Origin: Acuticoccus sediminis
Lineage (GTDB): Bacteria > Pseudomonadota > Alphaproteobacteria > Rhizobiales > Amorphaceae
Direction: 5' to 3'
Length of the DNA: 64,000 nucleotides
NCBI RefSeq assembly: GCF_003258595.1
Contig: NZ_QHHQ01000003.1
Location: forward strand, 496,001 to 560,000
The notes beneath the pieces are model-generated. The model saw only the letters and a program-made list of their open reading frames with translations. It did not search any database and was not told where the DNA came from. Below are positions 1-64,000 of this stretch, in pieces. The position numbers were made by a program, and so were the translations under genes. The stretch's first letter is position 1; the number at the start of each line of letters is the position of its first letter.

Positions 1-6
1 AGCATG

Positions 7-984
7 TCAGTCTGCGGCTTCGGCCGCTTTGGCGGGGGCATGGTCGGGGTTGTGGCAGCGGTAGGTGTGACCGGTGCCGGACCGCTCCGGGCTGATGCGG
101 GTGCAAATGTCCGTCGCGTTGGCGCAGCGCGGGTGGAAGGCGCAGCCCGAGGGCGGGTTGACCGGGCTCGGGAACTCCGCCTCCAGCGCGAGGTCCGGCA
201 GGCGTGAGCCGGGCCGCGGCGGCAGCACCGCCTTGAGGAGAACGCTGGTGTACGGGTGGTGCGCGCGGGCGAAGATGGCGTCCGCGGGGCCGCGCTCGAC
301 GATCTGGCCGAGGTACATCACCGCCACATCGTCGGCGAGGTGGTGCACCACCGCCAGATTGTGGCTGATGAGGATCATGGTGAGGTTCAGCTCCGCCTTC
401 AGCCGGTGGAGAAGGTTGAGGATCTGACTTTGCACCGACACGTCGAGCGCGGAGGTCGGCTCGTCGCAGATGAGGATCTCCGGCTCGCCGATCAGCGCCC
501 GCGCGATCGCGACGCGCTGGCGCTGCCCGCCCGAGAGCTGGCTCGGATAGGCGTCCACAAGGTGGCGCGGCAGGCCCACCTCCGCGGCGAGCTCGTCGAC
601 GCGGCGGCGGCGGGACGCACCATTGCCGATCCCCCTCACCTCCAGCGGCGCGGCGATGATCGACGACACGGTCTGGCGCGGGTTGAGCGAGGAATAGGGA
701 TCCTGGAACACCGGCTGGACGAGCTGTGCGCGCTCGAGGCGGCCGTACTCGTCGACGGACTTGCCGCCGACCAGAACCTCGCCCGACGTCGCCGGCTCGA
801 CGCCGAGCAGAACCTTGGCGAGAGTGGACTTGCCGCAGCCCGACTCGCCGACGAGGCCGAGCGTCGTCCCCTTGGCGACCGTGAGGTCGATGCCGCGCAG
901 CGCCCGGAGCGTCTTCTTGCGGCTGAAGGGGCCGCCGACGGCGTAGTCGCGCGTCACGCCCTTCATTACGAGTGCGTCGGTCAT
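7..984 (-). CDS. Dipeptide/oligopeptide ABC transporter ATP-binding protein (DppF/OppF type)
   Basis: This is one of two ATPases that energise import of peptides or peptide-like solutes; it acts on the cytoplasmic face of the inner membrane. The 325-residue product has Walker A GESGCGKST at about residues 46-54, the signature LSGGQRQRV, Walker B ILICDEP, and a C-terminal oligopeptide-type extension with the cysteines of CAFHPRC. The ATG at 984 overlaps the stop of the preceding ATPase (ATGA coupling), which fixes the start; the frame stays open further upstream only as a shadow of that gene. It is the last gene of the five-gene importer operon. The family is clear; the substrate cannot be read from the sequence. 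Confidence 0.93.
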   Translation of the reverse strand: MTDALVMKGVTRDYAVGGPFSRKKTLRALRGIDLTVAKGTTLGLVGESGCGKSTLAKVLLGVEPATSGEVLVGGKSVDEYGRLERAQLVQPVFQDPYSSLNPRQTVSSIIAAPLEVRGIGNGASRRRRVDELAAEVGLPRHLVDAYPSQLSGGQRQRVAIARALIGEPEILICDEPTSALDVSVQSQILNLLHRLKAELNLTMILISHNLAVVHHLADDVAVMYLGQIVERGPADAIFARAHHPYTSVLLKAVLPPRPGSRLPDLALEAEFPSPVNPPSGCAFHPRCANATDICTRISPERSGTGHTYRCHNPDHAPAKAAEAAD

Positions 985-2012
985 GAGGCCTCCGTGGCGC
1001 GGACCCAGGCGGACGGGTCGCGGCCCGACCCGTCGAGGGGCAGGACGCAGCGCATCTGGCGCCCTTCGGCCTCGCGCATGGCGACCGGGCCGGTGGCGCA
1101 GGCGGCGTGGGCGTAGGGACAGCGGCCGTAGAAGCCGCACTGTGTGAGGTCGCCCACCTGCCGCGGCACGACGCCCGGGATGAAGCCGAGCGTCTCGCCC
1201 CGCCGGGTCTCCCCCGGCACCGGGATCGAGCGGATGAGACCTTCGGTGTAGGGGTGGAGCGGCTTGGCGAGAATGTCGTCGCAGACCCCCGTCTCCACGA
1301 CTTCGCCGCCGTACATGACGACGATGCGGTCGGCCATGCCGGCCACCACGCCGAGGTCGTGGGTGATGAGGACGAGACCGATGCCGGTGTCGCGCTGGAT
1401 GTCGCGCAGGAGACGCAGGATCTGCGCCTGAATGGTAACGTCGAGCGCGGTCGTCGGCTCGTCCGCGATGATGAGCTCCGGCTCGCACAGGAGCGCCATC
1501 GCGATCATCACGCGCTGCCTGAGCCCGCCGGAGAGCTGATGCGGGTACTGCGTCAGCCGGTCCTCGGGGGACGGGATGCCGACCTTGCGCAGCAGCTCCA
1601 GCGATCGTTCGCGCGCCTCCCCGTTCGACACCTTGCGGTGCGTCTGCAGGATCTCGCGCATCTGGTCGCCGATCCGGTAGCACGGGTCGAGCGCGGTCAT
1701 CGGATCCTGGAAGATCATCGCGATCCGGTCGCCCCGGAGCGCGCGCCAGCGCCGGCGGGAGGCGGTCGTGAGATCCTCCCCGGCAAGCTCGATCCGTTCG
1801 GACGTCGGCCTGGCGCGGCGCGGCAGGAGGTTCATGATGGCGAGCGCGGTGAGGCTCTTGCCGCAGCCGGATTCGCCGACCACCGCGACGGTCTCGCCGC
1901 GGCCGACCGTGAGGTCCACCCGGCGCACCGGACGAAGGGTCGCGCCGGTCACCGGGATCTCGACCCGAAGGCCCTTCACGTCGAGGACCGGGGTGTCGGG
2001 AGCGATGCTCAT
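981..2012 (-). CDS. Dipeptide/oligopeptide ABC transporter ATP-binding protein (DppD/OppD type)
   Basis: First ATPase of the peptide-type importer, 343 residues. Visible motifs are Walker A GESGCGKSLT near residue 46, signature LSGGLRQRV, Walker B LIIADEPTTALD and the H-loop ITHDLG. A C-terminal oligopeptide/dipeptide domain carries the cysteines of QCGFYGRCPYAHAAC, a known iron-sulfur or structural Cys cluster region in this family. Its start overlaps the stop of the DppC-like permease by four bases, and its own stop overlaps the start of the second ATPase, so the three genes are translationally coupled. Confidence 0.93.
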   Translation of the reverse strand: MSIAPDTPVLDVKGLRVEIPVTGATLRPVRRVDLTVGRGETVAVVGESGCGKSLTALAIMNLLPRRARPTSERIELAGEDLTTASRRRWRALRGDRIAMIFQDPMTALDPCYRIGDQMREILQTHRKVSNGEARERSLELLRKVGIPSPEDRLTQYPHQLSGGLRQRVMIAMALLCEPELIIADEPTTALDVTIQAQILRLLRDIQRDTGIGLVLITHDLGVVAGMADRIVVMYGGEVVETGVCDDILAKPLHPYTEGLIRSIPVPGETRRGETLGFIPGVVPRQVGDLTQCGFYGRCPYAHAACATGPVAMREAEGRQMRCVLPLDGSGRDPSAWVRATEAS

Positions 2013-2905
2013 GCCTTGCCCTCCGGCGTGGTGACGTCGCGGATGGCGTCACCCACGAGGTTGATGGCGAAGATCAGCAGCACCAGCGCGACGCCCGGCA
2101 CGGCGATCATCCAGGGCCGGAAGAGGAGCTGGTTCTTCGCCTCCGCCACCATGAGGCCCCACGACACGCTCGGCGGCTGCACGCCGAGGCCGAGGAAGGA
2201 GAGCGCGGCCTCCAGCAGGATCGCGTGCGCCAGCTCGATCGAGGCGACCACGATGAGCGGTCCCGTGATGTTGGGCAGGATCTCCTTGACCAGGATGCGC
2301 CAGGTGGACGAGCCGATCGTCTGCGCGCTGGTGATGTACTCGCGCTGGGCGAGCTGCTGCGTCGCCGAGCGCACGACGATGGCGAACCGGTCCCACAGGA
2401 GGAGCCCGATCACCACGATGAGGAGCCACAGCGAGGAGCCGATCAGCGCCACGACGACGAGCGCGACGAGGACGACCGGCATGGTCAGGCGGATGGTGAT
2501 GACGAAGTTGACGATGAGGTCGACGGTCCCGCCGAAGTAGCCGGCGGCGACGCCCATCACGGTGCCGATCGTGCCGGAGATGATCACCGTCAGGAAGCCG
2601 AGCATCAGCGAAATGCGCGCGCCGTAGAGGAGCCGGGCGAGCACGTCGCGGCCGAGGCCGTCGGTGCCGAGGAGGTGCTCGGTGGAGCCCTTCGCATCCC
2701 AGAACGGCGGCACGTAGCGCGCCGAGAGGTCCTGCGCGCCGGGATCGTAGGACGTCAGCAGCGGCGCGAAGATCGCCGCCAGCACGATCGCCAGGATGAT
2801 GAGGCCGCCGACCCAGAACGAGCCGTGGCGCAGCGCGCGGTGAAGGGTGACGCGGCCCGGGGAACGGGCGACCTCGGTGGGGACGTTTTGCGAAACTGTA
2901 CTCAT
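2009..2905 (-). CDS. ABC transporter permease (DppC/OppC type)
   Basis: Inner-membrane permease of the peptide importer, 298 residues. A cytoplasmic N-terminus is followed by a first helix near residues 30-50 and the conserved binding-protein-dependent transport domain. The EAA-loop region reads EILPNITGPLIVVAS and precedes the typical family ending LSFLGLGVQPPSVSWG. The ATG at 2905 was chosen because it lies five bases after the stop of the DppB-like gene and gives the usual N-terminal OppC-type leader; longer readings run into that gene. It should pair with the next permease as a heterodimeric channel. Confidence 0.92.
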   Translation of the reverse strand: MSTVSQNVPTEVARSPGRVTLHRALRHGSFWVGGLIILAIVLAAIFAPLLTSYDPGAQDLSARYVPPFWDAKGSTEHLLGTDGLGRDVLARLLYGARISLMLGFLTVIISGTIGTVMGVAAGYFGGTVDLIVNFVITIRLTMPVVLVALVVVALIGSSLWLLIVVIGLLLWDRFAIVVRSATQQLAQREYITSAQTIGSSTWRILVKEILPNITGPLIVVASIELAHAILLEAALSFLGLGVQPPSVSWGLMVAEAKNQLLFRPWMIAVPGVALVLLIFAINLVGDAIRDVTTPEGKA

Positions 2906-2910
2906 GGCGC

Positions 2911-3828
2911 TCAGGAGATCCGGATGCGCGGGTCGAGCGCGGCGTTGAGGAGGTCGGCGAGGAGCGTCAGCAGCGCATACACGGTGGCGATGACGAGGAG
3001 GATCGCCTGGATCACCTCGATGTCGGCGCGCTGGATCGACTCCCATGCCAGGTAGCCGATCCCCTTCAGCGAGAAGATCGACTCGATGACGATGGAGCCG
3101 CCGAGCATGAAACCGAGCTGCACCGCCGCGAGCGACACCACCGGGATGATCGCATGGCGCAGCCCGTGGCGGACCACGACGCGCCAGGGCGACAGGCCGT
3201 ACGCCCGCGCGGTGCGCACGTGGTCGGACTGCAGCACGTCCATCATGCCGGAGCGCGTCAGGCGCATGATCGCGGGCGTCGCGTAGTAGCCGAGGGCGAC
3301 GGCGGGCATGATGTAGTGCGCCCAGGTCGACCCGCCGGAGATCGGCAGGATCCGGAAATAGACGCCGAAGAGGTAGATGAGCCCCAGCGCGAACAGGAAG
3401 GACGGCAGTGCCTGTCCAGCCACCGCGAGCCACAGGGCGAAGCGGTCGATCAGCGTGTTGGGCCGCAGGGCCGCCGCGACGCCGAGGGGGATCGACAGGA
3501 GGAGCGCGAAGGCGAGCGCCGCGACGCCGAGGCGCGCGGTCACCGGCATGTACTGGGCGAGGACGTCGGACACGTCCATTCGCAGGTAGTACGAGCGGCC
3601 GAAGTCGCCGGACATGATGCGTCCGATCCAGTCGAAATACTGCAGCGGCAGCGGTCGGTTGAAGCCGAACGTCTCGGCGACGGCGGCGACGTCTTCGGGG
3701 CTCGCCCCTTCGCCGGCCATGGCCGCGGCGGGATCGCCGGACAGGTGCACGAGCATGAACGCGACGATGGATGTCACCACGATCACGAGCGCCGTCACGG
3801 CGAGACGCTTCAGGATGTAGAGGGCCAT
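2911..3828 (-). CDS. ABC transporter permease (DppB/OppB type)
   Basis: Second inner-membrane permease, 305 residues, beginning with the family's MALYILKRLAVTALVIVVTS helix. It contains the GDFGRSYY motif before the second helix and an EAA loop around VVRHGLRHAIIPVVSLAA. About six transmembrane segments are apparent. It follows the receptor gene after a 106-base gap that holds a strong stem-loop, and it precedes the DppC-like permease by five bases. Family assignment is clear. Confidence 0.93.
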   Translation of the reverse strand: MALYILKRLAVTALVIVVTSIVAFMLVHLSGDPAAAMAGEGASPEDVAAVAETFGFNRPLPLQYFDWIGRIMSGDFGRSYYLRMDVSDVLAQYMPVTARLGVAALAFALLLSIPLGVAAALRPNTLIDRFALWLAVAGQALPSFLFALGLIYLFGVYFRILPISGGSTWAHYIMPAVALGYYATPAIMRLTRSGMMDVLQSDHVRTARAYGLSPWRVVVRHGLRHAIIPVVSLAAVQLGFMLGGSIVIESIFSLKGIGYLAWESIQRADIEVIQAILLVIATVYALLTLLADLLNAALDPRIRIS

Positions 3829-3890
3829 CGGATCTCCGGTTGGGGCCTCAAGCAGTGATGCCGCGTCCCGTCAGGGCGCGGCACCGATGA

Positions 3891-3913
3891 CGCCCGACCG
3901 CGAGGGTCGGGCG
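3891..3913 (-). terminator. Stem-loop between receptor and permease genes (partial terminator or mRNA stabiliser)
   Basis: The arms CGCCCGACC and GGTCGGGCG pair perfectly over nine bases around a five-base loop, with no T-run. It sits in the receptor-permease gap. In many ABC operons a hairpin at this position lowers permease expression relative to the receptor; that role here is inferred. Confidence 0.5.
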
Positions 3914-3934
3914 CGGCGATGATCGTGGTCGAGC

Positions 3935-5479
3935 TTACTTCCACTTGCCGAGATAGAAGTGCGCCATCTCGTCGTCCGTGATCGGGTACTCGAACTCGGA
4001 GTTGAAGGCGTACGTGCGGCCGTAGACGAAGAGCGGGATGTAGTAGGCCTCGTCCGCGATCTTCTTCAGCGCCTTGGAGTAGAGCTCGTTGCGCTTGGCG
4101 GTGTCGGTCTCGGTCTCGGCGGCCTTCAGCCACTCCATCACCTCGGCGTCGCGCGCGTAGTCGTCGGACGAGCCCTGGAAGTAGTAGCCGGTGGAGGCAG
4201 AGGCATCGAGCATGCCGTTCGAGCCGAAGGTGAGGTGCGCGATCGGCGTCTTGTCGTCGACGATCAGCGGGCGGAGCGCACGCCACTGCAGGAAGTTGAG
4301 GTCGCCCTTGATGCCGACGTCACGCAGGTAGTTGAGGACGGCCTCGGAGTACGGGCGGTCGCGGTAGGCGAAGAACGGGGTCTCGAAGCCGTCCGGGTAG
4401 CCCGCCTCGGCGAGGAGTTCGCGCGCCTTGTCCGGGTCGAAGTCGTACTGCGTCACGTCGGTGGTGCAGCCGGCCTGGACCGGAACGCACATCGACTCCT
4501 GCACCGCGGCGCCCGGGCCGACGAGGCTCTCGGCGATCGCCTGCCGGTCGATGGCGTGGGCGACGGCCTGACGCACGCGCTTGTCGGTGAAGGGGTTGCC
4601 CTCGCCGGTGCGGCCGGCCGCGTCGAGCGACAGGAACGACATGCGCATCGTCGCCGCGCTCTCCACCGTGATGTTGTCCATCGTGGACAGCATGTCGGCA
4701 TTCTCGGGCGGCACGCCCCAGATCCAGTCGACGCCGCCGGTGACAAGTTCGGCCATCTGCGTCTCGGGGTCCTTGATCGTGCGGTACACGAGCTTGCCGA
4801 CGCTCGGCTTACCCTTCGGGCTGCCCTCGAAGTAGTCGTCGTTCTTCTCGAGCGTCAGCGACTGGCCGGGCTGGTAGTCGGTGAGCTTGTAGGGGCCGGT
4901 GCAGACCGGCAGGACCGCGCCCCAGTCGCGCCGCGTGGTGCCGTCCGCGCCCGGCACTTCCGGCGCGTCGTCGTAGTGGCCCGAGGGGAAGATCGGCGAC
5001 GTGCCGGTGAGGTACTCGAAGGCGGCCGGCGTCGGCGCCTTGGCGTGGATCCTGACCGTGTGGGGGTCGACCACCTCGACGTTGTCGATCCAGTCGACGA
5101 TGACGCGGATCTTCATGTCCGAGTCGGGCGCGGCGACGTGGTTCAGCGTGTAGGCCACGTCCTCGGCGTCGAAGTCGGTGCCGTCGTGGAACTTCACGCC
5201 CTCACGCAGCTTCATCTCCAGCGTGGTCGGGTCCGTCCACTCCCACGAGGTGGCCAGCAGCGGCTGGTACTCGTTGGTTTCCGGGTTGCGGTAGATGAGG
5301 CTGTCGCACTGCGCGTAGGTGTTGATCAGGGCTTCGCGCTGGTTGCCGTAGTAGATGTCCGGCGTGTCCATCTCGCTGGAGGTGGTCCAGGTGAAGGTGT
5401 CGTCCGCCTTGCCGGCGAGCGCCGGCGTTGCGGCGAGCACGGCGAGGCTCGCGGCCGATAGGAGGGTCTTGAGGGTCAT
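3935..5479 (-). CDS. Periplasmic peptide/opine-type ABC transporter substrate-binding protein (SBP family 5)
   Basis: This 514-residue receptor has a Sec signal peptide with cleavage near ATPALAG (about residue 22). Family-5 landmarks include WEWTDPTTLEMKLREGVKFHDGTDF and a conserved YxxRxIKDPETQMAELVTG block. It delivers solute to the two permeases downstream. The ATG at 5479 overlaps the stop of the CocE-like hydrolase (ATGA), so the hydrolase and importer are co-translated. This suggests the transported compound and the hydrolase substrate or product are related. Confidence 0.93.
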   Translation of the reverse strand: MTLKTLLSAASLAVLAATPALAGKADDTFTWTTSSEMDTPDIYYGNQREALINTYAQCDSLIYRNPETNEYQPLLATSWEWTDPTTLEMKLREGVKFHDGTDFDAEDVAYTLNHVAAPDSDMKIRVIVDWIDNVEVVDPHTVRIHAKAPTPAAFEYLTGTSPIFPSGHYDDAPEVPGADGTTRRDWGAVLPVCTGPYKLTDYQPGQSLTLEKNDDYFEGSPKGKPSVGKLVYRTIKDPETQMAELVTGGVDWIWGVPPENADMLSTMDNITVESAATMRMSFLSLDAAGRTGEGNPFTDKRVRQAVAHAIDRQAIAESLVGPGAAVQESMCVPVQAGCTTDVTQYDFDPDKARELLAEAGYPDGFETPFFAYRDRPYSEAVLNYLRDVGIKGDLNFLQWRALRPLIVDDKTPIAHLTFGSNGMLDASASTGYYFQGSSDDYARDAEVMEWLKAAETETDTAKRNELYSKALKKIADEAYYIPLFVYGRTYAFNSEFEYPITDDEMAHFYLGKWK

Positions 5480-7326
5480 CGTGCTTCCTTTTCGTGGGCA
5501 GCGTCGGGCGAGGTGGTGGCGCTGACGGGCAGTTCGAGCCGAGAACCGGCCTCGGTGCCATAGTGGACGGTGATTTTCGGCGGACGTCCATGCGGCAGCT
5601 GGACGTAGTGGTCCATATCCGCGCCTGCGAACGACAGGCGGATGCGGCTGCCGGCCGAGAAGACCCAGGACGTCGGAAGAAGCGCGAAGCGCAGCGTGGC
5701 GGGCTCGCCTGGCCTCAGCGGCTCGGCGTTGGCGGCGGAGTAGTCGCGGAACGGCCACGACCAGACCTGACGCGGGTCGGGATCGGCCATCTTGCGGTGA
5801 AGCGCACGCAGGTGCCCCTCGGTGACGTAGCGCACCGACCCGTCCGCCTCGATCTCCGAGAGGTAGGCGAAGAGCACCGCATCGCCCTGGTCGGCGGTGA
5901 GCTGCACCTCGACGACCGGATGGCCGCTCACCTCGAGCGGCGCGTCGAGCGGCGCGGTCGTGTACGACGCGAGCCCGTCGATCCGGTCCTGCCAGTCGGC
6001 GTAGTAGGTGGTGGTGTTGATCGCCGCGAGGCGCTCGTGGCGCGTGTTGAGGCCGGTGCCGCGATTGAAGTCGGCCTTCCAGGTATCGCTGCCGCTGCCG
6101 TTCGGCGCGCCGAGGGCGCCGTCCGCCGCGAGATGCAGCGTCTGCGCGCCCGTGACCGGCGGCCATGCCCCGGCCGCACGCCACTCTTCCCCGTGCAGCG
6201 AGAAATAGTGCACCGGCGCCTCGTCCTCGAGGCCGGTGTCGAGGCCCATCAGGTAGGTGTCGAAGAAGCGCAGGATCTCGGCGTAGAGCGGGAAGTCAGA
6301 CAGCTGGCCCTTGCGCCACGGCGAGACGTTGGTGCGCGCGCCGTGGTCCCACGGGCCGAGCAGCAGGTGCTGCGGGTTGGGCAGCGACAGGTGCCGCGCG
6401 ATGGCGCCGTTGGCGAACCCCGCCCCGTCCATCCAGCCGGAGATGTTGTAGATCGCGCAGTCCGGCCTGAACCCTTCCGCGTAGTGGTACGGGCTGAAGG
6501 AGAAGGCACCGAACGTCTCGTCGTACGGAAGGCGCGAGTCGGCGAACGGAAATTCGCCGATGAAGTCCGGCATGTGGAAGTTGTTGCGGTGCTCGGCGAC
6601 CGCCTCGGCGACCAGCGTGCCGTCGTCCCCGTCGACCGGAGCCGGGCCGCGGTAGTCCGGATGGCCGAAGTAGGCCGTCTCGGCGAGGATGTCCCGGCGG
6701 TCGTGGTCGAGGCCGATCATCAGCCGGTCGTAGCTCGCCGGCAGCGTGTTCATGCGAACGCCGCCCGGGTACTGGTGATCGACCCAGGTGTTCCACACCG
6801 CGAACAGCGGCGCGATCGCCTTCACCGCCGGATGCCCGGTCGAGGCGAGGAAGCAGGACGCGGCGCCGAGATAGGAGATGCCGGTCGAGCCGAGGACGCC
6901 GTTGCACCACGGCTCGTTGGCGACGAACTCGGCGATCTCGAAGAAGTCGTCGCGCTCGGTGGGCGAGCGGAAGCTGTCGCGGGTGCCGAAGCTCGCGCCG
7001 CTGCCGCGCACGTCGACCACGACGAGCGCGTAGCCGTACGGCACGAACTCGTCGCGGTAGCGCGCCGCGTTGGGCGTCGGCTCGGCGCTCGACCCCTCCG
7101 CCGTGGCGAAGCGGCGGTAGTACGGGGTGAGGATCAGGATCGCGGGGACACCGTCGGCGGGGCGCTCGCCCTCCGGCAGGTAGACGTCGAGCGCGATGCG
7201 GCAGCCGTCCCGCATCGTGATGTAGCGCGAGGTCGGCGGCGCGATGGTGTAGGTGGCGGTGCGGTTGGCAAGGTAGCGTCTCGGAGAGACGGACCAAGCG
7301 GTCGCGGCGGCGTCGCTGTCAGACAT
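5476..7326 (-). CDS. CocE/NonD family alpha/beta hydrolase (X-Pro dipeptidyl-peptidase S15-like)
   Basis: A 616-residue cytoplasmic hydrolase of the CocE/NonD family, which cleaves esters, amides or acyl-peptides. The nucleophile elbow GISYLG places Ser at about residue 151. The acid lies in ISGWMDG and the base in GPWDHG; the C-terminal jelly-roll domain contains the typical PLEVSGHPVVEVQLT and SSAGSRIRLSF-like strands. The start at 7326 leaves a gap for the divergent regulator; an ATG three codons upstream (7335) is equally possible. Longer in-frame extension would cover the LysR gene and is unlikely. It leads the importer operon, so it probably processes the imported solute. Confidence 0.88.
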   Translation of the reverse strand: MSDSDAAATAWSVSPRRYLANRTATYTIAPPTSRYITMRDGCRIALDVYLPEGERPADGVPAILILTPYYRRFATAEGSSAEPTPNAARYRDEFVPYGYALVVVDVRGSGASFGTRDSFRSPTERDDFFEIAEFVANEPWCNGVLGSTGISYLGAASCFLASTGHPAVKAIAPLFAVWNTWVDHQYPGGVRMNTLPASYDRLMIGLDHDRRDILAETAYFGHPDYRGPAPVDGDDGTLVAEAVAEHRNNFHMPDFIGEFPFADSRLPYDETFGAFSFSPYHYAEGFRPDCAIYNISGWMDGAGFANGAIARHLSLPNPQHLLLGPWDHGARTNVSPWRKGQLSDFPLYAEILRFFDTYLMGLDTGLEDEAPVHYFSLHGEEWRAAGAWPPVTGAQTLHLAADGALGAPNGSGSDTWKADFNRGTGLNTRHERLAAINTTTYYADWQDRIDGLASYTTAPLDAPLEVSGHPVVEVQLTADQGDAVLFAYLSEIEADGSVRYVTEGHLRALHRKMADPDPRQVWSWPFRDYSAANAEPLRPGEPATLRFALLPTSWVFSAGSRIRLSFAGADMDHYVQLPHGRPPKITVHYGTEAGSRLELPVSATTSPDAAHEKEAR

Positions 7327-7432
7327 CGTGCCCATGTTGAGATTTTGGTCATGGCACGATAAGCGGCACTTCGCATGCGTCAATTTCCAAATTCGCAGCA
7401 GTTCATGCATGTTTCGCATGAAAGGAAATGCC
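7327..7432. promoter_or_regulatory. Divergent intergenic region between CocE-importer operon and LysR gene
   Basis: The gap is distinctly AT-richer than its flanks. It contains two short palindromes, CGCATGCG near 7372 and CATGCATG near 7404, plus further GCAT repeats. A divergent LysR gene normally binds such a region to control both itself and the neighbouring operon. The exact operator is not identified. Confidence 0.4.
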
Positions 7433-8332
7433 GTGAATCTGAAGGGTCTCGAAGCTCTGCGCGCCTTCATGGAAGGCGGTTCGCTACAGGAGGCGGCCGG
7501 GCGCCTCCACCGAACGCAACCGCAGGTAAGCCGGCTGCTCGCAGGGCTCGAGGCCGAGGTCGGCTTCCCGCTCTTCAACCGCGAGAAGCGCCGCCTGATC
7601 CCCACCGAGGAGGCGCGCGCCTTCTATTCCCGCGTGCAACATGCACTTTATAGTCTAGATGAGGCGCGTGACGAGGCCCGTCGGCTGCGCGACCGCCAGC
7701 ACAACCACGTGAAGATCCTCACCGCGCCCCACGTGCTCGACGCCCTGCTCGCCGATCCGCTGTCGATCCTCGGCCGCGAAGTGCCCGATTTCACCGCCAC
7801 GATCGACAGCCGCTCGCGTCTCGACATCGAGCTCTGGCTCGGCAAGGAGGCGTTCGACGTCGGCATCAGCGTCCTGCCGATCGAGAACCCGGCCATGGTG
7901 ATCGAGCCGCTCGTCTCCGTGAACGCCGTCGCGGTGATGCGCGACGACCACCCCCTCGCCTCACGCGACGTGGTCCACATCACCGACCTCGTCGGCATAC
8001 CGCTGATCGCCAACAGTCCGCGCACCGTGATGCGCCAGACCCTGGAGGCGGCCTTCCGCCGCATCCGCGCCGAGCCCAACATCCGCTTCGAGACGCCGAA
8101 CGGGCTGATCGCGTGCGAGCTCGCAGGCCGTGGGCCGGGGCTCGCGGTCGCGGACTGGTTCGTCGCCCGGTCCAGCATCAGGCCCGGCACGGTGGTCCGG
8201 CCGTTCGAGCCGACCATCGAGCTCGGCTACGTCCTCATGTTCCCCAAGTTCCAGAAGCGCACGCCGACGGTGGACCGTCTCGCCGCCCTGATCCGCGAAT
8301 CCGCCCAGAGCAAGGCGAACCCGTTCGGCTGA
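7433..8332 (+). CDS. LysR family transcriptional regulator
   Basis: A 299-residue LysR-type regulator. The winged helix-turn-helix lies in the first 65 residues (EAAGRLHRTQPQVSRLLAGL, then FPLFNREKRRLIPTEE), followed by a periplasmic-binding-like effector domain. The GTG at 7433 has AAAGGAAA a few bases upstream; the ATGs at 7418 and 7409 lack an obvious ribosome-binding site but cannot be excluded. Its divergent placement suggests it controls the hydrolase/peptide-importer operon, possibly sensing the transported compound. Confidence 0.9.
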   Translation: MNLKGLEALRAFMEGGSLQEAAGRLHRTQPQVSRLLAGLEAEVGFPLFNREKRRLIPTEEARAFYSRVQHALYSLDEARDEARRLRDRQHNHVKILTAPHVLDALLADPLSILGREVPDFTATIDSRSRLDIELWLGKEAFDVGISVLPIENPAMVIEPLVSVNAVAVMRDDHPLASRDVVHITDLVGIPLIANSPRTVMRQTLEAAFRRIRAEPNIRFETPNGLIACELAGRGPGLAVADWFVARSSIRPGTVVRPFEPTIELGYVLMFPKFQKRTPTVDRLAALIRESAQSKANPFG

Positions 8333-8468
8333 CGTTGCGTGATGCGCAAGCGTTCATGCGCGTTACGAAATTGACGGGCCGGCCCGGAGTGAGGATGCTT
8401 CGCCCCCCGCGCCGCCAGGGCGCCGCATTCCCGCGCGCCGCGCGCGATCCCCCGACAGGAGCCCACTC

Positions 8469-9854
8469 GTGAGCCGCGAAGCCGCCGTCAGACGCGCCAC
8501 AGACCATTTCGACCAGGGAACGTTCCGCGAGGTCCTCGCCCGTCGCGTCGCTATGCCGACCGAGAGCCAGAACCCCGATCGCGCGGACAGCCTCGGCGCC
8601 TACCTCGAAGAGGAGATGGTGCCGGAGCTGACCGCCCTCGGCTTCACCACCGAGATCATGACGCACGAGAAGGCGAACGGCCCCTTCCTCGTCGCCGAGC
8701 GGATCGAGGACCCGGCGCTGCCGACGATCCTCGGCTACGGCCACGGCGACGTCATCCGCGGCCTCGACGACATGTGGGACGAGGGTCTCTCCCCCTGGCG
8801 CCTGACCGAGAAGGACGGGCTCTGGTACGGGCGCGGCGTCGTCGACAACAAGGGCCAGCACTCGATCAACCTCGCCGCGCTGAAGGCGGTGCTCGACGAG
8901 CGCGGCTCGCTCGGCTTCAACGCCAAATACCTCATCGAGATGGGTGAGGAGGTCGGCTCCCCCGGCCTTCGCGAATTCTGCCGCGACCACGCCGAGCGGC
9001 TGAAGGCGGACGCGCTGATCGGCTCGGACGGTCCGCGCCTCTCGGCCGGGCGCCCCACCCTCTTCCTCGGCTCGCGCGGCGGCGTGAACTTCGACATGTG
9101 GATCGACGCGCGCGAGGGCGGCCGCCATTCCGGCAACTGGGGCGGGCTGCTCTCCAATCCGGCCATCCAGCTCGCGCATGCGATTTCCATCCTCGTCGGC
9201 CCGACCGGGCAGATCCGCGTCCCCGAGATGGTGCCGCCCGAGCTCCCCGCCTCGGTGCGCCGCGTCCTCAAGGACGCCGACATCATGGAGGGCCCGGAGG
9301 GCGAGGAGATCGAGACCTGGTGGGGCGAGCCGGGCCTGACGCCGAGCGAGCGCGTCTTCGGCTGGTCATCGCTGGAGGTGCTGGCCTACGAGGCGGGCAC
9401 GCCCAAGACCCCGGTCAACGCGATCCCGCCGCGGGCCTGGGCCCGGCTGCAGCTGCGCTTCGTGGTCGACGTCGACCCGTTCGCGGTGCTGCCGGCCATC
9501 CGCCGTCACCTCGACCGGCACGGCCTCACCAACGTCAGGCTGGAGTTGACGCGCGAGGCGATCTTCCAGGCGACACGTCTCGACCCGGACGACCCGTGGG
9601 TCGGCTACACGTCCGCCTCGATGGCGAAGACGACCGGCAAGCCGACGGCGATCCTGCCGAACCTCGGCGGCTCTCTCCCCAACGACGCGTTCTCCGAGAT
9701 CCTGGGGATGCGCACGATCTGGGTGCCGCATTCCTACCCCGGCTGCTCGCAGCACGCGCCGAACGAGCACCTGCCGCCGGCGATCGCGCGCGAGGGGCTC
9801 GCCCTCATGGCCGGGCTCTACTACGACCTCGGCGAGAACCCGCCGGCCCGCTGA
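8469..9854 (+). CDS. M20 family metallopeptidase
   Basis: A 461-residue cytoplasmic di-zinc hydrolase of the M20 family. The expected metal ligands are visible: GHGDV (His92, Asp94), the bridging Asp in GVVDNKGQ (Asp126) and the catalytic/metal pair in MGEEVGS (Glu160, Glu161). A dimerisation insert follows, starting near GGRHSGNWGG. The GTG start has AGGAG about six bases upstream. Substrates are likely small peptides or N-acyl amino acids. The gene lies downstream of the LysR gene on the same strand and next to an orphan TRAP receptor. Confidence 0.9.
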   Translation: MSREAAVRRATDHFDQGTFREVLARRVAMPTESQNPDRADSLGAYLEEEMVPELTALGFTTEIMTHEKANGPFLVAERIEDPALPTILGYGHGDVIRGLDDMWDEGLSPWRLTEKDGLWYGRGVVDNKGQHSINLAALKAVLDERGSLGFNAKYLIEMGEEVGSPGLREFCRDHAERLKADALIGSDGPRLSAGRPTLFLGSRGGVNFDMWIDAREGGRHSGNWGGLLSNPAIQLAHAISILVGPTGQIRVPEMVPPELPASVRRVLKDADIMEGPEGEEIETWWGEPGLTPSERVFGWSSLEVLAYEAGTPKTPVNAIPPRAWARLQLRFVVDVDPFAVLPAIRRHLDRHGLTNVRLELTREAIFQATRLDPDDPWVGYTSASMAKTTGKPTAILPNLGGSLPNDAFSEILGMRTIWVPHSYPGCSQHAPNEHLPPAIAREGLALMAGLYYDLGENPPAR

Positions 9855-10009
9855 CCGAAGGATGCCGGCGCGACGCGCGTCGGCGTCCCCCTCCCGAGAG
9901 GAACCATCGTCGGCTGTGCCGGCGAGTTGATGCTATCCTAAGGCGTGTGACAGACTGTCCCGCGGACGCACAGAACGATCCAAAAACCGCGTCCGTACGG
10001 GAGGATATT

Positions 10010-11020
10010 TTGCGACACGCATTGACGATTGCGGCGGCGCTCGCCTTGTCGACGACGCTCGCCCACGCGCAGGATTTCACGCTGCGCCTGCAGACGTTCC
10101 ACTCCGCCGACTCGCCGGTCGGCGAAGGCGCCGCCGCCTTCATCGACGACGTTGAGACGATGTCGGACGGCCGCATCAAGATCGAGCCGTTCTTTTCGTC
10201 CGCCGTGGTCAAGTCGGTCGAGACGTTCGACGCGGCGGTCAACGGCATCCTCGACGTCGACATGACGGCGGGCAGCTACCAGGTCGGAAAGGACAGCGCG
10301 TTCCAGTTCGTCGGCGACCCGATGGGCGGCTACGACGACCCGTGGCAGCTCTACGCCTTCGTCTACAACGGCGGCGGCCTGGAGGCGGCGCGCGAGCTCT
10401 ACGCATCCTACGGGATGTACCTGGTCGGCTTCCACATCCAGGCGCCGGAGTCGCTCGCCTCCTCCAAGCCGCTGCGGACCGTGGCGGACCTCAAGAACTT
10501 CAAGTTCCGCTCCCCGCCGGGCATGGAGACGATGATCTTCGCCAACCTCGGCGCGACACCGGTCGTGATGGACTTCACCGAGGTGTTCACCGCCCTGGAA
10601 TCGGGAGTGATCGACGGTGCGGACGCGGCGAACCTCGCCGTCAACAAGTCCCTCGGCCTCTATGACGTGGTCAAGCACGCCACCTACCCCGGCTTCCACT
10701 CGACGCCCGCCAACCACCTCGCCGTCCGCAAGGACATGTGGGACTCGATGCCGGCGGACCTGCAGCGGATCTTCGAGGTGGCATACGAGAAGTTCGCCTT
10801 CCGCCTGACGCTCGCCTCGGCGGTGGAGACGCGCCGCGCGGCCTCCGAACTGGCCGCGCAGGGCGTCGAGATGCACGACTGGTCGATGGAGGACCGGAAG
10901 CTCTTCCGCGACGCCGCGCTGAGCGCCTGGGACGAGTTCGCGGACACCGAACGCGCCAAGCAGATCGTCAAACTCCACAAGGACTTCCAGAGCCTGATCG
11001 GCCTGCGCGAAGCGGACTGA
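10010..11020 (+). CDS. TRAP transporter substrate-binding protein (DctP family), orphan
   Basis: Periplasmic receptor of the DctP family, 336 residues, with a signal peptide ending near STTLAHAQ. Family landmarks include FHSADSPVGEGAAAF, KFRSPPGMETM and the ESGVIDGADAANLA segment that forms the ligand cleft. The TTG at 10010 is preceded by GGGAGG at good spacing and gives a correct signal peptide. No DctQ or DctM membrane gene is adjacent, so the receptor must use a permease encoded elsewhere or be a remnant. The ligand is unknown; carboxylates are typical for the family. Confidence 0.9.
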   Translation: MRHALTIAAALALSTTLAHAQDFTLRLQTFHSADSPVGEGAAAFIDDVETMSDGRIKIEPFFSSAVVKSVETFDAAVNGILDVDMTAGSYQVGKDSAFQFVGDPMGGYDDPWQLYAFVYNGGGLEAARELYASYGMYLVGFHIQAPESLASSKPLRTVADLKNFKFRSPPGMETMIFANLGATPVVMDFTEVFTALESGVIDGADAANLAVNKSLGLYDVVKHATYPGFHSTPANHLAVRKDMWDSMPADLQRIFEVAYEKFAFRLTLASAVETRRAASELAAQGVEMHDWSMEDRKLFRDAALSAWDEFADTERAKQIVKLHKDFQSLIGLREAD

Positions 11021-11032
11021 CCCCACCGACGC

Positions 11033-11058
11033 CTGGCGGGCCGGATTGCGCCCGCCAG
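11033..11058 (+). terminator. Stem-loop after TRAP receptor gene
   Basis: Arms CTGGCGGGC and GCCCGCCAG pair perfectly over nine bases directly after the receptor stop codon. No T-run follows, so termination may be weak or the loop may stabilise the transcript. Confidence 0.4.
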
Positions 11059-11247
11059 ACGCACCATCGGGCCCGGAACGCGCCGTTCCGGGCTCGCCCC
11101 GACCACTGCTCGTCCGTTATGGTCCGGTCGTTGCAGGAGGCTGCGGCGCTCCGTCGGCGGCCGCCTGTCCCGGTGACGCATCGGGGAACATCGAGCGGGT
11201 TGTCGCGTCCCTCGCGGCATCGACCGGGCGCGGATCGGGAGACGCCA

Positions 11248-11631
11248 TTGCTGCGAGAGATTTTCCACCTGATCGGCTCGGTGATCGAGCTTCTCGGCGT
11301 ACTGGCGATCATCGTCGGGGTGGTCTCGGGGGCGTGGATCTTCACCCGCCGCGATCCCGCGTCCGGCGGATGGTCCGGGGCGATCCAGCGCTACAGGGTC
11401 AGCCTCGGCCGCGCCATCCTGCTCGGTCTCGAGCTGCTGGTGGCGGCCGACATCATCGGCACGGTGCTGATCGAGCCGACGCTGACGAACCTGATGGTCC
11501 TCGGCATCATCGTCCTGATCCGCACCTTCCTCAGCTTCGCCCTCCAGATCGAGCTCGAGGGTCGCCTGCCCTGGCGAGGTCCGTCCAGCGCCAGGGAGCG
11601 CGCCGCGCCGTCCGACGGGGACGCGGCGTAG
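11248..11631 (+). CDS. DUF1622 family membrane protein
   Basis: A 127-residue protein with three hydrophobic helices: roughly residues 7-32, 50-72 and 75-95. It matches the general pattern of DUF1622 proteins (short YjbE-like membrane proteins of unknown function): a loop rich in basic residues between helices 1 and 2, then LELLVAADIIGTV and VLGIIVLIRTFLSF. The TTG at 11248, preceded by GGGAG, is my start; an in-frame extension exists but overlaps an unrelated shadow frame. It is convergent with the next gene, 16 bases away. Function unknown. Confidence 0.7.
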   Translation: MLREIFHLIGSVIELLGVLAIIVGVVSGAWIFTRRDPASGGWSGAIQRYRVSLGRAILLGLELLVAADIIGTVLIEPTLTNLMVLGIIVLIRTFLSFALQIELEGRLPWRGPSSARERAAPSDGDAA

Positions 11632-11647
11632 CGCGACCGGGGGCCGG

Positions 11648-13225
11648 TCAGGTCACGACGTCGGCGAAGAGCTCGTCCGTGCCGGTCTTGATGAAGCGCG
11701 GGTCGAGGCCGAGCGGCTGCCTGCGATCGGGTGGCAGCGGCGAGACGAACGGGGCGCCGCCGCGACGCTCCCGGAAGTCCTCGGCGGCCGCCTCGCGCAG
11801 CGCCGCGTCGGTCATCAGGTCGTAACCGCAGGCCGCCAGGATCCTCGCGGTGTTGAGGGAGCCCTTGTCGCCGATCGACATTCCCCCGCACGCGGTCACC
11901 GGCCACGTATGGAGTCCGATGTGCAGCGGGAAGGTCGGCCATGCGAAGACCCCGGTCGGCACCTGGTGGCTGACGTCGCCGACGTCGGTCGACGCGCCCG
12001 CAGAGATATCGACGAGGAACGGCAGTGCTGTCGTCGCGAGCCCGTGCTCCGGCACGCCCATCTCGCGCTGGCAGCCGCGGGCGAACTCCTGTTCGGCCTC
12101 GGTGAATTCGATCGGCACTGCGAGGATGTGGCGGTAGAGCTGGCGGGCGAGCGGCTCGTTCGGCAGGAGGTCGTGGGAGCCGAAGAAGTGGATGAAGTCG
12201 GCGCGGGTCTGGGTCGCGATGGCGGCGCCTTCGGCCACCTCGGAGAGCCACGCGGTCAGGCCGGTGAGGCTCCCCCGGTCGGCCTCCCGCGCGATCACCC
12301 AGACCTGTGCGAAGTCGGGGATGACGTTCGGCGCCTCGCCGGCGGCCTGGTAGGTGTAGTGGATCCGCGAGCTGGGCGGCAGGTGCTCGCGCATCATCTG
12401 CACGCCGATGCCGAACATCTCCGCGGCCTTCAGCGCGCTTCGCCCCTCCCACGGGGCGCTCCCGGCGTGAGCCGTGCGGCCGTGGAACTCCACCCGGATC
12501 TGGTCGAAGGCATTGAGGCGGACGAGGCCCGCACCGGCGAACGGCGCGGAATGCCACGCGAGCGCTGCGTCGAGATCGGCAAAGAGGTTGTCGCGCGCCA
12601 TGTAGACCTTGGCGCCCTCCGTCTCCTCGGCCGCGCAGCCGTAGACGCGGACCGTGCCGGCGGTCCCGCTCTCCTCCATCATGCGCTTGAGCGCGATTGC
12701 GCCCCCGGTGCAGCCGGCGCCCAGCATGTTGTGGCCGCAGCCGTGCCCGACCTCGGCGCCTGTCGGGCCCGGCGTGCGGGTCGGCTCGGCGGCGTTGCCC
12801 AGTCCGGGCAGCGCGTCATATTCCGGAAGGTAGCCGATCACCGGCCCGCCGGTCCCCTGCGACCACTCTGAGACGAACGCGGTCGGGATGCCGGACGTGC
12901 CGCGACTGACGGTGGCAAACCCCGCGGCCTCCAGTTCGCGGAGGTGGATCTCGTGGGACTTGAACTCCGACAGCGAGAGCTCCGGCGTCGCCCAGACCTC
13001 CCGCGAAATTCGGAGGATGGCATCACGGACCGCGTCGGTGTGACGGGCGGCGAGCGCGGACGATTGCGGCGGCCCCTGGTTGGTCTCCGTTGACGGCGAA
13101 GGCGCGGCCGTTCCCGACTGTGCGAACAGGCGGGACGGCGCGCCGGTCGCGGCGACCGTGCCCCCGACGCCGACGCCCTGCAGGAAGCGGCGGCGGTCCA
13201 CTCCCGCCGATTTCGGGTTGCTCAT
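11648..13225 (-). CDS. Tat-exported M20 family amidohydrolase (AbgB / aminobenzoyl-glutamate hydrolase-like)
   Basis: A 525-residue M20D-type amidohydrolase. The N-terminus carries a twin-arginine signal (DRRRFLQGVGVGG), predicting export of the folded, metal-loaded enzyme to the periplasm. Metal-site motifs include GHGCGHNMLG and AAEETEG, and HGRTAHAGSAPWEG marks the dimerisation region. Relatives cleave p-aminobenzoyl-glutamate, N-acyl amino acids or indole-amino acid conjugates. Tat export is less common for the AbgB branch, which is usually cytoplasmic. With the nearby TRAP and ABC receptors it could feed periplasmic cleavage products to uptake; that link is inferred. Confidence 0.88.
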   Translation of the reverse strand: MSNPKSAGVDRRRFLQGVGVGGTVAATGAPSRLFAQSGTAAPSPSTETNQGPPQSSALAARHTDAVRDAILRISREVWATPELSLSEFKSHEIHLRELEAAGFATVSRGTSGIPTAFVSEWSQGTGGPVIGYLPEYDALPGLGNAAEPTRTPGPTGAEVGHGCGHNMLGAGCTGGAIALKRMMEESGTAGTVRVYGCAAEETEGAKVYMARDNLFADLDAALAWHSAPFAGAGLVRLNAFDQIRVEFHGRTAHAGSAPWEGRSALKAAEMFGIGVQMMREHLPPSSRIHYTYQAAGEAPNVIPDFAQVWVIAREADRGSLTGLTAWLSEVAEGAAIATQTRADFIHFFGSHDLLPNEPLARQLYRHILAVPIEFTEAEQEFARGCQREMGVPEHGLATTALPFLVDISAGASTDVGDVSHQVPTGVFAWPTFPLHIGLHTWPVTACGGMSIGDKGSLNTARILAACGYDLMTDAALREAAAEDFRERRGGAPFVSPLPPDRRQPLGLDPRFIKTGTDELFADVVT

Positions 13226-13727
13226 GCGTATCCTCCCGGTGCGAACCGCGCGTTTCTCGGCTTGTTATGTCCGCTCGAACGGCCGGCAATGGCGGCGGTC
13301 ACGCCGCACAGTGCCAGGACGAACGACGTCGCGCCGGCCATGATGAGAGGGTCCACCCGGCCCATCAGCCGGGGGAGCAGTCCACCGGGAATACGGAGCA
13401 GGAACCGGACCCCACCGCGGCAGAGTAGTCTCGCAACGGCGACGGCCGCAACCGCGAGGTCGTGGACGGATGTCGCGGCGCTCGGGACGCCGTGGCGCGT
13501 GTCGCCGCGAAGCGGGCCGCGTCGCGACGGAGTTTACAATCGCGCGGCCGGCGTGGAGAAGTGGATTGGATCGCCCGGCCGATTCCCACATGGACCGGCT
13601 GCGGTGCGCAGCCCTGCGGAGAAGGAGCGTTTGGTGACGTCGGGACGTGGTGCCGCTCCTGAGGTCGAACCGCTGAACGAGCCGAGGCCAGCACCACCCC
13701 CATTCCAAGCTCGAACGAAGGTATACG
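13226..13727. other. Intergenic region without a convincing gene
   Basis: This stretch separates the Tat-hydrolase start from the glycosyltransferase. Open frames here have the proline/arginine-rich composition of out-of-frame high-GC DNA and no ribosome-binding sites. It should hold both divergent promoters. A GAAGG before the glycosyltransferase ATG is the only signal I would call. Confidence 0.5.
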
Positions 13728-14567
13728 ATGCGGATCTGCGTCTGGACGATGGTCTACAATGAAAGCTTCAACCTGCCGATCTGGCTGCGCTATTACGGGC
13801 GCCAGTTCGGTGAGGAGAACCTCTTCGTTGTCGATCATGGAAGCGATGACGGCTCGACCGACAATATCGGCGCCGCCAATCGCATTCGCCTGCCCAGGTC
13901 CGAGGTCACGGTCGCTCGAACGCAGCATTTCATGACCGAAATGTGCACCCAGATGCTGAAGTTCTACGACTACTTCATCTACACGGACTGCGACGAGCTG
14001 CTGGTCGTCGATCCGAAGACGCACGGGTCGCTCCGTGACTATATCAACATGTCGCGGATCGGTTACCTGACCGGGATCGGCCTCAACGTGGTGCAGAATA
14101 TCAAGACCGAGCAGGAGATCGACCCCGAGAAGCCGATCCTGCAGCAGCGGCAGTACGCGCAGTTCGTGGAACCCATGTGCAAGACGCTGGTGACGCGGGT
14201 TCCGATCTCCTGGGACGGCGGCTACCACTTCTGCGACAAGACCCCGGTCTTCGGCGCGGTGTACAACCTTCACATCAAGCGCGTGGACGTCGGCGTCACC
14301 CTCCGGCGCGCGGCGTTGATCCGCACGGTGCCGCGCAGCGACGGCGGCGGCGTGCACCAGCGCCTGCCCGACGAAGAGCTGAAGGCGGGGTTCGAGCATT
14401 TCTCGAAGCGGGAACTGAGCGAGTCCTTCGACTTCTCCAACGAGACCAGGCAGTTCTCCGCGAAGCTCGGCCCGGTCGGCCGGTATATCGGCTATCGGCA
14501 GGACCAGAAGCGGCAGGACGGCAAGGCGATGCACCGCATCCCCGAGTCCTTCAGGGACCTCTTCTGA
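13728..14567 (+). CDS. Glycosyltransferase family 2-like protein
   Basis: A 279-residue single-domain glycosyltransferase, with no signal or membrane helix. The start MRICVWTMVYNESFNLPIW is the GT-A nucleotide-binding strand seen in Glyco_tranf_2_4 proteins. VVDHGSDDGSTDN follows, and the metal-binding acidic motif is in YTDCDELLVVD (about residues 86-96). Such enzymes often modify capsule or surface glycans and usually sit alone in the genome, as here. The lower GC of its first half compared with its neighbours hints at later acquisition. Confidence 0.82.
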   Translation: MRICVWTMVYNESFNLPIWLRYYGRQFGEENLFVVDHGSDDGSTDNIGAANRIRLPRSEVTVARTQHFMTEMCTQMLKFYDYFIYTDCDELLVVDPKTHGSLRDYINMSRIGYLTGIGLNVVQNIKTEQEIDPEKPILQQRQYAQFVEPMCKTLVTRVPISWDGGYHFCDKTPVFGAVYNLHIKRVDVGVTLRRAALIRTVPRSDGGGVHQRLPDEELKAGFEHFSKRELSESFDFSNETRQFSAKLGPVGRYIGYRQDQKRQDGKAMHRIPESFRDLF

Positions 14568-14663
14568 CACCATAGGCTGACCGGGCGGACACCGACGTCG
14601 CGCCCTGCCCCTTGCGGGCCGCAATGCCGGCTCGCAGCGGCCTCCCACTTGCGGCCGGCGGGC

Positions 14664-15614
14664 TCAGAATTGCCAGACGCCCTTGACCCAGAAATAGTCG
14701 CCCTCGAGCCGGTTGCGTGTGTCGAACTCGTGGAGCCAGCGGGCCTCGATCGATGCGGTCGAGCCCTTGACGGGCAGGACGTAGTCGATGACCGGACCCA
14801 GGCCGACCGAACGGCCCCGCAGCGGGCCGACGTTGGCGCCGGGGCCGCTGTCGTCCGTGATCTGCTCGTAGAGGAAGGCGTTGGCGCCGAGGCCGAGGAA
14901 CCCGGGACCAACCGGCAGAAGCTGCTGGACGCTCCCCTCCAGGTGAAGGACGGATCCGCTCTGGTAGTCCGTCGCCTGGTTCTCGGTGTTGAAGGTGATG
15001 CCCCCGAAGACGGCCGCGTTGAAACCGTTCGTCGCGCCATTGTAGGTCAGCGCGAGAGTCGGATCGATCGTCCAGTAGTTGAGGCCGGGGTTGGCGAGGT
15101 GGCCGACCTTGAACGAGCCCGTGGGCGCGAACACCGGCGTCGCCACGCTGACCTGAAAGTCGCCGATCTCCCACGCCATCATGGCCGGGATCAGGGTGAC
15201 GTCGCCGACGCCGGTGACCCGGTCCGTCAGCGAAACCGATCGTCCGTCGGGCGCGGTGACGGTGGCGGTGACGTCCTTGTCGATGACCGGAAGGTAGGCG
15301 CCGAAGGAGTAGTAGGCGCCGAGGATCTTCTGCTCGAACGTGTAGAGCCCGCCGACCGTGACGGCGTTCACCGTCGCGTCGAGACCGGCCGTCAGCCGTC
15401 CGGCGACCGGAAGCTCGGCGGACGCCCTGACGCTGCCGGTATAGCCAAGATAAAGGAGCTGCAGCAGCAGGCCGGGATCGGTGGGGGGATTGTCCATGAG
15501 CGTCGCGAAGGCGCCCGGGATGTAGTGTCCTGAGCCCCCCTCCTCCGCATGGGCGGGGTGGGCCGCCACGGCACACAGGGCAAGGATCGCCCCAACGGAA
15601 ACGCGCTTCCTCAT
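14664..15614 (-). CDS. Outer-membrane beta-barrel transporter (MetA-pathway of phenol degradation-like)
   Basis: A 316-residue protein with a signal peptide cleaved near AAHPAHAEE, followed by GGSGHYIPGAFA and alternating hydrophobic strands; it ends in aromatic VWQF, the classic C-terminal beta-signal recognised by BamA. This architecture fits the Phenol_MetA_deg/SphA-like family of outer-membrane channels, thought to admit hydrophobic or aromatic compounds. The start at 15614 (MRKRVSV) is chosen for the signal peptide. The substrate is unknown. The Crp/Fnr-type gene lies next upstream on the same strand. Confidence 0.8.
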   Translation of the reverse strand: MRKRVSVGAILALCAVAAHPAHAEEGGSGHYIPGAFATLMDNPPTDPGLLLQLLYLGYTGSVRASAELPVAGRLTAGLDATVNAVTVGGLYTFEQKILGAYYSFGAYLPVIDKDVTATVTAPDGRSVSLTDRVTGVGDVTLIPAMMAWEIGDFQVSVATPVFAPTGSFKVGHLANPGLNYWTIDPTLALTYNGATNGFNAAVFGGITFNTENQATDYQSGSVLHLEGSVQQLLPVGPGFLGLGANAFLYEQITDDSGPGANVGPLRGRSVGLGPVIDYVLPVKGSTASIEARWLHEFDTRNRLEGDYFWVKGVWQF

Positions 15615-15778
15615 GAGAACTCTCGTCTTTGTTAAGACGTACAACCCCCTCGGGGCCATCGCCGAAGGTTTCAACCGGAAGTAAAACAGAAAAATCGCGA
15701 TAAATATGCTCGAAATCGGACAATCCGTCGGCAGAGTTGCCCGCTGTTGCTCGACGGACACAGGCTCCGCTCGCGCCG

Positions 15779-16495
15779 CTACTCGCCCAGCCTGGCGAGA
15801 AGCGCCGCGGCGTCGCGGATCGCGATCCCCCGGTAGGAACAGGTGATGAAGCCCTCGCCTTCGAGGTCGCGCAGGATCGTCGACAGATGGGAGCGGGACA
15901 GGTTGGCGATCTGGCCGAGCTCGTCCTGCGTGAGGGCCACGCTGCTCGCCTTGAAGCCCGGCTCGGCGCACCGGTAGCCCGCCAGACGCAACAGGAGCGC
16001 GATCGTCCGGCGGCGGGAGGAGCGGATCATCATGTCGTCGATGACGCCGAGCGAGATGCTGAGGCTCCAGAGCAGGCATTGCGCGGCCCAGCGCCAGGCG
16101 AACGGATCGGCCGCCGCGAGGGCCGCGTAGTCGTGCTGCGAGATATGCAGGACGGTCGCCTGGCCCGAGGCCTTGATCCCGGCGAGGCGCGCCGTGTTGG
16201 CCACGACCGGTCCGAAACCGCCCCAGAAGCCCGCACCGGCGAAGTGGATCACGGACGGTCCGCGCTCATTGGTCGCCACTTCGATCCGGACCCCGCCGGA
16301 CGCCACGCCGTAGATGCCGCCGGTCGGCTCCTCGATCCGGTAGATCGGCTCGTCGTGATGGACGTGCTTGACGCTGCTGCGTGCCAGCAGCGCCTGACGA
16401 AAATCCTCCGGTGCGCCCGCGAGCCAGCCGACGGTGGACACGACGTCGATGGCGTCGGCATGTGTCAAATGCACGAAATTTCCAATTTCAGACAA
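15779..16495 (-). CDS. Crp/Fnr family transcriptional regulator
   Basis: A 238-residue regulator: an N-terminal cyclic-nucleotide-binding-like beta-roll (around residues 20-120), a dimerisation helix, and a C-terminal winged HTH with LTQDELGQIANLSRSHLSTI as the recognition element. No N-terminal cysteine cluster is seen, so it is not a canonical oxygen-sensing Fnr. A Gly-Ala-rich GAGFWGG replaces the usual cAMP-binding RSA motif, so cAMP binding is doubtful. It is divergent from the first sulfatase gene and upstream of the outer-membrane channel gene; either could be a target. Confidence 0.88.
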   Translation of the reverse strand: MSEIGNFVHLTHADAIDVVSTVGWLAGAPEDFRQALLARSSVKHVHHDEPIYRIEEPTGGIYGVASGGVRIEVATNERGPSVIHFAGAGFWGGFGPVVANTARLAGIKASGQATVLHISQHDYAALAAADPFAWRWAAQCLLWSLSISLGVIDDMMIRSSRRRTIALLLRLAGYRCAEPGFKASSVALTQDELGQIANLSRSHLSTILRDLEGEGFITCSYRGIAIRDAAALLARLGE

Positions 16496-16743
16496 TCGAC
16501 GCTTTCAAACAATGTAAGATTATCTATGCTTTCAAGCGCCGTATAGAGAGGGGCGCAGGACCAAGTGTGCACATAGACGGCCCGACCTGAATGACATGAA
16601 CGAAATAAAGCTCAGTGTTTTATTTCGAATGAATGCCATCGAGCCGACGCCGGTGCACCAGCGAGGCGCTTTTCGACGTACCGGATCCGTGTCTGGCCGG
16701 GTCACGAATTCTGACATCGGCCCCCTGAGATAACGAGAGGACT
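16496..16743. promoter_or_regulatory. Divergent promoter region with direct repeat GCTTTCAA
   Basis: This AT-rich gap separates the Crp/Fnr gene from the sulfatase. The octamer GCTTTCAA occurs at 16501-16508 and again at 16529-16536, a 28-base periodicity, with TATCTATG between the copies. The repeats could be regulator half-sites near the Crp/Fnr gene's own promoter. GATAACGAGAGGACT just before the sulfatase ATG supplies its ribosome-binding site. Confidence 0.4.
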
Positions 16744-18273
16744 ATGGTCAGAAGGCTCCCTGTCGCCGCGGCGATCCTTTTTGCGGCAACGTGCCCGGGC
16801 TGGGCGCAGGACGCTCCGCGCCCCAACATCCTCATCTTCTGGGGCGATGACGTCGGGATGTGGAACATCAGCGCGTATCACCGCGGGATGATGTGCTGCG
16901 AGACACCGAACATCGACCGGATCGCCGATACCGGCATGCTGTTCATGGACCACTACGCGCAGGCGTCCTGTACCGCCGGGCGCGCCGCGTTCATCACCGG
17001 CCAGTATCCGCTGCGCGTCGGTCTCAGCACCGTCGGCCTGCCCGGCTCGCCGATCGGCCTGCAGAAGGAGGACCCGACCCTCGCCGAGATGTTGAAGCCG
17101 CTCGGCTACCGGACCGGGCAGTTCGGCAAGAACCACCTCGGCGACCGCGACGAGCACCTGCCGACCGCGCACGGCTTCGACGAGTTCTTCGGCATCCTCT
17201 ACCACCTCAACGCCGGAGAGTACCCCGAGCAGGTCGACTATCCCACCGAGGCCGTGGAGGCGGCGGGCCTGCAGCAGCGCGGTATCATCTATTCCCACGC
17301 AACCGGGGGCGGCGGTCAGGAGATCGAGGACCTCGGCGGCTTCGGCGCGGAACGGCAGAGGAACCTCGACCAGGAGGTCCTCGAGGAGTCTATGCGCTTC
17401 ATCCGGGACGCGGTGGAGGCAGGCGAGCCGTTCTTCGTCTGGCATAACACGACGCGGATGCACTACCGCACCAACCTCAACGACCACTACGACGGCATCA
17501 CCGGCACCGGGAACGTCTACGCCGACGGCATGACCGAGATGGACGACGACGTCGGCGCGATGCTCGACCTCATCGACGAGCTCGGCATCGCCGACAATAC
17601 GCTGGTGATGTTCTCGACCGACAACGGTGCCGCCTCCAACAGCTGGCCCGACGGCGGCAACCAGCCGTTCCGCGGCGAGAAAGGGGTCGGCGGCTACGAG
17701 GGCGGCTTCAAGGTGCCGATGGCGGTCCGCTGGCCGGGTGTCATTCCCCCCGGCACCACGACCGGCGAGCTGATGTCGATGGAGGACTGGATCCCGACCA
17801 TCATGTCCCAGCTCGGTCAGCCGGAGCTCAAGGAGCAGCTCCTCGAGGGGCATGAGATCGGCGACACCACGTACCGCGTCCACCTCGACGGCTACGACCA
17901 GTCGCCGATGCTGACCCAGACGGGCCCCAGCAACCGCAAGGAATTCTTCTTCTTCACCGAGACGACCTTCCATGGGGTCCGATTCGGCGAGTGGAAGTTC
18001 CTCTTCACCAAGCAGGACAAGTGGTTCAACGGCGTGCAGGAGGAGCTGACGTCGCCGCTGATCACGCGGCTCGACCTCGACCCGTTCGAGCGCTTCGAGG
18101 AGGCGCGCGGGTTCGACGAGTGGCAGGAAAACCGGTCCTGGTCGATCTCGCCGGCCCTGTCGGTGGTGCAGAAGTTCATCGCCTCGTTCGAGGACTACCC
18201 GGCGCGTCAGGCGAGCTTCTCGCCGAGCACGTCCGGCATGGTCGAAAAGATGATGTCGCCGAACGCGCGGTAG
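16744..18273 (+). CDS. Secreted sulfatase (arylsulfatase family, CTAGR-type)
   Basis: A 509-residue type I sulfatase with a signal peptide ending near GWAQD. Asp35/Asp36 of FWGDDVG are calcium ligands. Cys76 in ASCTAGRAAF is the residue converted to formylglycine; the motif C-T-A-G-R follows the Cys-x-Ala-x-Arg form rather than Cys-x-Pro-x-Arg. STDNGA supplies the second metal-site Asp/Asn. A sulfate ester is the expected substrate; the natural one is unknown. No formylglycine-generating enzyme lies in the window, so maturation depends on one encoded elsewhere. Confidence 0.92.
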   Translation: MVRRLPVAAAILFAATCPGWAQDAPRPNILIFWGDDVGMWNISAYHRGMMCCETPNIDRIADTGMLFMDHYAQASCTAGRAAFITGQYPLRVGLSTVGLPGSPIGLQKEDPTLAEMLKPLGYRTGQFGKNHLGDRDEHLPTAHGFDEFFGILYHLNAGEYPEQVDYPTEAVEAAGLQQRGIIYSHATGGGGQEIEDLGGFGAERQRNLDQEVLEESMRFIRDAVEAGEPFFVWHNTTRMHYRTNLNDHYDGITGTGNVYADGMTEMDDDVGAMLDLIDELGIADNTLVMFSTDNGAASNSWPDGGNQPFRGEKGVGGYEGGFKVPMAVRWPGVIPPGTTTGELMSMEDWIPTIMSQLGQPELKEQLLEGHEIGDTTYRVHLDGYDQSPMLTQTGPSNRKEFFFFTETTFHGVRFGEWKFLFTKQDKWFNGVQEELTSPLITRLDLDPFERFEEARGFDEWQENRSWSISPALSVVQKFIASFEDYPARQASFSPSTSGMVEKMMSPNAR

Positions 18274-18377
18274 CATCGACCGGCGGCCCGGGCGGGACCC
18301 GGACCGCCTCCCCGGCCTCGGGGCGGATCCGCACCCGAAGGCTCAATAACGGACAGTCCAACGGAGGAAACAGTTCG

Positions 18378-18704
18378 ATGAAGGTGATCACGTCATTGCA
18401 TGTGGCGGCTTTCGCTGCCTCGGTTTGTCTTGCCGCAACCCTGGCCACGCCCTCGGTTGCCGAGGACGGCAAGGCGGTGAAGGGCGCGGCCACAGGCGCC
18501 GCGATCGGCGCCGTCACGGGCGTCGGCGCCGGCAAGGGCGCGGCTGTCGGCGCGGTCGTCGGCGGCACGAAGAACGAGGACGCCGAGAGCAGCGCCGCGA
18601 AGGGCGCGGTAAAGGGCGCGGCGATCGGCGCCGTCACCGGCGTCGGTGCCGGAACGGGCGCCGCAGTCGGCGCGACCGCGGGCGCCATCAAGAAGAACAA
18701 CTGA
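18378..18704 (+). CDS. Small secreted glycine-zipper protein
   Basis: A 108-residue protein with a signal peptide cleaved near TPSVAED. The rest is built from two near-identical modules, KGAATGAAIGAVTGVGAGKG and KGAVKGAAIGAVTGVGAGTG, which carry GxxxG/AxxxA repeats typical of glycine-zipper membrane-inserting proteins. GGAGGAAAC precedes the ATG. It follows the sulfatase on the same strand after about 100 bases. Function unknown; periplasmic or outer-membrane association is inferred. The internal duplication may make it variable in length between strains. Confidence 0.75.
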   Translation: MKVITSLHVAAFAASVCLAATLATPSVAEDGKAVKGAATGAAIGAVTGVGAGKGAAVGAVVGGTKNEDAESSAAKGAVKGAAIGAVTGVGAGTGAAVGATAGAIKKNN

Positions 18705-19036
18705 CGGCCTTCCCCGCACACACGAGACCGGCAGCCCCAACGGGCCGCCGGTCCCTTTGTCGTGCGCGCGCCACGGCGCCAGGACGACCGCGACAGGAGA
18801 CAGTGCCCCGCTCCCTCAGCCGGCGGATGCGGCTCGGCGGGGCATCCTCCCGCGCCGGAGGCGGCGCCGAGACGGCGAATGCGCCCGGGCCTTTCGGGTT
18901 ACCGGCAGGCCGAGGTCGGTGAAGCCGCACATTCGAACGGTCGATCTGTCCGCCGGTCCCGAGACGGTCAACATCACCGTGCCCGGCGGGCGGCGGCTCG
19001 CCAACTCTGGCGGCGGGCCGCCGATGGGCACCGCCC
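18705..19036. other. Convergent gap after glycine-zipper gene, with one likely terminator
   Basis: Apart from the hairpin described separately, this stretch holds no open frame with a plausible start and natural composition. It lies between two convergent transcription units. Confidence 0.45.
18726..18757 (+). terminator. Rho-independent-type terminator after glycine-zipper gene
   Basis: GACCGGC and GCCGGTC form the outer stem, with GCCC/GGGC able to extend it inward, and CCCTTTGT follows. It lies about 20 bases beyond the stop codon. Confidence 0.5.
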
Positions 19037-21385
19037 TCACTCGAGGTCGACGACGACCTCGTCGATCTTGCCCGTGAAACGGTAGGGCGGCAGGTACTCG
19101 GTGGACACCGGCGCACCGCTGTCCTCGCCGACGCCGAACGTGTCAATGCCGAAGCGGGCAGCCACCGTGCGGTCGATCTCGACCGACCCGACGGGCTCGT
19201 CGTCGATGAAGAGCGTCGCGGTGCCTCCCTTCCCCAATTCTCCCTCAGCGCCGGCGTAGACGAACTCCATCCGCACGTCGGACGGGCCGGCCGGCAGCGG
19301 CTTCGAGGACACGACCTGCGGCCGGTACTCGTCGAACCAGTTGTAGTGATAGACGAGCCTGCCGTCCTTCACGTAGAGCGCGAACCCCGCCGAGCTGCCG
19401 CCCGCGGCCAGGATCACGCCCTCGCCGCCGCTCTCCGGCATCTCGATCCGCGCCGAGATCGTATGGGACTTGTTCTTGGTGTTCGGTGCCGCCGTCTCAG
19501 GCAGGCGCGTCGCGCCCGGGTAGAACACGAAGTGCCTGCGCGCGGGGTCCGAAGGGGTCGGCTTCGGAACGGCGAGACGCCCGGTGCCGCGGTCGTCCAG
19601 CGGGTAGACGTGGTTCTTCTCCGCCTCATCGTCGAAGATCGCCTTCATTGCGGCGAGCTTGTCCGGCATCTCGGATGCGAGGTCGCGGGCCTCCGAATAG
19701 TCCTCGGACAGGTGGTAGAGCTCCCAGCGGTCGTTCTCCCAGTTGCCGGGCGCGAGATCCTGCCGCCACGGCAGGGTATGCTGTGCGTTCGCCTTCCACC
19801 CGTCGGCGTAGATCGAGCGGTTGGAGAACACCTCGAAATATTGCCGCGTGCGGACCTCCGGCGCTGCGGAGTCGTCGAAGACGCCGAGGAAGGACGTGCC
19901 GTCCATCGGCTTCTGCGCGATCCCGTCGACGGTGGTCGGCGCGGGGATGTTCGCCGCCTCGAGGATCGTCGGCAGGACGTCGATGAGGTGGGTGAACTGG
20001 GTCCGCACACCGCCCTTCTCGTGGATGCGTGCCGGCCAGGTGATCACCATCGGATTGCGCGCTCCGCCGAGGTGCGAGGCGACCTGCTTGACCCACTGGA
20101 ACGGCGCGTTGCCGGCCCAGGCCCACTCGACCGGATAGTGCGGCTCGGTGTCGGGTCCGCCCAGATCGTCAAGCCGCGCCTCCACCTCGTCGAGGTCAGT
20201 GGGGAACCCGCTGAGGCTCTTCACCTCGTTGATGGTGCCGTCGAAGCCTCCTTCGGAGCTCGCCCCGTTGTCGCCGACGATATAGATCACCATCGTGTTC
20301 TCGGCGTCGGGAAGCGCGCGGATCGCGTCGAGCAGCCGGCCGATCTCGTGGTCGGTGAAGGCGAGGTAGCCGGCGAAATTCTCCATCAGCTTGGAGTAGA
20401 CGTGGCGCTGCTGGTCATCGAGGCTCGCCCAGTTGCGCGCCCACTCGGGCCGGGCCGTCAGCTCGGCGTCGGCCGGGATGACGCCGATCTCCTTCTGCCG
20501 CGCGAAGGTGTGCTCGCGGATCGCGTCCCACCCGTCGTCGAAGGTGCCCGCGAAGCGGTCGCGCCATTCCTTCGGCGGCTGATGCGGCGCGTGGGCGGCG
20601 CCCGGCGCGAAGTACATCAGGAACGGCTTCTGCGGCGCGACGGACTTGGTGTAGCGCATCCAGTCGATGGCCTTGTCCGTCATGTCGGTCATGAAGTGAT
20701 ACCCCTCGGCCGGGCTCTGGCCGGGCTCCACCGGCGACGTGTTTTCGAACAGGACCGGGTAGTACTGGTGCGTCTCGCCGCCGATGAAGCCATAGAAATA
20801 ATCGAACCCCATCCCGGTCGGCCACCGGTCGAAGGGGCCGGCGACGCTGCTTTCCCAATCTGGGGTGTTGTGGTTCTTGCCGAACCAGGAGGTGGCGTAG
20901 CCGTTGTACTTGAGGATAGCCCCCATCGTCGCCGTGCTGCGCGGGATCATGTTGTCGTAGCTCGGGAAGCCCGTCGCCCACTCCGCGAGGAAGCCCGAGC
21001 CTGCGTTGTGGTGGTTCCGCCCGGTGATCAGCGCGGCGCGCGACGGGCCGCAAATGGCCGTGGTGTGGAAGCGGGTGAACCGCAGTCCCTCGTCGGCGAG
21101 CGCGTCGAGGGCCGGCGTCGGCACCGGGCCGCCGAAGGTCGACGTCTGCCCGTAGCCGACATCGTCGAGGAGGATCACGACCACGTTCGGTGCGCCGTCC
21201 GGCGGCGTCGGCAGCTTGGGCCAGTCCTCGACCGACTCCTTGTAGGTTCGGCCGATCACGCCCTCGAATGGTGGAAACGGCATCGGCAGGACGGTCCTGT
21301 CGGGCTCGACCGCCGTCTGTGCGGAGGCCGGCGCGACGGTCGCGAAGGTCAGCGCGACCATCGTCAGGTGACGAACATACCGCAT
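19037..21385 (-). CDS. Secreted arylsulfatase with C-terminal LamG-like domain (CGPSR-type)
   Basis: A 782-residue sulfatase with a signal peptide ending near [14 protein letters not shown] gives the calcium ligands, and Cys112 in [14 protein letters not shown] is the classic formylglycine site (C-G-P-S-R). A long insert contains [10 protein letters not shown]. After the catalytic domain (to about residue 590) comes an extension of about 190 residues with alternating strands, resembling a concanavalin/LamG-like module that may bind the sulfated polymer. The ATG at 21385 is chosen for the signal peptide. It is larger than and distinct from the other sulfatase nearby, and on the opposite strand. 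Confidence 0.92.
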
Positions 21386-21614
21386 CGATTCCCCCCGGCT
21401 GTCTTGCGGAGGCTCCATGCGCCTCCGCAACCTATTTTCCTCAGTGTAACACGGGAGGCTGGACCTCCGGCGCAAGAGATCCGCGCATTTTCCGGGCGCT
21501 TTCGAGGAATTCTCGCCTCGGAGAGATTTGCGTTGCCTGCGCGCCGTGGGCGAATACCGGCGTGGTACGGAATTTCCCGCGCGCCGGGCCATACGCCTCC
21601 CGGTCGCGTCGCGA

Positions 21615-22220
21615 CTACCCCCGAGCGGTGTCGGACCGGCCCGTGGGCCATGTGGAGAGGGCCTGCCCGACGACCGCCTCGAGCTTCGCGCGGCTGAAGC
21701 CGGCCTTGGCCTGCACCGCCATCCCGTGGAGGACCGCCATGACGAAGGCCGCGAGGGCTTCGGGACTGGCCGTCTCCGGCAGATCGCCCTCCGCCTTCGC
21801 GCGCTCGAAGCGGTCACGGATCCGCGCCTCCCCGTCCGCACGCGCATCGATCAGCGCCCGGCGCACCGGCTCCGCACCGTCGGAGGCCGCCAGCGCCCCG
21901 TTGATGGCGAGGCACCCGGTATGGTCCGGATAGCGTGTGTTGAGGTCGACGGCGCTGTACAGGATGTGCGCCGCAACCTCGCGGGCCGTGGGGCGCTCAA
22001 GCGCTTCGGGGATGTAGCCCAGGTACCGCTCCTCGTAGCGCTCAAGGGCCCGGCGGAAGAGCGCTTCCTTGTTGCCGAAGGCCGAGTAGAGAGCCGGCCG
22101 CTCGACACCGGCCGCGGCCGTCAGGTCGGCGTAGGACGCGCCCTCGTAGCCCTTGCGCCAGAAGACACACAGCACGGCGTCCAGCGCCTTCTCCACGTCA
22201 AACTCGCGATGGCGCCCCAT
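21615..22220 (-). CDS. TetR/AcrR family transcriptional regulator
   Basis: A 201-residue repressor: the N-terminal HTH spans [23 protein letters not shown], and a TetR_C ligand domain follows. The start [16 protein letters not shown] at 22220 matches the usual family start; the longer frame runs through operator-like DNA and is unlikely. It is transcribed divergently from the SDR gene, and the intervening repeats are the probable binding sites. Its ligand is unknown; the SDR substrate or an electrophile is a common type of inducer in such pairs. Confidence 0.9.
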
Positions 22221-22235
22221 CAGCCACCCCGGCCG

Positions 22236-22320
22236 TTTTCCATACCGGTCGTTACTAAACCGCTTGACATGGCCTGTCCACTTTTCATACCGATCATTAC
22301 TGTAACACTCGTTACGAAAC
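22236..22320. promoter_or_regulatory. Repeated operator-like motif in TetR/SDR intergenic region
   Basis: Two close copies of TTYCATACCGRTCRTTACT occur at about 22238-22255 and 22284-22300, and a third partial copy, CTCGTTACGAAAC, lies at 22308-22320. TTGACA at 22264-22269 sits between the first two, so a repressor bound to the copies would bracket a promoter for the SDR gene. This layout fits autorepression by the divergent TetR protein. The promoter -10 is not clear. Confidence 0.55.
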
Positions 22321-22381
22321 ATCAGTGACGCTTCGTCCCAGGACGGCGGCGGCACCGGATCGCGGACAGAAAGGGTTCTCG

Positions 22382-23137
22382 ATGTCGATGGAATTCAAGG
22401 GCAAGGTGGCGCTGGTCACGGGCGGATCCCGGGGTCTCGGCGCCACGACGGCCGCCGCGCTGGCCGCACGGGGCGCGGATATCGCGATCAGCTACGTCGC
22501 CTCGGCCGACAAGGCGGAAGCCGTCGTGCGGACGCTGGAGGAGACGGGCGTGCGTGCCATCGCGATCCGGAGCGACCAGGCCGACCCGTCGGCGGCCCGG
22601 CCCCTCGTCGATGCCGTCGTCTCGCACTTCGGCAGGCTGGACATTCTCGTCAACAACGCAGCGATCGCCGTCCAGGGCCAGACCGTCGACGATCCGGCCC
22701 TCCGCGACGAGGAGCTCGACCGGCAGTGGCGCATCAACGTGCTCGGGGCCGTCGCGACCACACGCGCGGCGGCCCGGGCGCTCTCGGACGGCGGACGCAT
22801 CGTCTTCGTCGGATCGGGATTGGGCAGCCGGATCCCCTTCCCCGGGGTCGCGGACTACGCCGGCACCAAGGCGGCGATCGTCGGCTACGCGAAGGGCGTC
22901 GCGCGGGATCTCGGCCCCCGCAACATCACGGTGAACGTCGTGCAGCCCGGCATCATGCCGACCGACATGGCGGCGGCCGTCGCCGATAACCTCCCCGAGG
23001 CGGTCATGGACCTCCACGCGATCCGCCGCATCGCCACGCTCGACGAGGTCGCGGCGGCGGTGTGCTTCCTCGCAGGTCCCACCGCCGACTACATCACCGG
23101 CGGCGTTCTCGACGTGGCCGGCGGGTTCCAGATCTGA
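22382..23137 (+). CDS. SDR family NAD(P)-dependent oxidoreductase
   Basis: A 251-residue classical short-chain dehydrogenase. The cofactor motif TGGSRGLG occupies residues 13-20, NNAAIA marks the stabilising strand, and the catalytic Tyr/Lys lie in DYAGTKAAIVG. The C-terminal SVCFLAGP-like block (here VCFLAGPTADYITGGVLDVAGG) is typical of FabG-like members. The Arg-rich P-loop surroundings suggest NADPH preference (inference). It is divergent from the TetR gene and preceded by its repeated motif. Substrate unknown. Confidence 0.9.
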   Translation: MSMEFKGKVALVTGGSRGLGATTAAALAARGADIAISYVASADKAEAVVRTLEETGVRAIAIRSDQADPSAARPLVDAVVSHFGRLDILVNNAAIAVQGQTVDDPALRDEELDRQWRINVLGAVATTRAAARALSDGGRIVFVGSGLGSRIPFPGVADYAGTKAAIVGYAKGVARDLGPRNITVNVVQPGIMPTDMAAAVADNLPEAVMDLHAIRRIATLDEVAAAVCFLAGPTADYITGGVLDVAGGFQI

Positions 23138-23769
23138 GCGACCCCAACCCGGTCGACGCCGACGGATGAGCACGGCACCGGCGATCGTGGCGGGGTCGCC
23201 GAGCCATGGGAACGGCATGACCCGCCTCCGTCCACTCCAGTCCAAAGTGCACCCGGACCGGCCGGCGAAATGAGCTTCGGCGTGACCTCCGTGGCCACGC
23301 CGAAAGCGTCGATGGAAGGCTCGGCATGCTCCCCATGGACGTCAGGCTCGGGTCGACGGTGGCGGGCGCGGGCGCGTCCCGGGGGGGCTCCACCCGAGAC
23401 CTCCGCAGACCGCCGGCATCATCCGCAGTCGATTGTTTCGACCTCTCGTCCCGGCGAGGGACCAGTCAGGACTCCTCCGAGCGGTTTCGAATTCTCGGCA
23501 CGCTGAGTCAAACAGATCAGCCACGTCAGTCAAACGTGAGCCCCAAAACATTGAACACGGCATGCCCCTTGATAAGCCGACAATCAACGCTTGAATGCCA
23601 TCGCGGAATTGCTTCTTGGCAAATCGCGCCCCAACAATAACAACGAAGCTTGGACACTATTCAGACACAATAAATATATATGAACGACCTAGTACAGTTA
23701 ATGAAATAATCTCGCTAGATGCGCCCGCAGCTGTTTTGCGTCCAGGGCATTACCGCAACGGAGAGCACA
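23138..23769. other. Gene-free, progressively AT-rich interval upstream of Hint gene
   Basis: Composition shifts from about 70% GC to clearly AT-rich between roughly 23480 and 23730, unlike the rest of the window. TTGGAC near 23650 followed by the AT-only tract TAAATATATAT is a plausible but imperfect promoter for the Hint gene. No convincing open frame is present. The composition break suggests a boundary of acquired DNA. Confidence 0.45.
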
Positions 23770-24696
23770 GTGGCAGATTGGGCCTATCAGTCGTATATCC
23801 TGTATTCCGAAGCTGGAAACAGCATCAATTACACCTCTGGTGATGGTGTCGACGAACCCGGGACTCTGACCGATAACACCGGGGATACCGAATTCGATAT
23901 CGGCGAAGAGTTGTTCGTCGGCGAGACCAGCGTCGGAACCTACTACGGATCCTATACAGACGGCGATTCGAATGTTTACCTGATTGTTGCAACCGGGGAA
24001 AACGTGGGAATCATCTACAGTACGCTCGACGCCACAACGACCGAAAGCGAACTCCCCAACAACATCTCAACGGACGACGTCAACGATACAGATCCAATCC
24101 CGGTCTGCTTCCTCCCGGGCACGCTGATCGCGACGCCCGACGGTGATGTCAGGATCGAAACGCTGCAGATCGGCGACGTGATCAACAGTCATCAGGGGCC
24201 GCCGATCCCCATTCGATGGATCGGCCGGCAGACGGTTCAGATGACCCTCGGCCCTGCGGAGCGTATGCTCCCCGTGCGTGTGCGAGCCGGTGCGCTGGAC
24301 CGCTGCGTGCCCCACACGGACCTCGACCTCACGCCCGACCATGGCCTGATGCTGGACGGGCTGCTGTGCAACGCCGGCGCGCTGGTGAACGGCACGACGA
24401 TCCATCCGATCCCGAAAGCCGAGCTCGGCGAACGCTACGTCGTCTACCACATCGAGGTCGAGGACCATCAGCTGATCATCGCCAACGGCGTCCCTGCCGA
24501 AACCTTCCTCGACAACGCCACGCGCCGGACCTTCGACAACTATTGCGAATACGTCGAGCGGTTCGGGGAGACCGAAGGCATGCAGATGCTGGCCGCGCCC
24601 CGGGTCCTCAGCCGGCAGCGACTCCCGGCCCGGCTGAGGGACCGGCTCGACCAGCGCGCCCTCGCCCTTGCGGCTCCTGCCGACGCCGCGGCGTAG
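23770..24696 (+). CDS. Hint-domain (hedgehog/intein-type) protein
   Basis: A 308-residue protein. Residues 1-110 form an acidic, Gly/Thr/Asp-rich region without a standard signal peptide. A Hint_2-type autoprocessing domain begins at Cys113 in CFLPGTLIATPDGDVRIETL. DHGLMLDG and VYHIEVEDHQLI provide the conserved His and beta-strand blocks. The GTG at 23770 with GGAGA upstream is preferred; an ATG at 23719 is possible. Such proteins are frequent in Rhodobacteraceae and relatives, where the N-terminal part often resembles secreted calcium-binding proteins. Whether it splices, cleaves itself or is exported is not known. The first third is AT-rich relative to the C-terminal half. Confidence 0.82.
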   Translation: MADWAYQSYILYSEAGNSINYTSGDGVDEPGTLTDNTGDTEFDIGEELFVGETSVGTYYGSYTDGDSNVYLIVATGENVGIIYSTLDATTTESELPNNISTDDVNDTDPIPVCFLPGTLIATPDGDVRIETLQIGDVINSHQGPPIPIRWIGRQTVQMTLGPAERMLPVRVRAGALDRCVPHTDLDLTPDHGLMLDGLLCNAGALVNGTTIHPIPKAELGERYVVYHIEVEDHQLIIANGVPAETFLDNATRRTFDNYCEYVERFGETEGMQMLAAPRVLSRQRLPARLRDRLDQRALALAAPADAAA

Positions 24697-24759
24697 GCGC
24701 TCGGCTTCCTCCACCACAATGCGATGGCGGACGCCCTTGCCGCCATCGCGCCGTCCGTC

Positions 24760-26934
24760 CTACTCCGCCGCCTGCATCCGGTAGTCGCCGTCGCGTCTGG
24801 CGCGACTGCTCAGGAGCCGTTGCAGCTCGGGAAAATGTGGCGCCCGCGCGTGAGCCATCGGCCGGCCGATCGCAAGGTGCCGCATGACGCAGTGCCTCGC
24901 CCAGATCCGCGTCTCGACGCTGCACGACGACGCCGGCTGCCGGGCGAGATGCTGCGCGACGGTGCGTGCCAGACGGCCCGGGCCGATCAGGAGCCACGGG
25001 AACTCGGCGCTCCCCGTGCAGATCTCTGCGGCCGCCTCGTCGAGGCACTGCCGGATGATCGGATGGTCCGGCGCGCACGCGATGAACGCGTTGCCGACCG
25101 CCCCGGACTCGTCCTGAAAGGCAACGAAGGACGAGGTGCCGTGAACGAGCGGCGCCATTGACCCGCGCCCCCAGCAGTCGACGTCGACGAAGACCCCACC
25201 GAATTGCGCCAGCAGCGCCAGCCGCACGAGATCCGTGCGCACAGACGGACTGCGCGCCGCGGCGAAGGCGCGACCGACAACGGGATCGAACGTCTCGCGT
25301 AGCAGCGCCTTGACCTCCCGCCGCCTCCAGAGGCGATGGTCGCAATCGGGGTGCAAATCCGACAGACGGGCCGTGAACGCTTCGACATCGCCCGGCAGGA
25401 CCGCCTCCCCCCAGTATTGGTGGACGACCTTCGGAATGCGGGGGGACCAGTCCGATGCCGATGACGGTATGGCGTCGCGGAATCGCCCGTCGCGCCGCAG
25501 AGCCGTCAGCATGGCGATGGCGATGCCGGTCGCCCCGCCGGTCTCCCGAACGATTTCAGTCAGCGCTTCGACCGCATCTGCGGGACGGCTGGACAGCGCG
25601 TCGGCCGCCCGCGCGCATTCGGCGCGGCCGATCATCATGTCGTTGACCAGCCCTCCGACGAAGGAGAAGAGCGCCCGCTGGGGCACATGCGACGTCGCCT
25701 CGGGATCCTGTGACGGATCGGCGGACCGGATCAGGCTCTCCCGCGCCTCCTCCGGACGGCACAGTCCGGTCAGACATCGCTGCTCAAGGTCGCGGATGGA
25801 CGGGCTGTCCGGCGCCGCCGCCAGACCCAGACGGCAGTGCCCCAGCGCGCCGGCGAGGTCGAAGCCGGCTAGATCGAGCAGGGCCGAGGCTTCATGCCGC
25901 GCGGCTGGACCAGCGGCGCCGCCCCCGGTCCAATGGCCGATGACCGTCCTGGCCGCCGCGAACCGCCCCGTCGCCACCAGGAACCGGACCAGCGCCAGAT
26001 TGTGCGCGGCCGGCCGGGTCGCCGAGCCGTCCGGCGGACCGAGAACTCCGATCGCCGCTTCGAACTCGCCGAGATCCCACCAGGCGGTTGCCGTGGCGAG
26101 GCGGATGTCGGCCGCCGCCGACCTTGGCGGCCCCAGCGTGGCGAGCGCCGCTCGTGCGTCGTCGAGCCGCCCCACGTCGAAGAGTGCTCTCGACCTGCGA
26201 AGCACGGCATAGGGGCTGTCCGGCACCCGCTCGAGCAGGGCCTCGGCGGTCTCGAGCGCCTCCGCGGCCAGCCCCGCCATGACCTGAAGCACATAGAGCT
26301 GCTTGAGGCACGGAGCGGTCGCCGGCAACGTCCGGAGGCGTGCAATGCCCGTCGCGGCGGCACCGGGTACAGCGAGGCGAACCTCGCACCTGGCGAGCGC
26401 GCCAATCGTGTCCGGATCGGACGGATCCGCCTCATGAAGCCGCTGGCAGGCCCTCCGTGCGCCCGGCCAGTCCCCTCTCGCCACCAGGTCGGCGGCCTCA
26501 CGCGTGTCGGCGAGCCGCGCCCCGTCGGTTTCGGCCGGGACACGCGCTGCGAGCGCCTTGCGGATCTCGCCCCGCAGTCCGGGCAGGACGTCCTGCGCGC
26601 CGAGCTGGTCGAGCGCGGCATGGACGGCATCATGCGGCCCGTCGTTCACCAACGCTCGGAGCGAGAGGCTCAGCGGGTAGGCGTAGCGTGCGAGATGGAC
26701 CGGATCGGCGAGGAGGGTCCGCACCGCGTCGTCCGGCCGACCATCGCGATACAGGCACAAGGCGAGGCACCGGCGGACCATGACCGGTTCCGGATGGCTC
26801 GACACGACGTGCGTATAGAGGGCCGCCGCATCGCCGAACCGCCCGTCGAGTTCGGCGATATGCGCCCGGATACGCCACGTCTCCGGCCGCGCCGGGTCGA
26901 TTGCCTCCATCCGCGCCAGGGCCTCCGCAGCCAT
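24760..26934 (-). CDS. TPR-repeat glycosyltransferase (DXD sugar-binding type), probably frameshifted at its N-terminus
   Basis: The intact part is 724 residues. The first 500 residues are tandem TPR-like helical pairs rich in Ala/Leu/Arg. The C-terminal 200 residues form a glycosyltransferase domain of the Gly_transf_sug type, with IPKVVHQYWGE at its start, RTDLVRLALLAQFGGVFVDVD for the DXD motif, and GPGRL near the end. The ATG at 26934 lies inside a TPR; in the same frame, codons just upstream read ARFWLEQHDLA, a natural continuation, and the adjacent frame supplies the missing N-terminus. One missing base near 26970 would join them. It may therefore be a pseudogene, a sequencing error or a phase-variable gene. 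It likely decorates surface polymers. Confidence 0.72.
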   Translation of the reverse strand: MAAEALARMEAIDPARPETWRIRAHIAELDGRFGDAAALYTHVVSSHPEPVMVRRCLALCLYRDGRPDDAVRTLLADPVHLARYAYPLSLSLRALVNDGPHDAVHAALDQLGAQDVLPGLRGEIRKALAARVPAETDGARLADTREAADLVARGDWPGARRACQRLHEADPSDPDTIGALARCEVRLAVPGAAATGIARLRTLPATAPCLKQLYVLQVMAGLAAEALETAEALLERVPDSPYAVLRRSRALFDVGRLDDARAALATLGPPRSAAADIRLATATAWWDLGEFEAAIGVLGPPDGSATRPAAHNLALVRFLVATGRFAAARTVIGHWTGGGAAGPAARHEASALLDLAGFDLAGALGHCRLGLAAAPDSPSIRDLEQRCLTGLCRPEEARESLIRSADPSQDPEATSHVPQRALFSFVGGLVNDMMIGRAECARAADALSSRPADAVEALTEIVRETGGATGIAIAMLTALRRDGRFRDAIPSSASDWSPRIPKVVHQYWGEAVLPGDVEAFTARLSDLHPDCDHRLWRRREVKALLRETFDPVVGRAFAAARSPSVRTDLVRLALLAQFGGVFVDVDCWGRGSMAPLVHGTSSFVAFQDESGAVGNAFIACAPDHPIIRQCLDEAAAEICTGSAEFPWLLIGPGRLARTVAQHLARQPASSCSVETRIWARHCVMRHLAIGRPMAHARAPHFPELQRLLSSRARRDGDYRMQAAE

Positions 26935-27143
26935 GGCGAGATCATGCTGCTCCAGCCAGAACCGGGCGCGAAGGCCTGGAACGAATAGTTCCGGTCCAGC
27001 GCGACCGGCGCCTCGCGGATGGCGGCCTTGGCGCCGGCGAGGTCGTCCGGCTTCAGCAGCCGCACGAATTCGATCCGAGCAGCAAGATCTTGCGGGTCGG
27101 CCTCCATCCGCGCTCTCGCGATGTCGAGGTCAGACCTCGTCAT
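26935..27143 (-). other. Out-of-frame N-terminal segment of the TPR-glycosyltransferase
   Basis: The frame beginning at the ATG at 27143 reads as the start of a TPR protein (DIARARMEADPQDLAARIEF, then LAGAKAAIREAPVALDRNYS) and loses sense near 26970. There the -1 frame takes over with ARFWLEQHDLAMAAEAL. Inserting one C in the GCCTTCGCGCCCGG run (coding strand) would restore a continuous QAFRARFWLEQ reading. I therefore regard this as the true N-terminus of the downstream gene, separated by a 1-nt deletion. Confidence 0.6.
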
Positions 27144-27779
27144 TCGACATCACCGCATCACACTCGAGAATTCAGCCCCCAAGTTTCAACATCATAGTAT
27201 AAGTAAAACGACTGCAATACTCGCAAGTTGCAATGGCCTACTGATCGCGCCCCGCCTTGCCGCCCGATCGAGCCTGACGCGATGCCGCCTTTTTCAGGTT
27301 CGAGCGGTTCAGCGTGAACAGTGGCGCCCGGCATAGACTTGCCGACATGCTGACGGACTGAGCGCGTTCGAAAAGTCCGGACCCGAACTCCCGTTGCGCC
27401 GGCCGGGTGCGACGGCCGATGCGTCATGGCGGCAAAATGGCCCCACCGCCTCGACCGGCATCAGGCCCCCACCGGGCTTGTTCGGGCATCGGCCGGGCCT
27501 GTTCACGCCCGCCCGGAGCGGCATCGACGCCTCGTTTGCCGCGATCGAGAACGGGATGGGGCAATCGCGGAGATTGTTGGAACGCTAATGGTTGAGAGAG
27601 TGTCGAGCGCTCGATCAGGCGGCGATCAAAGTCGCAGTGAGAGGATTGGGTTTTCGAAAGTAGGGTATCCGCCCCTATAATACGTAAGACGTTATGGGGA
27701 TGGGTGACGCTGGCGGTTGGATGACATGATGACGGCGCGAACGAACGTCGATCGGCAACGCTGACCTGAGGAGCAATCC
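27144..27779. other. Intergenic region, AT-rich next to the glycosyltransferase start
   Basis: The stretch 27144-27240 is AT-rich and probably carries the promoter of the TPR-glycosyltransferase gene. The remainder is a mosaic of short frames without ribosome-binding sites. I see no gene, insertion sequence or long repeat here. A GAGGAGC just before 27780 belongs to the next small gene. Confidence 0.45.
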
Positions 27780-28013
27780 GTGAATCGAAATACCCTGCTC
27801 CCGGCAGACACACCGCTGCGCCGCGCCGACGACGATAGCCTCGGAGAGCGTGGCCTGATGGCGGACGGCCCTCCCGCGGTCGCGGACACGATGCACGTCG
27901 GTATGGCCAAGCCCGGCGTGTTCCGGACGTGGGTGAGGTACCTGAGCCTGTTTGCAGCAGGAACCGCGATGTGGGCGGTCCTGATCGCCGGCGCCCTGTG
28001 GGTGTTCGGATAG
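27780..28013 (+). CDS. Small single-pass membrane protein, unknown function
   Basis: A 77-residue product starting at a GTG with GAGGAG seven bases upstream. Residues 1-48 are hydrophilic. Residues about 52-76 form one strongly hydrophobic helix (YLSLFAAGTAMWAVLIAGAL) ending at the C-terminus with VFG, after a positively charged RTWVR, so the N-terminus should face the cytoplasm. No family is recognised. The good ribosome-binding site and clean helix make it likely to be real, but nothing indicates its role. Confidence 0.55.
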   Translation: MNRNTLLPADTPLRRADDDSLGERGLMADGPPAVADTMHVGMAKPGVFRTWVRYLSLFAAGTAMWAVLIAGALWVFG

Positions 28014-28304
28014 GCAACGGCTGAGCGCCTGCGTCCGACATCCCCGGCGGCCAATTGAAGGCGCCCGCTCGACACATGGGAGCCTACGCGCCGCGCCAAT
28101 GAAGGAGCAGACGCGCGGCGGCGTCGGACGCTGCCGGTTCCCCGTGATGACCGAGGAAACGCTGGAAACCATCTGCCGACATCGCCACGGCGAATTGCAG
28201 GAGCCGGTCCGCCACGCACTCGGGCGCAGGGCCCGCGCAGGCTGAAACCGTCCCCGAAGCCGTACCCCGGTGTCGTATTCCGCCAGCTATGTCATGGAGA
28301 ATGC
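28014..28304. other. Gap between small membrane protein gene and tRNA-Pro
   Basis: No annotated-type gene is obvious. On the minus strand, from about 28290 down to a TAG at 28084, one frame reads natural-looking protein (for example DRLLQFAVAMSADGFQRFLG) but has no ATG; a GTG inside it would give about 45 residues. It may be a small gene or a remnant next to the tRNA. Confidence 0.3.
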
Positions 28305-28381
28305 TGGTCGGAGTGGCAGGATTTGAACCTGCGACCCCCTCGTCCCGAACGAGGTGCGCTACCAGGCTGCGCTACACTCCG
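28305..28381 (-). tRNA. tRNA-Pro (anticodon CGG)
   Basis: A complete 77-base cloverleaf is visible on the minus strand. The acceptor stem pairs CGGAGTG with CACTCCG, and the anticodon stem CCTCG/CGAGG encloses the loop TTCGGGA, giving anticodon CGG. The T-arm contains GGTTCAAATCC, and a CCA end is encoded. It reads CCG proline codons, which are abundant in this genome. Confidence 0.96.
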
Positions 28382-28417
28382 TAAGCCAACGCCACATAGC
28401 GGTGATTGGCGTTCAGC

Positions 28418-28837
28418 TCAAGCCTCGGCGAGCGTTATTTTCAACGCTTGTGCACCGTGCCAGAGGCACTGTGTTCCGAGCTCGTGGAGCTTCTCTAGCT
28501 GAGAAGTGATCGTAAGGAAATGGTTGCCGGCCAATTGTCCCATTTTTGAAGCAAAATGGACGCCGCCGTACGCGAGGAGGATCTCCGTCTCCGAGATTCC
28601 GCCCGGGTACAGGATCATCTGGCCGGGCGCCGGGTAGCTCGTGTGGTTCTCGTAGGTCACGCCGAAGTCCCGCTCGCCGAGCGGCACCCACACTCCCTCG
28701 CCGCTCCAGCGCACGTGCACGAAGTGGCTCTCGAACGGCAGCGCCGCCTTGATGGCCGCGCACGTCCGGGGGGCCTTCGCCTCCTCCAGAACCGCGTCGA
28801 ACACGAACGGACCCGCCTCGACCTTCACCTTCGTCAT
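28418..28837 (-). CDS. DUF3830 family protein
   Basis: A 139-residue cytoplasmic protein fitting DUF3830, small beta-rich proteins with a cyclophilin-like fold. Visible blocks are FDAVLEEAKAPRTCAAIKAA, a bulky HFVHVRWSGEGVWVP, and YPAPGQMILYPGGISETEIL. The ATG at 28837 has GAGGTCGAG upstream; a second ATG at 28963 would add a low-complexity Ala/Pro segment and seems less likely. DUF3830 genes are often found near peptide transporters and M20 or CocE hydrolases, which this window also has about 20 kb away. Function unknown. Confidence 0.75.
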   Translation of the reverse strand: MTKVKVEAGPFVFDAVLEEAKAPRTCAAIKAALPFESHFVHVRWSGEGVWVPLGERDFGVTYENHTSYPAPGQMILYPGGISETEILLAYGGVHFASKMGQLAGNHFLTITSQLEKLHELGTQCLWHGAQALKITLAEA

Positions 28838-29335
28838 CTCGACCTCGCATGCCTCGTGCGCCGGCGCCGGACGCGCCGCCGGCCTCTCCGCGTCACCGGG
28901 CGCCCCGCCGGCGCCCGTCCCGACGCACCCCGCATTCAATCCGTCGAAAAGGTCAATGGCCATAGCGCCCTCGCGGCGGACCTGTTGATGGCTGGCGGAG
29001 CGGGCCGAGCCTTCGAGGCGTGTCGAATCGCGGTCCACCCCCGTTCCTGCGGGCCGAGGCAAGCGGCGAAGCGCTCGTTTGTTGATAACTCGCAGAAGAG
29101 TTCGGAACGGGTGTGCATCGGGACGCATTTTTGCCGACCTTAAGAGGGCGCGCCGCGGCACCTTCCGGCCCTCCGGGGATGTCTCGCCGCCCTCCACAGC
29201 GCCATCGGCACGCCCCATCCACAGGGGCCGCAAAGCCCCCGGCGACTGCACCTTTGTTTACGGCCTGTTCCGCTGGTGCTAATTTACTTTTCAGCAAGGA
29301 GTCACCCGCCATTTAGTTGTCAGTCAGGGGCTCGC

Positions 29336-29351
29336 ACACCATATGTGGTGT
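29336..29351. promoter_or_regulatory. NrdR-box-like palindrome upstream of nrdJ
   Basis: ACACCATATGTGGTGT fits the NrdR box consensus acaCwAtATaTwGtgt at nearly every position, with perfect CACACCA/TGGTGTG arms. It lies 135 bases before the nrdJ start. NrdR represses ribonucleotide reductase operons. NrdR usually uses two boxes; I see only one clear copy. Confidence 0.6.
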
Positions 29352-29485
29352 GTGGGGATGGTTCTGGAAGCCGGGGATAACCGCGTTCGTCCACAGGTGA
29401 GGACGCCGCCGCCTCTAGCCTCCGTTCCACCCTCCGGAGCACCTTCCAAGCCCGACAGCGGGCCCAGTTTGGTGAAGGACGAACG

Positions 29486-33217
<3,732 letters not shown>

Positions 33218-33274
33218 GCCGGAACCGGCAATCCCCGGCGGACCCTTCAAAGGTCCGCACCTTCCGCGAACGCA

Positions 33275-33311
33275 AAAATGCCCGGCGGCCTCCTCGGCCG
33301 CCGGGCATTTT
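33275..33311. terminator. Bidirectional rho-independent terminator after nrdJ
   Basis: AAAATGCCCGGCGGCC and GGCCGCCGGGCATTTT are 16-base perfect arms around a TCCTC loop, with A/T tracts at both ends. It serves nrdJ and the convergent coiled-coil gene. Confidence 0.9.
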
Positions 33312-33381
33312 CATTGCCGGCCCCTCCGGAGCCAACCCGATCCGCCTGACCGGGCCGGCTCCACGGGTCGAGCGCCCGCGA

Positions 33382-34206
33382 TCAGCGCTCGGGGAAGACC
33401 GGGCGGCGCTCGGTCCGCGCCAGGGCCGCCTGTAACGCCTCGATATCGCGCTCCCGCGCATCGAGCCGCGCCTGCAGCCGCTCCACGCGGTCGCGCATCG
33501 GGCCACCGTCCTCGCGGCGGTCGCGGATCCGCTGCATGATCGCCTCGAACCGCGCGATCTCGGATTCCCGCTGGGTCAGCGTCTCGCGCGTTTCGGCGAG
33601 CATGCCCTCCAGCGTGCCGACCCGATCGTTGCGGGCGGAGATGCGGCTCTGCAGCTCATGGAGCTGATCGGCCCGCTCCCGCGCCAGGTTTCGTGCATCG
33701 TCCCGCTCGGCGGTGCGCTCCGCCAGGGTCGCGGCGAGACCATCGCTGCGATCGCGCAGCGTCTTCGCCTCCTGCTGCAGGACACCGACGCGGTCACGCA
33801 GACGCTCCGCCGCCTGACGGTCCGCGTCGGCCTGATGAAGCGCACGCCCGCGCTCGGCCTCCGCCGCCGACAACGCGGCCTCGAGGCGCTCGATATGCTC
33901 GCGCTGGGTGCGGAACCGGTCGCGCACCTCGGGCCGGCCGGGACGGTTGTCCAGCCGCGCTTCGAGGCGGCGGATCTCGGTCGCCTGCGCCTGACGCTCG
34001 GCGCGAAGCTGCTCGTTCTGCCGCTTCAGCCGGTCGAGCTCACGCTCCATCTCCTGCCACCGGCCGCCCCAGGATGGACCGCCGTTCTGGGCGATCTGGA
34101 TCGGCCGCGCCTCGGCCCCTGACCAGTTCCGCGTATCGGCCTGGGCGGCGGTGATCGGCATGGCGATCAGCGCGGCAACTGCTGCATAGGTCCATCGGCG
34201 CATCAT
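33382..34206 (-). CDS. Periplasmic coiled-coil protein, unknown function
   Basis: A 274-residue protein with a signal peptide cleaved near TAAQADTRN. After a short linker, nearly the whole chain from residue 50 to 265 is Arg/Glu/Ala-rich heptad repeat (EMERELDRLKRQNEQLRAER and onward), predicting one long or two antiparallel coiled coils. The high Arg-Glu content resembles exported stalk or tethering proteins, but no family is identified. It is convergent with nrdJ and upstream of nothing obviously related. Two start codons (34206 and 34203) are adjacent. Confidence 0.7.
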   Translation of the reverse strand: MMRRWTYAAVAALIAMPITAAQADTRNWSGAEARPIQIAQNGGPSWGGRWQEMERELDRLKRQNEQLRAERQAQATEIRRLEARLDNRPGRPEVRDRFRTQREHIERLEAALSAAEAERGRALHQADADRQAAERLRDRVGVLQQEAKTLRDRSDGLAATLAERTAERDDARNLARERADQLHELQSRISARNDRVGTLEGMLAETRETLTQRESEIARFEAIMQRIRDRREDGGPMRDRVERLQARLDARERDIEALQAALARTERRPVFPER

Positions 34207-34281
34207 GTTTCTCCCCGTTTGTGGCTCCCACTATCAACGGGTGCGACTGAATGGCGTTCGAATGGTCCCTTTAGCTGACGT

Positions 34282-35592
34282 TCATGCAATGGGTTCGCCG
34301 TCCCCCCGCCGTTCCCGGTGGCGCAGCCGCGTCGGAAACGGCGCGACCGTCACCTGTTCGGCGTCCGCGCCCTCCATGGCGCCGATCCGCCGCCCGTACC
34401 GGCGCGCCAGCGGCGAGGCGCTGACACCGTGGGCGAGGATGCTCATGAGCACCGTGAGGTAGGCCACCGTGACGATATCGCCCAGTCCCGGCAGCGCCGG
34501 ATACCCCTCGCTGATGATCAGCACATAGAGGATCGACGCGAGGCCGCGCGGCCCGAACCACCCGATGAAGAGCACCGTGACGGGCACCAGCCTCGTCCCG
34601 ATGAGGCTGATCGCCACCGGCACCATCCGGATCACGGTCAGCGACAGCGCGGCGTAGAGGACGTGCGCGGCGGTGAGATGGCCGAGCGCCGTCGGCAGCA
34701 GGACCGCGCCGAAAATGAGGAAGACCACGAGGTTGAGGAGCTGACCCTCCGTCTCGCCGAAGTCCTCCACCGCGTCGAGCAGCGTGCGCGAGCGCGTACC
34801 GACCACCATGCCGGCGACGAACGCGGCGATGAAGCCGTTGCCGCCGATCACCTCGGCCGTCCCGAACGCGAGCACCGCGAGACAGAGCACGGAGATCTGC
34901 ACGAAGACGCGGTTCATGTCGCCGCGCCGCACCGCCCACTCCACGCATGCCGAGCCGACGGCGCCGATCACCACGCCCGCGAGCGGCCCGAGGGCGATCT
35001 GAGCGGCCACGAAGAATGCCCACGAGGCCACACCGCGCGTCGCCTCCTCCTCGGCGGCGAGCGACAGGACGATGAGGAGGATCGGGAAGGCGAGCCCGTC
35101 GTTCAGTCCGCTCTCGACATTGAGCGCCTGGCGCACGCGCACGGGGATGACGGGGTTGCTGACCACCGCCTGCCCGAGCGCCGCATCCGTCGGTGACAGG
35201 ATCACCCCGAGGATCGCCGCCGGCCAGATCCCGAGGTCCGGAAACAGCACCATCGCGGCGGCGGTGCCTGCCACCATCGTCAGCGGCAGGCCGATCCCCA
35301 GCAGCCGCAGCGGCACGTCGTGCTGGGCGCCAAGGCGCGAGACGTCGATCCGCGCCGCGTCCGTGAAGAGGACGAGGACCAGCGTGATCTCCGCCAGGCC
35401 GTGCATGAAGCCGCCCTGGACGGAGAGGCGCACCACGTCGAGCATCGCCGCGCCGGTGACGAGGCCGAAGGCGGTGAACACCATCGGTCCCGTCAGGCTC
35501 CCCCGCTCGCCCCATTGCGAGAAGAGGCCGTAGAGGAACACCCCGAGGGCGACGATCAGGAGGTCGGGGATTTCCAAAACCCGCGTCCGCAT
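34282..35592 (-). CDS. CPA1-type sodium/proton antiporter
   Basis: A 436-residue inner-membrane antiporter with about eleven to twelve hydrophobic helices covering residues 8-405. The Na_H_Exchanger landmarks are LSPTDAALGQAVVSN in helix V and ESGLNDGLAFPILL, which contains the ion-translocating acidic residue. A short Arg-rich cytoplasmic tail follows (RRYGRRIGAMEG). Family members exchange sodium or potassium for protons and contribute to pH and salt tolerance. It is transcribed alone. Confidence 0.9.
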   Translation of the reverse strand: MRTRVLEIPDLLIVALGVFLYGLFSQWGERGSLTGPMVFTAFGLVTGAAMLDVVRLSVQGGFMHGLAEITLVLVLFTDAARIDVSRLGAQHDVPLRLLGIGLPLTMVAGTAAAMVLFPDLGIWPAAILGVILSPTDAALGQAVVSNPVIPVRVRQALNVESGLNDGLAFPILLIVLSLAAEEEATRGVASWAFFVAAQIALGPLAGVVIGAVGSACVEWAVRRGDMNRVFVQISVLCLAVLAFGTAEVIGGNGFIAAFVAGMVVGTRSRTLLDAVEDFGETEGQLLNLVVFLIFGAVLLPTALGHLTAAHVLYAALSLTVIRMVPVAISLIGTRLVPVTVLFIGWFGPRGLASILYVLIISEGYPALPGLGDIVTVAYLTVLMSILAHGVSASPLARRYGRRIGAMEGADAEQVTVAPFPTRLRHRERRGDGEPIA

Positions 35593-35693
35593 CTTGGCCC
35601 GGACCGGCCGGGCGAGGTTCGCCCTTACGCTAGCGGCCCGCCCGCCAGGTGGACAAGGCCGACAAGCCGCCCGGCGCCCGGGAGACGCCCACG

Positions 35694-35716
35694 AAAAAGG
35701 GCGGCCGGAGCCGCCC
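35694..35716 (-). terminator. Rho-independent terminator of aspS
   Basis: On the minus strand, GGGCGGC-TCCG-GCCGCCC followed by TTTTT lies about 40 bases beyond the aspS stop codon. This is a canonical hairpin plus U-tract. Confidence 0.9.
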
Positions 35717-35755
35717 CTCGATCGTCCCGTGCCGCGCGCCCGGGGCGCCCGCCGG

Positions 35756-37561
35756 TCAGTTCGGCAGGTTGAGGCGGATGTGCAGCTCGCGGAGCTGCGC
35801 CGGCGTCACCTCGGACGGGGCGCCCATCATCAGGTCCTCGGCCCGCTGGTTCATCGGGAACAGCGTCACGTCGCGCAGGTTCTCACGGCCGCACAGCAGC
35901 ATGACGATGCGGTCGATGCCCGGCGCGATGCCGCCGTGCGGAGGCGCGCCGTACTGCAGCGCCGAGAGCATGCCGCCGAACTTGTCGTGCAGCACCTGCT
36001 CGTCGTAGCCGGCGATGGCGAACGCCTTCTTCATGATCTCCGGCTTGTGGTTCCGGATCGCACCCGACGACAGCTCGATGCCGTTGCACACGATGTCGTA
36101 CTGGAACGCGTCGATCGTGAGCGGGTCCTTGGTCTCCAGCGCCTCGAGGCCGCCCTGCGGCATCGAGAACGGGTTGTGGGAGAAGTCGACCTTCTTGTTG
36201 TCCTCGTCCCACTCGAACATCGGGAAGTCGACGATCCAGCAGAACGCGAACTGGTCCTCGTTCATGAACGTGCCGCCCGAGAGCTCCTGCAGGTCGCGGC
36301 CGACCTTGAGGCGCGCCTGACCGGCGAACTGGACGAACTGGTCCGGCTTGCCGGCGACGAAGAACACCGCGTCGCCTTCCTTCAGGCCGAGCTGCTTGCG
36401 CATCGACTCGGTGCGCTCCGGCCCGATGTTCTTCGCGATGGGGCCGGCGGCCTCCGTCTCGCCGCCGCCCTCGGGGATACGCCAGAAGATGTAGCCGAGG
36501 CCCTTCTGCCCCTCCGACTGCGCCCAGGAGTTCATCCGGTCGCAGAAGGAGCGCGAGCCGCCACCCGGCGCGGGGATCGCCCACACCCGCACCTTCGGGT
36601 CCGACGCGATCATGCCGGCGAAGACCTTGAAGCCCGAGCCGTCGAAGTGCTCGGTGACGTCGGCCATCTCGATCGGGTTGCGGAGGTCCGGCTTGTCCGA
36701 GCCGTACTTCGCCATCGAGTCCTTGTACTTGATGCGCGGGAAGGTCGGCGTGACCGGCTTGCCCTCGGCGAACTCCTCGAACAGGCCGCGCAGCACCGGC
36801 TCCACCGCCTGGAACACGTCCTCCTGCTCGACGAAGCTCATCTCCACGTCGAGCTGGTAGAACTCGCCCGGCGAGCGGTCGGCGCGCGCGTCCTCGTCAC
36901 GGAAGCACGGCGCGATCTGGAAGTACCGGTCGAAGCCGGCGATCATGCAGAGCTGCTTGAACTGCTGCGGTGCCTGCGGCAGCGCGTAGAACTTGCCCGG
37001 GTGCAGGCGCGACGGCACGAGAAAGTCGCGCGCCCCTTCCGGCGAGGAAGCCGTCAGGATCGGCGTCTGGAACTCGGTGAAGCCCTGCTCCACCATCCGC
37101 CGGCGGATCGACGAGATGATCCTGGAACGCTTCACGATATCGTTGTGGATCGTCTCGCGGCGCAGGTCCAGGAAGCGGTACTTGAGGCGGATCTCCTCCG
37201 GATAGTCCGGCTCGCCGAAGATCGGCAGCGGCAGCTCGGGCGCGGTCGAGAGAACCTCGATGTCGCGCGCGAACACCTCGACCTCGCCGGTCGGCAGCTT
37301 CGCGTTCACGAGGTCGGCGGCGCGCTGCTTCACCTCGCCGTCGATCTTGATCACCCACTCGGCGCGAACGGTCTCGCCGGTCTTGAAGGCGGACGAATCC
37401 GGGTCGATCACCACCTGGGTGATGCCGTAGTGGTCGCGCAGGTCGATGAAGATGATGCCGCCGTGGTCGCGCACACGGTGCACCCAACCGGACAGGCGCA
37501 CATTCGAGCCGGCATCACCGGCGCGAAGGTCGGCGCACGTGTGGGAGCGATAGCGGTGCAT
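35756..37561 (-). CDS. aspS: Aspartate-tRNA ligase (class II)
   Basis: A 601-residue class II synthetase charging tRNA-Asp. Domain order is an OB-fold anticodon-binding domain ([20 protein letters not shown], residues 20-40), the catalytic core with motif 2 [19 protein letters not shown], a bacterial-type GAD insertion around residues 300-420, and motif 3 [16 protein letters not shown] at the C-terminus. The ATG at 37561 ([13 protein letters not shown]) matches the family's usual start; longer frames overlap a spacer. It is a single gene with its own terminator. Whether it is discriminating or non-discriminating for tRNA-Asn is not decided here. Confidence 0.96.
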
Positions 37562-37899
37562 GATGGGGCCTTTTGCAGGATCTGTATGGCCCGGCATTTC
37601 CGGGGTTGCAGCCCGCCTGTCAACCCGCCGGATCGAGACGCACCCCCTCGCACCCGCCTCTTGCAAGGCTCGCCGGGTCCTCGCGGCGTTGCCGCCCGGG
37701 CGTCCGCGCTCCTGTCGAGCGCACGCGGAACCGGTCGCGCGCGGGAGCCTGGGAACGGAGCGCCCGCGCGGCCTCTCCCGATCGGCCGTGATAGTCCCCG
37801 GCCACTCGCCGCCGCGGCCGGCGTCCGCGCGCCGCCCCCTGCACGTTCGCGCCCGACGCGATAGTCTCAAGCGGCGGGAATCGGTGCGAGGAGTGTCAG
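37562..37899. other. Divergent spacer between aspS and the 2'-5' ligase-like gene
   Basis: A GC-rich stretch with no gene of natural composition. It should contain two divergent promoters, but I cannot point to clear -10/-35 elements. No repeats are seen. Confidence 0.4.
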
Positions 37900-38415
37900 A
37901 TGGAAACCGATAGGGCGCCGATCATCGTCACCCTGCAGTTCGACGAGCCCGCCGCCACCTTCTTCGAGACGCAGCGCCGCACGTACTTTCCCGCCGCGAT
38001 CAACCGCGTCCCGGCGCACCTCACCCTGTTCCACGCCCTCCCCGGCGCCGAGGAGGACCCGGTGATGCGCGCCATCGGCACGGTCGCGGCGCGTCCCCGC
38101 TTCCCCGTCGCGGTCGAAGGGCTCCTGTCGCTCGGGCGCGGCGTCGCCTACCGCCTCTCCTCCGCGCCGCTCGTCGCGCTCCGGAGCGATCTCGCGAAGC
38201 GCTTCGACCCGTGGCTGACCCGGCAGGACCGCGAGGCCTTCCGCCCCCATGTCACGGTGCAGAACAAGGTGACCCCCGAGACGGCCCGCGCGACGCGTGC
38301 CGAGCTGGAACGCACCTTCACGCCCTTCACGGCGACCGCAGAGGGTCTGCAGCTCTGGCACTATCGCGGCGGTCCGTGGGCGCCGCTCGCCGCCGTCGCC
38401 TTCGGGCGGCGCTGA
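37900..38415 (+). CDS. 2'-5' RNA ligase family protein (LigT/2H phosphoesterase)
   Basis: A 171-residue protein of the 2H phosphoesterase superfamily. The two catalytic H-x-T/S-x motifs are HLTL at residues 40-43 and HVTV at 117-120, each in its expected strand context. Family members hydrolyse or ligate 2',3'-cyclic phosphodiester ends of RNA, or cleave cyclic nucleotides. It is divergent from aspS; a role in tRNA end processing is conceivable but not shown. Confidence 0.85.
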
Positions 38416-38424
38416 GTTATCCTG

Positions 38425-38925
38425 TCAGTCGTCGCGCGACGCGTCGGCCACGATGTCGGCGAAGATTTCGTCGAGGCTCGCGGCCAGTTCCTCGAGCTCG
38501 CCGCCGCCGTCGGCCATGTACGGCGCGAACACCGTCGTCGGGGTGGCGTAGGCGAGCGTCGCCGTTCCGTCCGGCTCCTCCATCACCATGATGCGGATCG
38601 GCGCCTCGATCATCGCCGCCGGCACGAGTTCGATGATCGACACCGCATAGTCGTTCCGGAACACGCCCACGACGCGGTTGCCCGGGATCGTCGCGCCCCG
38701 CTGGGCCGCCACCTCCGTCGGCCCCGCCTCCGTGACGACCGCCATCTTGTTGGCCTTCACGGCCTCCTTGAGGTCGTTGAGAAGCGTCGCGTAGTCCTTG
38801 TCGGTCTCGACCACGTACCACCCGTCGGGCGAGCCGAGCACGCTGTCCGCCGTCGCCGGCGCCGTCAGCGGCGCCAACGCCGCGATACCCAGACATCCCG
38901 CCAATACAATGGTTTGGAACTTCAT
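38425..38925 (-). CDS. DUF302 domain protein with signal peptide
   Basis: A 166-residue secreted protein. The signal peptide ends near APATADSV, then comes a DUF302-like alpha/beta domain containing DYATLLNDLKEAVKANKMAVV, VFRNDYAVSIIEL and AYATPTTVFAPY. The start at 38925 gives a normal leader; upstream extension is low quality. Function unknown; DUF302 proteins may act as small periplasmic sensors or scavengers. It is convergent with the 2'-5' ligase-like gene, nine bases away. Confidence 0.8.
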   Translation of the reverse strand: MKFQTIVLAGCLGIAALAPLTAPATADSVLGSPDGWYVVETDKDYATLLNDLKEAVKANKMAVVTEAGPTEVAAQRGATIPGNRVVGVFRNDYAVSIIELVPAAMIEAPIRIMVMEEPDGTATLAYATPTTVFAPYMADGGGELEELAASLDEIFADIVADASRDD

Positions 38926-39131
38926 CGCCAACCTCCTGCGGAACGAGGACCCCGGTCCTCGGTGGCCCGGATTGTGGCCCGGCGCGGCGACCGGCCGAAA
39001 TGCACAGTTGCGCGAGGGCGGAGAATGGTCTGAATAGTTGACATGGCACGCATTGCCGCTGGACCCCCAACGCACCATGTCGCGGGGAACCACCGCCGCT
39101 GCAGACCGGACGGCGGCGCGAAGAGGGACAC

Positions 39132-39833
39132 ATGACCAAACCCATCGATCTATACTACTGGCCGACCCCGAACGGCTACAAAGTCTCGATCTACCTCGAA
39201 GAGGTCGGCGCCCCCTACAACACCATCTACGTCAACATCGGCGCCGGCGACCAGTTCAAGCCGGACTTCCTCGCCATCTCGCCGAACAACCGGATGCCCG
39301 CGATCGTCGACCACGACGGCCCCGGCGGCAAGGAGATCTCGGTCTTCGAGTCCGGTGCGATCCTTCTCTACCTTGGGCGCAAGTTCGGCCAGTTCTATCC
39401 CACCGACGACGAGCGCAAGCGCGTCGAGGTCGAGGAGTGGCTCATGTGGCAGATGGGCGGGTTCGGCCCGATGCTCGGCCAGAACCACCACTTCAACGTC
39501 TACGCCCCCGAAGACCTGCCCTACGCCAAGAAGCGCTATACGGACGAGACGCACCGCCTCTACGGCGTGCTCAACAAGCGTCTCCAGGGCCGCGAGTTCA
39601 TCGCCGGCGACTACTCCATCGCCGACATGGCCTGCGTCGGCTGGGCCAACGGCTGGGAGCGCCAGCAGATGGACATCGAGGAGTTCCCGAACGTGAAGCG
39701 CTGGCTCGCCGCCGTGAAGGCCCGCCCGGCCGTGCAGCGAGGGATGGCACTCGGCCAGGAGGCCCGCGCCAACTGGAATCTCGCCAGCGACAAGAACGCC
39801 CAGTCGGTCCTGTTCGGCCAGCGCGCACAGTAG
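39132..39833 (+). CDS. Glutathione S-transferase family protein (YfcG/Ure2p-like)
   Basis: A 233-residue cytoplasmic GST. The N-terminal thioredoxin-like half carries PTPNGYKVSIYLEE, where the conserved TPNG-K context of nu-class/YfcG members replaces the usual Ser/Cys. NRMPAIVDHDG provides the cis-Pro glutathione contact and ESGAILLYLG the gamma-glutamyl site. The C-terminal helical half includes FIAGDYSIADMA. Such enzymes often have disulfide-bond reductase or peroxidase activity. It is transcribed alone. Confidence 0.9.
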   Translation: MTKPIDLYYWPTPNGYKVSIYLEEVGAPYNTIYVNIGAGDQFKPDFLAISPNNRMPAIVDHDGPGGKEISVFESGAILLYLGRKFGQFYPTDDERKRVEVEEWLMWQMGGFGPMLGQNHHFNVYAPEDLPYAKKRYTDETHRLYGVLNKRLQGREFIAGDYSIADMACVGWANGWERQQMDIEEFPNVKRWLAAVKARPAVQRGMALGQEARANWNLASDKNAQSVLFGQRAQ

Positions 39834-39870
39834 GCGCCACCGGGAGGCCGGCGGAGGCCGCTCCCTCGGC

Positions 39871-39895
39871 CGCGAGGGGGACGCTCCCCCTCGCG
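39871..39895. terminator. Perfect hairpin between GST and MaoC genes
   Basis: CGCGAGGGGG and CCCCCTCGCG pair over ten bases around ACGCT in the gap between two convergent genes. There is no clear T-run, so its strength is uncertain. Confidence 0.45.
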
Positions 39896-39957
39896 CTCGA
39901 TCCGTCACACGGCCCGACGTCCGGAAGCAGTTCGCGAAACGACGGTCGGCGCGCCGC

Positions 39958-40416
39958 TCAGCCCTGCGGGCGCTTCAGCTGAAGACCGGAGCGCTTGCAG
40001 GAGGCGACAAGCTCGCCCTTCTGGTTGTACGCCCGGTGCAGGAACGTCACGATGCCCTGGTTCGGACGCGACTTGCTCTCCCGCAGCTCGATGACCTCCG
40101 TCTCCACGCGGATCGTGTCGCCATGGAACAGCGGCTTGGGGAAACGCACCTCGTCCCAGCCGAGGTTGGCGACAGCGGTGCCGAGGGTCGTGTCGCCCAC
40201 CGAGATCCCCACCATCAGCCCCAGCGTGAAGCACGAATTGACGATGCGCTGTCCGAACTCGGTCTCCGTCCGGCAGTATTCCTCGTCCAGATGCAGCAGC
40301 GCCGGATTGTGCGTCAGCGCGGTGAAGAAGACGTTGTCCGCCTCCGTGATGGTGCGCTTCAGCGGGTGGTGGAACACCTGCCCCACGGTGAGCTCATCGA
40401 AATAGACGCCAGCCAT
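39958..40416 (-). CDS. MaoC family dehydratase
   Basis: A 152-residue hotdog-fold protein. The hydratase motif is in [18 protein letters not shown], where Asp and His act as the catalytic pair in related (R)-specific enoyl-CoA hydratases. The start at 40416 has GGAGGAACC seven bases upstream, so the longer frame is excluded. It ends next to the GST terminator. It lies about 70 bases from the end of the lactonase gene and is likely the last gene of that transcription unit or a separate one; its relation to apiose metabolism is unclear. Confidence 0.88.
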
Positions 40417-40485
40417 ATGGTTCCTCCTGTCGGCCGACGTCGTACCTGAGCCGTCGCCCGGAGCAAGCACTCCCGCGTCATAACC

Positions 40486-42474
40486 CTATCCCTTCGGGAC
40501 CCGCAGCCGCGCGAGCGCATAGGGCTTCAGGACGAGCGGCGTCGCGACCGGCGCCTCGGCCAGCGGCTCGGCACGACGGCACGCCGTGGCGAAACTCGCT
40601 TCGTCCAGCACGAAGCCGGACAGCGGCGCCGCGACCTCCGGCAGCGCGACGGTGACGGTCTCGCCCGTGAGGTTGACGAGGACCAGCCCGATGGCGTTCC
40701 CCTCGTCCACGGCGAGCGCCTTGACCGCGGACGGACGGTCGCTCCGCGCCTTCAGCACCGGACGGCCGGCGAGGGACGCGCCGAGGGCCGCGACGTGCCA
40801 GCTCGGCATCACCGCCGCGTCCGCCTCGTCGAAATAGGGCCGCGCGCCCTCGCTCGGCACGTTGACGATCCCCGAGGGGCCCGCCACCGCCGCCAGCGTC
40901 ACCGCGTCCACGCCGCCCCTCGCCGCCTCCGCGAGGTATCCCGCATACCAGGCGGCGCCGAGGAGGGAGCGGTCGCGCGGGTCGACGCGGTTCATCGCCT
41001 GCCGCACATTGCGCGGGTTTTCCACCGGGACGTCGCCATAGGGGTTCATCCGCATCGACACCGCGACGGGGTAGATCCAGTAGGGCGTCTCCCCCTTGAA
41101 GGCGCGAACGCTGGCGAAGACCGACGGCAGCGTCTCGAGCGTCTCCATCAGGCTCTCGTCGTCCCCGGCGTGGACGATCGGCGCCCCGGAGTGGCCGACG
41201 AAGTCGAAGAGCCCGCGTGGCGGCCGCTTGCGGTTGAGCTCCGTGAAGTAGGCGAACATGCCGCCGCCGACCGGCACGCCCGGAAAGGCCTTCCTCGCCG
41301 CCTCCGCGAGCCGCTCCCAGCCGGGTGCCGGCGGGTAGACCGCTCCGGGCGTCGTCGACTTCAGGTCGCACGACGGCGTGACGGCGACGCGCTCGAAGGT
41401 GTAGCCCTTCGCCGCCGCGGCGATGGTGCTCATGTCGCGCTCCAGCACGGCGGGATCGTCCATCGGGCGACCGGTCCGGTCGAGGCACGGCACCACCGCC
41501 TCCAGTACGAGAGGCGCGCCGACGGCGCGGCCGAGCGCGGCATACTCGGCGACGGTCGCCCGATCGTGCCCGGCGCGCGGGTCGAAGTGACAGACCAGGA
41601 AGCCCGGCGCGGCCCGGGCGAGCAGATGCGCGCGCACCCGGGCCGCCCCCACCCACTGCGCCGGGACCGCCAGACCGAGGCGCGGCATCCGCGACCCGGA
41701 CGGGCCGCCGATCGACGCCGTGACCGGCCCGCCCCCTGCCGCCGCTGCCGGACCGGGACGGCCGTCCACCGTGAGCGTGACGCTCTGCGCGAAGGGTTCG
41801 CCCCGCGCCATCGTGTACGGCCACGGCTTGGCGAGGGGGCGGATATAGGTCTTGAAGGAGGCGTCCAGCCAGTTCCGGTGGTCCTCCATCTCGTACGCGT
41901 CCCCCTCCATCCGGCACGTCACCGAGACACCCGGCAGAACCTCGTGCCTCACCGAGCGGATATCCTGGAACGGACAGGCCGGATCGATCTCCACCGGGAA
42001 GCGGCTCTCCGTCACGCTACCGTCCGTGTGCTCGATCGTGACCGGCTCGCCGACCACGCCGTTCAACGGGTGGAGCACCACGAAGCCAGTACGCGCCGTG
42101 ACGAAGTCGGTCTCGGGCTCCCCATCGGCGGTGAAGGACAGGCTGCCATCCGCCCGCCCCTCGATCCTTGCGCGATAGGCCAGCGACTGCGCCGCATCCC
42201 CGATCCGCGCCCTGTAGGTGACGGTGAAGCCGTCCGGCCGCTCGTCCACGGCTAGGTCCTCGACGGCCGCGTCGAAGGTGCCCCAGCTCCGGTCGCGCGA
42301 CAGGAACGCCACCGCACGGATCGCCTCGACACCGCCGATGCGGATGCCGCGCAGGTTCCCTCCGTCGAGCCGCGCCTCCAGGACACCAGCCCTGAGGGTC
42401 CGCATGGGCGCGACGGGCTCGTCGGTGCCGAACCGCGCGATGGCGGGGGACACCTCCACGGTGGCGTCGATCAT
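40486..42474 (-). CDS. apnL: D-apionate lactonase-like protein
   Basis: A 662-residue cytoplasmic protein whose N-terminal block LEARLDGGNLRGIRIGGVEA and RDRSWGTFDA fits the D-apionate lactonase family. In the oxidative apiose pathway ApnL opens D-apionolactone to D-apionate. The remaining 450 residues look like a beta-sandwich plus a TIM-barrel-type region (PSCDLKSTTPGAVYPPAPG). GGAG before the ATG at 42474 makes that the better start than the ATG at 42486. Assignment rests on family resemblance and on the co-location of all other pathway steps; without the context I would call it a hypothetical glycosidase-like protein. Confidence 0.72.
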   Translation of the reverse strand: MIDATVEVSPAIARFGTDEPVAPMRTLRAGVLEARLDGGNLRGIRIGGVEAIRAVAFLSRDRSWGTFDAAVEDLAVDERPDGFTVTYRARIGDAAQSLAYRARIEGRADGSLSFTADGEPETDFVTARTGFVVLHPLNGVVGEPVTIEHTDGSVTESRFPVEIDPACPFQDIRSVRHEVLPGVSVTCRMEGDAYEMEDHRNWLDASFKTYIRPLAKPWPYTMARGEPFAQSVTLTVDGRPGPAAAAGGGPVTASIGGPSGSRMPRLGLAVPAQWVGAARVRAHLLARAAPGFLVCHFDPRAGHDRATVAEYAALGRAVGAPLVLEAVVPCLDRTGRPMDDPAVLERDMSTIAAAAKGYTFERVAVTPSCDLKSTTPGAVYPPAPGWERLAEAARKAFPGVPVGGGMFAYFTELNRKRPPRGLFDFVGHSGAPIVHAGDDESLMETLETLPSVFASVRAFKGETPYWIYPVAVSMRMNPYGDVPVENPRNVRQAMNRVDPRDRSLLGAAWYAGYLAEAARGGVDAVTLAAVAGPSGIVNVPSEGARPYFDEADAAVMPSWHVAALGASLAGRPVLKARSDRPSAVKALAVDEGNAIGLVLVNLTGETVTVALPEVAAPLSGFVLDEASFATACRRAEPLAEAPVATPLVLKPYALARLRVPKG

Positions 42475-42550
42475 CAGGGGCTCCATTGTCGACGGATCTT
42501 CGTGGGGATTGGGCGCCGCCGGTGTGGCGACGCGGTGCGCGGCGGGACCG

Positions 42551-43600
42551 TCAGGGCCGGGCGCCCCCGGCGAAGGCGGCGAGGCGCTCGCGGAATGACG
42601 GACTGTCGAGCACCGGCCGGTTGACCACGCCCTCAGGCGCCTTCCCGGCGGCGAGCGCCTTCATCGCCGCGACGTCGGCCGCACCGTTCCCGGCGAAGCA
42701 CTCGTCCGTCCAGCAGAGCGCGTGGGGGGCCGTGATCACGTTGTCCAGCCGGAACAGCGGCTCGTCCGCCGGCGCCGGCTCGATCTCGAAGACGTCGAGG
42801 CCCGCGCCTGCGATGACCCCGCCCTCCAGCGCCTCGTAAAGCGCGCGCTGGTCGACGATCGGGCCACGGGCGGTGTTGATCAGGAACGCGCCCGGTTTCA
42901 TCAGCGCCAACCGCTCGGCGTTGACGAGATGCCGCGTCGCCTCCGACAGCGGGATCGAGACGGAAAGGACGTCGGACCGGCGGAAGACGTCCTCCAGGCC
43001 GACCAGCTCGACGCCCAGTCGACTGGCCTCCTCGGGATCCGCATAGGGGTCGTGGGCAATGAACCTCATGTCGAACGGGGCCGCGAGGCGGAATACCTCC
43101 GCGCCGATGTTGCCGAGCCCGAGCTGGCCCAGCGTCTTGCCCACGAGGCCCGTCCCCATATGGTCGACCCGCGCGGCCCAGCCCTCGGGCCCGCCCCGCG
43201 CAAGGCGATCCTTGATGAGAAGCTTCTGAGTGAGCGCCAGCATGAAGGTGATCACCGACACCGCCACCGGCCGCCGCACTCCTGACGGCGTGATGACGAC
43301 GGCGATCCCCGCCTCGGTGCAGGCCGAGACGTCCACGTTGTCGTAGCCGACGCCGAACCGGGCGACCGCCATCAGCGAACCGGACGATGGGATCGACCGC
43401 GCCAGGAAGCGCGGCGCGAGGAGGATCAGCCCGTGGCAGCCCTCGAGCGCCGCCGCTGGCATCACCCCGTCCACCGGCTCGACCCAGACCATCTCGATGC
43501 CGGGGTCGGTCAGCAGCGGGGTCAGGTCGAAGTCGGGGAAGGTCGGCGAGCCGTCCGGATTGCGGAAGTCGCCGGACAGCGCGACCCGCAGCCGGGGCAT
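42551..43600 (-). CDS. D-isomer-specific 2-hydroxyacid dehydrogenase
   Basis: A 349-residue NAD(P)-dependent dehydrogenase. The Rossmann motif is GLGNIG, with catalytic Arg/Glu/His expected in NTARGPIVD, GLDVFEIEP and APHALCWTD. It overlaps the aldolase stop by ATGA, and the lactonase follows 76 bases later, so the three form one unit. In this context it could reduce glyoxylate or hydroxypyruvate-type intermediates, or oxidise glycolate released by an OiaT-type step (inference). The longer frame starting at 43663 is rejected because it runs into the aldolase. Confidence 0.88.
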   Translation of the reverse strand: MPRLRVALSGDFRNPDGSPTFPDFDLTPLLTDPGIEMVWVEPVDGVMPAAALEGCHGLILLAPRFLARSIPSSGSLMAVARFGVGYDNVDVSACTEAGIAVVITPSGVRRPVAVSVITFMLALTQKLLIKDRLARGGPEGWAARVDHMGTGLVGKTLGQLGLGNIGAEVFRLAAPFDMRFIAHDPYADPEEASRLGVELVGLEDVFRRSDVLSVSIPLSEATRHLVNAERLALMKPGAFLINTARGPIVDQRALYEALEGGVIAGAGLDVFEIEPAPADEPLFRLDNVITAPHALCWTDECFAGNGAADVAAMKALAAGKAPEGVVNRPVLDSPSFRERLAAFAGGARP

Positions 43601-44376
43601 CAGCGCCCGCTCCCCGAGCGTATGGCGTTCACCGCAGCGCTCAACGCCTGGGTGAACATCCACACGTCGCCGGAATAGCAGATCATGTCGAAGCCCGCCT
43701 TGTGCAGCGCGACCGCCTCCTCCACCGACGGGACCAGCCGGCCCGTCGCCTTGCCGTACGTGCGCGCGGCGCGGGTGGTGCGGGCGATGGCGGCCTTGAA
43801 GGTCTCGTGCTCGAACTCGCCGGGAATGCCGAGGGAGGCGGACAGGTCGAAGTGCCCAACCCAGAGGCAGTCCACCCCCGGCGTCGCGGCGATGTCCTCG
43901 ACGTTCTCGATCCCCTCAGCCGTCTCGATCTGCGCGAAGACGGTGGTGCGCACGTTGGCGGCGACCAGCTTCTCCAGCACCGCGCCCCCGCGGTACCCGT
44001 CATGCGCGATGCCGAGGGCGACGCCGCGCCGCCCGTCGGGCGCGTACTTCACCGCGTCGACGATCGCGGCCGCCTCGGCGCCGGAATTCACCATCGGGAT
44101 CATGATACCCTCCGCGCCCATGTCGAGCACGCGGGCGATGTGGTGGGTGTCCTTCGACGGCGAGCGCACGATCATCGGCAGGCGCGCCGCCTCCATGTAC
44201 CGCACGGCGCTCTTCACAGTCTCGAGCGAGAAGCCCGAGTGCTCCATGTCGAAAAGCACGAAGTCACATCCGGCATTCTTCATGAGATGCCCGATGCCCG
44301 GCGTGGCGAATTCGACGATAAAGTGCCCGACCGCGAGACCGCCGCGGGTCATTTCCTTGAGCGAGCGTTCCCTCAA
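43600..44376 (-). CDS. HpcH/HpaI aldolase/citrate lyase family protein
   Basis: A 258-residue TIM-barrel class II aldolase. The metal and pyruvate-binding residues lie in FDMEHSGFS, QIETAEGIEN (Glu), GHFDLSASLG (Asp) and the SPSKD/Arg region. Family members cleave 2-keto-3-deoxy sugar acids or hydroxy-keto acids to pyruvate plus an aldehyde. It heads the aldolase-dehydrogenase-lactonase unit, just after an operator-like motif. Its precise place in apiose metabolism is not known; it may serve a different branch. Confidence 0.88.
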   Translation of the reverse strand: MRERSLKEMTRGGLAVGHFIVEFATPGIGHLMKNAGCDFVLFDMEHSGFSLETVKSAVRYMEAARLPMIVRSPSKDTHHIARVLDMGAEGIMIPMVNSGAEAAAIVDAVKYAPDGRRGVALGIAHDGYRGGAVLEKLVAANVRTTVFAQIETAEGIENVEDIAATPGVDCLWVGHFDLSASLGIPGEFEHETFKAAIARTTRAARTYGKATGRLVPSVEEAVALHKAGFDMICYSGDVWMFTQALSAAVNAIRSGSGR

Positions 44377-44436
44377 CGCTGCCCTCCCTCTGTTTCCGGC
44401 TCTTGTTTATTGTGTGACCGGTGATATTCCGAAGAT

Positions 44437-44455
44437 ATTATACCAGTATACCAAT
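44437..44455. promoter_or_regulatory. FadR-type operator candidate upstream of aldolase gene
   Basis: ATTATACCAGTATACCAAT contains TATAC(C/A)(A/G)GTATA, a near-perfect palindrome typical of GntR/FadR sites. It lies between the regulator gene and the aldolase gene, about 60 bases before the latter's start. The core ATTATACCAGT recurs with one change upstream of apnO. Confidence 0.5.
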
Positions 44456-44486
44456 CCTCACAAGCGCAGCACTGCGGGCGCAGGGT

Positions 44487-45212
44487 TCAGCTTCGGTGGA
44501 CGTAGAGCGCGTCGGAACGGTCGAGGTGGGCGCGCATCGCCTCCACGGCACCGTCGGCGTCCCCCGCCTCGATGAGATCGACGATCCGGGCGTGCTCGGC
44601 GAGCGTGACGTCCTCGTTGCCGGACCAGTGCAGCAGCGAATGGTGGTACTCGAAGAGCCAGCGCAGCATGGCATCGCTCACCGTGACGATGATCGGATTC
44701 CCGGTGAGCGCGGCGATGCGCACGTGGAAGCGCATGTCGACCGCCACGAACGCCGGCGCGTCCCCGAGGTGGCTCGCCTGCTCGCCGACGAGGCTGCGCA
44801 GGTCGGCGACGTCCTCGGCCGTCGCATTGCGCGCGGCGATGCCGACGACGCCGGTCTCGAACAGCCGGCGCGCCTCCTTGAGGTAGTCGAGGTTGGACGG
44901 CTCGGTGGAGAGCAGCAGCCGCGCCACCTCGTTCATCTGCTCGACCGCAAGGTCGGTGGAGAGGACGTTGACGCGGCTCCGCTCGCCATGGGCGATGGTG
45001 ATGAGGCCCTTGTTCTGGAGCGACTGCAGCGCCTCGCGGATCGCCGGACGGCCGACGCCGAAGCGCTCCATCAGGTCGCGCTCGGAGGGGAGCACGTCGC
45101 CGGGCTTCAGCTCGCTGCCGATCATCGCGTGCAACCGCTCGAAGACCTGATCGGACAGCTTTCGACGGACGATGCGATCCGAGGCCGGCTCATCTCCCAA
45201 GCGTCGGTTCAC
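44487..45212 (-). CDS. GntR/FadR family transcriptional regulator
   Basis: A 241-residue regulator with an N-terminal winged HTH (LPSERDLMERFGVGRPAIRE) and a C-terminal FadR-type helical bundle. The metal/ligand site of FCD domains is visible in FHVRIAALTGN and EHARIVDLI (Asp/His residues). The GTG at 45212 with GGGAG upstream is the start. It sits inside the apiose-type locus, immediately after the kinase and before a palindromic motif, so it should control the locus by sensing a sugar acid; that is inferred. Confidence 0.9.
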   Translation of the reverse strand: MNRRLGDEPASDRIVRRKLSDQVFERLHAMIGSELKPGDVLPSERDLMERFGVGRPAIREALQSLQNKGLITIAHGERSRVNVLSTDLAVEQMNEVARLLLSTEPSNLDYLKEARRLFETGVVGIAARNATAEDVADLRSLVGEQASHLGDAPAFVAVDMRFHVRIAALTGNPIIVTVSDAMLRWLFEYHHSLLHWSGNEDVTLAEHARIVDLIEAGDADGAVEAMRAHLDRSDALYVHRS

Positions 45213-45250
45213 CGGCTTACTCCCTTGATGTGCCTCGGCCCGGCATCGGC

Positions 45251-46633
45251 CTATCCGACGCGCCCCGCCGCTCGCGTCATACGACCCGTGCTCGCGACGA
45301 AGAAGTCTTTTGCACCCATCTGTCCCCCCTTGAGCGCGAGTTCGAGCCCGTCGAACTCCGGCGCATCGGCGTAGGTGCGGCAGAGCGGAGCCCCCGGCGC
45401 GAGCGGCGCGAGGGCGGAGAGCGCCGTGACGCCCAGCTCCGACGTCGCGTAGCCCGAGGTGTCGCCGCCGCTGATGACGGCACGCGTGAGGCCATGCGCG
45501 GCGACGAGCTCGCGCACGATCCGCCCCAGCCCGCGCCCGATTCGCGCCGACGCCTCCGCGCGGTCTGTCCCGGTCTCGGCGAGAGCCGCGTTGAAGCGCG
45601 CCACGGCGGGGTCGTCCGGCCCCCGCGCGGTGACGACGAGGGGGATGCGTCCGGCGCCGATCGCCGCCGACGCGGCATCGCACGCCGCGTCGAGCGCGCA
45701 TTCCCAGCGCGCGGGGTCGACGGTCGCGGCGACGTCGAGCGGCTCGATATGGAACCCGTTCGCCTCGGCGTGGGCGATCTGGCCCGCGGTCGTCGGCGAC
45801 ACCGAGCCCGACACCGCGATCATCCGCTCTACCGGTGCGACGGGGGCGGTCGCCCCGGCCGGCGGCAGCAGGCCGGCCGCTCGCCAGTGGGCGATCAGCG
45901 CATATTCGACGCCCTGGCTGCCGGCCGCGAAGAGGCCGTGCGCCCTCGCCTCCTGCCACATCGCCTCCCCGACCGCCGCCAGCGTCTCCTCGTCGACGAC
46001 GTCGAGCGAGACGATCCGCGATCCGGCCTCCCGCGCCGCCTCGAGCGCGGCCCCGCCCCGGCCCGCCTTGAGCGAGACGAGGTCGACGAGGCCGACGGGC
46101 CAGTCCGTCTGTGCGGCGAGGTGGCGGGCGAGGTCCGCCTCGTGCATCGGCGTCGCGGGATGGCGCGACATCACCGGATGCCGGTCGAGGCGGAAGATGC
46201 CGTCGCCGAACGCGGCGAAGAGGTTGCCGAACGCCTGCCAGCGCCCGATCGCCGGCGCGGCCGTCACGAGCGGCACGACCCGCGGGCCGAACGCCGCGGC
46301 GCCCAGCTCGATGGCACGGCCGATAGAGCCGGTCCCGGCGGCGGAGTCGAACGTGGAGCAGACCTTGTAGTGGTTCACCGGCGCGCCGAGCGCCTTCAGC
46401 GCGGCAAACGCCTCCGGGAGGTTCGCGTCCATCCACGCCGGCCCCATCGACCGCGCGGTGCTCGCAACGCCGATGCCGCGATAGTCGGCGAACCGTTCGA
46501 GGTGGGCCGGGTCCGGCGGTTTCAGGAACATGACGGTGGGCAGACCCGCGAAGGTCATCACCTCCATCACCGCGGACGAGCCTGTGAAGTCGTCGCCGTA
46601 GAAGGTCAGGACGCGGTGCGGGAGGTTCGCCAT
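45251..46633 (-). CDS. oiaK: Four-carbon acid sugar kinase family protein, 3-oxo-isoapionate kinase-like
   Basis: A 460-residue kinase of the DUF1537/four-carbon acid sugar kinase family. The substrate-binding start FYGDDFTGSS, ATP-site SGSVSPTTAGQ, SGGDTSGYA and LKGGQMGAKD are all clear. In the oxidative apiose pathway OiaK phosphorylates 3-oxo-isoapionate at C4. It is translated directly after the RuBisCO-like gene with a four-base gap, the expected partnership for this pathway. Other family members act on erythronate or threonate, so the specific name depends on context. Confidence 0.8.
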   Translation of the reverse strand: MANLPHRVLTFYGDDFTGSSAVMEVMTFAGLPTVMFLKPPDPAHLERFADYRGIGVASTARSMGPAWMDANLPEAFAALKALGAPVNHYKVCSTFDSAAGTGSIGRAIELGAAAFGPRVVPLVTAAPAIGRWQAFGNLFAAFGDGIFRLDRHPVMSRHPATPMHEADLARHLAAQTDWPVGLVDLVSLKAGRGGAALEAAREAGSRIVSLDVVDEETLAAVGEAMWQEARAHGLFAAGSQGVEYALIAHWRAAGLLPPAGATAPVAPVERMIAVSGSVSPTTAGQIAHAEANGFHIEPLDVAATVDPARWECALDAACDAASAAIGAGRIPLVVTARGPDDPAVARFNAALAETGTDRAEASARIGRGLGRIVRELVAAHGLTRAVISGGDTSGYATSELGVTALSALAPLAPGAPLCRTYADAPEFDGLELALKGGQMGAKDFFVASTGRMTRAAGRVG

Positions 46634-46637
46634 CGCG

Positions 46638-47897
46638 TCACGCCTTCAGGGTCATCGCGCCGGCGAGCGCGGGATCGGTGGCGGCCGCATCGGCGAGGGG
46701 ACGACCGGCAATCGCCGCCTCCCACGCGTGCCGCAGCGCCTGGACGCCGGCCGCCGGCCCGTCCGGATGCGCCAGGATCCCGCCGCCGGAGCAGTGGATG
46801 AGGTCCGCCGTCCCCAGCGCCTCGTAGGTGCCCGCCGCCTGCCACACCGTCTGACCGGAGGAGAACACCGGCATCACCGTCATCGGCGCGCCGTCGACGA
46901 GCGGCTCGGCGCACGACCGGGCCGCCGCGATGACACTCCCGTCCTCCTCGGCGAATTTGTTGGCGAGGCCGTTGACGTGCATGTGGTCCGCCCCGGCGAG
47001 CCGCCAGAGCGCCGACCACGCGGGGAACGACCAGCCGAGCGAGGGATGGCGTGACAGGTACCCCCACCCGTTGCGGTGCGCATGGATCGGCAGCGCGGAG
47101 TGGCGCCGCAACTCCACCATGCCGACGATCCCGACCGAGTTGAGGCTCGCCATCACGCACGTCCCGCCCGCGGCGAGGACGTGGTCGTGCCGGCGGCGCA
47201 TCTCGTCGAGGTCGCCGGTGAGGTTGAAGGCGACCATCACCTTCCGGCCGGTCCTGTCGGCATGGGCGTCGACGGCCCGCATGACGGCGTCGACGCGCGC
47301 CTCGAACGGGCAGGTCGGGCCGGCGGACTGCAGCTCGTCGTCCTTCACGAAGTCGATCCCCGCGGCGCAGAGCGTGTCCACGAGGTCCGCCGTCTGGGCG
47401 GGATCGAAGCCGATGGAGGGCTTGATGATGGTGCCGATCAGCGGTCCGGCCTCCACCCCCGCGAGCCGCCGCGTCCCGCCGACCCCGAAGGCGGGGCCGG
47501 GATAGGCCTCGGCGAAGGCGGGCGGCAGCCGCAGCGCCTCGAGGCGGAGCCCCGCCACCTGCCGCAGCTCGAAGAGATTGCCCGCGACCGTCGCGACGAG
47601 GTTCGGCAGCGACGGGCCGATGTTGTCGAGCGGCCAGGACAGCGTGACACGGGCGCGCGAGGCCCGGCGCGCAGGGTCGACGCCCGCGCTGGGAACCGAC
47701 TGCGGCAGGTCCGTCGCCATCACCTCGCAGGAGACGACACGGGCCGCCGAGCGGGCCTTCAGCTCGGCGCTCTCGCCGGGGACGGAGACGAACGTGCCGC
47801 TCGACTGCTCGCCCGCCATTGTCTCGGCGACCCTGGCCGGGTCGGCGGTGGTCTCCAGAATATAGTCGGCCTCGAAGCGGTCTTCGGGAGTGGTCAC
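46638..47897 (-). CDS. RuBisCO-like protein, 3-oxo-isoapionate-4-phosphate-processing (OiaT/OiaX type)
   Basis: A 419-residue RuBisCO-like protein. Equivalents of the carbamylated Lys (K185) and metal ligands Asp187/Glu188 are in VKDDELQ. K159, H274, R275, H307, K314, S346 and the GGG phosphate loop at 371-373 are retained. The second lysine of the KPK motif is replaced by Ser161 (IIKPSIG), so it cannot be a RuBisCO. With OiaK upstream, the expected substrate is 3-oxo-isoapionate 4-phosphate. Known relatives either hydrolyse it to 3-phosphoglycerate plus glycolate (OiaT) or decarboxylate it (OiaX); I cannot tell which. The start is a GTG at 47897. Confidence 0.82.
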   Translation of the reverse strand: MTTPEDRFEADYILETTADPARVAETMAGEQSSGTFVSVPGESAELKARSAARVVSCEVMATDLPQSVPSAGVDPARRASRARVTLSWPLDNIGPSLPNLVATVAGNLFELRQVAGLRLEALRLPPAFAEAYPGPAFGVGGTRRLAGVEAGPLIGTIIKPSIGFDPAQTADLVDTLCAAGIDFVKDDELQSAGPTCPFEARVDAVMRAVDAHADRTGRKVMVAFNLTGDLDEMRRRHDHVLAAGGTCVMASLNSVGIVGMVELRRHSALPIHAHRNGWGYLSRHPSLGWSFPAWSALWRLAGADHMHVNGLANKFAEEDGSVIAAARSCAEPLVDGAPMTVMPVFSSGQTVWQAAGTYEALGTADLIHCSGGGILAHPDGPAAGVQALRHAWEAAIAGRPLADAAATDPALAGAMTLKA

Positions 47898-47900
47898 GGT

Positions 47901-48923
47901 CTATGGCTCCACGCGCGTCATCGGTCCTTCGGCGGAACGGTACACCGCCTGGACCAGCGCGAACGTCTTGAGGTTGTCGGTCCCCGAAGTCTCGGGCAGG
48001 CGCCCTTCGGCGAGGCACCGGGCGGCATCCCGCTGGAAGGCGAGGACGCTCTCCTGGATGAGGTGCGCCGGTGCCGCCGCCCAGTCGAGGGGACGGGGCG
48101 CAACGTCCCGCACCGTCGTCCCGCCGTCCCTGCGGTGGACCGTCAGGCGATAGTCGGCGTCGAGGCGCAGCGTGCCCTCGCTGCCGTCCACCTCCACCAG
48201 CGTCTGCGGGAAACGCTCGTGCGGCAGCGCGGTGGCGTAGGAGCAGTCGACGACGGAGGTGACGCCGTTCGCGTGCCCCATCAGGACGGTGGCGACGTCC
48301 TCGGCGCGGATCGCCGGGTTCACCCGCTTCGTCGTCGCCGACAGATGAGCCACCTCGCCGAACAGGAACCGCGCGATGTCGAGGATATGGATGCCGAGGT
48401 CCTCGACGATGAAGCGCTCGTCCGTCGCGAGGTAGGGCTGGCGGGCATAGACGTCGAAGGCCGAGCGGAAGGAGCAGCGGCCGAAGAAAGGTGTGCCGAC
48501 CGCCCCCTCCTGCATCGCCGCCTTCACCGCGCGGATGGGCGTCTGCCAGCGGAAGTTCTCGTGGATGGCGAAAGGAACGCCCGCGGCCGCGCAGGCCGCC
48601 ACCATCGCCTCGGCGTCCGCCATCGTCCGGGCGATGGGCTTCTGGCAGATGATCGCGATGCCGCCGTGGGACGCCACCGCCTCCACCAATGCGCGGTGCG
48701 TGCGTGGCCCGGTGGCGATGTCGACGAAATCGAGCGCCTCCGCCGCCAGCATCGCCTCCAGCGAGGTGTAGGTCCGGCCAATGCTGAACGTCTGCGATGC
48801 GGCGGCGAGCCGTGCCGGGTCGGTGTCGCACAGGGCGACGATCGCCGCGTCCGGCACCTGTCGCCAGGCGTGGAGGTGGTTCTCGGCGAAGTAGCCGCAG
48901 CCGATGAGCGCGCCCTTCAGCAT
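47901..48923 (-). CDS. apsD: Gfo/Idh/MocA family dehydrogenase, D-apiose dehydrogenase-like
   Basis: A 340-residue oxidoreductase: Rossmann GCGYFAENHLHAW at the N-terminus and the substrate motif CQKPIARTMADAE, where the usual Glu of EKP is Gln. The GFO_IDH_MocA C-terminal domain contains EDLGIHILDIARFLFG. In the apiose pathway ApsD, from this same superfamily, oxidises D-apiose to apionolactone, which the lactonase of this locus would open. Its stop and the permease/regulatory genes are tightly packed (ATGA overlap with the permease). Without the neighbours it would be just a Gfo/Idh/MocA enzyme. Confidence 0.78.
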   Translation of the reverse strand: MLKGALIGCGYFAENHLHAWRQVPDAAIVALCDTDPARLAAASQTFSIGRTYTSLEAMLAAEALDFVDIATGPRTHRALVEAVASHGGIAIICQKPIARTMADAEAMVAACAAAGVPFAIHENFRWQTPIRAVKAAMQEGAVGTPFFGRCSFRSAFDVYARQPYLATDERFIVEDLGIHILDIARFLFGEVAHLSATTKRVNPAIRAEDVATVLMGHANGVTSVVDCSYATALPHERFPQTLVEVDGSEGTLRLDADYRLTVHRRDGGTTVRDVAPRPLDWAAAPAHLIQESVLAFQRDAARCLAEGRLPETSGTDNLKTFALVQAVYRSAEGPMTRVEP

Positions 48924-49987
48924 CAGCCGAGCGCCGCCTGGCGCTGCAGGGCGGCGCGCTGCTGCAGGCGCTGCTGGAACTGGTCGACGACCACGGCCGC
49001 GATGATGACGACGCCCTTGATCACCGTCTGCCAGAACGACGAGACGCCCATCATCACGAGCCCGTCCGAGAGGATGCCGATGACGAAGGCGCCGACGATG
49101 GTCCCGGCAATCCGCCCGCGCCCGCCCGACATCGACGTGCCGCCGAGGACCGCGGCCGCGATGGCGTTGAGCTCGAACGTCTCGCCCGTCGCAGGGTGCG
49201 CGGCAACGAGCTGGGACGAGATGACGATGCCGACGATCGCCGCGCAGAAGCCCGAGAACATGTAGACGAAGAGCTTGACTCGATCGACCTTCACGCCCGA
49301 CAGCGCGGCGGCCCGCTCGTTGCCGCCGACCGCGTAGATGTGCCGCCCGAGGGGCGTGCGCTGGGCGATGTACGCCGCGAGGCAGCCGACGACGATGAGC
49401 ATCCAGATGGAGAACGGGATCCCCAGGATGTTGCCCGAGCCGATCCACGGATAGGACGCGGTCCCGTACGCCTCCTTGCCCGAGAGGTTCGGGAAGGTGC
49501 CGCCGTCCGACGACAGCAGTGCCAGCCCCCGCGCCACGTAGAGCGTGCCGAGCGTCGCGATGAACGGCGCCACGTTGAGCTTGGTGATCAGCAGCCCGTT
49601 GACGAGACCGACGAGGATGCCGACGCCGAGCGTGATGAGGACGATCTCGTAGGTGTTGAAGAACACCGTGTAGCCGACCGGGCCGAGGTCGATCCCGTTC
49701 AGCACGAGGTAGCCCGCCACCATCCCGCAGAGCCCCACGATGGAGCCGACCGAAAGGTCGATGCCGCCGGTGATGATGACGAACGTCATGCCGATGGCGA
49801 GGAACGCGTTCAGCGCCACATGCTCGGACATGATGACGAGGTTGGCCGGCGACAGGAAGTTCGGCGCGGCGAACGAGAAGAAGACGATGACCGCGATCAG
49901 CGCGATGAACGTCCGCCCCTTGAGGAGCAGCATGCCGATGCTGACGTTCCGGCCGGCGCCCGCCGCCTCCATGGTCCCGGTCGTCAT
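48923..49987 (-). CDS. Sugar ABC transporter permease (RbsC type)
   Basis: A 354-residue membrane protein with about ten hydrophobic segments. It carries the family marks NFLSPANLVIMSEHVALNAF, GGIDLSVGSIVGLCGM and AVGGNERAAALSGV, the last in the cytoplasmic coupling loop. The start is at 49987, overlapping the ATPase stop by four bases, and its stop overlaps the ApsD-like start. It is part of a ribose/xylose-type importer presumably taking up D-apiose or a related branched sugar. Confidence 0.92.
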   Translation of the reverse strand: MTTGTMEAAGAGRNVSIGMLLLKGRTFIALIAVIVFFSFAAPNFLSPANLVIMSEHVALNAFLAIGMTFVIITGGIDLSVGSIVGLCGMVAGYLVLNGIDLGPVGYTVFFNTYEIVLITLGVGILVGLVNGLLITKLNVAPFIATLGTLYVARGLALLSSDGGTFPNLSGKEAYGTASYPWIGSGNILGIPFSIWMLIVVGCLAAYIAQRTPLGRHIYAVGGNERAAALSGVKVDRVKLFVYMFSGFCAAIVGIVISSQLVAAHPATGETFELNAIAAAVLGGTSMSGGRGRIAGTIVGAFVIGILSDGLVMMGVSSFWQTVIKGVVIIAAVVVDQFQQRLQQRAALQRQAALG

Positions 49988-51534
49988 GCGGCGTTCTCCT
50001 CGATCGGTGCGTGGTGGGGACCGTGGCCGACGGAGGACAGGCGCACGATGGTCGGCTCGTCGGCCTCGGCGATGGACAGCTCGCCGGTGATCCTGCCGTT
50101 GGACATGACGATGATGCGGTCGGACAGCTCCATCACCTCCTGCAGGTCGGAGGTGACGAAGAGGATGCCGAGCCCCTCCGCCGCAAGCTCGCGCATCACG
50201 CGGAAGACCTCGGCCTTGGCGCCGATGTCGATGCCGCGCGACGGCTCGTCCATGAGGAGGACCTTCGGCCCCGTCATCAGCGCCTTGCCGATGACGACCT
50301 TCTGCTGGTTCCCGCCCGACAGCGACGATACCGGGTTGGCGACGTCCGCCACCTTCACCGCGAGCCGGCGCACGTAGTCGGCGATGGTGCGCTTCTCCGC
50401 CCCGACGTCGAGGTGGAAGAGGCGCACGAAGCGGTTGAGACTCGACAGGCTCATGTTCTCCGAGACGGGGAGGATCTGGACGAGCCCCTCCGCCTTGCGG
50501 TCCTCGGGGATGAGCGCGATACCCGCCTCGATCCGGCCGTGGATGGAGCGTCCCGAGATGTCCTTTCCGGCGAGAACGACCTTCCCGGTGGCCGCATGCT
50601 CGCGGCCCATGATGCAGTCGAAGAGCTCGGACCGGCCGGCGCCCATGAGGCCGTAGATCCCGACGATCTCGCCCGCCCTGAGCGTCAGCGAGACGTGGTC
50701 GACCTTGTAGCCTCCGCCCCGGCGCGGCAGGGTCATGCCGTCGACGTCGAGGACGGTGCCGCCGAACGCGTGCTGGACCGTCTTGGCGAAGTCCTTGGAG
50801 CGGGCGCCGATCATGGCGCGCACGATCCAGTCGACGTCGACCTCGGCCATCGGCCGGCTGCCGGTGACCTTGCCGTCGCGCAGCACCGTGATCCAGTCGC
50901 CGACCCGCACCAGCTCCTCGAGGCGGTGCGAGATGTAGACGATGGCCGTCCCCGCGGCCTTCAGCTCGCCGATGACGCGGAAAAGGATCTCCACCTCCGC
51001 AGCCGACAGCGCCGACGTCGGCTCGTCCATGATGATGACGCGCGCGTCCTGGGAAAGCACCTTGGCGATCTCGACGATCTGCTGCTCGCCGATGCGCAGG
51101 TCCGCGACCGGCATGTCGGGCGGGTTGTCGTGCTCGAGCCTCGCCATCAGTGCGGCCGCCATCTCCCGCTGGCGGCGGGCGTCGATGTCGATTCCCGCAC
51201 GCGTCTTCTCGCGGCCGATGAAGATGTTCTCGGCGATCGAGAGGTTCGGGAAGAGGTTCAGCTCCTGGAAGACGATGCCGATGCCGTGCCGGGCGGCGTC
51301 CGCCGGGCTGTCGAACTGGACCGGAGTGCCGTCGACCAGCACCTCGCCCTCGGTCGGCTTCTCCACCCCGGCGATGATCTTCATCAGGGTCGACTTGCCC
51401 GCCCCGTTCTCGCCGACCAGCACATTGACCATGCCGCGGCGCACGTCGAAGTCCACGTGGTCCAGCGCCCGTGTGCCCGGATAGACCTTGCTCGCCCCGC
51501 GCACCGAGACGACGATGTCCCCCGCCTCGCTCAC
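49984..51534 (-). CDS. Sugar ABC transporter ATP-binding protein (RbsA type)
   Basis: A 516-residue double-ATPase. The first nucleotide-binding half has Walker A GENGAGKST and signature RIGEQQIVEI; the second half has the signature LSGGNQQKV, while its Walker A is degenerate (YGLMGAGRSEL), as is normal for RbsA. The start at 51534 overlaps the DUF2291 stop. This is the motor of the importer. Confidence 0.93.
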   Translation of the reverse strand: MSEAGDIVVSVRGASKVYPGTRALDHVDFDVRRGMVNVLVGENGAGKSTLMKIIAGVEKPTEGEVLVDGTPVQFDSPADAARHGIGIVFQELNLFPNLSIAENIFIGREKTRAGIDIDARRQREMAAALMARLEHDNPPDMPVADLRIGEQQIVEIAKVLSQDARVIIMDEPTSALSAAEVEILFRVIGELKAAGTAIVYISHRLEELVRVGDWITVLRDGKVTGSRPMAEVDVDWIVRAMIGARSKDFAKTVQHAFGGTVLDVDGMTLPRRGGGYKVDHVSLTLRAGEIVGIYGLMGAGRSELFDCIMGREHAATGKVVLAGKDISGRSIHGRIEAGIALIPEDRKAEGLVQILPVSENMSLSSLNRFVRLFHLDVGAEKRTIADYVRRLAVKVADVANPVSSLSGGNQQKVVIGKALMTGPKVLLMDEPSRGIDIGAKAEVFRVMRELAAEGLGILFVTSDLQEVMELSDRIIVMSNGRITGELSIAEADEPTIVRLSSVGHGPHHAPIEENAA

Positions 51535-52181
51535 GACGCCGCCTCGATGCCGATCTCGACCGGCGTCACGAGCAGCGTCTCCCCGGCCTTGCGCACGGTG
51601 ACGGCGCCGATGGCGTGCACGGTGCTGCCGACGAGCGCGTCGCGTGGCAGGTCGGCCAGCACGGTATCGTAGGCTTCGGTGTTGAGGGCCTTGGCGACCT
51701 GGGCGAATTCGATCTGGTTCTCGAAGTCGGTGAAGGAGATGAACGGCAGGACGTCGCGGATCGCGGTGCCGCGGATCACCGGGCCGAGCTGCAGCGTGAC
51801 GTCCGCCGCCCCGTCGCCGTCGGTGTCGACGCCGGCGGTCGCGGCGCGCGACTCGGTGTTGGCCTCGACGATCTTGCCGTCGACGACCACCGCGTAGCTG
51901 AAGGGCGTACCCTCCCCGCCCTCGCGGTAGCCGTACTGCGCGCCGGCGTCCTCGAGGCCCCTGGCGAGCGCCGCGGCGACGGTGGCGACGGGGACCGCCT
52001 TATCACGCATGTGCGGCAGGACCTTGCCGGACCAGTCGTCGAGCGACGCCGTCTTCGCCTGGCGCGCGGTCGCGGCGGCCTCGGCGGCGGCGGTCAGCTC
52101 GGCCGTCTCCACGAACTTGCAGCCGGTGAGCCCCAGCGCCAGCAGCAGCGCAAGGCCTGTTCGTCGCACGCTCCGATCCAT
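51531..52181 (-). CDS. DUF2291 family lipoprotein
   Basis: A 216-residue protein with a lipobox LGLTGC near residue 20, predicting a lipid-anchored periplasmic protein. The body has the DUF2291 pattern (FSYAVVVDGKIVEANTESRA, PFISFTDFENQIEFAQVAKALN). Members are encoded in ribose-type ABC operons, as here, between receptor and ATPase, and their role is not established. The ATG at 52181 is chosen over one at 52202 because it gives a normal lipoprotein signal. Confidence 0.85.
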   Translation of the reverse strand: MDRSVRRTGLALLLALGLTGCKFVETAELTAAAEAAATARQAKTASLDDWSGKVLPHMRDKAVPVATVAAALARGLEDAGAQYGYREGGEGTPFSYAVVVDGKIVEANTESRAATAGVDTDGDGAADVTLQLGPVIRGTAIRDVLPFISFTDFENQIEFAQVAKALNTEAYDTVLADLPRDALVGSTVHAIGAVTVRKAGETLLVTPVEIGIEAAS

Positions 52182-52270
52182 GGCGTCCGTCCCTCTCGAC
52201 ATTCGGGCTTGGGGTATCGCGTCGCTGGCCCGCCGGCCGGATCGTCGGGACCCGGCCGGCGGGCGCAGGC

Positions 52271-53275
<1,005 letters not shown>

Positions 53276-53292
53276 TCAGCTTGTGGTGGGCG

Positions 53293-54117
53293 TCAGGTGA
53301 TCCGGCGGATGCTCTCCATGATCTCGTCCGGCTCGAAGACCTTCTTCCAGTCGGGCTGCATCAGGACGGGCATCGCGTTCTCGATCGCCTTGTTGCAGGC
53401 GTCGGAGAACACGCCCTCGACCTCCTCGAAGATCACCGCTCCGAGGACGTTCATGTGGCCGAGCAGGAAGTCCCGCGCGGCCTCCTTGTCGACGCCGCGG
53501 GCGACGACCTCGTCCATCGCCTGCCGCATCGCCAGCAGCAGCGTGGCGGCGACGGTCTCCGAGAGGCCCGGTTCCAGCAGCGCCATCTGCTCCACCGTCA
53601 CGCGGTGGGAGCGCAGGATGGGCTTCCAGATCGTCTTCGCGATGGCCTCGCCGACGGCGTAATGCTCCTCCGGCCCCTGCATCAGCGCGTTGACGATCGA
53701 CTGCTTCGCCGCGATGCCGCCGAAATGGTCCCGCAGCGCGTCGATGTCCGGCTCGTCGCCGAAGATCGGCGGATGGCACGGGTGCGTGACGAAATAGGAA
53801 ATGTCCGCCCGCTCGGGAAGGTGGCCGGCGTGCGGGGCCGCGGCGTCGAGGCAGATGACGACGGTGCCCGGGTCGAGCTTCGGCACGAGCGGCCCGGCGA
53901 CCTTGCCGATCAGAGTGTCCGGCACGGCGAGGACGACGGCGCCGGCGCCTTTGACGGCGGTATCGAGGTCGACGCAGTCGGCGCCGATGGCGTCCTTGAG
54001 GCGCTTCCGGCCGACGTCCGACACCTCGACGTACGCGACGTCATAACCGGAGCCGACGAGGTTGTTGGCGAGCCTCACGCCCATTTTTCCGCCGGCGCCG
54101 AGGAGAGCAAGCTTCAT
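53293..54117 (-). CDS. apnO: D-apionate oxidoisomerase-like protein
   Basis: A 274-residue Rossmann protein starting MKLALLGAGGKMGVRLANNL, with DAAAPHAGHLP and THPCHPP in the substrate region and a helical C-terminal domain like 6-phosphogluconate dehydrogenase. ApnO converts D-apionate to 3-oxo-isoapionate, combining oxidation and 1,2-migration. It is the first gene of the locus, with an operator-like motif about 50 bases upstream. Family resemblance is good; function is supported by the surrounding pathway genes. Confidence 0.78.
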   Translation of the reverse strand: MKLALLGAGGKMGVRLANNLVGSGYDVAYVEVSDVGRKRLKDAIGADCVDLDTAVKGAGAVVLAVPDTLIGKVAGPLVPKLDPGTVVICLDAAAPHAGHLPERADISYFVTHPCHPPIFGDEPDIDALRDHFGGIAAKQSIVNALMQGPEEHYAVGEAIAKTIWKPILRSHRVTVEQMALLEPGLSETVAATLLLAMRQAMDEVVARGVDKEAARDFLLGHMNVLGAVIFEEVEGVFSDACNKAIENAMPVLMQPDWKKVFEPDEIMESIRRIT

Positions 54118-54167
54118 TCGTTTCCTCCCAGATCTGACGGACCCTCGCGCCGGGACATCATCTTGTC

Positions 54168-54182
54168 AACTGGTATGATGAG
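54168..54182. promoter_or_regulatory. FadR-type operator candidate upstream of apnO
   Basis: Read on the minus strand, TCATCATACCAGTTGACA combines the core ATCATACCAGT, shared (one change) with the site before the aldolase gene, and a TTGACA -35-like hexamer. This places a possible repressor site on the promoter of the main operon. Evidence is the motif match between two upstream regions of the same locus. Confidence 0.45.
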
Positions 54183-54261
54183 ATGATCAATAACGTCCCG
54201 GACGTGCGAACGCGCCGCGCCTCCGCACCGGGACGGAGCTGCCGGCCGGGAGGGTGCGGGG

Positions 54262-55089
54262 TCAGCTGTCGGGGGCGAAGTCCGCCGTGCAGCGCAGGCC
54301 CGACGGGATCTTCTCGCCGGGGTTCGGCAACGTGATGCGCACGCCGAAGGTGCCGCTCGCCGGGTCGAACACCTGGTCGACCACGTCGACCTTGCCGACG
54401 TAGCTGCCGCCGACCGGCTCGATCGGATGGATCGTCACCGGGTCGCCGACCTTGACCGACGCGAAGAGGCGGATCGGCGCGAAGACCTCGATCCGCAGCG
54501 GGTCGATCCGCGCGATCCTGGCGATGTTGGCCTGCTCGTGCGCGTATTCGCCCGCCTGCAGCAGCCGTTCCAGCACGACGCCGGCGATCGGGCTCTTCAC
54601 CGCCCGGCGCTCCAGCACCGTCTCCGCCCGCTTCAGCTCCACCTGCGCCATGGCGAGCTGCCGCTCGGTCGAGGAATGCTCGATCTCGCGCACCTCCCGC
54701 AGCATCTGCGCCTCCTCGAGGGTCGCCTGGGGGACGGTGCGTCGCTCGAACAGGGTCTGGGTGCGCTCGAGCGTGCGCGTCTGGTTGAGGAGGCGCGATG
54801 CCGACGCGCGCACCGAGCTGTCGTCCTCCGCCTTCTCCTTCGCCATCTCGACGGCGATGCGCTCGAGCTGGGAGTCGAGCCTGGCCACCACGTCGCCAGC
54901 GTCCACCCGGTCGCCGCGGTCGACGACCATCTCGTCGATCACCCCTTCCACCGGGGTCGCGAGCTCGATGACGAGGTCGGGCTCGATGAGGCACTCCAGC
55001 GTCTCCGCCCGTGCGCCGGAGGCGATCAGGCAGATCACCGCCACGGTCAAACAGCGCTGCAACATGGCCATCCCTTTCGCCTCTCTCAT
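54262..55089 (-). CDS. HlyD-family membrane-fusion (periplasmic adaptor) protein
   Basis: A 275-residue adaptor with an N-terminal signal-like hydrophobic stretch ending near GARAET. A biotinyl-lipoyl hairpin half is visible in TPVEGVIDEMVVDRGDRVDAG, then a coiled-coil region from about residue 80 to 160, the second lipoyl half SPIAGVVLERLLQAGEYAH, and a beta-barrel part. The start at 55089 overlaps the SecA-like gene's stop by four bases. It has no adjacent RND or MacB pump; instead it ends the candidate export operon. Its likely job is to bridge inner and outer membrane for that system. Confidence 0.78.
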   Translation of the reverse strand: MREAKGMAMLQRCLTVAVICLIASGARAETLECLIEPDLVIELATPVEGVIDEMVVDRGDRVDAGDVVARLDSQLERIAVEMAKEKAEDDSSVRASASRLLNQTRTLERTQTLFERRTVPQATLEEAQMLREVREIEHSSTERQLAMAQVELKRAETVLERRAVKSPIAGVVLERLLQAGEYAHEQANIARIARIDPLRIEVFAPIRLFASVKVGDPVTIHPIEPVGGSYVGKVDVVDQVFDPASGTFGVRITLPNPGEKIPSGLRCTADFAPDS

Positions 55090-57056
55090 TCCGGAGGACC
55101 GCCGAAGGCCAGCATCGTGTCGGTGCGCCGGTCATGACGGATGAGGGCGCGCCGGGCCGCGTAGTGCATCCGCTCCGCCTGCCGCTGCGCGATGCGCACG
55201 AGGCAGCGCCGCGCCACCATGGCAAGGAACCCCCGCCCGCGAGCGATAGGCGCGAGGAGCGGCGTCCGGGCGGTGACGACGAGCGGATCGTCCAGCGCCA
55301 GGATCGCCTCGGTGGAGCCGGGCTCGCCCTGCCGCGCGGTGCGGCCCTCGAGCTGCCGGTCGATGCGCCCTGCGCTGTGCCGCTCCGTCAGGATGACGTG
55401 GAGCCCGCCGCGCGCCGCCACCCCCTCGCCGAGCGCGATATGGACCCCGCGCCCCGCCATGTTGGTCGCGACGGTCACCTGCCCCGCCTCGCCGGCCCGG
55501 GCGACGATCGCCGCCTCCTCGCGGTCGTTGACGGCATTGAGGACCGTATGGGGAATGCCGGCCTCGCCGAGGGCGCGGCTCGCGCGCTCGCTCGCGGCGA
55601 CGGAGCGGGTGCCGATGAGCACCGGCCGCCCCTCCGCGCGCAGCACGCCCGTGCGTGCCGCGACGGCGGCCCACTTCTCCTCCGCACCGGTGTGAACCCT
55701 TGCCCGGTGGCGCCGCATCCCCGACGGGCGGTCCGGCGCGACGCGGATGGTGACGAGGCCGTAGGTCCTGGCGATCTCGTCCCGCACCTCCCGCGCGGTC
55801 CCCGTCAGCCCGGCGAGGCGCATGTAGCGGGAAAAGAATCGCTGGTAGGAGGTGCGGGCGAGCGTCGTCTTGCGGCCGGTGAGCCTCACGTCCTCCTTCG
55901 CCTCGACGTACTGCTGCAGGCCTTCGCTCCATGAGCGCTCGGGCATCAGCCGCCCGGTATACTCGTCGACGATCACCACCTTGCCGTCCTTGACGACGTA
56001 CTGCTCGCCCCGCTGCATCAGGTGGCGGGCGACGAGGGCGCTGCGGACCGCGTCCTCGCGCCGGAGCCGGTTGGCGAACGGGCCGTGGGTGACGCGCTCG
56101 GCCAGCAGCGCGCGGCCGTCCTCGGTGAGCGACACCCGCCGCTCGGCCGGCACCACCATGTAGTGAATATCGGCGGTGAGGAGGTCCGCGAGCGCGAACG
56201 CCTCGCGGGCCTCCGCGGCATCGGCGCCCCCCTCGACCTCGCGCGAGAGGATGAGTGGGATGCGCGCCTCGTCGATGAGCACGCTGTCGGCCTCGTCGAC
56301 GATGGCGAACGGCAACCCCCGCAGCACCGGCTGGCGCCGCCCGGGTCCGCCCCGGCCGGTCAACGCCGACACCTTCAGCGAGACGTCGTCGAGTTGGCCG
56401 CCGGTCCCCACGCGGTCGCGCAGGTGGTCGAAGGCGAGCGCCTTGTTGGACACGGTGACGATATCCGCCCGGTAGGTCCCGCGCCGGGCGCTCTCGTCGT
56501 CCCCTTCGGCGATGGCGCCGACGGTGAGGCCGAGCCGGCGGTACAGCGGCGCAAACACCTCGGCGTCGCGGACGGCAAGGTAGTCGTTCACAGTCACGAT
56601 GTGGACCGGCGTACCGGAGAGGGCCGCAACGGCGGCTGCGAGTGCCGCGACGAGGCTCTTGCCCTCGCCGGTCTGCATCTCCACCAGCCGCCCCCCCAGA
56701 AGCGCCAGCGCGCCGAGCGTCTGGCCCGGGTGCGGATCGAGCCCGACGGTGCGCCGCGCGACCTCCCCGACGATCGCGAGCGCCGCCGCGTGGTCCGCCG
56801 GACCTGCACGCAGCTCGTCCCGCAGCCGGCGCGCCGCGCCGATTAGGTCGCCGTCGGTCGCGTCGCGGATACCGGCCCGCATCGCGTCGCAGCGTGCGGC
56901 CTCCCGACGGCAGCGGCGGTGGATGAGGAAGGCCGTCCGGGTGGCGAGGACGGCCTTCATGCCGTCCGCCGCGTCGTCCCAGCCCGTCCGCCGCTCCAGC
57001 GGCCGCTGCGGATAGAGGTTGAGGTGGAGGCCGCCGGCGACCGCCGCGTCAGGCAT
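55086..57056 (-). CDS. SecA-like ATPase, C-terminally truncated
   Basis: A 656-residue SecA relative, compared with 850-950 for housekeeping SecA. Walker A QTGEGKSL lies at residues 128-135 and the DEAD box at 254-257. VSNKALAFDHLRDR marks the preprotein cross-linking region, and NMAGRGVHIALGEGVAARGGLHVI replaces the usual NMAGRGTDI. Motif VI appears as QLEGRTARQGEPGS, with Arg fingers retained. The chain ends shortly after a long helix (RMHYAARRALIRHDRRTD), so the C-terminal helical-wing and zinc-linker parts are missing. It overlaps the SapC-like gene by eight bases. I read it as an accessory motor specialised for the linked system. Confidence 0.85.
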   Translation of the reverse strand: MPDAAVAGGLHLNLYPQRPLERRTGWDDAADGMKAVLATRTAFLIHRRCRREAARCDAMRAGIRDATDGDLIGAARRLRDELRAGPADHAAALAIVGEVARRTVGLDPHPGQTLGALALLGGRLVEMQTGEGKSLVAALAAAVAALSGTPVHIVTVNDYLAVRDAEVFAPLYRRLGLTVGAIAEGDDESARRGTYRADIVTVSNKALAFDHLRDRVGTGGQLDDVSLKVSALTGRGGPGRRQPVLRGLPFAIVDEADSVLIDEARIPLILSREVEGGADAAEAREAFALADLLTADIHYMVVPAERRVSLTEDGRALLAERVTHGPFANRLRREDAVRSALVARHLMQRGEQYVVKDGKVVIVDEYTGRLMPERSWSEGLQQYVEAKEDVRLTGRKTTLARTSYQRFFSRYMRLAGLTGTAREVRDEIARTYGLVTIRVAPDRPSGMRRHRARVHTGAEEKWAAVAARTGVLRAEGRPVLIGTRSVAASERASRALGEAGIPHTVLNAVNDREEAAIVARAGEAGQVTVATNMAGRGVHIALGEGVAARGGLHVILTERHSAGRIDRQLEGRTARQGEPGSTEAILALDDPLVVTARTPLLAPIARGRGFLAMVARRCLVRIAQRQAERMHYAARRALIRHDRRTDTMLAFGGPPE

Positions 57057-57813
57057 CCGCCCCGGCAGGCTCGACAGGAGCCTCGGCCGCCTCCGACGCG
57101 CCGGACCGCTCGGCGACCGATGCGAAGTGCCGGAGCGAGGCTAGGTGCAGGTAGACGCACTCCAGCTCGTCCGTCTTCAGCATCGTCATGAGGACGCTCT
57201 CGTCGAGCGCCTTCAGCCGGTCCCGGTCCACGGTCTTGAACCCGTTGAGCTGGCGTCGCTCGCCGTTGGGCAGGGTGAACTTGGCCTCCATGTCGCGCAG
57301 GAGGTCGTGCTCCATGAGGCGCTGGCAGAAGATGCGGGTCCGGTTGAACTGCCGCTGGTAGTCCTGGAGGAAGCGCAGCACCTGCTTCAGGTAGTGGGTC
57401 TGGTTGCCCTCGCCGTCGAACAGCCGCTCGCCCCGGTCCTCGGTGTTGCAGCCCTCGAACTCCTCGTCGATGTGGAGGACGAGCTGCCCGTCGCTGGTCT
57501 CGTGGCTGAAGACGAACGGGTAGCGCCGTACGAAGGCCGGCACGTAGCGCCCGCCCCACTTGCCCTCGCCCGAGACGAAAGCGTTCTGCGAGCCGGTCGC
57601 GCCGAGGATCGCCGTCGGCACGATATTGTCCCCCGCGCCGGCGAAGACGATGGGCATCTCGGCCCCCGCGTCGGCAAATTCCGAAGCGACGAGGGGCACG
57701 GAATTGACGTTGCGGGCAAACGCGAAGCTATCGCCCGCCTTCACCGACGTCATCTTGTGACGCTGTGCATTCACGGGAACGGCGTTTCTATAGAACAACA
57801 GTTGCGTCGCCAC
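57049..57813 (-). CDS. SapC-like protein
   Basis: A 254-residue protein resembling SapC, named from Campylobacter S-layer protein loci where its role is unsettled. It has no signal peptide. Visible segments are MTSVKAGDSFAFARNVNSVP, GATGSQNAFVSGEGKWGGRY, and a helical C-terminus with FQRLMEHDLLRDMEAKF-like content. The gene overlaps the SecA-like gene and lies 70 bases below the M50-HlyD gene. In SapC-type loci it is found with surface-protein export, so a chaperone or targeting role for the giant substrate is possible, but this is inference. Confidence 0.75.
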   Translation of the reverse strand: MATQLLFYRNAVPVNAQRHKMTSVKAGDSFAFARNVNSVPLVASEFADAGAEMPIVFAGAGDNIVPTAILGATGSQNAFVSGEGKWGGRYVPAFVRRYPFVFSHETSDGQLVLHIDEEFEGCNTEDRGERLFDGEGNQTHYLKQVLRFLQDYQRQFNRTRIFCQRLMEHDLLRDMEAKFTLPNGERRQLNGFKTVDRDRLKALDESVLMTMLKTDELECVYLHLASLRHFASVAERSGASEAAEAPVEPAGADA

Positions 57814-57883
57814 GGGTCGTCTCCCTTGTGATCGTCTGTGCCATGTCGTGATTGTTCATCTTCGGTCGGGACATGGCCAATCA

Positions 57884-60040
57884 TTAAACCGAGAATGTGG
57901 ACAAGAAGATTTGACGGGCGCGGCGATAGACGCGCACCGCGATCGGCGTCGGCGCGTGGACGAACCGCAGCATGACCCGCGCGCCGATCGCCTCGAACGG
58001 CTGCCCGGCCGGCGGCTGGACTTCGAGGGCGAGGAAATTCTGCAGCGCGCGCGCCTCTTCGACCGGGCGTGCCGGGTCGAGAACGATGCGGCCGCCGCCG
58101 ACGGTCGCGAGCGCCAGGCTCGGGAGGGTCGCCGTCAGCCCCGGCACCTCGCGCGTCACCGTCCCGTCGTGGACGGTGGCCGGATTGGTGACGAAGCGCA
58201 TCTCCACCCGTCGTGTCGCGGTGCGCACCAGGTCGGCGTCCGCCTCGGGGATCAGGGTCGCAACGACCGGATCGACGAAGGGGCTGACGAAGCCGACGAC
58301 GTCGCCCTTGCGCACCGCACGCCCGACGAGGTCCGTATGCCCCGGCAGCGCCACCCGCCCGCCGGTGCGTGCGCGCACCATGAGGCCCGACATGCGGACC
58401 TTGGCGAGGGCCAGGTCCTCCCGCGCATGGGCGAGCTCGGCGGCGGTGACGCGCGCGCGGCCCGGGTCGATGGCGCGCACGGCGTCATAGCGGGCCTGAC
58501 GCTCCACCACCGTCGCCTCGAGCAGCGCCACGCGGGCCGCGAGCAGCGGGTCGGCGAGGCGCAGCACCGGCGCCCCGGAGGCAACCTCCGCGCCCTGCGC
58601 CACCAGCACCTCGGCGACGGTCCCGTCCACCTCGGCGACGAGCCGCCCCTCGCTCGGCGTCGTCACCACGCCTTCCGCCATGGTGGCGAACGGCAGCGGG
58701 ATCGCGAGCAGCACGAACGCCACAACGGCGACGACCGCGCCGAGCCGGGCGAGCGCCCTGCCGCGCGTGCGGTTGAGCACCGGCGAGGTGAACAGGAAGC
58801 CGAGCCATTTGACGACCGGCACGACGAACATCAGCGTCAGCGCCCAGAGCGCCATGACCACGCCGACGACGAAGAATTTCGTCGCGACGAACAGGATCAC
58901 CGCCGAGAAGATCATCAGACGGTAGAGGAACGCCGCGACGGCATAGAAGACGAACCACCCCGCCTCCCCCGGCGCGGTCGCGGGGTTGCGCACGTCCTTG
59001 GCCCCGAGGATCCGCGTCTGCACCCAGTAGCCGATGTAGAGGTTGGCGCGGCGGGCGAGGTTCGGAATCTCGACGAGGTCGGAGAGGACGAAGTAGCCGT
59101 CGAAGCGCAGCAGCGGGTTGCCGTTGAAGAAGACCGTCGAGACGCCGCCGATGAGCATGACGTTGAACGCGAACGCGCGCACGACGCCCGCCTCGGCCCC
59201 GGTCCAGACGATCATCGCCACCGCCGCCATCGCCATTTCGGCGAGGATTCCGGCCGCCGCCACCAGCGCGCGCTTCCATTTCTGCGGGAAGGACAGGCTG
59301 TCGGAGGCGTCCACGTAGGGGACCGGCAGGAAGACGAGGAGCATGACGCCGATCTCGTGCACCTCGCCTCCAAAGCGCTTGATCATGTAGGCGTGACCCA
59401 GCTCGTGGATCGCCTTGATCGCCGGATAGGCCACCAGGATCAGCGCGATGTTCTGCAGCGAGAGCACGCGGTCGAGCACATTGTGGGTGAGCTCACCCCA
59501 GTGGACGGCCGCCAGCGCGATTCCCGTCAGCACGAGGAGAGCCCACGCCACGAGCCCCGCGACGGAGAGGATCGGCCGCACGAGCGGCAGTGTGAGCCGC
59601 AGAAAGCCGTCCGGATCGAGCACCGGGATCCGGATCGCGAGCGGGTTGATGACGCGCATCAGCCGTGCCCGCGAGCGACCCTTGCGGCCGCGCTCGGCCA
59701 GCTCCTCGATGTCCGGCGGGACGTCGCCCACCAGGACGTCGGCGTGGTGGAGGGTCGCCAGCAGGCGGATGACGTCGTCCTGGGCCAGCGCCTCCGCGGC
59801 CAGCGCCTCGCAGGCGATGTCCCAGGCCTCGCTGGTGGTCCGCGTCCCGTCGAGCAGCGAAATGAAGAAGTACGCCGCCGGGGTGAAGCGGTGGAAGCGC
59901 CCCGAGGTGCGATCCTGCAGGACGTACCAGAGCGTCCCGCGATAGTGTGTCCGGTGCAGCCGCACGTGGTTGCGAAGGCGCAGCTTCAGCTCGGCGACGC
60001 GGAACCAGTTGGGGCTGTGCAGGCGCTTCTCGGCGGCCAT
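57884..60040 (-). CDS. PqqD-like / M50 metalloprotease / HlyD fusion protein
   Basis: A 718-residue fusion. Residues 35-75 look like a PqqD-type winged helix (YVLQDRTSGRFHRFTPAAYF). After several transmembrane helices from about residue 150, the M50 site 2-protease zinc motif HELGH lies at 212-216, with the second site NGNPLLRFDGYFVLSDLVEI further on. The C-terminal third is a HlyD-type barrel-sandwich segment (RLVAEVDGTVAEVLVAQGAEV) with a coiled coil. It is probably anchored in the inner membrane with the HlyD part in the periplasm, and it could cleave or sort an exported substrate within the membrane. The start at 60040 has GGGAGGGTG upstream. Relatives occur as peptide-processing transport partners. 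Confidence 0.85.
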   Translation of the reverse strand: MAAEKRLHSPNWFRVAELKLRLRNHVRLHRTHYRGTLWYVLQDRTSGRFHRFTPAAYFFISLLDGTRTTSEAWDIACEALAAEALAQDDVIRLLATLHHADVLVGDVPPDIEELAERGRKGRSRARLMRVINPLAIRIPVLDPDGFLRLTLPLVRPILSVAGLVAWALLVLTGIALAAVHWGELTHNVLDRVLSLQNIALILVAYPAIKAIHELGHAYMIKRFGGEVHEIGVMLLVFLPVPYVDASDSLSFPQKWKRALVAAAGILAEMAMAAVAMIVWTGAEAGVVRAFAFNVMLIGGVSTVFFNGNPLLRFDGYFVLSDLVEIPNLARRANLYIGYWVQTRILGAKDVRNPATAPGEAGWFVFYAVAAFLYRLMIFSAVILFVATKFFVVGVVMALWALTLMFVVPVVKWLGFLFTSPVLNRTRGRALARLGAVVAVVAFVLLAIPLPFATMAEGVVTTPSEGRLVAEVDGTVAEVLVAQGAEVASGAPVLRLADPLLAARVALLEATVVERQARYDAVRAIDPGRARVTAAELAHAREDLALAKVRMSGLMVRARTGGRVALPGHTDLVGRAVRKGDVVGFVSPFVDPVVATLIPEADADLVRTATRRVEMRFVTNPATVHDGTVTREVPGLTATLPSLALATVGGGRIVLDPARPVEEARALQNFLALEVQPPAGQPFEAIGARVMLRFVHAPTPIAVRVYRRARQIFLSTFSV

Positions 60041-60056
60041 CACCCTCCCCCCGGCG

Positions 60057-61925
60057 TCACGGCGCGTACTGCCACAGGGTGAGGCGCGCCCAGTTGACGA
60101 GCCGGCGCGTCCAGATGACGACCAGAAGGCGCTCGTCCACGTCCGTGCGCGCCGCGCCTTCCATGCCGGGACGGAGCCAGTCGGCATCGTCCCGCAGCGA
60201 GGCCTCGACGCGGTAGGCGTTGCGCCCGTCGTGGCTCTCGGCAACCGGGGTCACCATGTCGACGGTATAGCCGAGCGCCTCGCCCGGGCGGGCGGCGAGG
60301 ACGAGGTGGCCGGTCTGTCCCGGCTCCACTTCGGCGACGTCCCCCTCGTCGACCTCGATGACGACGCGGTAGGCGTCGAGCGGGGCGATCCTGAACAGCT
60401 CCTCGCCCCGCTCGACGGCCGCACCGACGGACTGGCTGAGGTCGCCGGAGACGACGATCCCGTCGAACGGCGCGGTGATCCGGGTTCGGGCGATCTGTTC
60501 CTCGATGAGGGCGAGCTGCGCCTCGGCCTGGGCGATCTGGCTCTTGATGATCGCCGCCTGGGCACGGTTCCGCTCGGCGAGTGCGCGATCGTACTCCACC
60601 TCGCGCTGGCCGCGCGCGGTCGTCCAGCGGAGCCGCTCGAGGTTGAGGTCCTGATCGTCGAGGGTCGCGATCAGCTCCCCCTCGCGGACGGTTTCGCCCG
60701 CCCGCACGGTCTGCGTCGCGACGTAGCCGGCGAACGGCGCCGTGACGGTGCGCTGCACCGCGCCCTCCACCCGGGCCGGACCGCCGACGGTGAATTCGCC
60801 GGTCACCGTCAGCGCCAGATAGGCGAGGATCGCCACCGCGACAGTCGCGAGCTTGGCCCCCAGATGGCGCGGTCCGAACAGCCGCGCGAGGAGCCCGCCG
60901 ACCGCCTCCGCGACCTTGAGGACGATCGGCCGGTCGTTGCGCCGCATCTCGGCCAGCACCGGGCCGACCATGCTGGCGACGGCGTCCACGAGCTCCACGG
61001 TCTCGTCATCGAAGGGGGCGCTCGCCGGCCGTTCCAGCGTCATCGCGCCGATCACCGCGCCCTTGGCCTGGATCGGCACGGTCAGCACCGAGCCGGCCTG
61101 GTGCGCGAGCGCCAGCTCCTCGTGCATCCGGGTGATGCGGTAGTCCCAGTGCGCGGGCGGCGGATAAAGGACGATGTCCTCCTGGTCGACCGCCTCGTCC
61201 ATCGCCCGGCCGAGGCCCTGCATGAGATTCATGCGGCTGGCGAAGCTCGAGGCGTGGCTGACCGCCGCGACATGCACACGACGCCGCCGCCTGATGCCGA
61301 GGCTGACGGGGTCGCAGGCGAGCTCGCGCGCCAGCTCCGTGACGAGCGCCATCGCCGCATCGTCGAAGCGCCGTGCGGTCAGGACCGTGGCGAGGAAGGT
61401 GAGCGCCTGCTGCGTGCGGTCGCGCACGGCGGCATCGCGGGCCCCCTGCTCGCGGCGCAGCAGCGCCTCCAGCCAGCCGGCGCCCCAGCGCAGGCGGCGC
61501 ATCGCCTCCCCCTCGGCGACGGCCCCGCGGGAAACGGCGAGCGCCACCGTGCCGTAGAGCGATCCGTCGACGACGACCGGGTGCGCGATGACGGTATCCG
61601 CTGGCGGCGCCGGCATGAGAACGCCGCGCCGGTCCGCCATCGCCGCCTCGGCCGCGCGCATCAGCGCCCGCCCCGGCGCATCGCCGGAGGGGATCGTGGC
61701 GACCGACTCGAACGGGCCCGTGTCCGGCGCGCCGAGGACCGCCACGGCATGGTGCGCGCCCGGGATCTGCCGGCATTGCAGGCCGAGCCAGGCGGCAACG
61801 AACGCCTCGGGGCTCTCCGCGCCGGAGAAGTTCGCCCACAGCGACTGGTCGATCAGCGAGAAGCTGACCCGCTCACCCTGGAGCGGATCCGCCTCGCCTT
61901 GGCTGGATTGGACGTCCACGTTCAC
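60057..61925 (-). CDS. GAF-domain HlyD-type adaptor protein
   Basis: A 622-residue protein. Residues 1-150 are a poorly characterised domain, and about 180-345 form a GAF-like ligand-binding domain (ACDPVSLGIRR, AGSVLTVPIQAKGAVIGAMTLE). A short hydrophobic helix follows around residue 370 (GAKLATVAVAILAYLALTVT). The C-terminal 230 residues are a classical HlyD adaptor: APFAGYVATQTVRAGETV, a coiled coil, and ITAPFDGIVVSGDLSQSVGAAVERGEEL. GAF is normally cytoplasmic and HlyD periplasmic, so the middle helix should cross the inner membrane. Signal-gated assembly of the export machine is an inference. Confidence 0.82.
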   Translation of the reverse strand: MNVDVQSSQGEADPLQGERVSFSLIDQSLWANFSGAESPEAFVAAWLGLQCRQIPGAHHAVAVLGAPDTGPFESVATIPSGDAPGRALMRAAEAAMADRRGVLMPAPPADTVIAHPVVVDGSLYGTVALAVSRGAVAEGEAMRRLRWGAGWLEALLRREQGARDAAVRDRTQQALTFLATVLTARRFDDAAMALVTELARELACDPVSLGIRRRRRVHVAAVSHASSFASRMNLMQGLGRAMDEAVDQEDIVLYPPPAHWDYRITRMHEELALAHQAGSVLTVPIQAKGAVIGAMTLERPASAPFDDETVELVDAVASMVGPVLAEMRRNDRPIVLKVAEAVGGLLARLFGPRHLGAKLATVAVAILAYLALTVTGEFTVGGPARVEGAVQRTVTAPFAGYVATQTVRAGETVREGELIATLDDQDLNLERLRWTTARGQREVEYDRALAERNRAQAAIIKSQIAQAEAQLALIEEQIARTRITAPFDGIVVSGDLSQSVGAAVERGEELFRIAPLDAYRVVIEVDEGDVAEVEPGQTGHLVLAARPGEALGYTVDMVTPVAESHDGRNAYRVEASLRDDADWLRPGMEGAARTDVDERLLVVIWTRRLVNWARLTLWQYAP

Positions 61926-61973
61926 CGAAACCTGCCGCCCCTCAGCACGAGCACTGCCACAAGCCCCACCGCC

Positions 61974-64000
61974 TCAATCGAAGAACCGCGAGAGCCACCC
62001 CAGCGGGGCACCCCGGCCCTGCCACGAGATGAGCCCGGACGACGGCGCGTCACCGGTATCCCCGTCCAGCACCGCCGGCTCGTCCGACGGGCCGGCGCCG
62101 AGCGTGGCGACGTGCGGCGCGGCACTGGTGTCAACGAACTCGTGCAGGGACTCGTCGAACACCAGCGTGCCCTCCTGGATCGGCGCCATCATGTCGGCGA
62201 CCTCGGCGATCGTGTCGTAGTTGCCGGAGGCGAACGCCGCCTGCAGCAGCGACTGCGTCTGCTGGAGGGCCGACATCGAGGCCGCCAGCTGATCGGCCGC
62301 CGCCGGCGCGATGCTCACGCCCCGGGCGACGTTCGGAAGCTGCAGGTGCCGCGCGCCGCCGAACAGGATGTCGCCGGCCGGCGCGCTCGCCTGCGGGACC
62401 GACCCGGCCGCCGCCGCACCGTCCGTGCGAGACCGAATCGCCTGCATCAGGTTGTCGAACAGGCCGGAGCTCTGCGCGATGGTGATGATCACCGGCTCCT
62501 GGTCGTTCACCGTCACCGTCCCGTTCGGCGCGAACAGCCCGCCGGGGTTGATGATGCGCGGGTGATCGATGTCCTGGTTCGGCGGCGAGACGTTCGACTC
62601 GGCGAAGAAGGCCGTGCCGGCGTTCACGACGACCACGTCGGTCGCGAACGGATTGTCGTCGCCCGCCGTCAGCACGATGTCGCCGTTGAAGGAGTTGGCG
62701 AGCACTACGCGCAGGATGCCGTTGGTCTCCGTGACGACGATGTCGCCCGGCGCCTCGAACGCCACGTCGTCGCCGCCGGCCAGCGAACCGGACGGACCGG
62801 TCGAGCCGATCCGCGTGTCCACCTCCAGGGCGTTGTTGAGCGTGCCGATGGAGGAGCCGGCACCGTGGACGTCGATGTCCAGCTCGCGGGCGAAGATATC
62901 CGTCGCCGCATCGTTCTGGATGTCGACCACGGAGCCGCTCCGGGTGCGCAGCGACACGTCCTGAAGCGAGTTGATGGTCGCGACATTCATGTTGCCGACC
63001 AGCTCGTCGAGGTAGATGCCGCCCGTCCGCACACCCGCGAACGACACCGCGTTGAGGACGCCCGGCCCGTGCGCCGCCGAATCGATCTCCAGGAAGTCGC
63101 CGAGGATGCCGACGCCGGTCGCGAACGGCGCGGGGTTCTCGTCCGTCGGCAGGCCGGAGATCAGGAAGACCCCGTTGCCGGACACGTCGAGTGTCGGGGA
63201 CGACTGGACCGACGTGAAGGCGTCGATCAGGCGACCCGGCGCCGCGATGGTGACGTTGCCGGCGGTCGACTCGATGAGCGAGATCCGAAGGTCGCTCGTG
63301 CGCTCCTGCACGACGATGTTGCCGTTGGTCACGACCGTCGCGGCGCCGAGGACGTTCTGGTTGCCGCCGGCCCAGTTCACGTCGGTGGAGATGGCGAAGT
63401 TGACGGTCGTGTCCGGCACGTCGTCGACCACGACGGAGCCGTAGTTCGCCTCGCCGCCGCCGATGCTGGTGGTCCGCGTCGAGGCCGCCGTATCGCCCAC
63501 GTAGTCGAACGTCGTCGACACGTGGCCGATGTCGAGGAACCCGCCGGACCTCGCCTCCGCGAACAGGTAGGTGGAGTCGATCTCGACGAAGTCGGTCCCC
63601 AGCGCGCGCAGGATGTTGTCGATCCCCGGCGAGGAGATGTCCGGCCGGAAGTGCAGGTTGTAGATGCCGCTGCCGGGCTCGAGCGGGCCGACGGGGTTCT
63701 CCGGATCGATCCCCGGCGGATCGTAGAGGTTCACCGTGACGGTGCCCGCGTCGATCCCGTTGAAGCCCTCGCGGGTGTCGTTGACGACGACCTCGAGGTT
63801 GTCGCCGGCGGTGATGCGCTCGATCGCAACCGTCTCCGAGAAGTCGCCGGTGCTGTCCGAGTTCGGCCCGTCGGCGCGGTCCATGGCGGTGATGTCGACG
63901 TCGACGTCGCCGAGGGCGTCGATGGTCGCCTGCCAGTCCTGCACGACGCCGTCCATGTCGCGGTAGCGCACCAGCTCGATCGCGATCGGCACGCGGATGT
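61974..64000 (-). CDS. C-terminal part of a giant repetitive surface/secreted protein (partial, runs off window)
   Basis: At least 672 residues, with the frame open to the window edge. The sequence is rich in Gly, Asp, Val, Thr and Asn with repeated short beta-strand units (GNVTIAAPGRLI, ADIVVTETNG-like, GDIVLTAGDDNPF), typical of filamentous-hemagglutinin or calcium-rich adhesin helices. The last 150 residues become Ala-rich and end in GWLSRFFD. The end could be the export or anchoring signal. It is immediately upstream, by 48 bases, of the GAF-HlyD gene, so it is the likely cargo of the linked machinery. Its N-terminus and size are unknown here. Confidence 0.75.
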   Translation of the reverse strand, partial: IRVPIAIELVRYRDMDGVVQDWQATIDALGDVDVDITAMDRADGPNSDSTGDFSETVAIERITAGDNLEVVVNDTREGFNGIDAGTVTVNLYDPPGIDPENPVGPLEPGSGIYNLHFRPDISSPGIDNILRALGTDFVEIDSTYLFAEARSGGFLDIGHVSTTFDYVGDTAASTRTTSIGGGEANYGSVVVDDVPDTTVNFAISTDVNWAGGNQNVLGAATVVTNGNIVVQERTSDLRISLIESTAGNVTIAAPGRLIDAFTSVQSSPTLDVSGNGVFLISGLPTDENPAPFATGVGILGDFLEIDSAAHGPGVLNAVSFAGVRTGGIYLDELVGNMNVATINSLQDVSLRTRSGSVVDIQNDAATDIFARELDIDVHGAGSSIGTLNNALEVDTRIGSTGPSGSLAGGDDVAFEAPGDIVVTETNGILRVVLANSFNGDIVLTAGDDNPFATDVVVVNAGTAFFAESNVSPPNQDIDHPRIINPGGLFAPNGTVTVNDQEPVIITIAQSSGLFDNLMQAIRSRTDGAAAAGSVPQASAPAGDILFGGARHLQLPNVARGVSIAPAAADQLAASMSALQQTQSLLQAAFASGNYDTIAEVADMMAPIQEGTLVFDESLHEFVDTSAAPHVATLGAGPSDEPAVLDGDTGDAPSSGLISWQGRGAPLGWLSRFFD

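Follow-up and report, generated by a model that had tools for sequence, protein, structure and literature searches.

A conserved operon beside giant LEPR-XLL proteins encodes a candidate export machine with a short SecA and a PqqD-M50-HlyD protein

We argue that an operon in Acuticoccus sediminis probably encodes an export machine that resembles a type I system, does without an ABC exporter and is dedicated to the giant protein encoded just upstream. Export is the part of this claim that we infer. The gene combination itself is a conserved unit that is tied to giant proteins. The window, meaning the whole 64,000-nucleotide stretch that was analysed, is C3:496001-560000 of a 7.76-Mb draft genome, and positions below are in window numbering unless C3 is given. 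The operon has six genes, all on the minus strand, in the order giant, GAF-HlyD, PqqD-M50-HlyD, SapC, SecA-like ATPase and HlyD. The gaps between them are 48, 16, 70, -8 and -4 bases, which agrees with the preliminary description of this DNA as holding six co-directional genes with overlaps or short gaps.

The 3' end of the giant gene lies at 61974-64000. GAF-HlyD (60057-61925) has its GAF domain at residues 188-321, one hydrophobic segment at 356-374 and an HlyD adaptor at 389-588. This GAF domain is cytosolic. PqqD-M50-HlyD (57884-60040, with a gene start refined by comparison with homologues) has a PqqD/RRE-like domain, six hydrophobic segments and an HlyD-type barrel-sandwich part at its C-terminal side. 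The SapC family protein (57049-57813) is 254 aa long and has no hydrophobic segment. The short SecA (55086-57056) is 656 aa long and ends in LAFGGPPE. The last gene (54262-55089) encodes a short periplasmic HlyD/RND-type adaptor with a hydrophobic segment at its N-terminus. Pfam recognises SecA_DEAD (9e-80), SapC (2e-71), HlyD_D23 (6e-20), GAF (2e-12) and PqqD (3e-5), while Peptidase_M50 falls just below its cut-off (26.9 bits vs 27.2). Searches of the whole genome found a single LEPR match, a single SapC and, in addition to the short SecA, one full-length frame for the housekeeping SecA. OEP proteins and ABCs of exporter-like type are also encoded outside the operon.

Only the end of the giant had been seen in the preliminary description. 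Followed upstream past 64000, the gene runs to 88013 (61974-88013 in all) and encodes 8679 aa with 3 Cys, 17 Lys and 1170 Asp+Glu. The N-terminus is basic and carries IEALEPRYLLSAD, a LEPR-XLL motif encoded outside the window at 87789-87851 (C3:583789-583851). A simple hydropathy measure shows no part of this N-terminus to be strongly hydrophobic (the highest mean over 15 residues is 0.71). The giant belongs with the LEPR-XLL family: LEPR-8K (NF012209) matches near its N-terminus with 30.4 bits against a curated cut-off of 17, and LktA_tand_53 repeats (NF012206) are strongly matched, with 35 stretches in a 3995-aa middle part. No exporter is named in the visible part of the family entry, nor in the literature passages that mention LEPR-XLL, and the link to an operon is added here. 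We infer a surface location for the giant.

A conserved C-terminal signal was looked for in the tails of the giants. The tails vary (35 of 465 tail pairs are alike), and the search yielded only a weak tryptophan motif, found in 11 of 31 tails vs a shuffled mean of 0.6, by a pattern that was defined after viewing the tails. LapA and SiiE are giant adhesins of type I secretion systems. Those systems and the window locus have in common HlyD-type adaptors, a TolC-type exit (in relatives of the window operon) and an acidic cargo poor in Lys and Cys. The window locus differs in that it has no ABC exporter and has three adaptor proteins, one of them fused to an intramembrane protease. The candidate tag of its giant is N-terminal, while the C-terminal tails vary.

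The set of parts is not new. The core of the window operon corresponds to the secondary SecA_DEAD/type I-related locus in the text of Kamneva, Poudel and Ward 2015 (PMC4452313), which has a short SecA without most of the wing-scaffold, an M50-HlyD, an HlyD/biotin-lipoyl protein and a GAF-HlyD, but no ABC. An OEP gene is only sometimes present in those loci. One strain with such an operon is Methylobacterium extorquens AM1, where PMC4452313 gives the genes as META1p2399-2402, and another is Neptuniibacter caesariensis MED92 (L176). The same text proposes that the SecA is the ATPase that replaces the ABC ATPase and that the M50 protein is the membrane part, and it calls the wider role unknown. 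Its main text names no cargo and does not mention SapC, PqqD, LEPR, a giant or an adhesin. The window operon is a member of this described kind: it has the separate SecA_DEAD protein without most of the wing-scaffold and the adjoining M50-HlyD, HlyD and GAF-HlyD, and it lacks the optional OEP/TolC gene. The preliminary description took these parts as not normally found together. The set was already described in 2015 and is widespread, and it is indeed conserved and giant-linked. As far as searches of the open-access literature show, what is new is the cargo link, SapC and DUF3467 as alternatives, the presence of PqqD, sister systems that have no SecA and the match of tag to machine.

Linkage was examined in 398 Pseudomonadota genomes, with the window genome included. 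A short SecA was defined as a match above 350 bits; the next matches, which are full-length SecAs, begin at 313 bits. The M50 search scored two places per genome and found PqqD-M50-HlyD matches in 125 of the 398 genomes at E 0.001 or better. LEPR is found in 54 of the 398 and the short SecA in 35, with 43 copies. The linkage counts come from the matches listed, namely 133 M50 matches of at least 118 bits in 89 genomes, 43 SecA matches and 82 LEPR matches. For 39 of the 43 copies of the short SecA gene, an M50-HlyD gene is found on the same strand no more than 1 kb away, and the contigs of the remaining 4 carry no scored M50. Every one of the 35 genomes with a short SecA has an M50 match, which exceeds 200 bits in 34 (Fisher 1e-42, with genomes treated as independent), and 32 of them have LEPR. 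Conversely, an M50 match is present in 52 of the 54 genomes with LEPR (Fisher 3e-38, again with genomes treated as independent). A scored M50 lies within 20 kb of 33 of the 66 LEPR frames that are 1000 aa or longer, and most of the others are on contigs without one.

A second set of loci came from a contig scan with an M50 alignment. It gave at least 528 confirmed relatives, of which the best 80 were kept for their M50 closeness. These 80 are Pseudomonadota, Desulfobacterota-type, Nitrospira-type and Rokubacteria-type records, and they hold repeats: Roseovarius marisflavi is present twice, and L163 and L204 appear to be the same as G143 and G297. In 77 of the 80 best loci the next gene after M50 is SecA-like, either complete or truncated where the contig stops. 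Locus L172 has none and two contigs end early. An overlap of 8 bases is the most frequent arrangement of the short SecA/M50-HlyD pair in these loci. GAF-HlyD precedes M50 in 75 of the 80 (4 are cut), a downstream HlyD is recognised in 58 (9 are cut and 13 have no match), and TolC is in the operon in 6. A large low-complexity-type frame of more than 1500 aa is found within short flanks in 38 of 80 loci, on the upstream side in 30 and on the downstream side in 8. Co-occurrence is thus not limited to this species, a point on which the preliminary description had staked its reading. The linkage of short SecA to M50 in 39 of 43 copies and 77 of 80 loci rules out a chance neighbourhood or a species oddity.

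Of all the observations in this analysis, the match between tag type and machine clade speaks most strongly for a partnership of the M50-HlyD machine with the N-terminal tag. We define the close clade by an M50 match of 300 bits or more and the sister M50-HlyD proteins by one under 180 bits. The tag survey examined 55 of the 82 LEPR sites, and a scored M50 lies no more than 20 kb from 32 of these 55. A nearby M50 was part of the reason for choosing the last 15 sites, a choice made before their motif was examined. In the close clade 18 of 20 giants have the motif [LMI]ExRxxxS. The other two, both in Methylobacterium-type operons whose giant is divergent, have one N and one D in place of the S. 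In the sister clade LEPRxxxD is found in 12 of 12 systems, and related tags in sister giants include LESRQLFDGA on an E. coli plasmid and LEPRFMFDAA in Azospirillum. The association of tag type with machine clade has a Fisher value of 4e-7 when the kinship of genomes is ignored. One case goes the other way: the giant of L079/L234 begins, as annotated, without the LEPR-XLL motif, which counts against a strict tag rule. If our reading is right, the match is a sequence rule for predicting which exporter serves which giant.

We propose the following route. The giant, which appears to have no obvious Sec signal peptide, would be addressed by its basic N-terminus and LEPR-XLL motif. The PqqD (RRE-like) domain of PqqD-M50-HlyD would help to recognise this leader, and the M50 site may cleave near it. 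In the cytosol the short SecA would use ATP to feed the unfolded chain into the machine, and SapC, or DUF3467 where an operon has that instead, may serve it as a helper or chaperone. M50-HlyD, GAF-HlyD and HlyD would form an inner-membrane and periplasmic conduit to a TolC-type channel encoded elsewhere in the genome, and the GAF domain might gate its activity.

It is plausible that the short SecA is the export motor, but this is the weakest step of the proposed mechanism. The protein spans B. subtilis SecA residues 20-600, and its end falls at E. coli SecA column 665 of 901, so the ATPase is truncated as the preliminary description had it. An end near residue 665 leaves the protein with its two ATPase domains and the preprotein cross-linking domain, but without the larger part of the helical scaffold or anything beyond it. 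Compared with the SecA/SecA2 translocase, it shares NBD1, the preprotein cross-linking domain, NBD2 and all ATPase motifs, but it has no complete helical scaffold, wing or two-helix finger and it has a conserved C-terminus and a clade of its own. Across 31 short SecAs, Walker A is intact in 30, TNMAGRG in 30 and GRxxRxG in all 31. The C-terminus reads L-[AS]-[FV]-x-G in 26 of the 31 by eye, and a looser pattern is found in 58 of 69. A quick tree of 70 sequences (two, L046 and L050, were left out) parts 49 short from 21 full-length SecAs by one branch with an SH-aLRT of 100. A decayed or mis-assembled housekeeping SecA was also considered as an explanation and rejected, since there is a full-length SecA frame elsewhere and the short form has its own clade and its own conserved C-terminus.

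It is quite possible, although we think it somewhat less than an even chance, that the machine is real and the short SecA is a targeting or regulatory factor that binds the chain or SecYEG. The drive would then come from the housekeeping SecA-SecYEG, from the proton motive force or from folding outside the cell. The truncation takes away the scaffold and all later domains, and SecA-N68, an E. coli SecA that ends at about the same place, is reported in passages of PMC5603524 to bind SecYEG and to be a constitutive ATPase that does not catalyse translocation. There are also relatives that have no short SecA at all. Within the close clade these are L059, L060, L082 and L172, and the genomes of L059 and L060 have only a housekeeping-level SecA match. 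The sister M50-HlyD operons have a giant and often TolC (8 of 11 loci) but no short SecA, and the arrangement giant-TolC-adaptor-HlyD-M50-HlyD without SecA is found in Azospirillum, an E. coli plasmid and Variovorax. These sister machines imply that the core can work without the short SecA. Against a non-motor role, nearly every copy retains the ATPase motifs, and most of the best 80 loci show translational coupling of the gene to M50-HlyD or SapC. Together these two features suggest that ATP hydrolysis matters.

Another line of reasoning is that the giant leaves through an ordinary type I ABC exporter whose gene lies elsewhere and that the operon only processes, anchors or regulates it. We consider this unlikely. 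The sole type-I-ABC-like match in the window (C3:496265-496915) scores 118 bits against a 693-bit cut-off and is an oligopeptide-importer-type gene. The ABC gene near the operon (49984-51534) adjoins genes for sugar-binding proteins. All 6 OEP/TolC matches in the genome lie outside the window, and three OEP frames are located there. The preliminary description had seen no ABC exporter, TolC or TpsB in the window, and for the first two the searches agree. The TpsB (ShlB) search found no match in the genome, but control genomes were equally silent, so it is uninformative on absence. Exporter-like ABCs do lie together with an OEP protein at C3:135-144 kb, and passages of PMC10868602 report LEPR-XLL giants with RTX ends in Vibrio, both of which fit a distant exporter. 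However, none of the exporter-like ABCs in the genome reaches the LssB cut-off. A motif test of the best 80 of at least 528 loci also found no ABC-like ORF adjoining the operon, with one 4-9 kb away in 3 loci. The operons often have three adaptors and some have their own TolC, which would be needless for anchoring or processing alone.

HExxH and the N, P and D of the second motif (NxxPxxRFDGY) are invariant in 20 M50 homologues. PqqD domains bind leader peptides in peptide biosynthesis, which makes leader recognition by PqqD-M50-HlyD a natural guess. Of the M50 proteins in the close clade, 16 of 20 have a recognisable PqqD domain. It is found in 0 of 5 sister proteins although their giants bear a related tag, so binding of the tag by PqqD is not general. 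The best NCBIfam match of the window protein is the daptide metalloprotease NF041824, with 173.7 bits against a cut-off of 300. The two share the PqqD-like plus M50 layout over residues 37-426, but the window protein is below the cut-off and has an extra HlyD part, and peptide biosynthesis genes were not noted beside its gene. A daptide-like RiPP maturation or export system with the giant as an unrelated neighbour would account for this match and for PqqD, which is typical of RiPP systems, but it is very improbable given the giants that recur beside the operon in the best 80 loci and the linkage of LEPR to M50-HlyD.

SapC and DUF3467 are best called alternative members of the operon. Among the best 80 of at least 528 loci, 15 have only SapC inside the operon, 30 have only DUF3467, none has both and 35 have neither (Fisher 3e-4 with the kinship of genomes ignored). 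DUF3467 takes a place similar to that of SapC. Strict exclusion holds inside the operon only, since four DUF3467 loci have a SapC outside it: about 3 kb past the operon in L165 and on the other strand in L163, L174 and L203. For this reason we extend the rule no further than the operon. PDB sequence searches with SapC and DUF3467 gave no convincing match. A SecB-like or other known fold was not supported, as the best PDB matches had E 0.29 and 0.33 and none was at or below 0.001. The structure models of the two proteins have pLDDT values of 84.5 and 69.1.

A broader scheme can be imagined, and we put it forward only tentatively. The largest bacterial proteins may have a secretion system of their own, in which the LEPR-XLL tag is read by M50-HlyD, a SecA-derived motor works without SecYEG and without an ABC, and HlyD adaptors lead to TolC. 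Two machine types, a PqqD clade that mostly has SecA and a sister clade without it, would each read a tag dialect of its own, LLS-A/G for the first and xxD-G/A for the second. The exit of proteins of 8,000 to over 15,000 residues from the cell is poorly understood. If the scheme is true, an orphan gene cluster gains a cargo and an address tag, and there is a natural case of SecA re-used without the parts needed at SecYEG. Even if SecA is not the motor, many proteobacteria would still have an unexplained route of export, built on an M50-HlyD core and TolC but lacking an ABC. Plasmid records annotated by others already label the giant as LEPR-XLL in L078, L080 and L082, and TolC ends the operon in the plasmid records L081 and L082.

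Among the more distant M50-HlyD operons that have a giant gene but no short SecA, one is found on the E. coli plasmid NZ_CP081687.1 (L084:1-13803). It consists of an Ig-like giant, TolC, an adaptor, HlyD and M50-HlyD. In E. coli this system is carried by IncF-type plasmids. A survey of 5426 complete E. coli genomes found its M50 gene in 24, and in 22 of these at least 80% of the gene is covered. Another sister system lies beside type II secretion-like gsp genes in Variovorax (CP063167.1, L086:1-23000), and the giant gene adjoining it is 48,720 bases long.

In some operons that have no SapC, DUF3467, a protein of about 100 aa and unknown function, is encoded directly upstream of GAF-HlyD. One example is L156:7679-8047, and the same arrangement is seen in 29 further loci among the best 80 of at least 528 M50-HlyD relatives. 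A structure model predicts a long helix and three strands for DUF3467, and this model has no match among PDB structures.

Open frames bearing the LEPR motif reach, as assembled, 19,427 codons at G061:C115:112865 (L100), 15,434 at G014:C1:496108 (L123), 15,251 at G006:C1:2799186 (L126) and 14,920 at G006:C1:2731726 (L106). At these assembled lengths, they rank among the longest bacterial frames. Close to their C-terminal end, 11 of 31 giants carry a weak hydrophobic-x-W motif. This pattern was picked after the tails had been inspected, and in 1000 shuffles the number of tails with it averaged 0.6 with a maximum of 4. The carriers are the window giant (61974-62033), L155, L156, L160, L162, L169, L176, L198, L219, L220 and L229.

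Elsewhere in the window's genome, an OEP/TolC gene has an exporter-like ABC gene on each side (C3:135835-143860), and these three genes may form an ordinary type I system. Sugar ABC transporter genes and binding proteins border the operon and giant gene on both sides (48923-54117 and 92852-96016, window numbering). The window also encodes a large sulfatase-domain protein of 936 aa (19037-21847).
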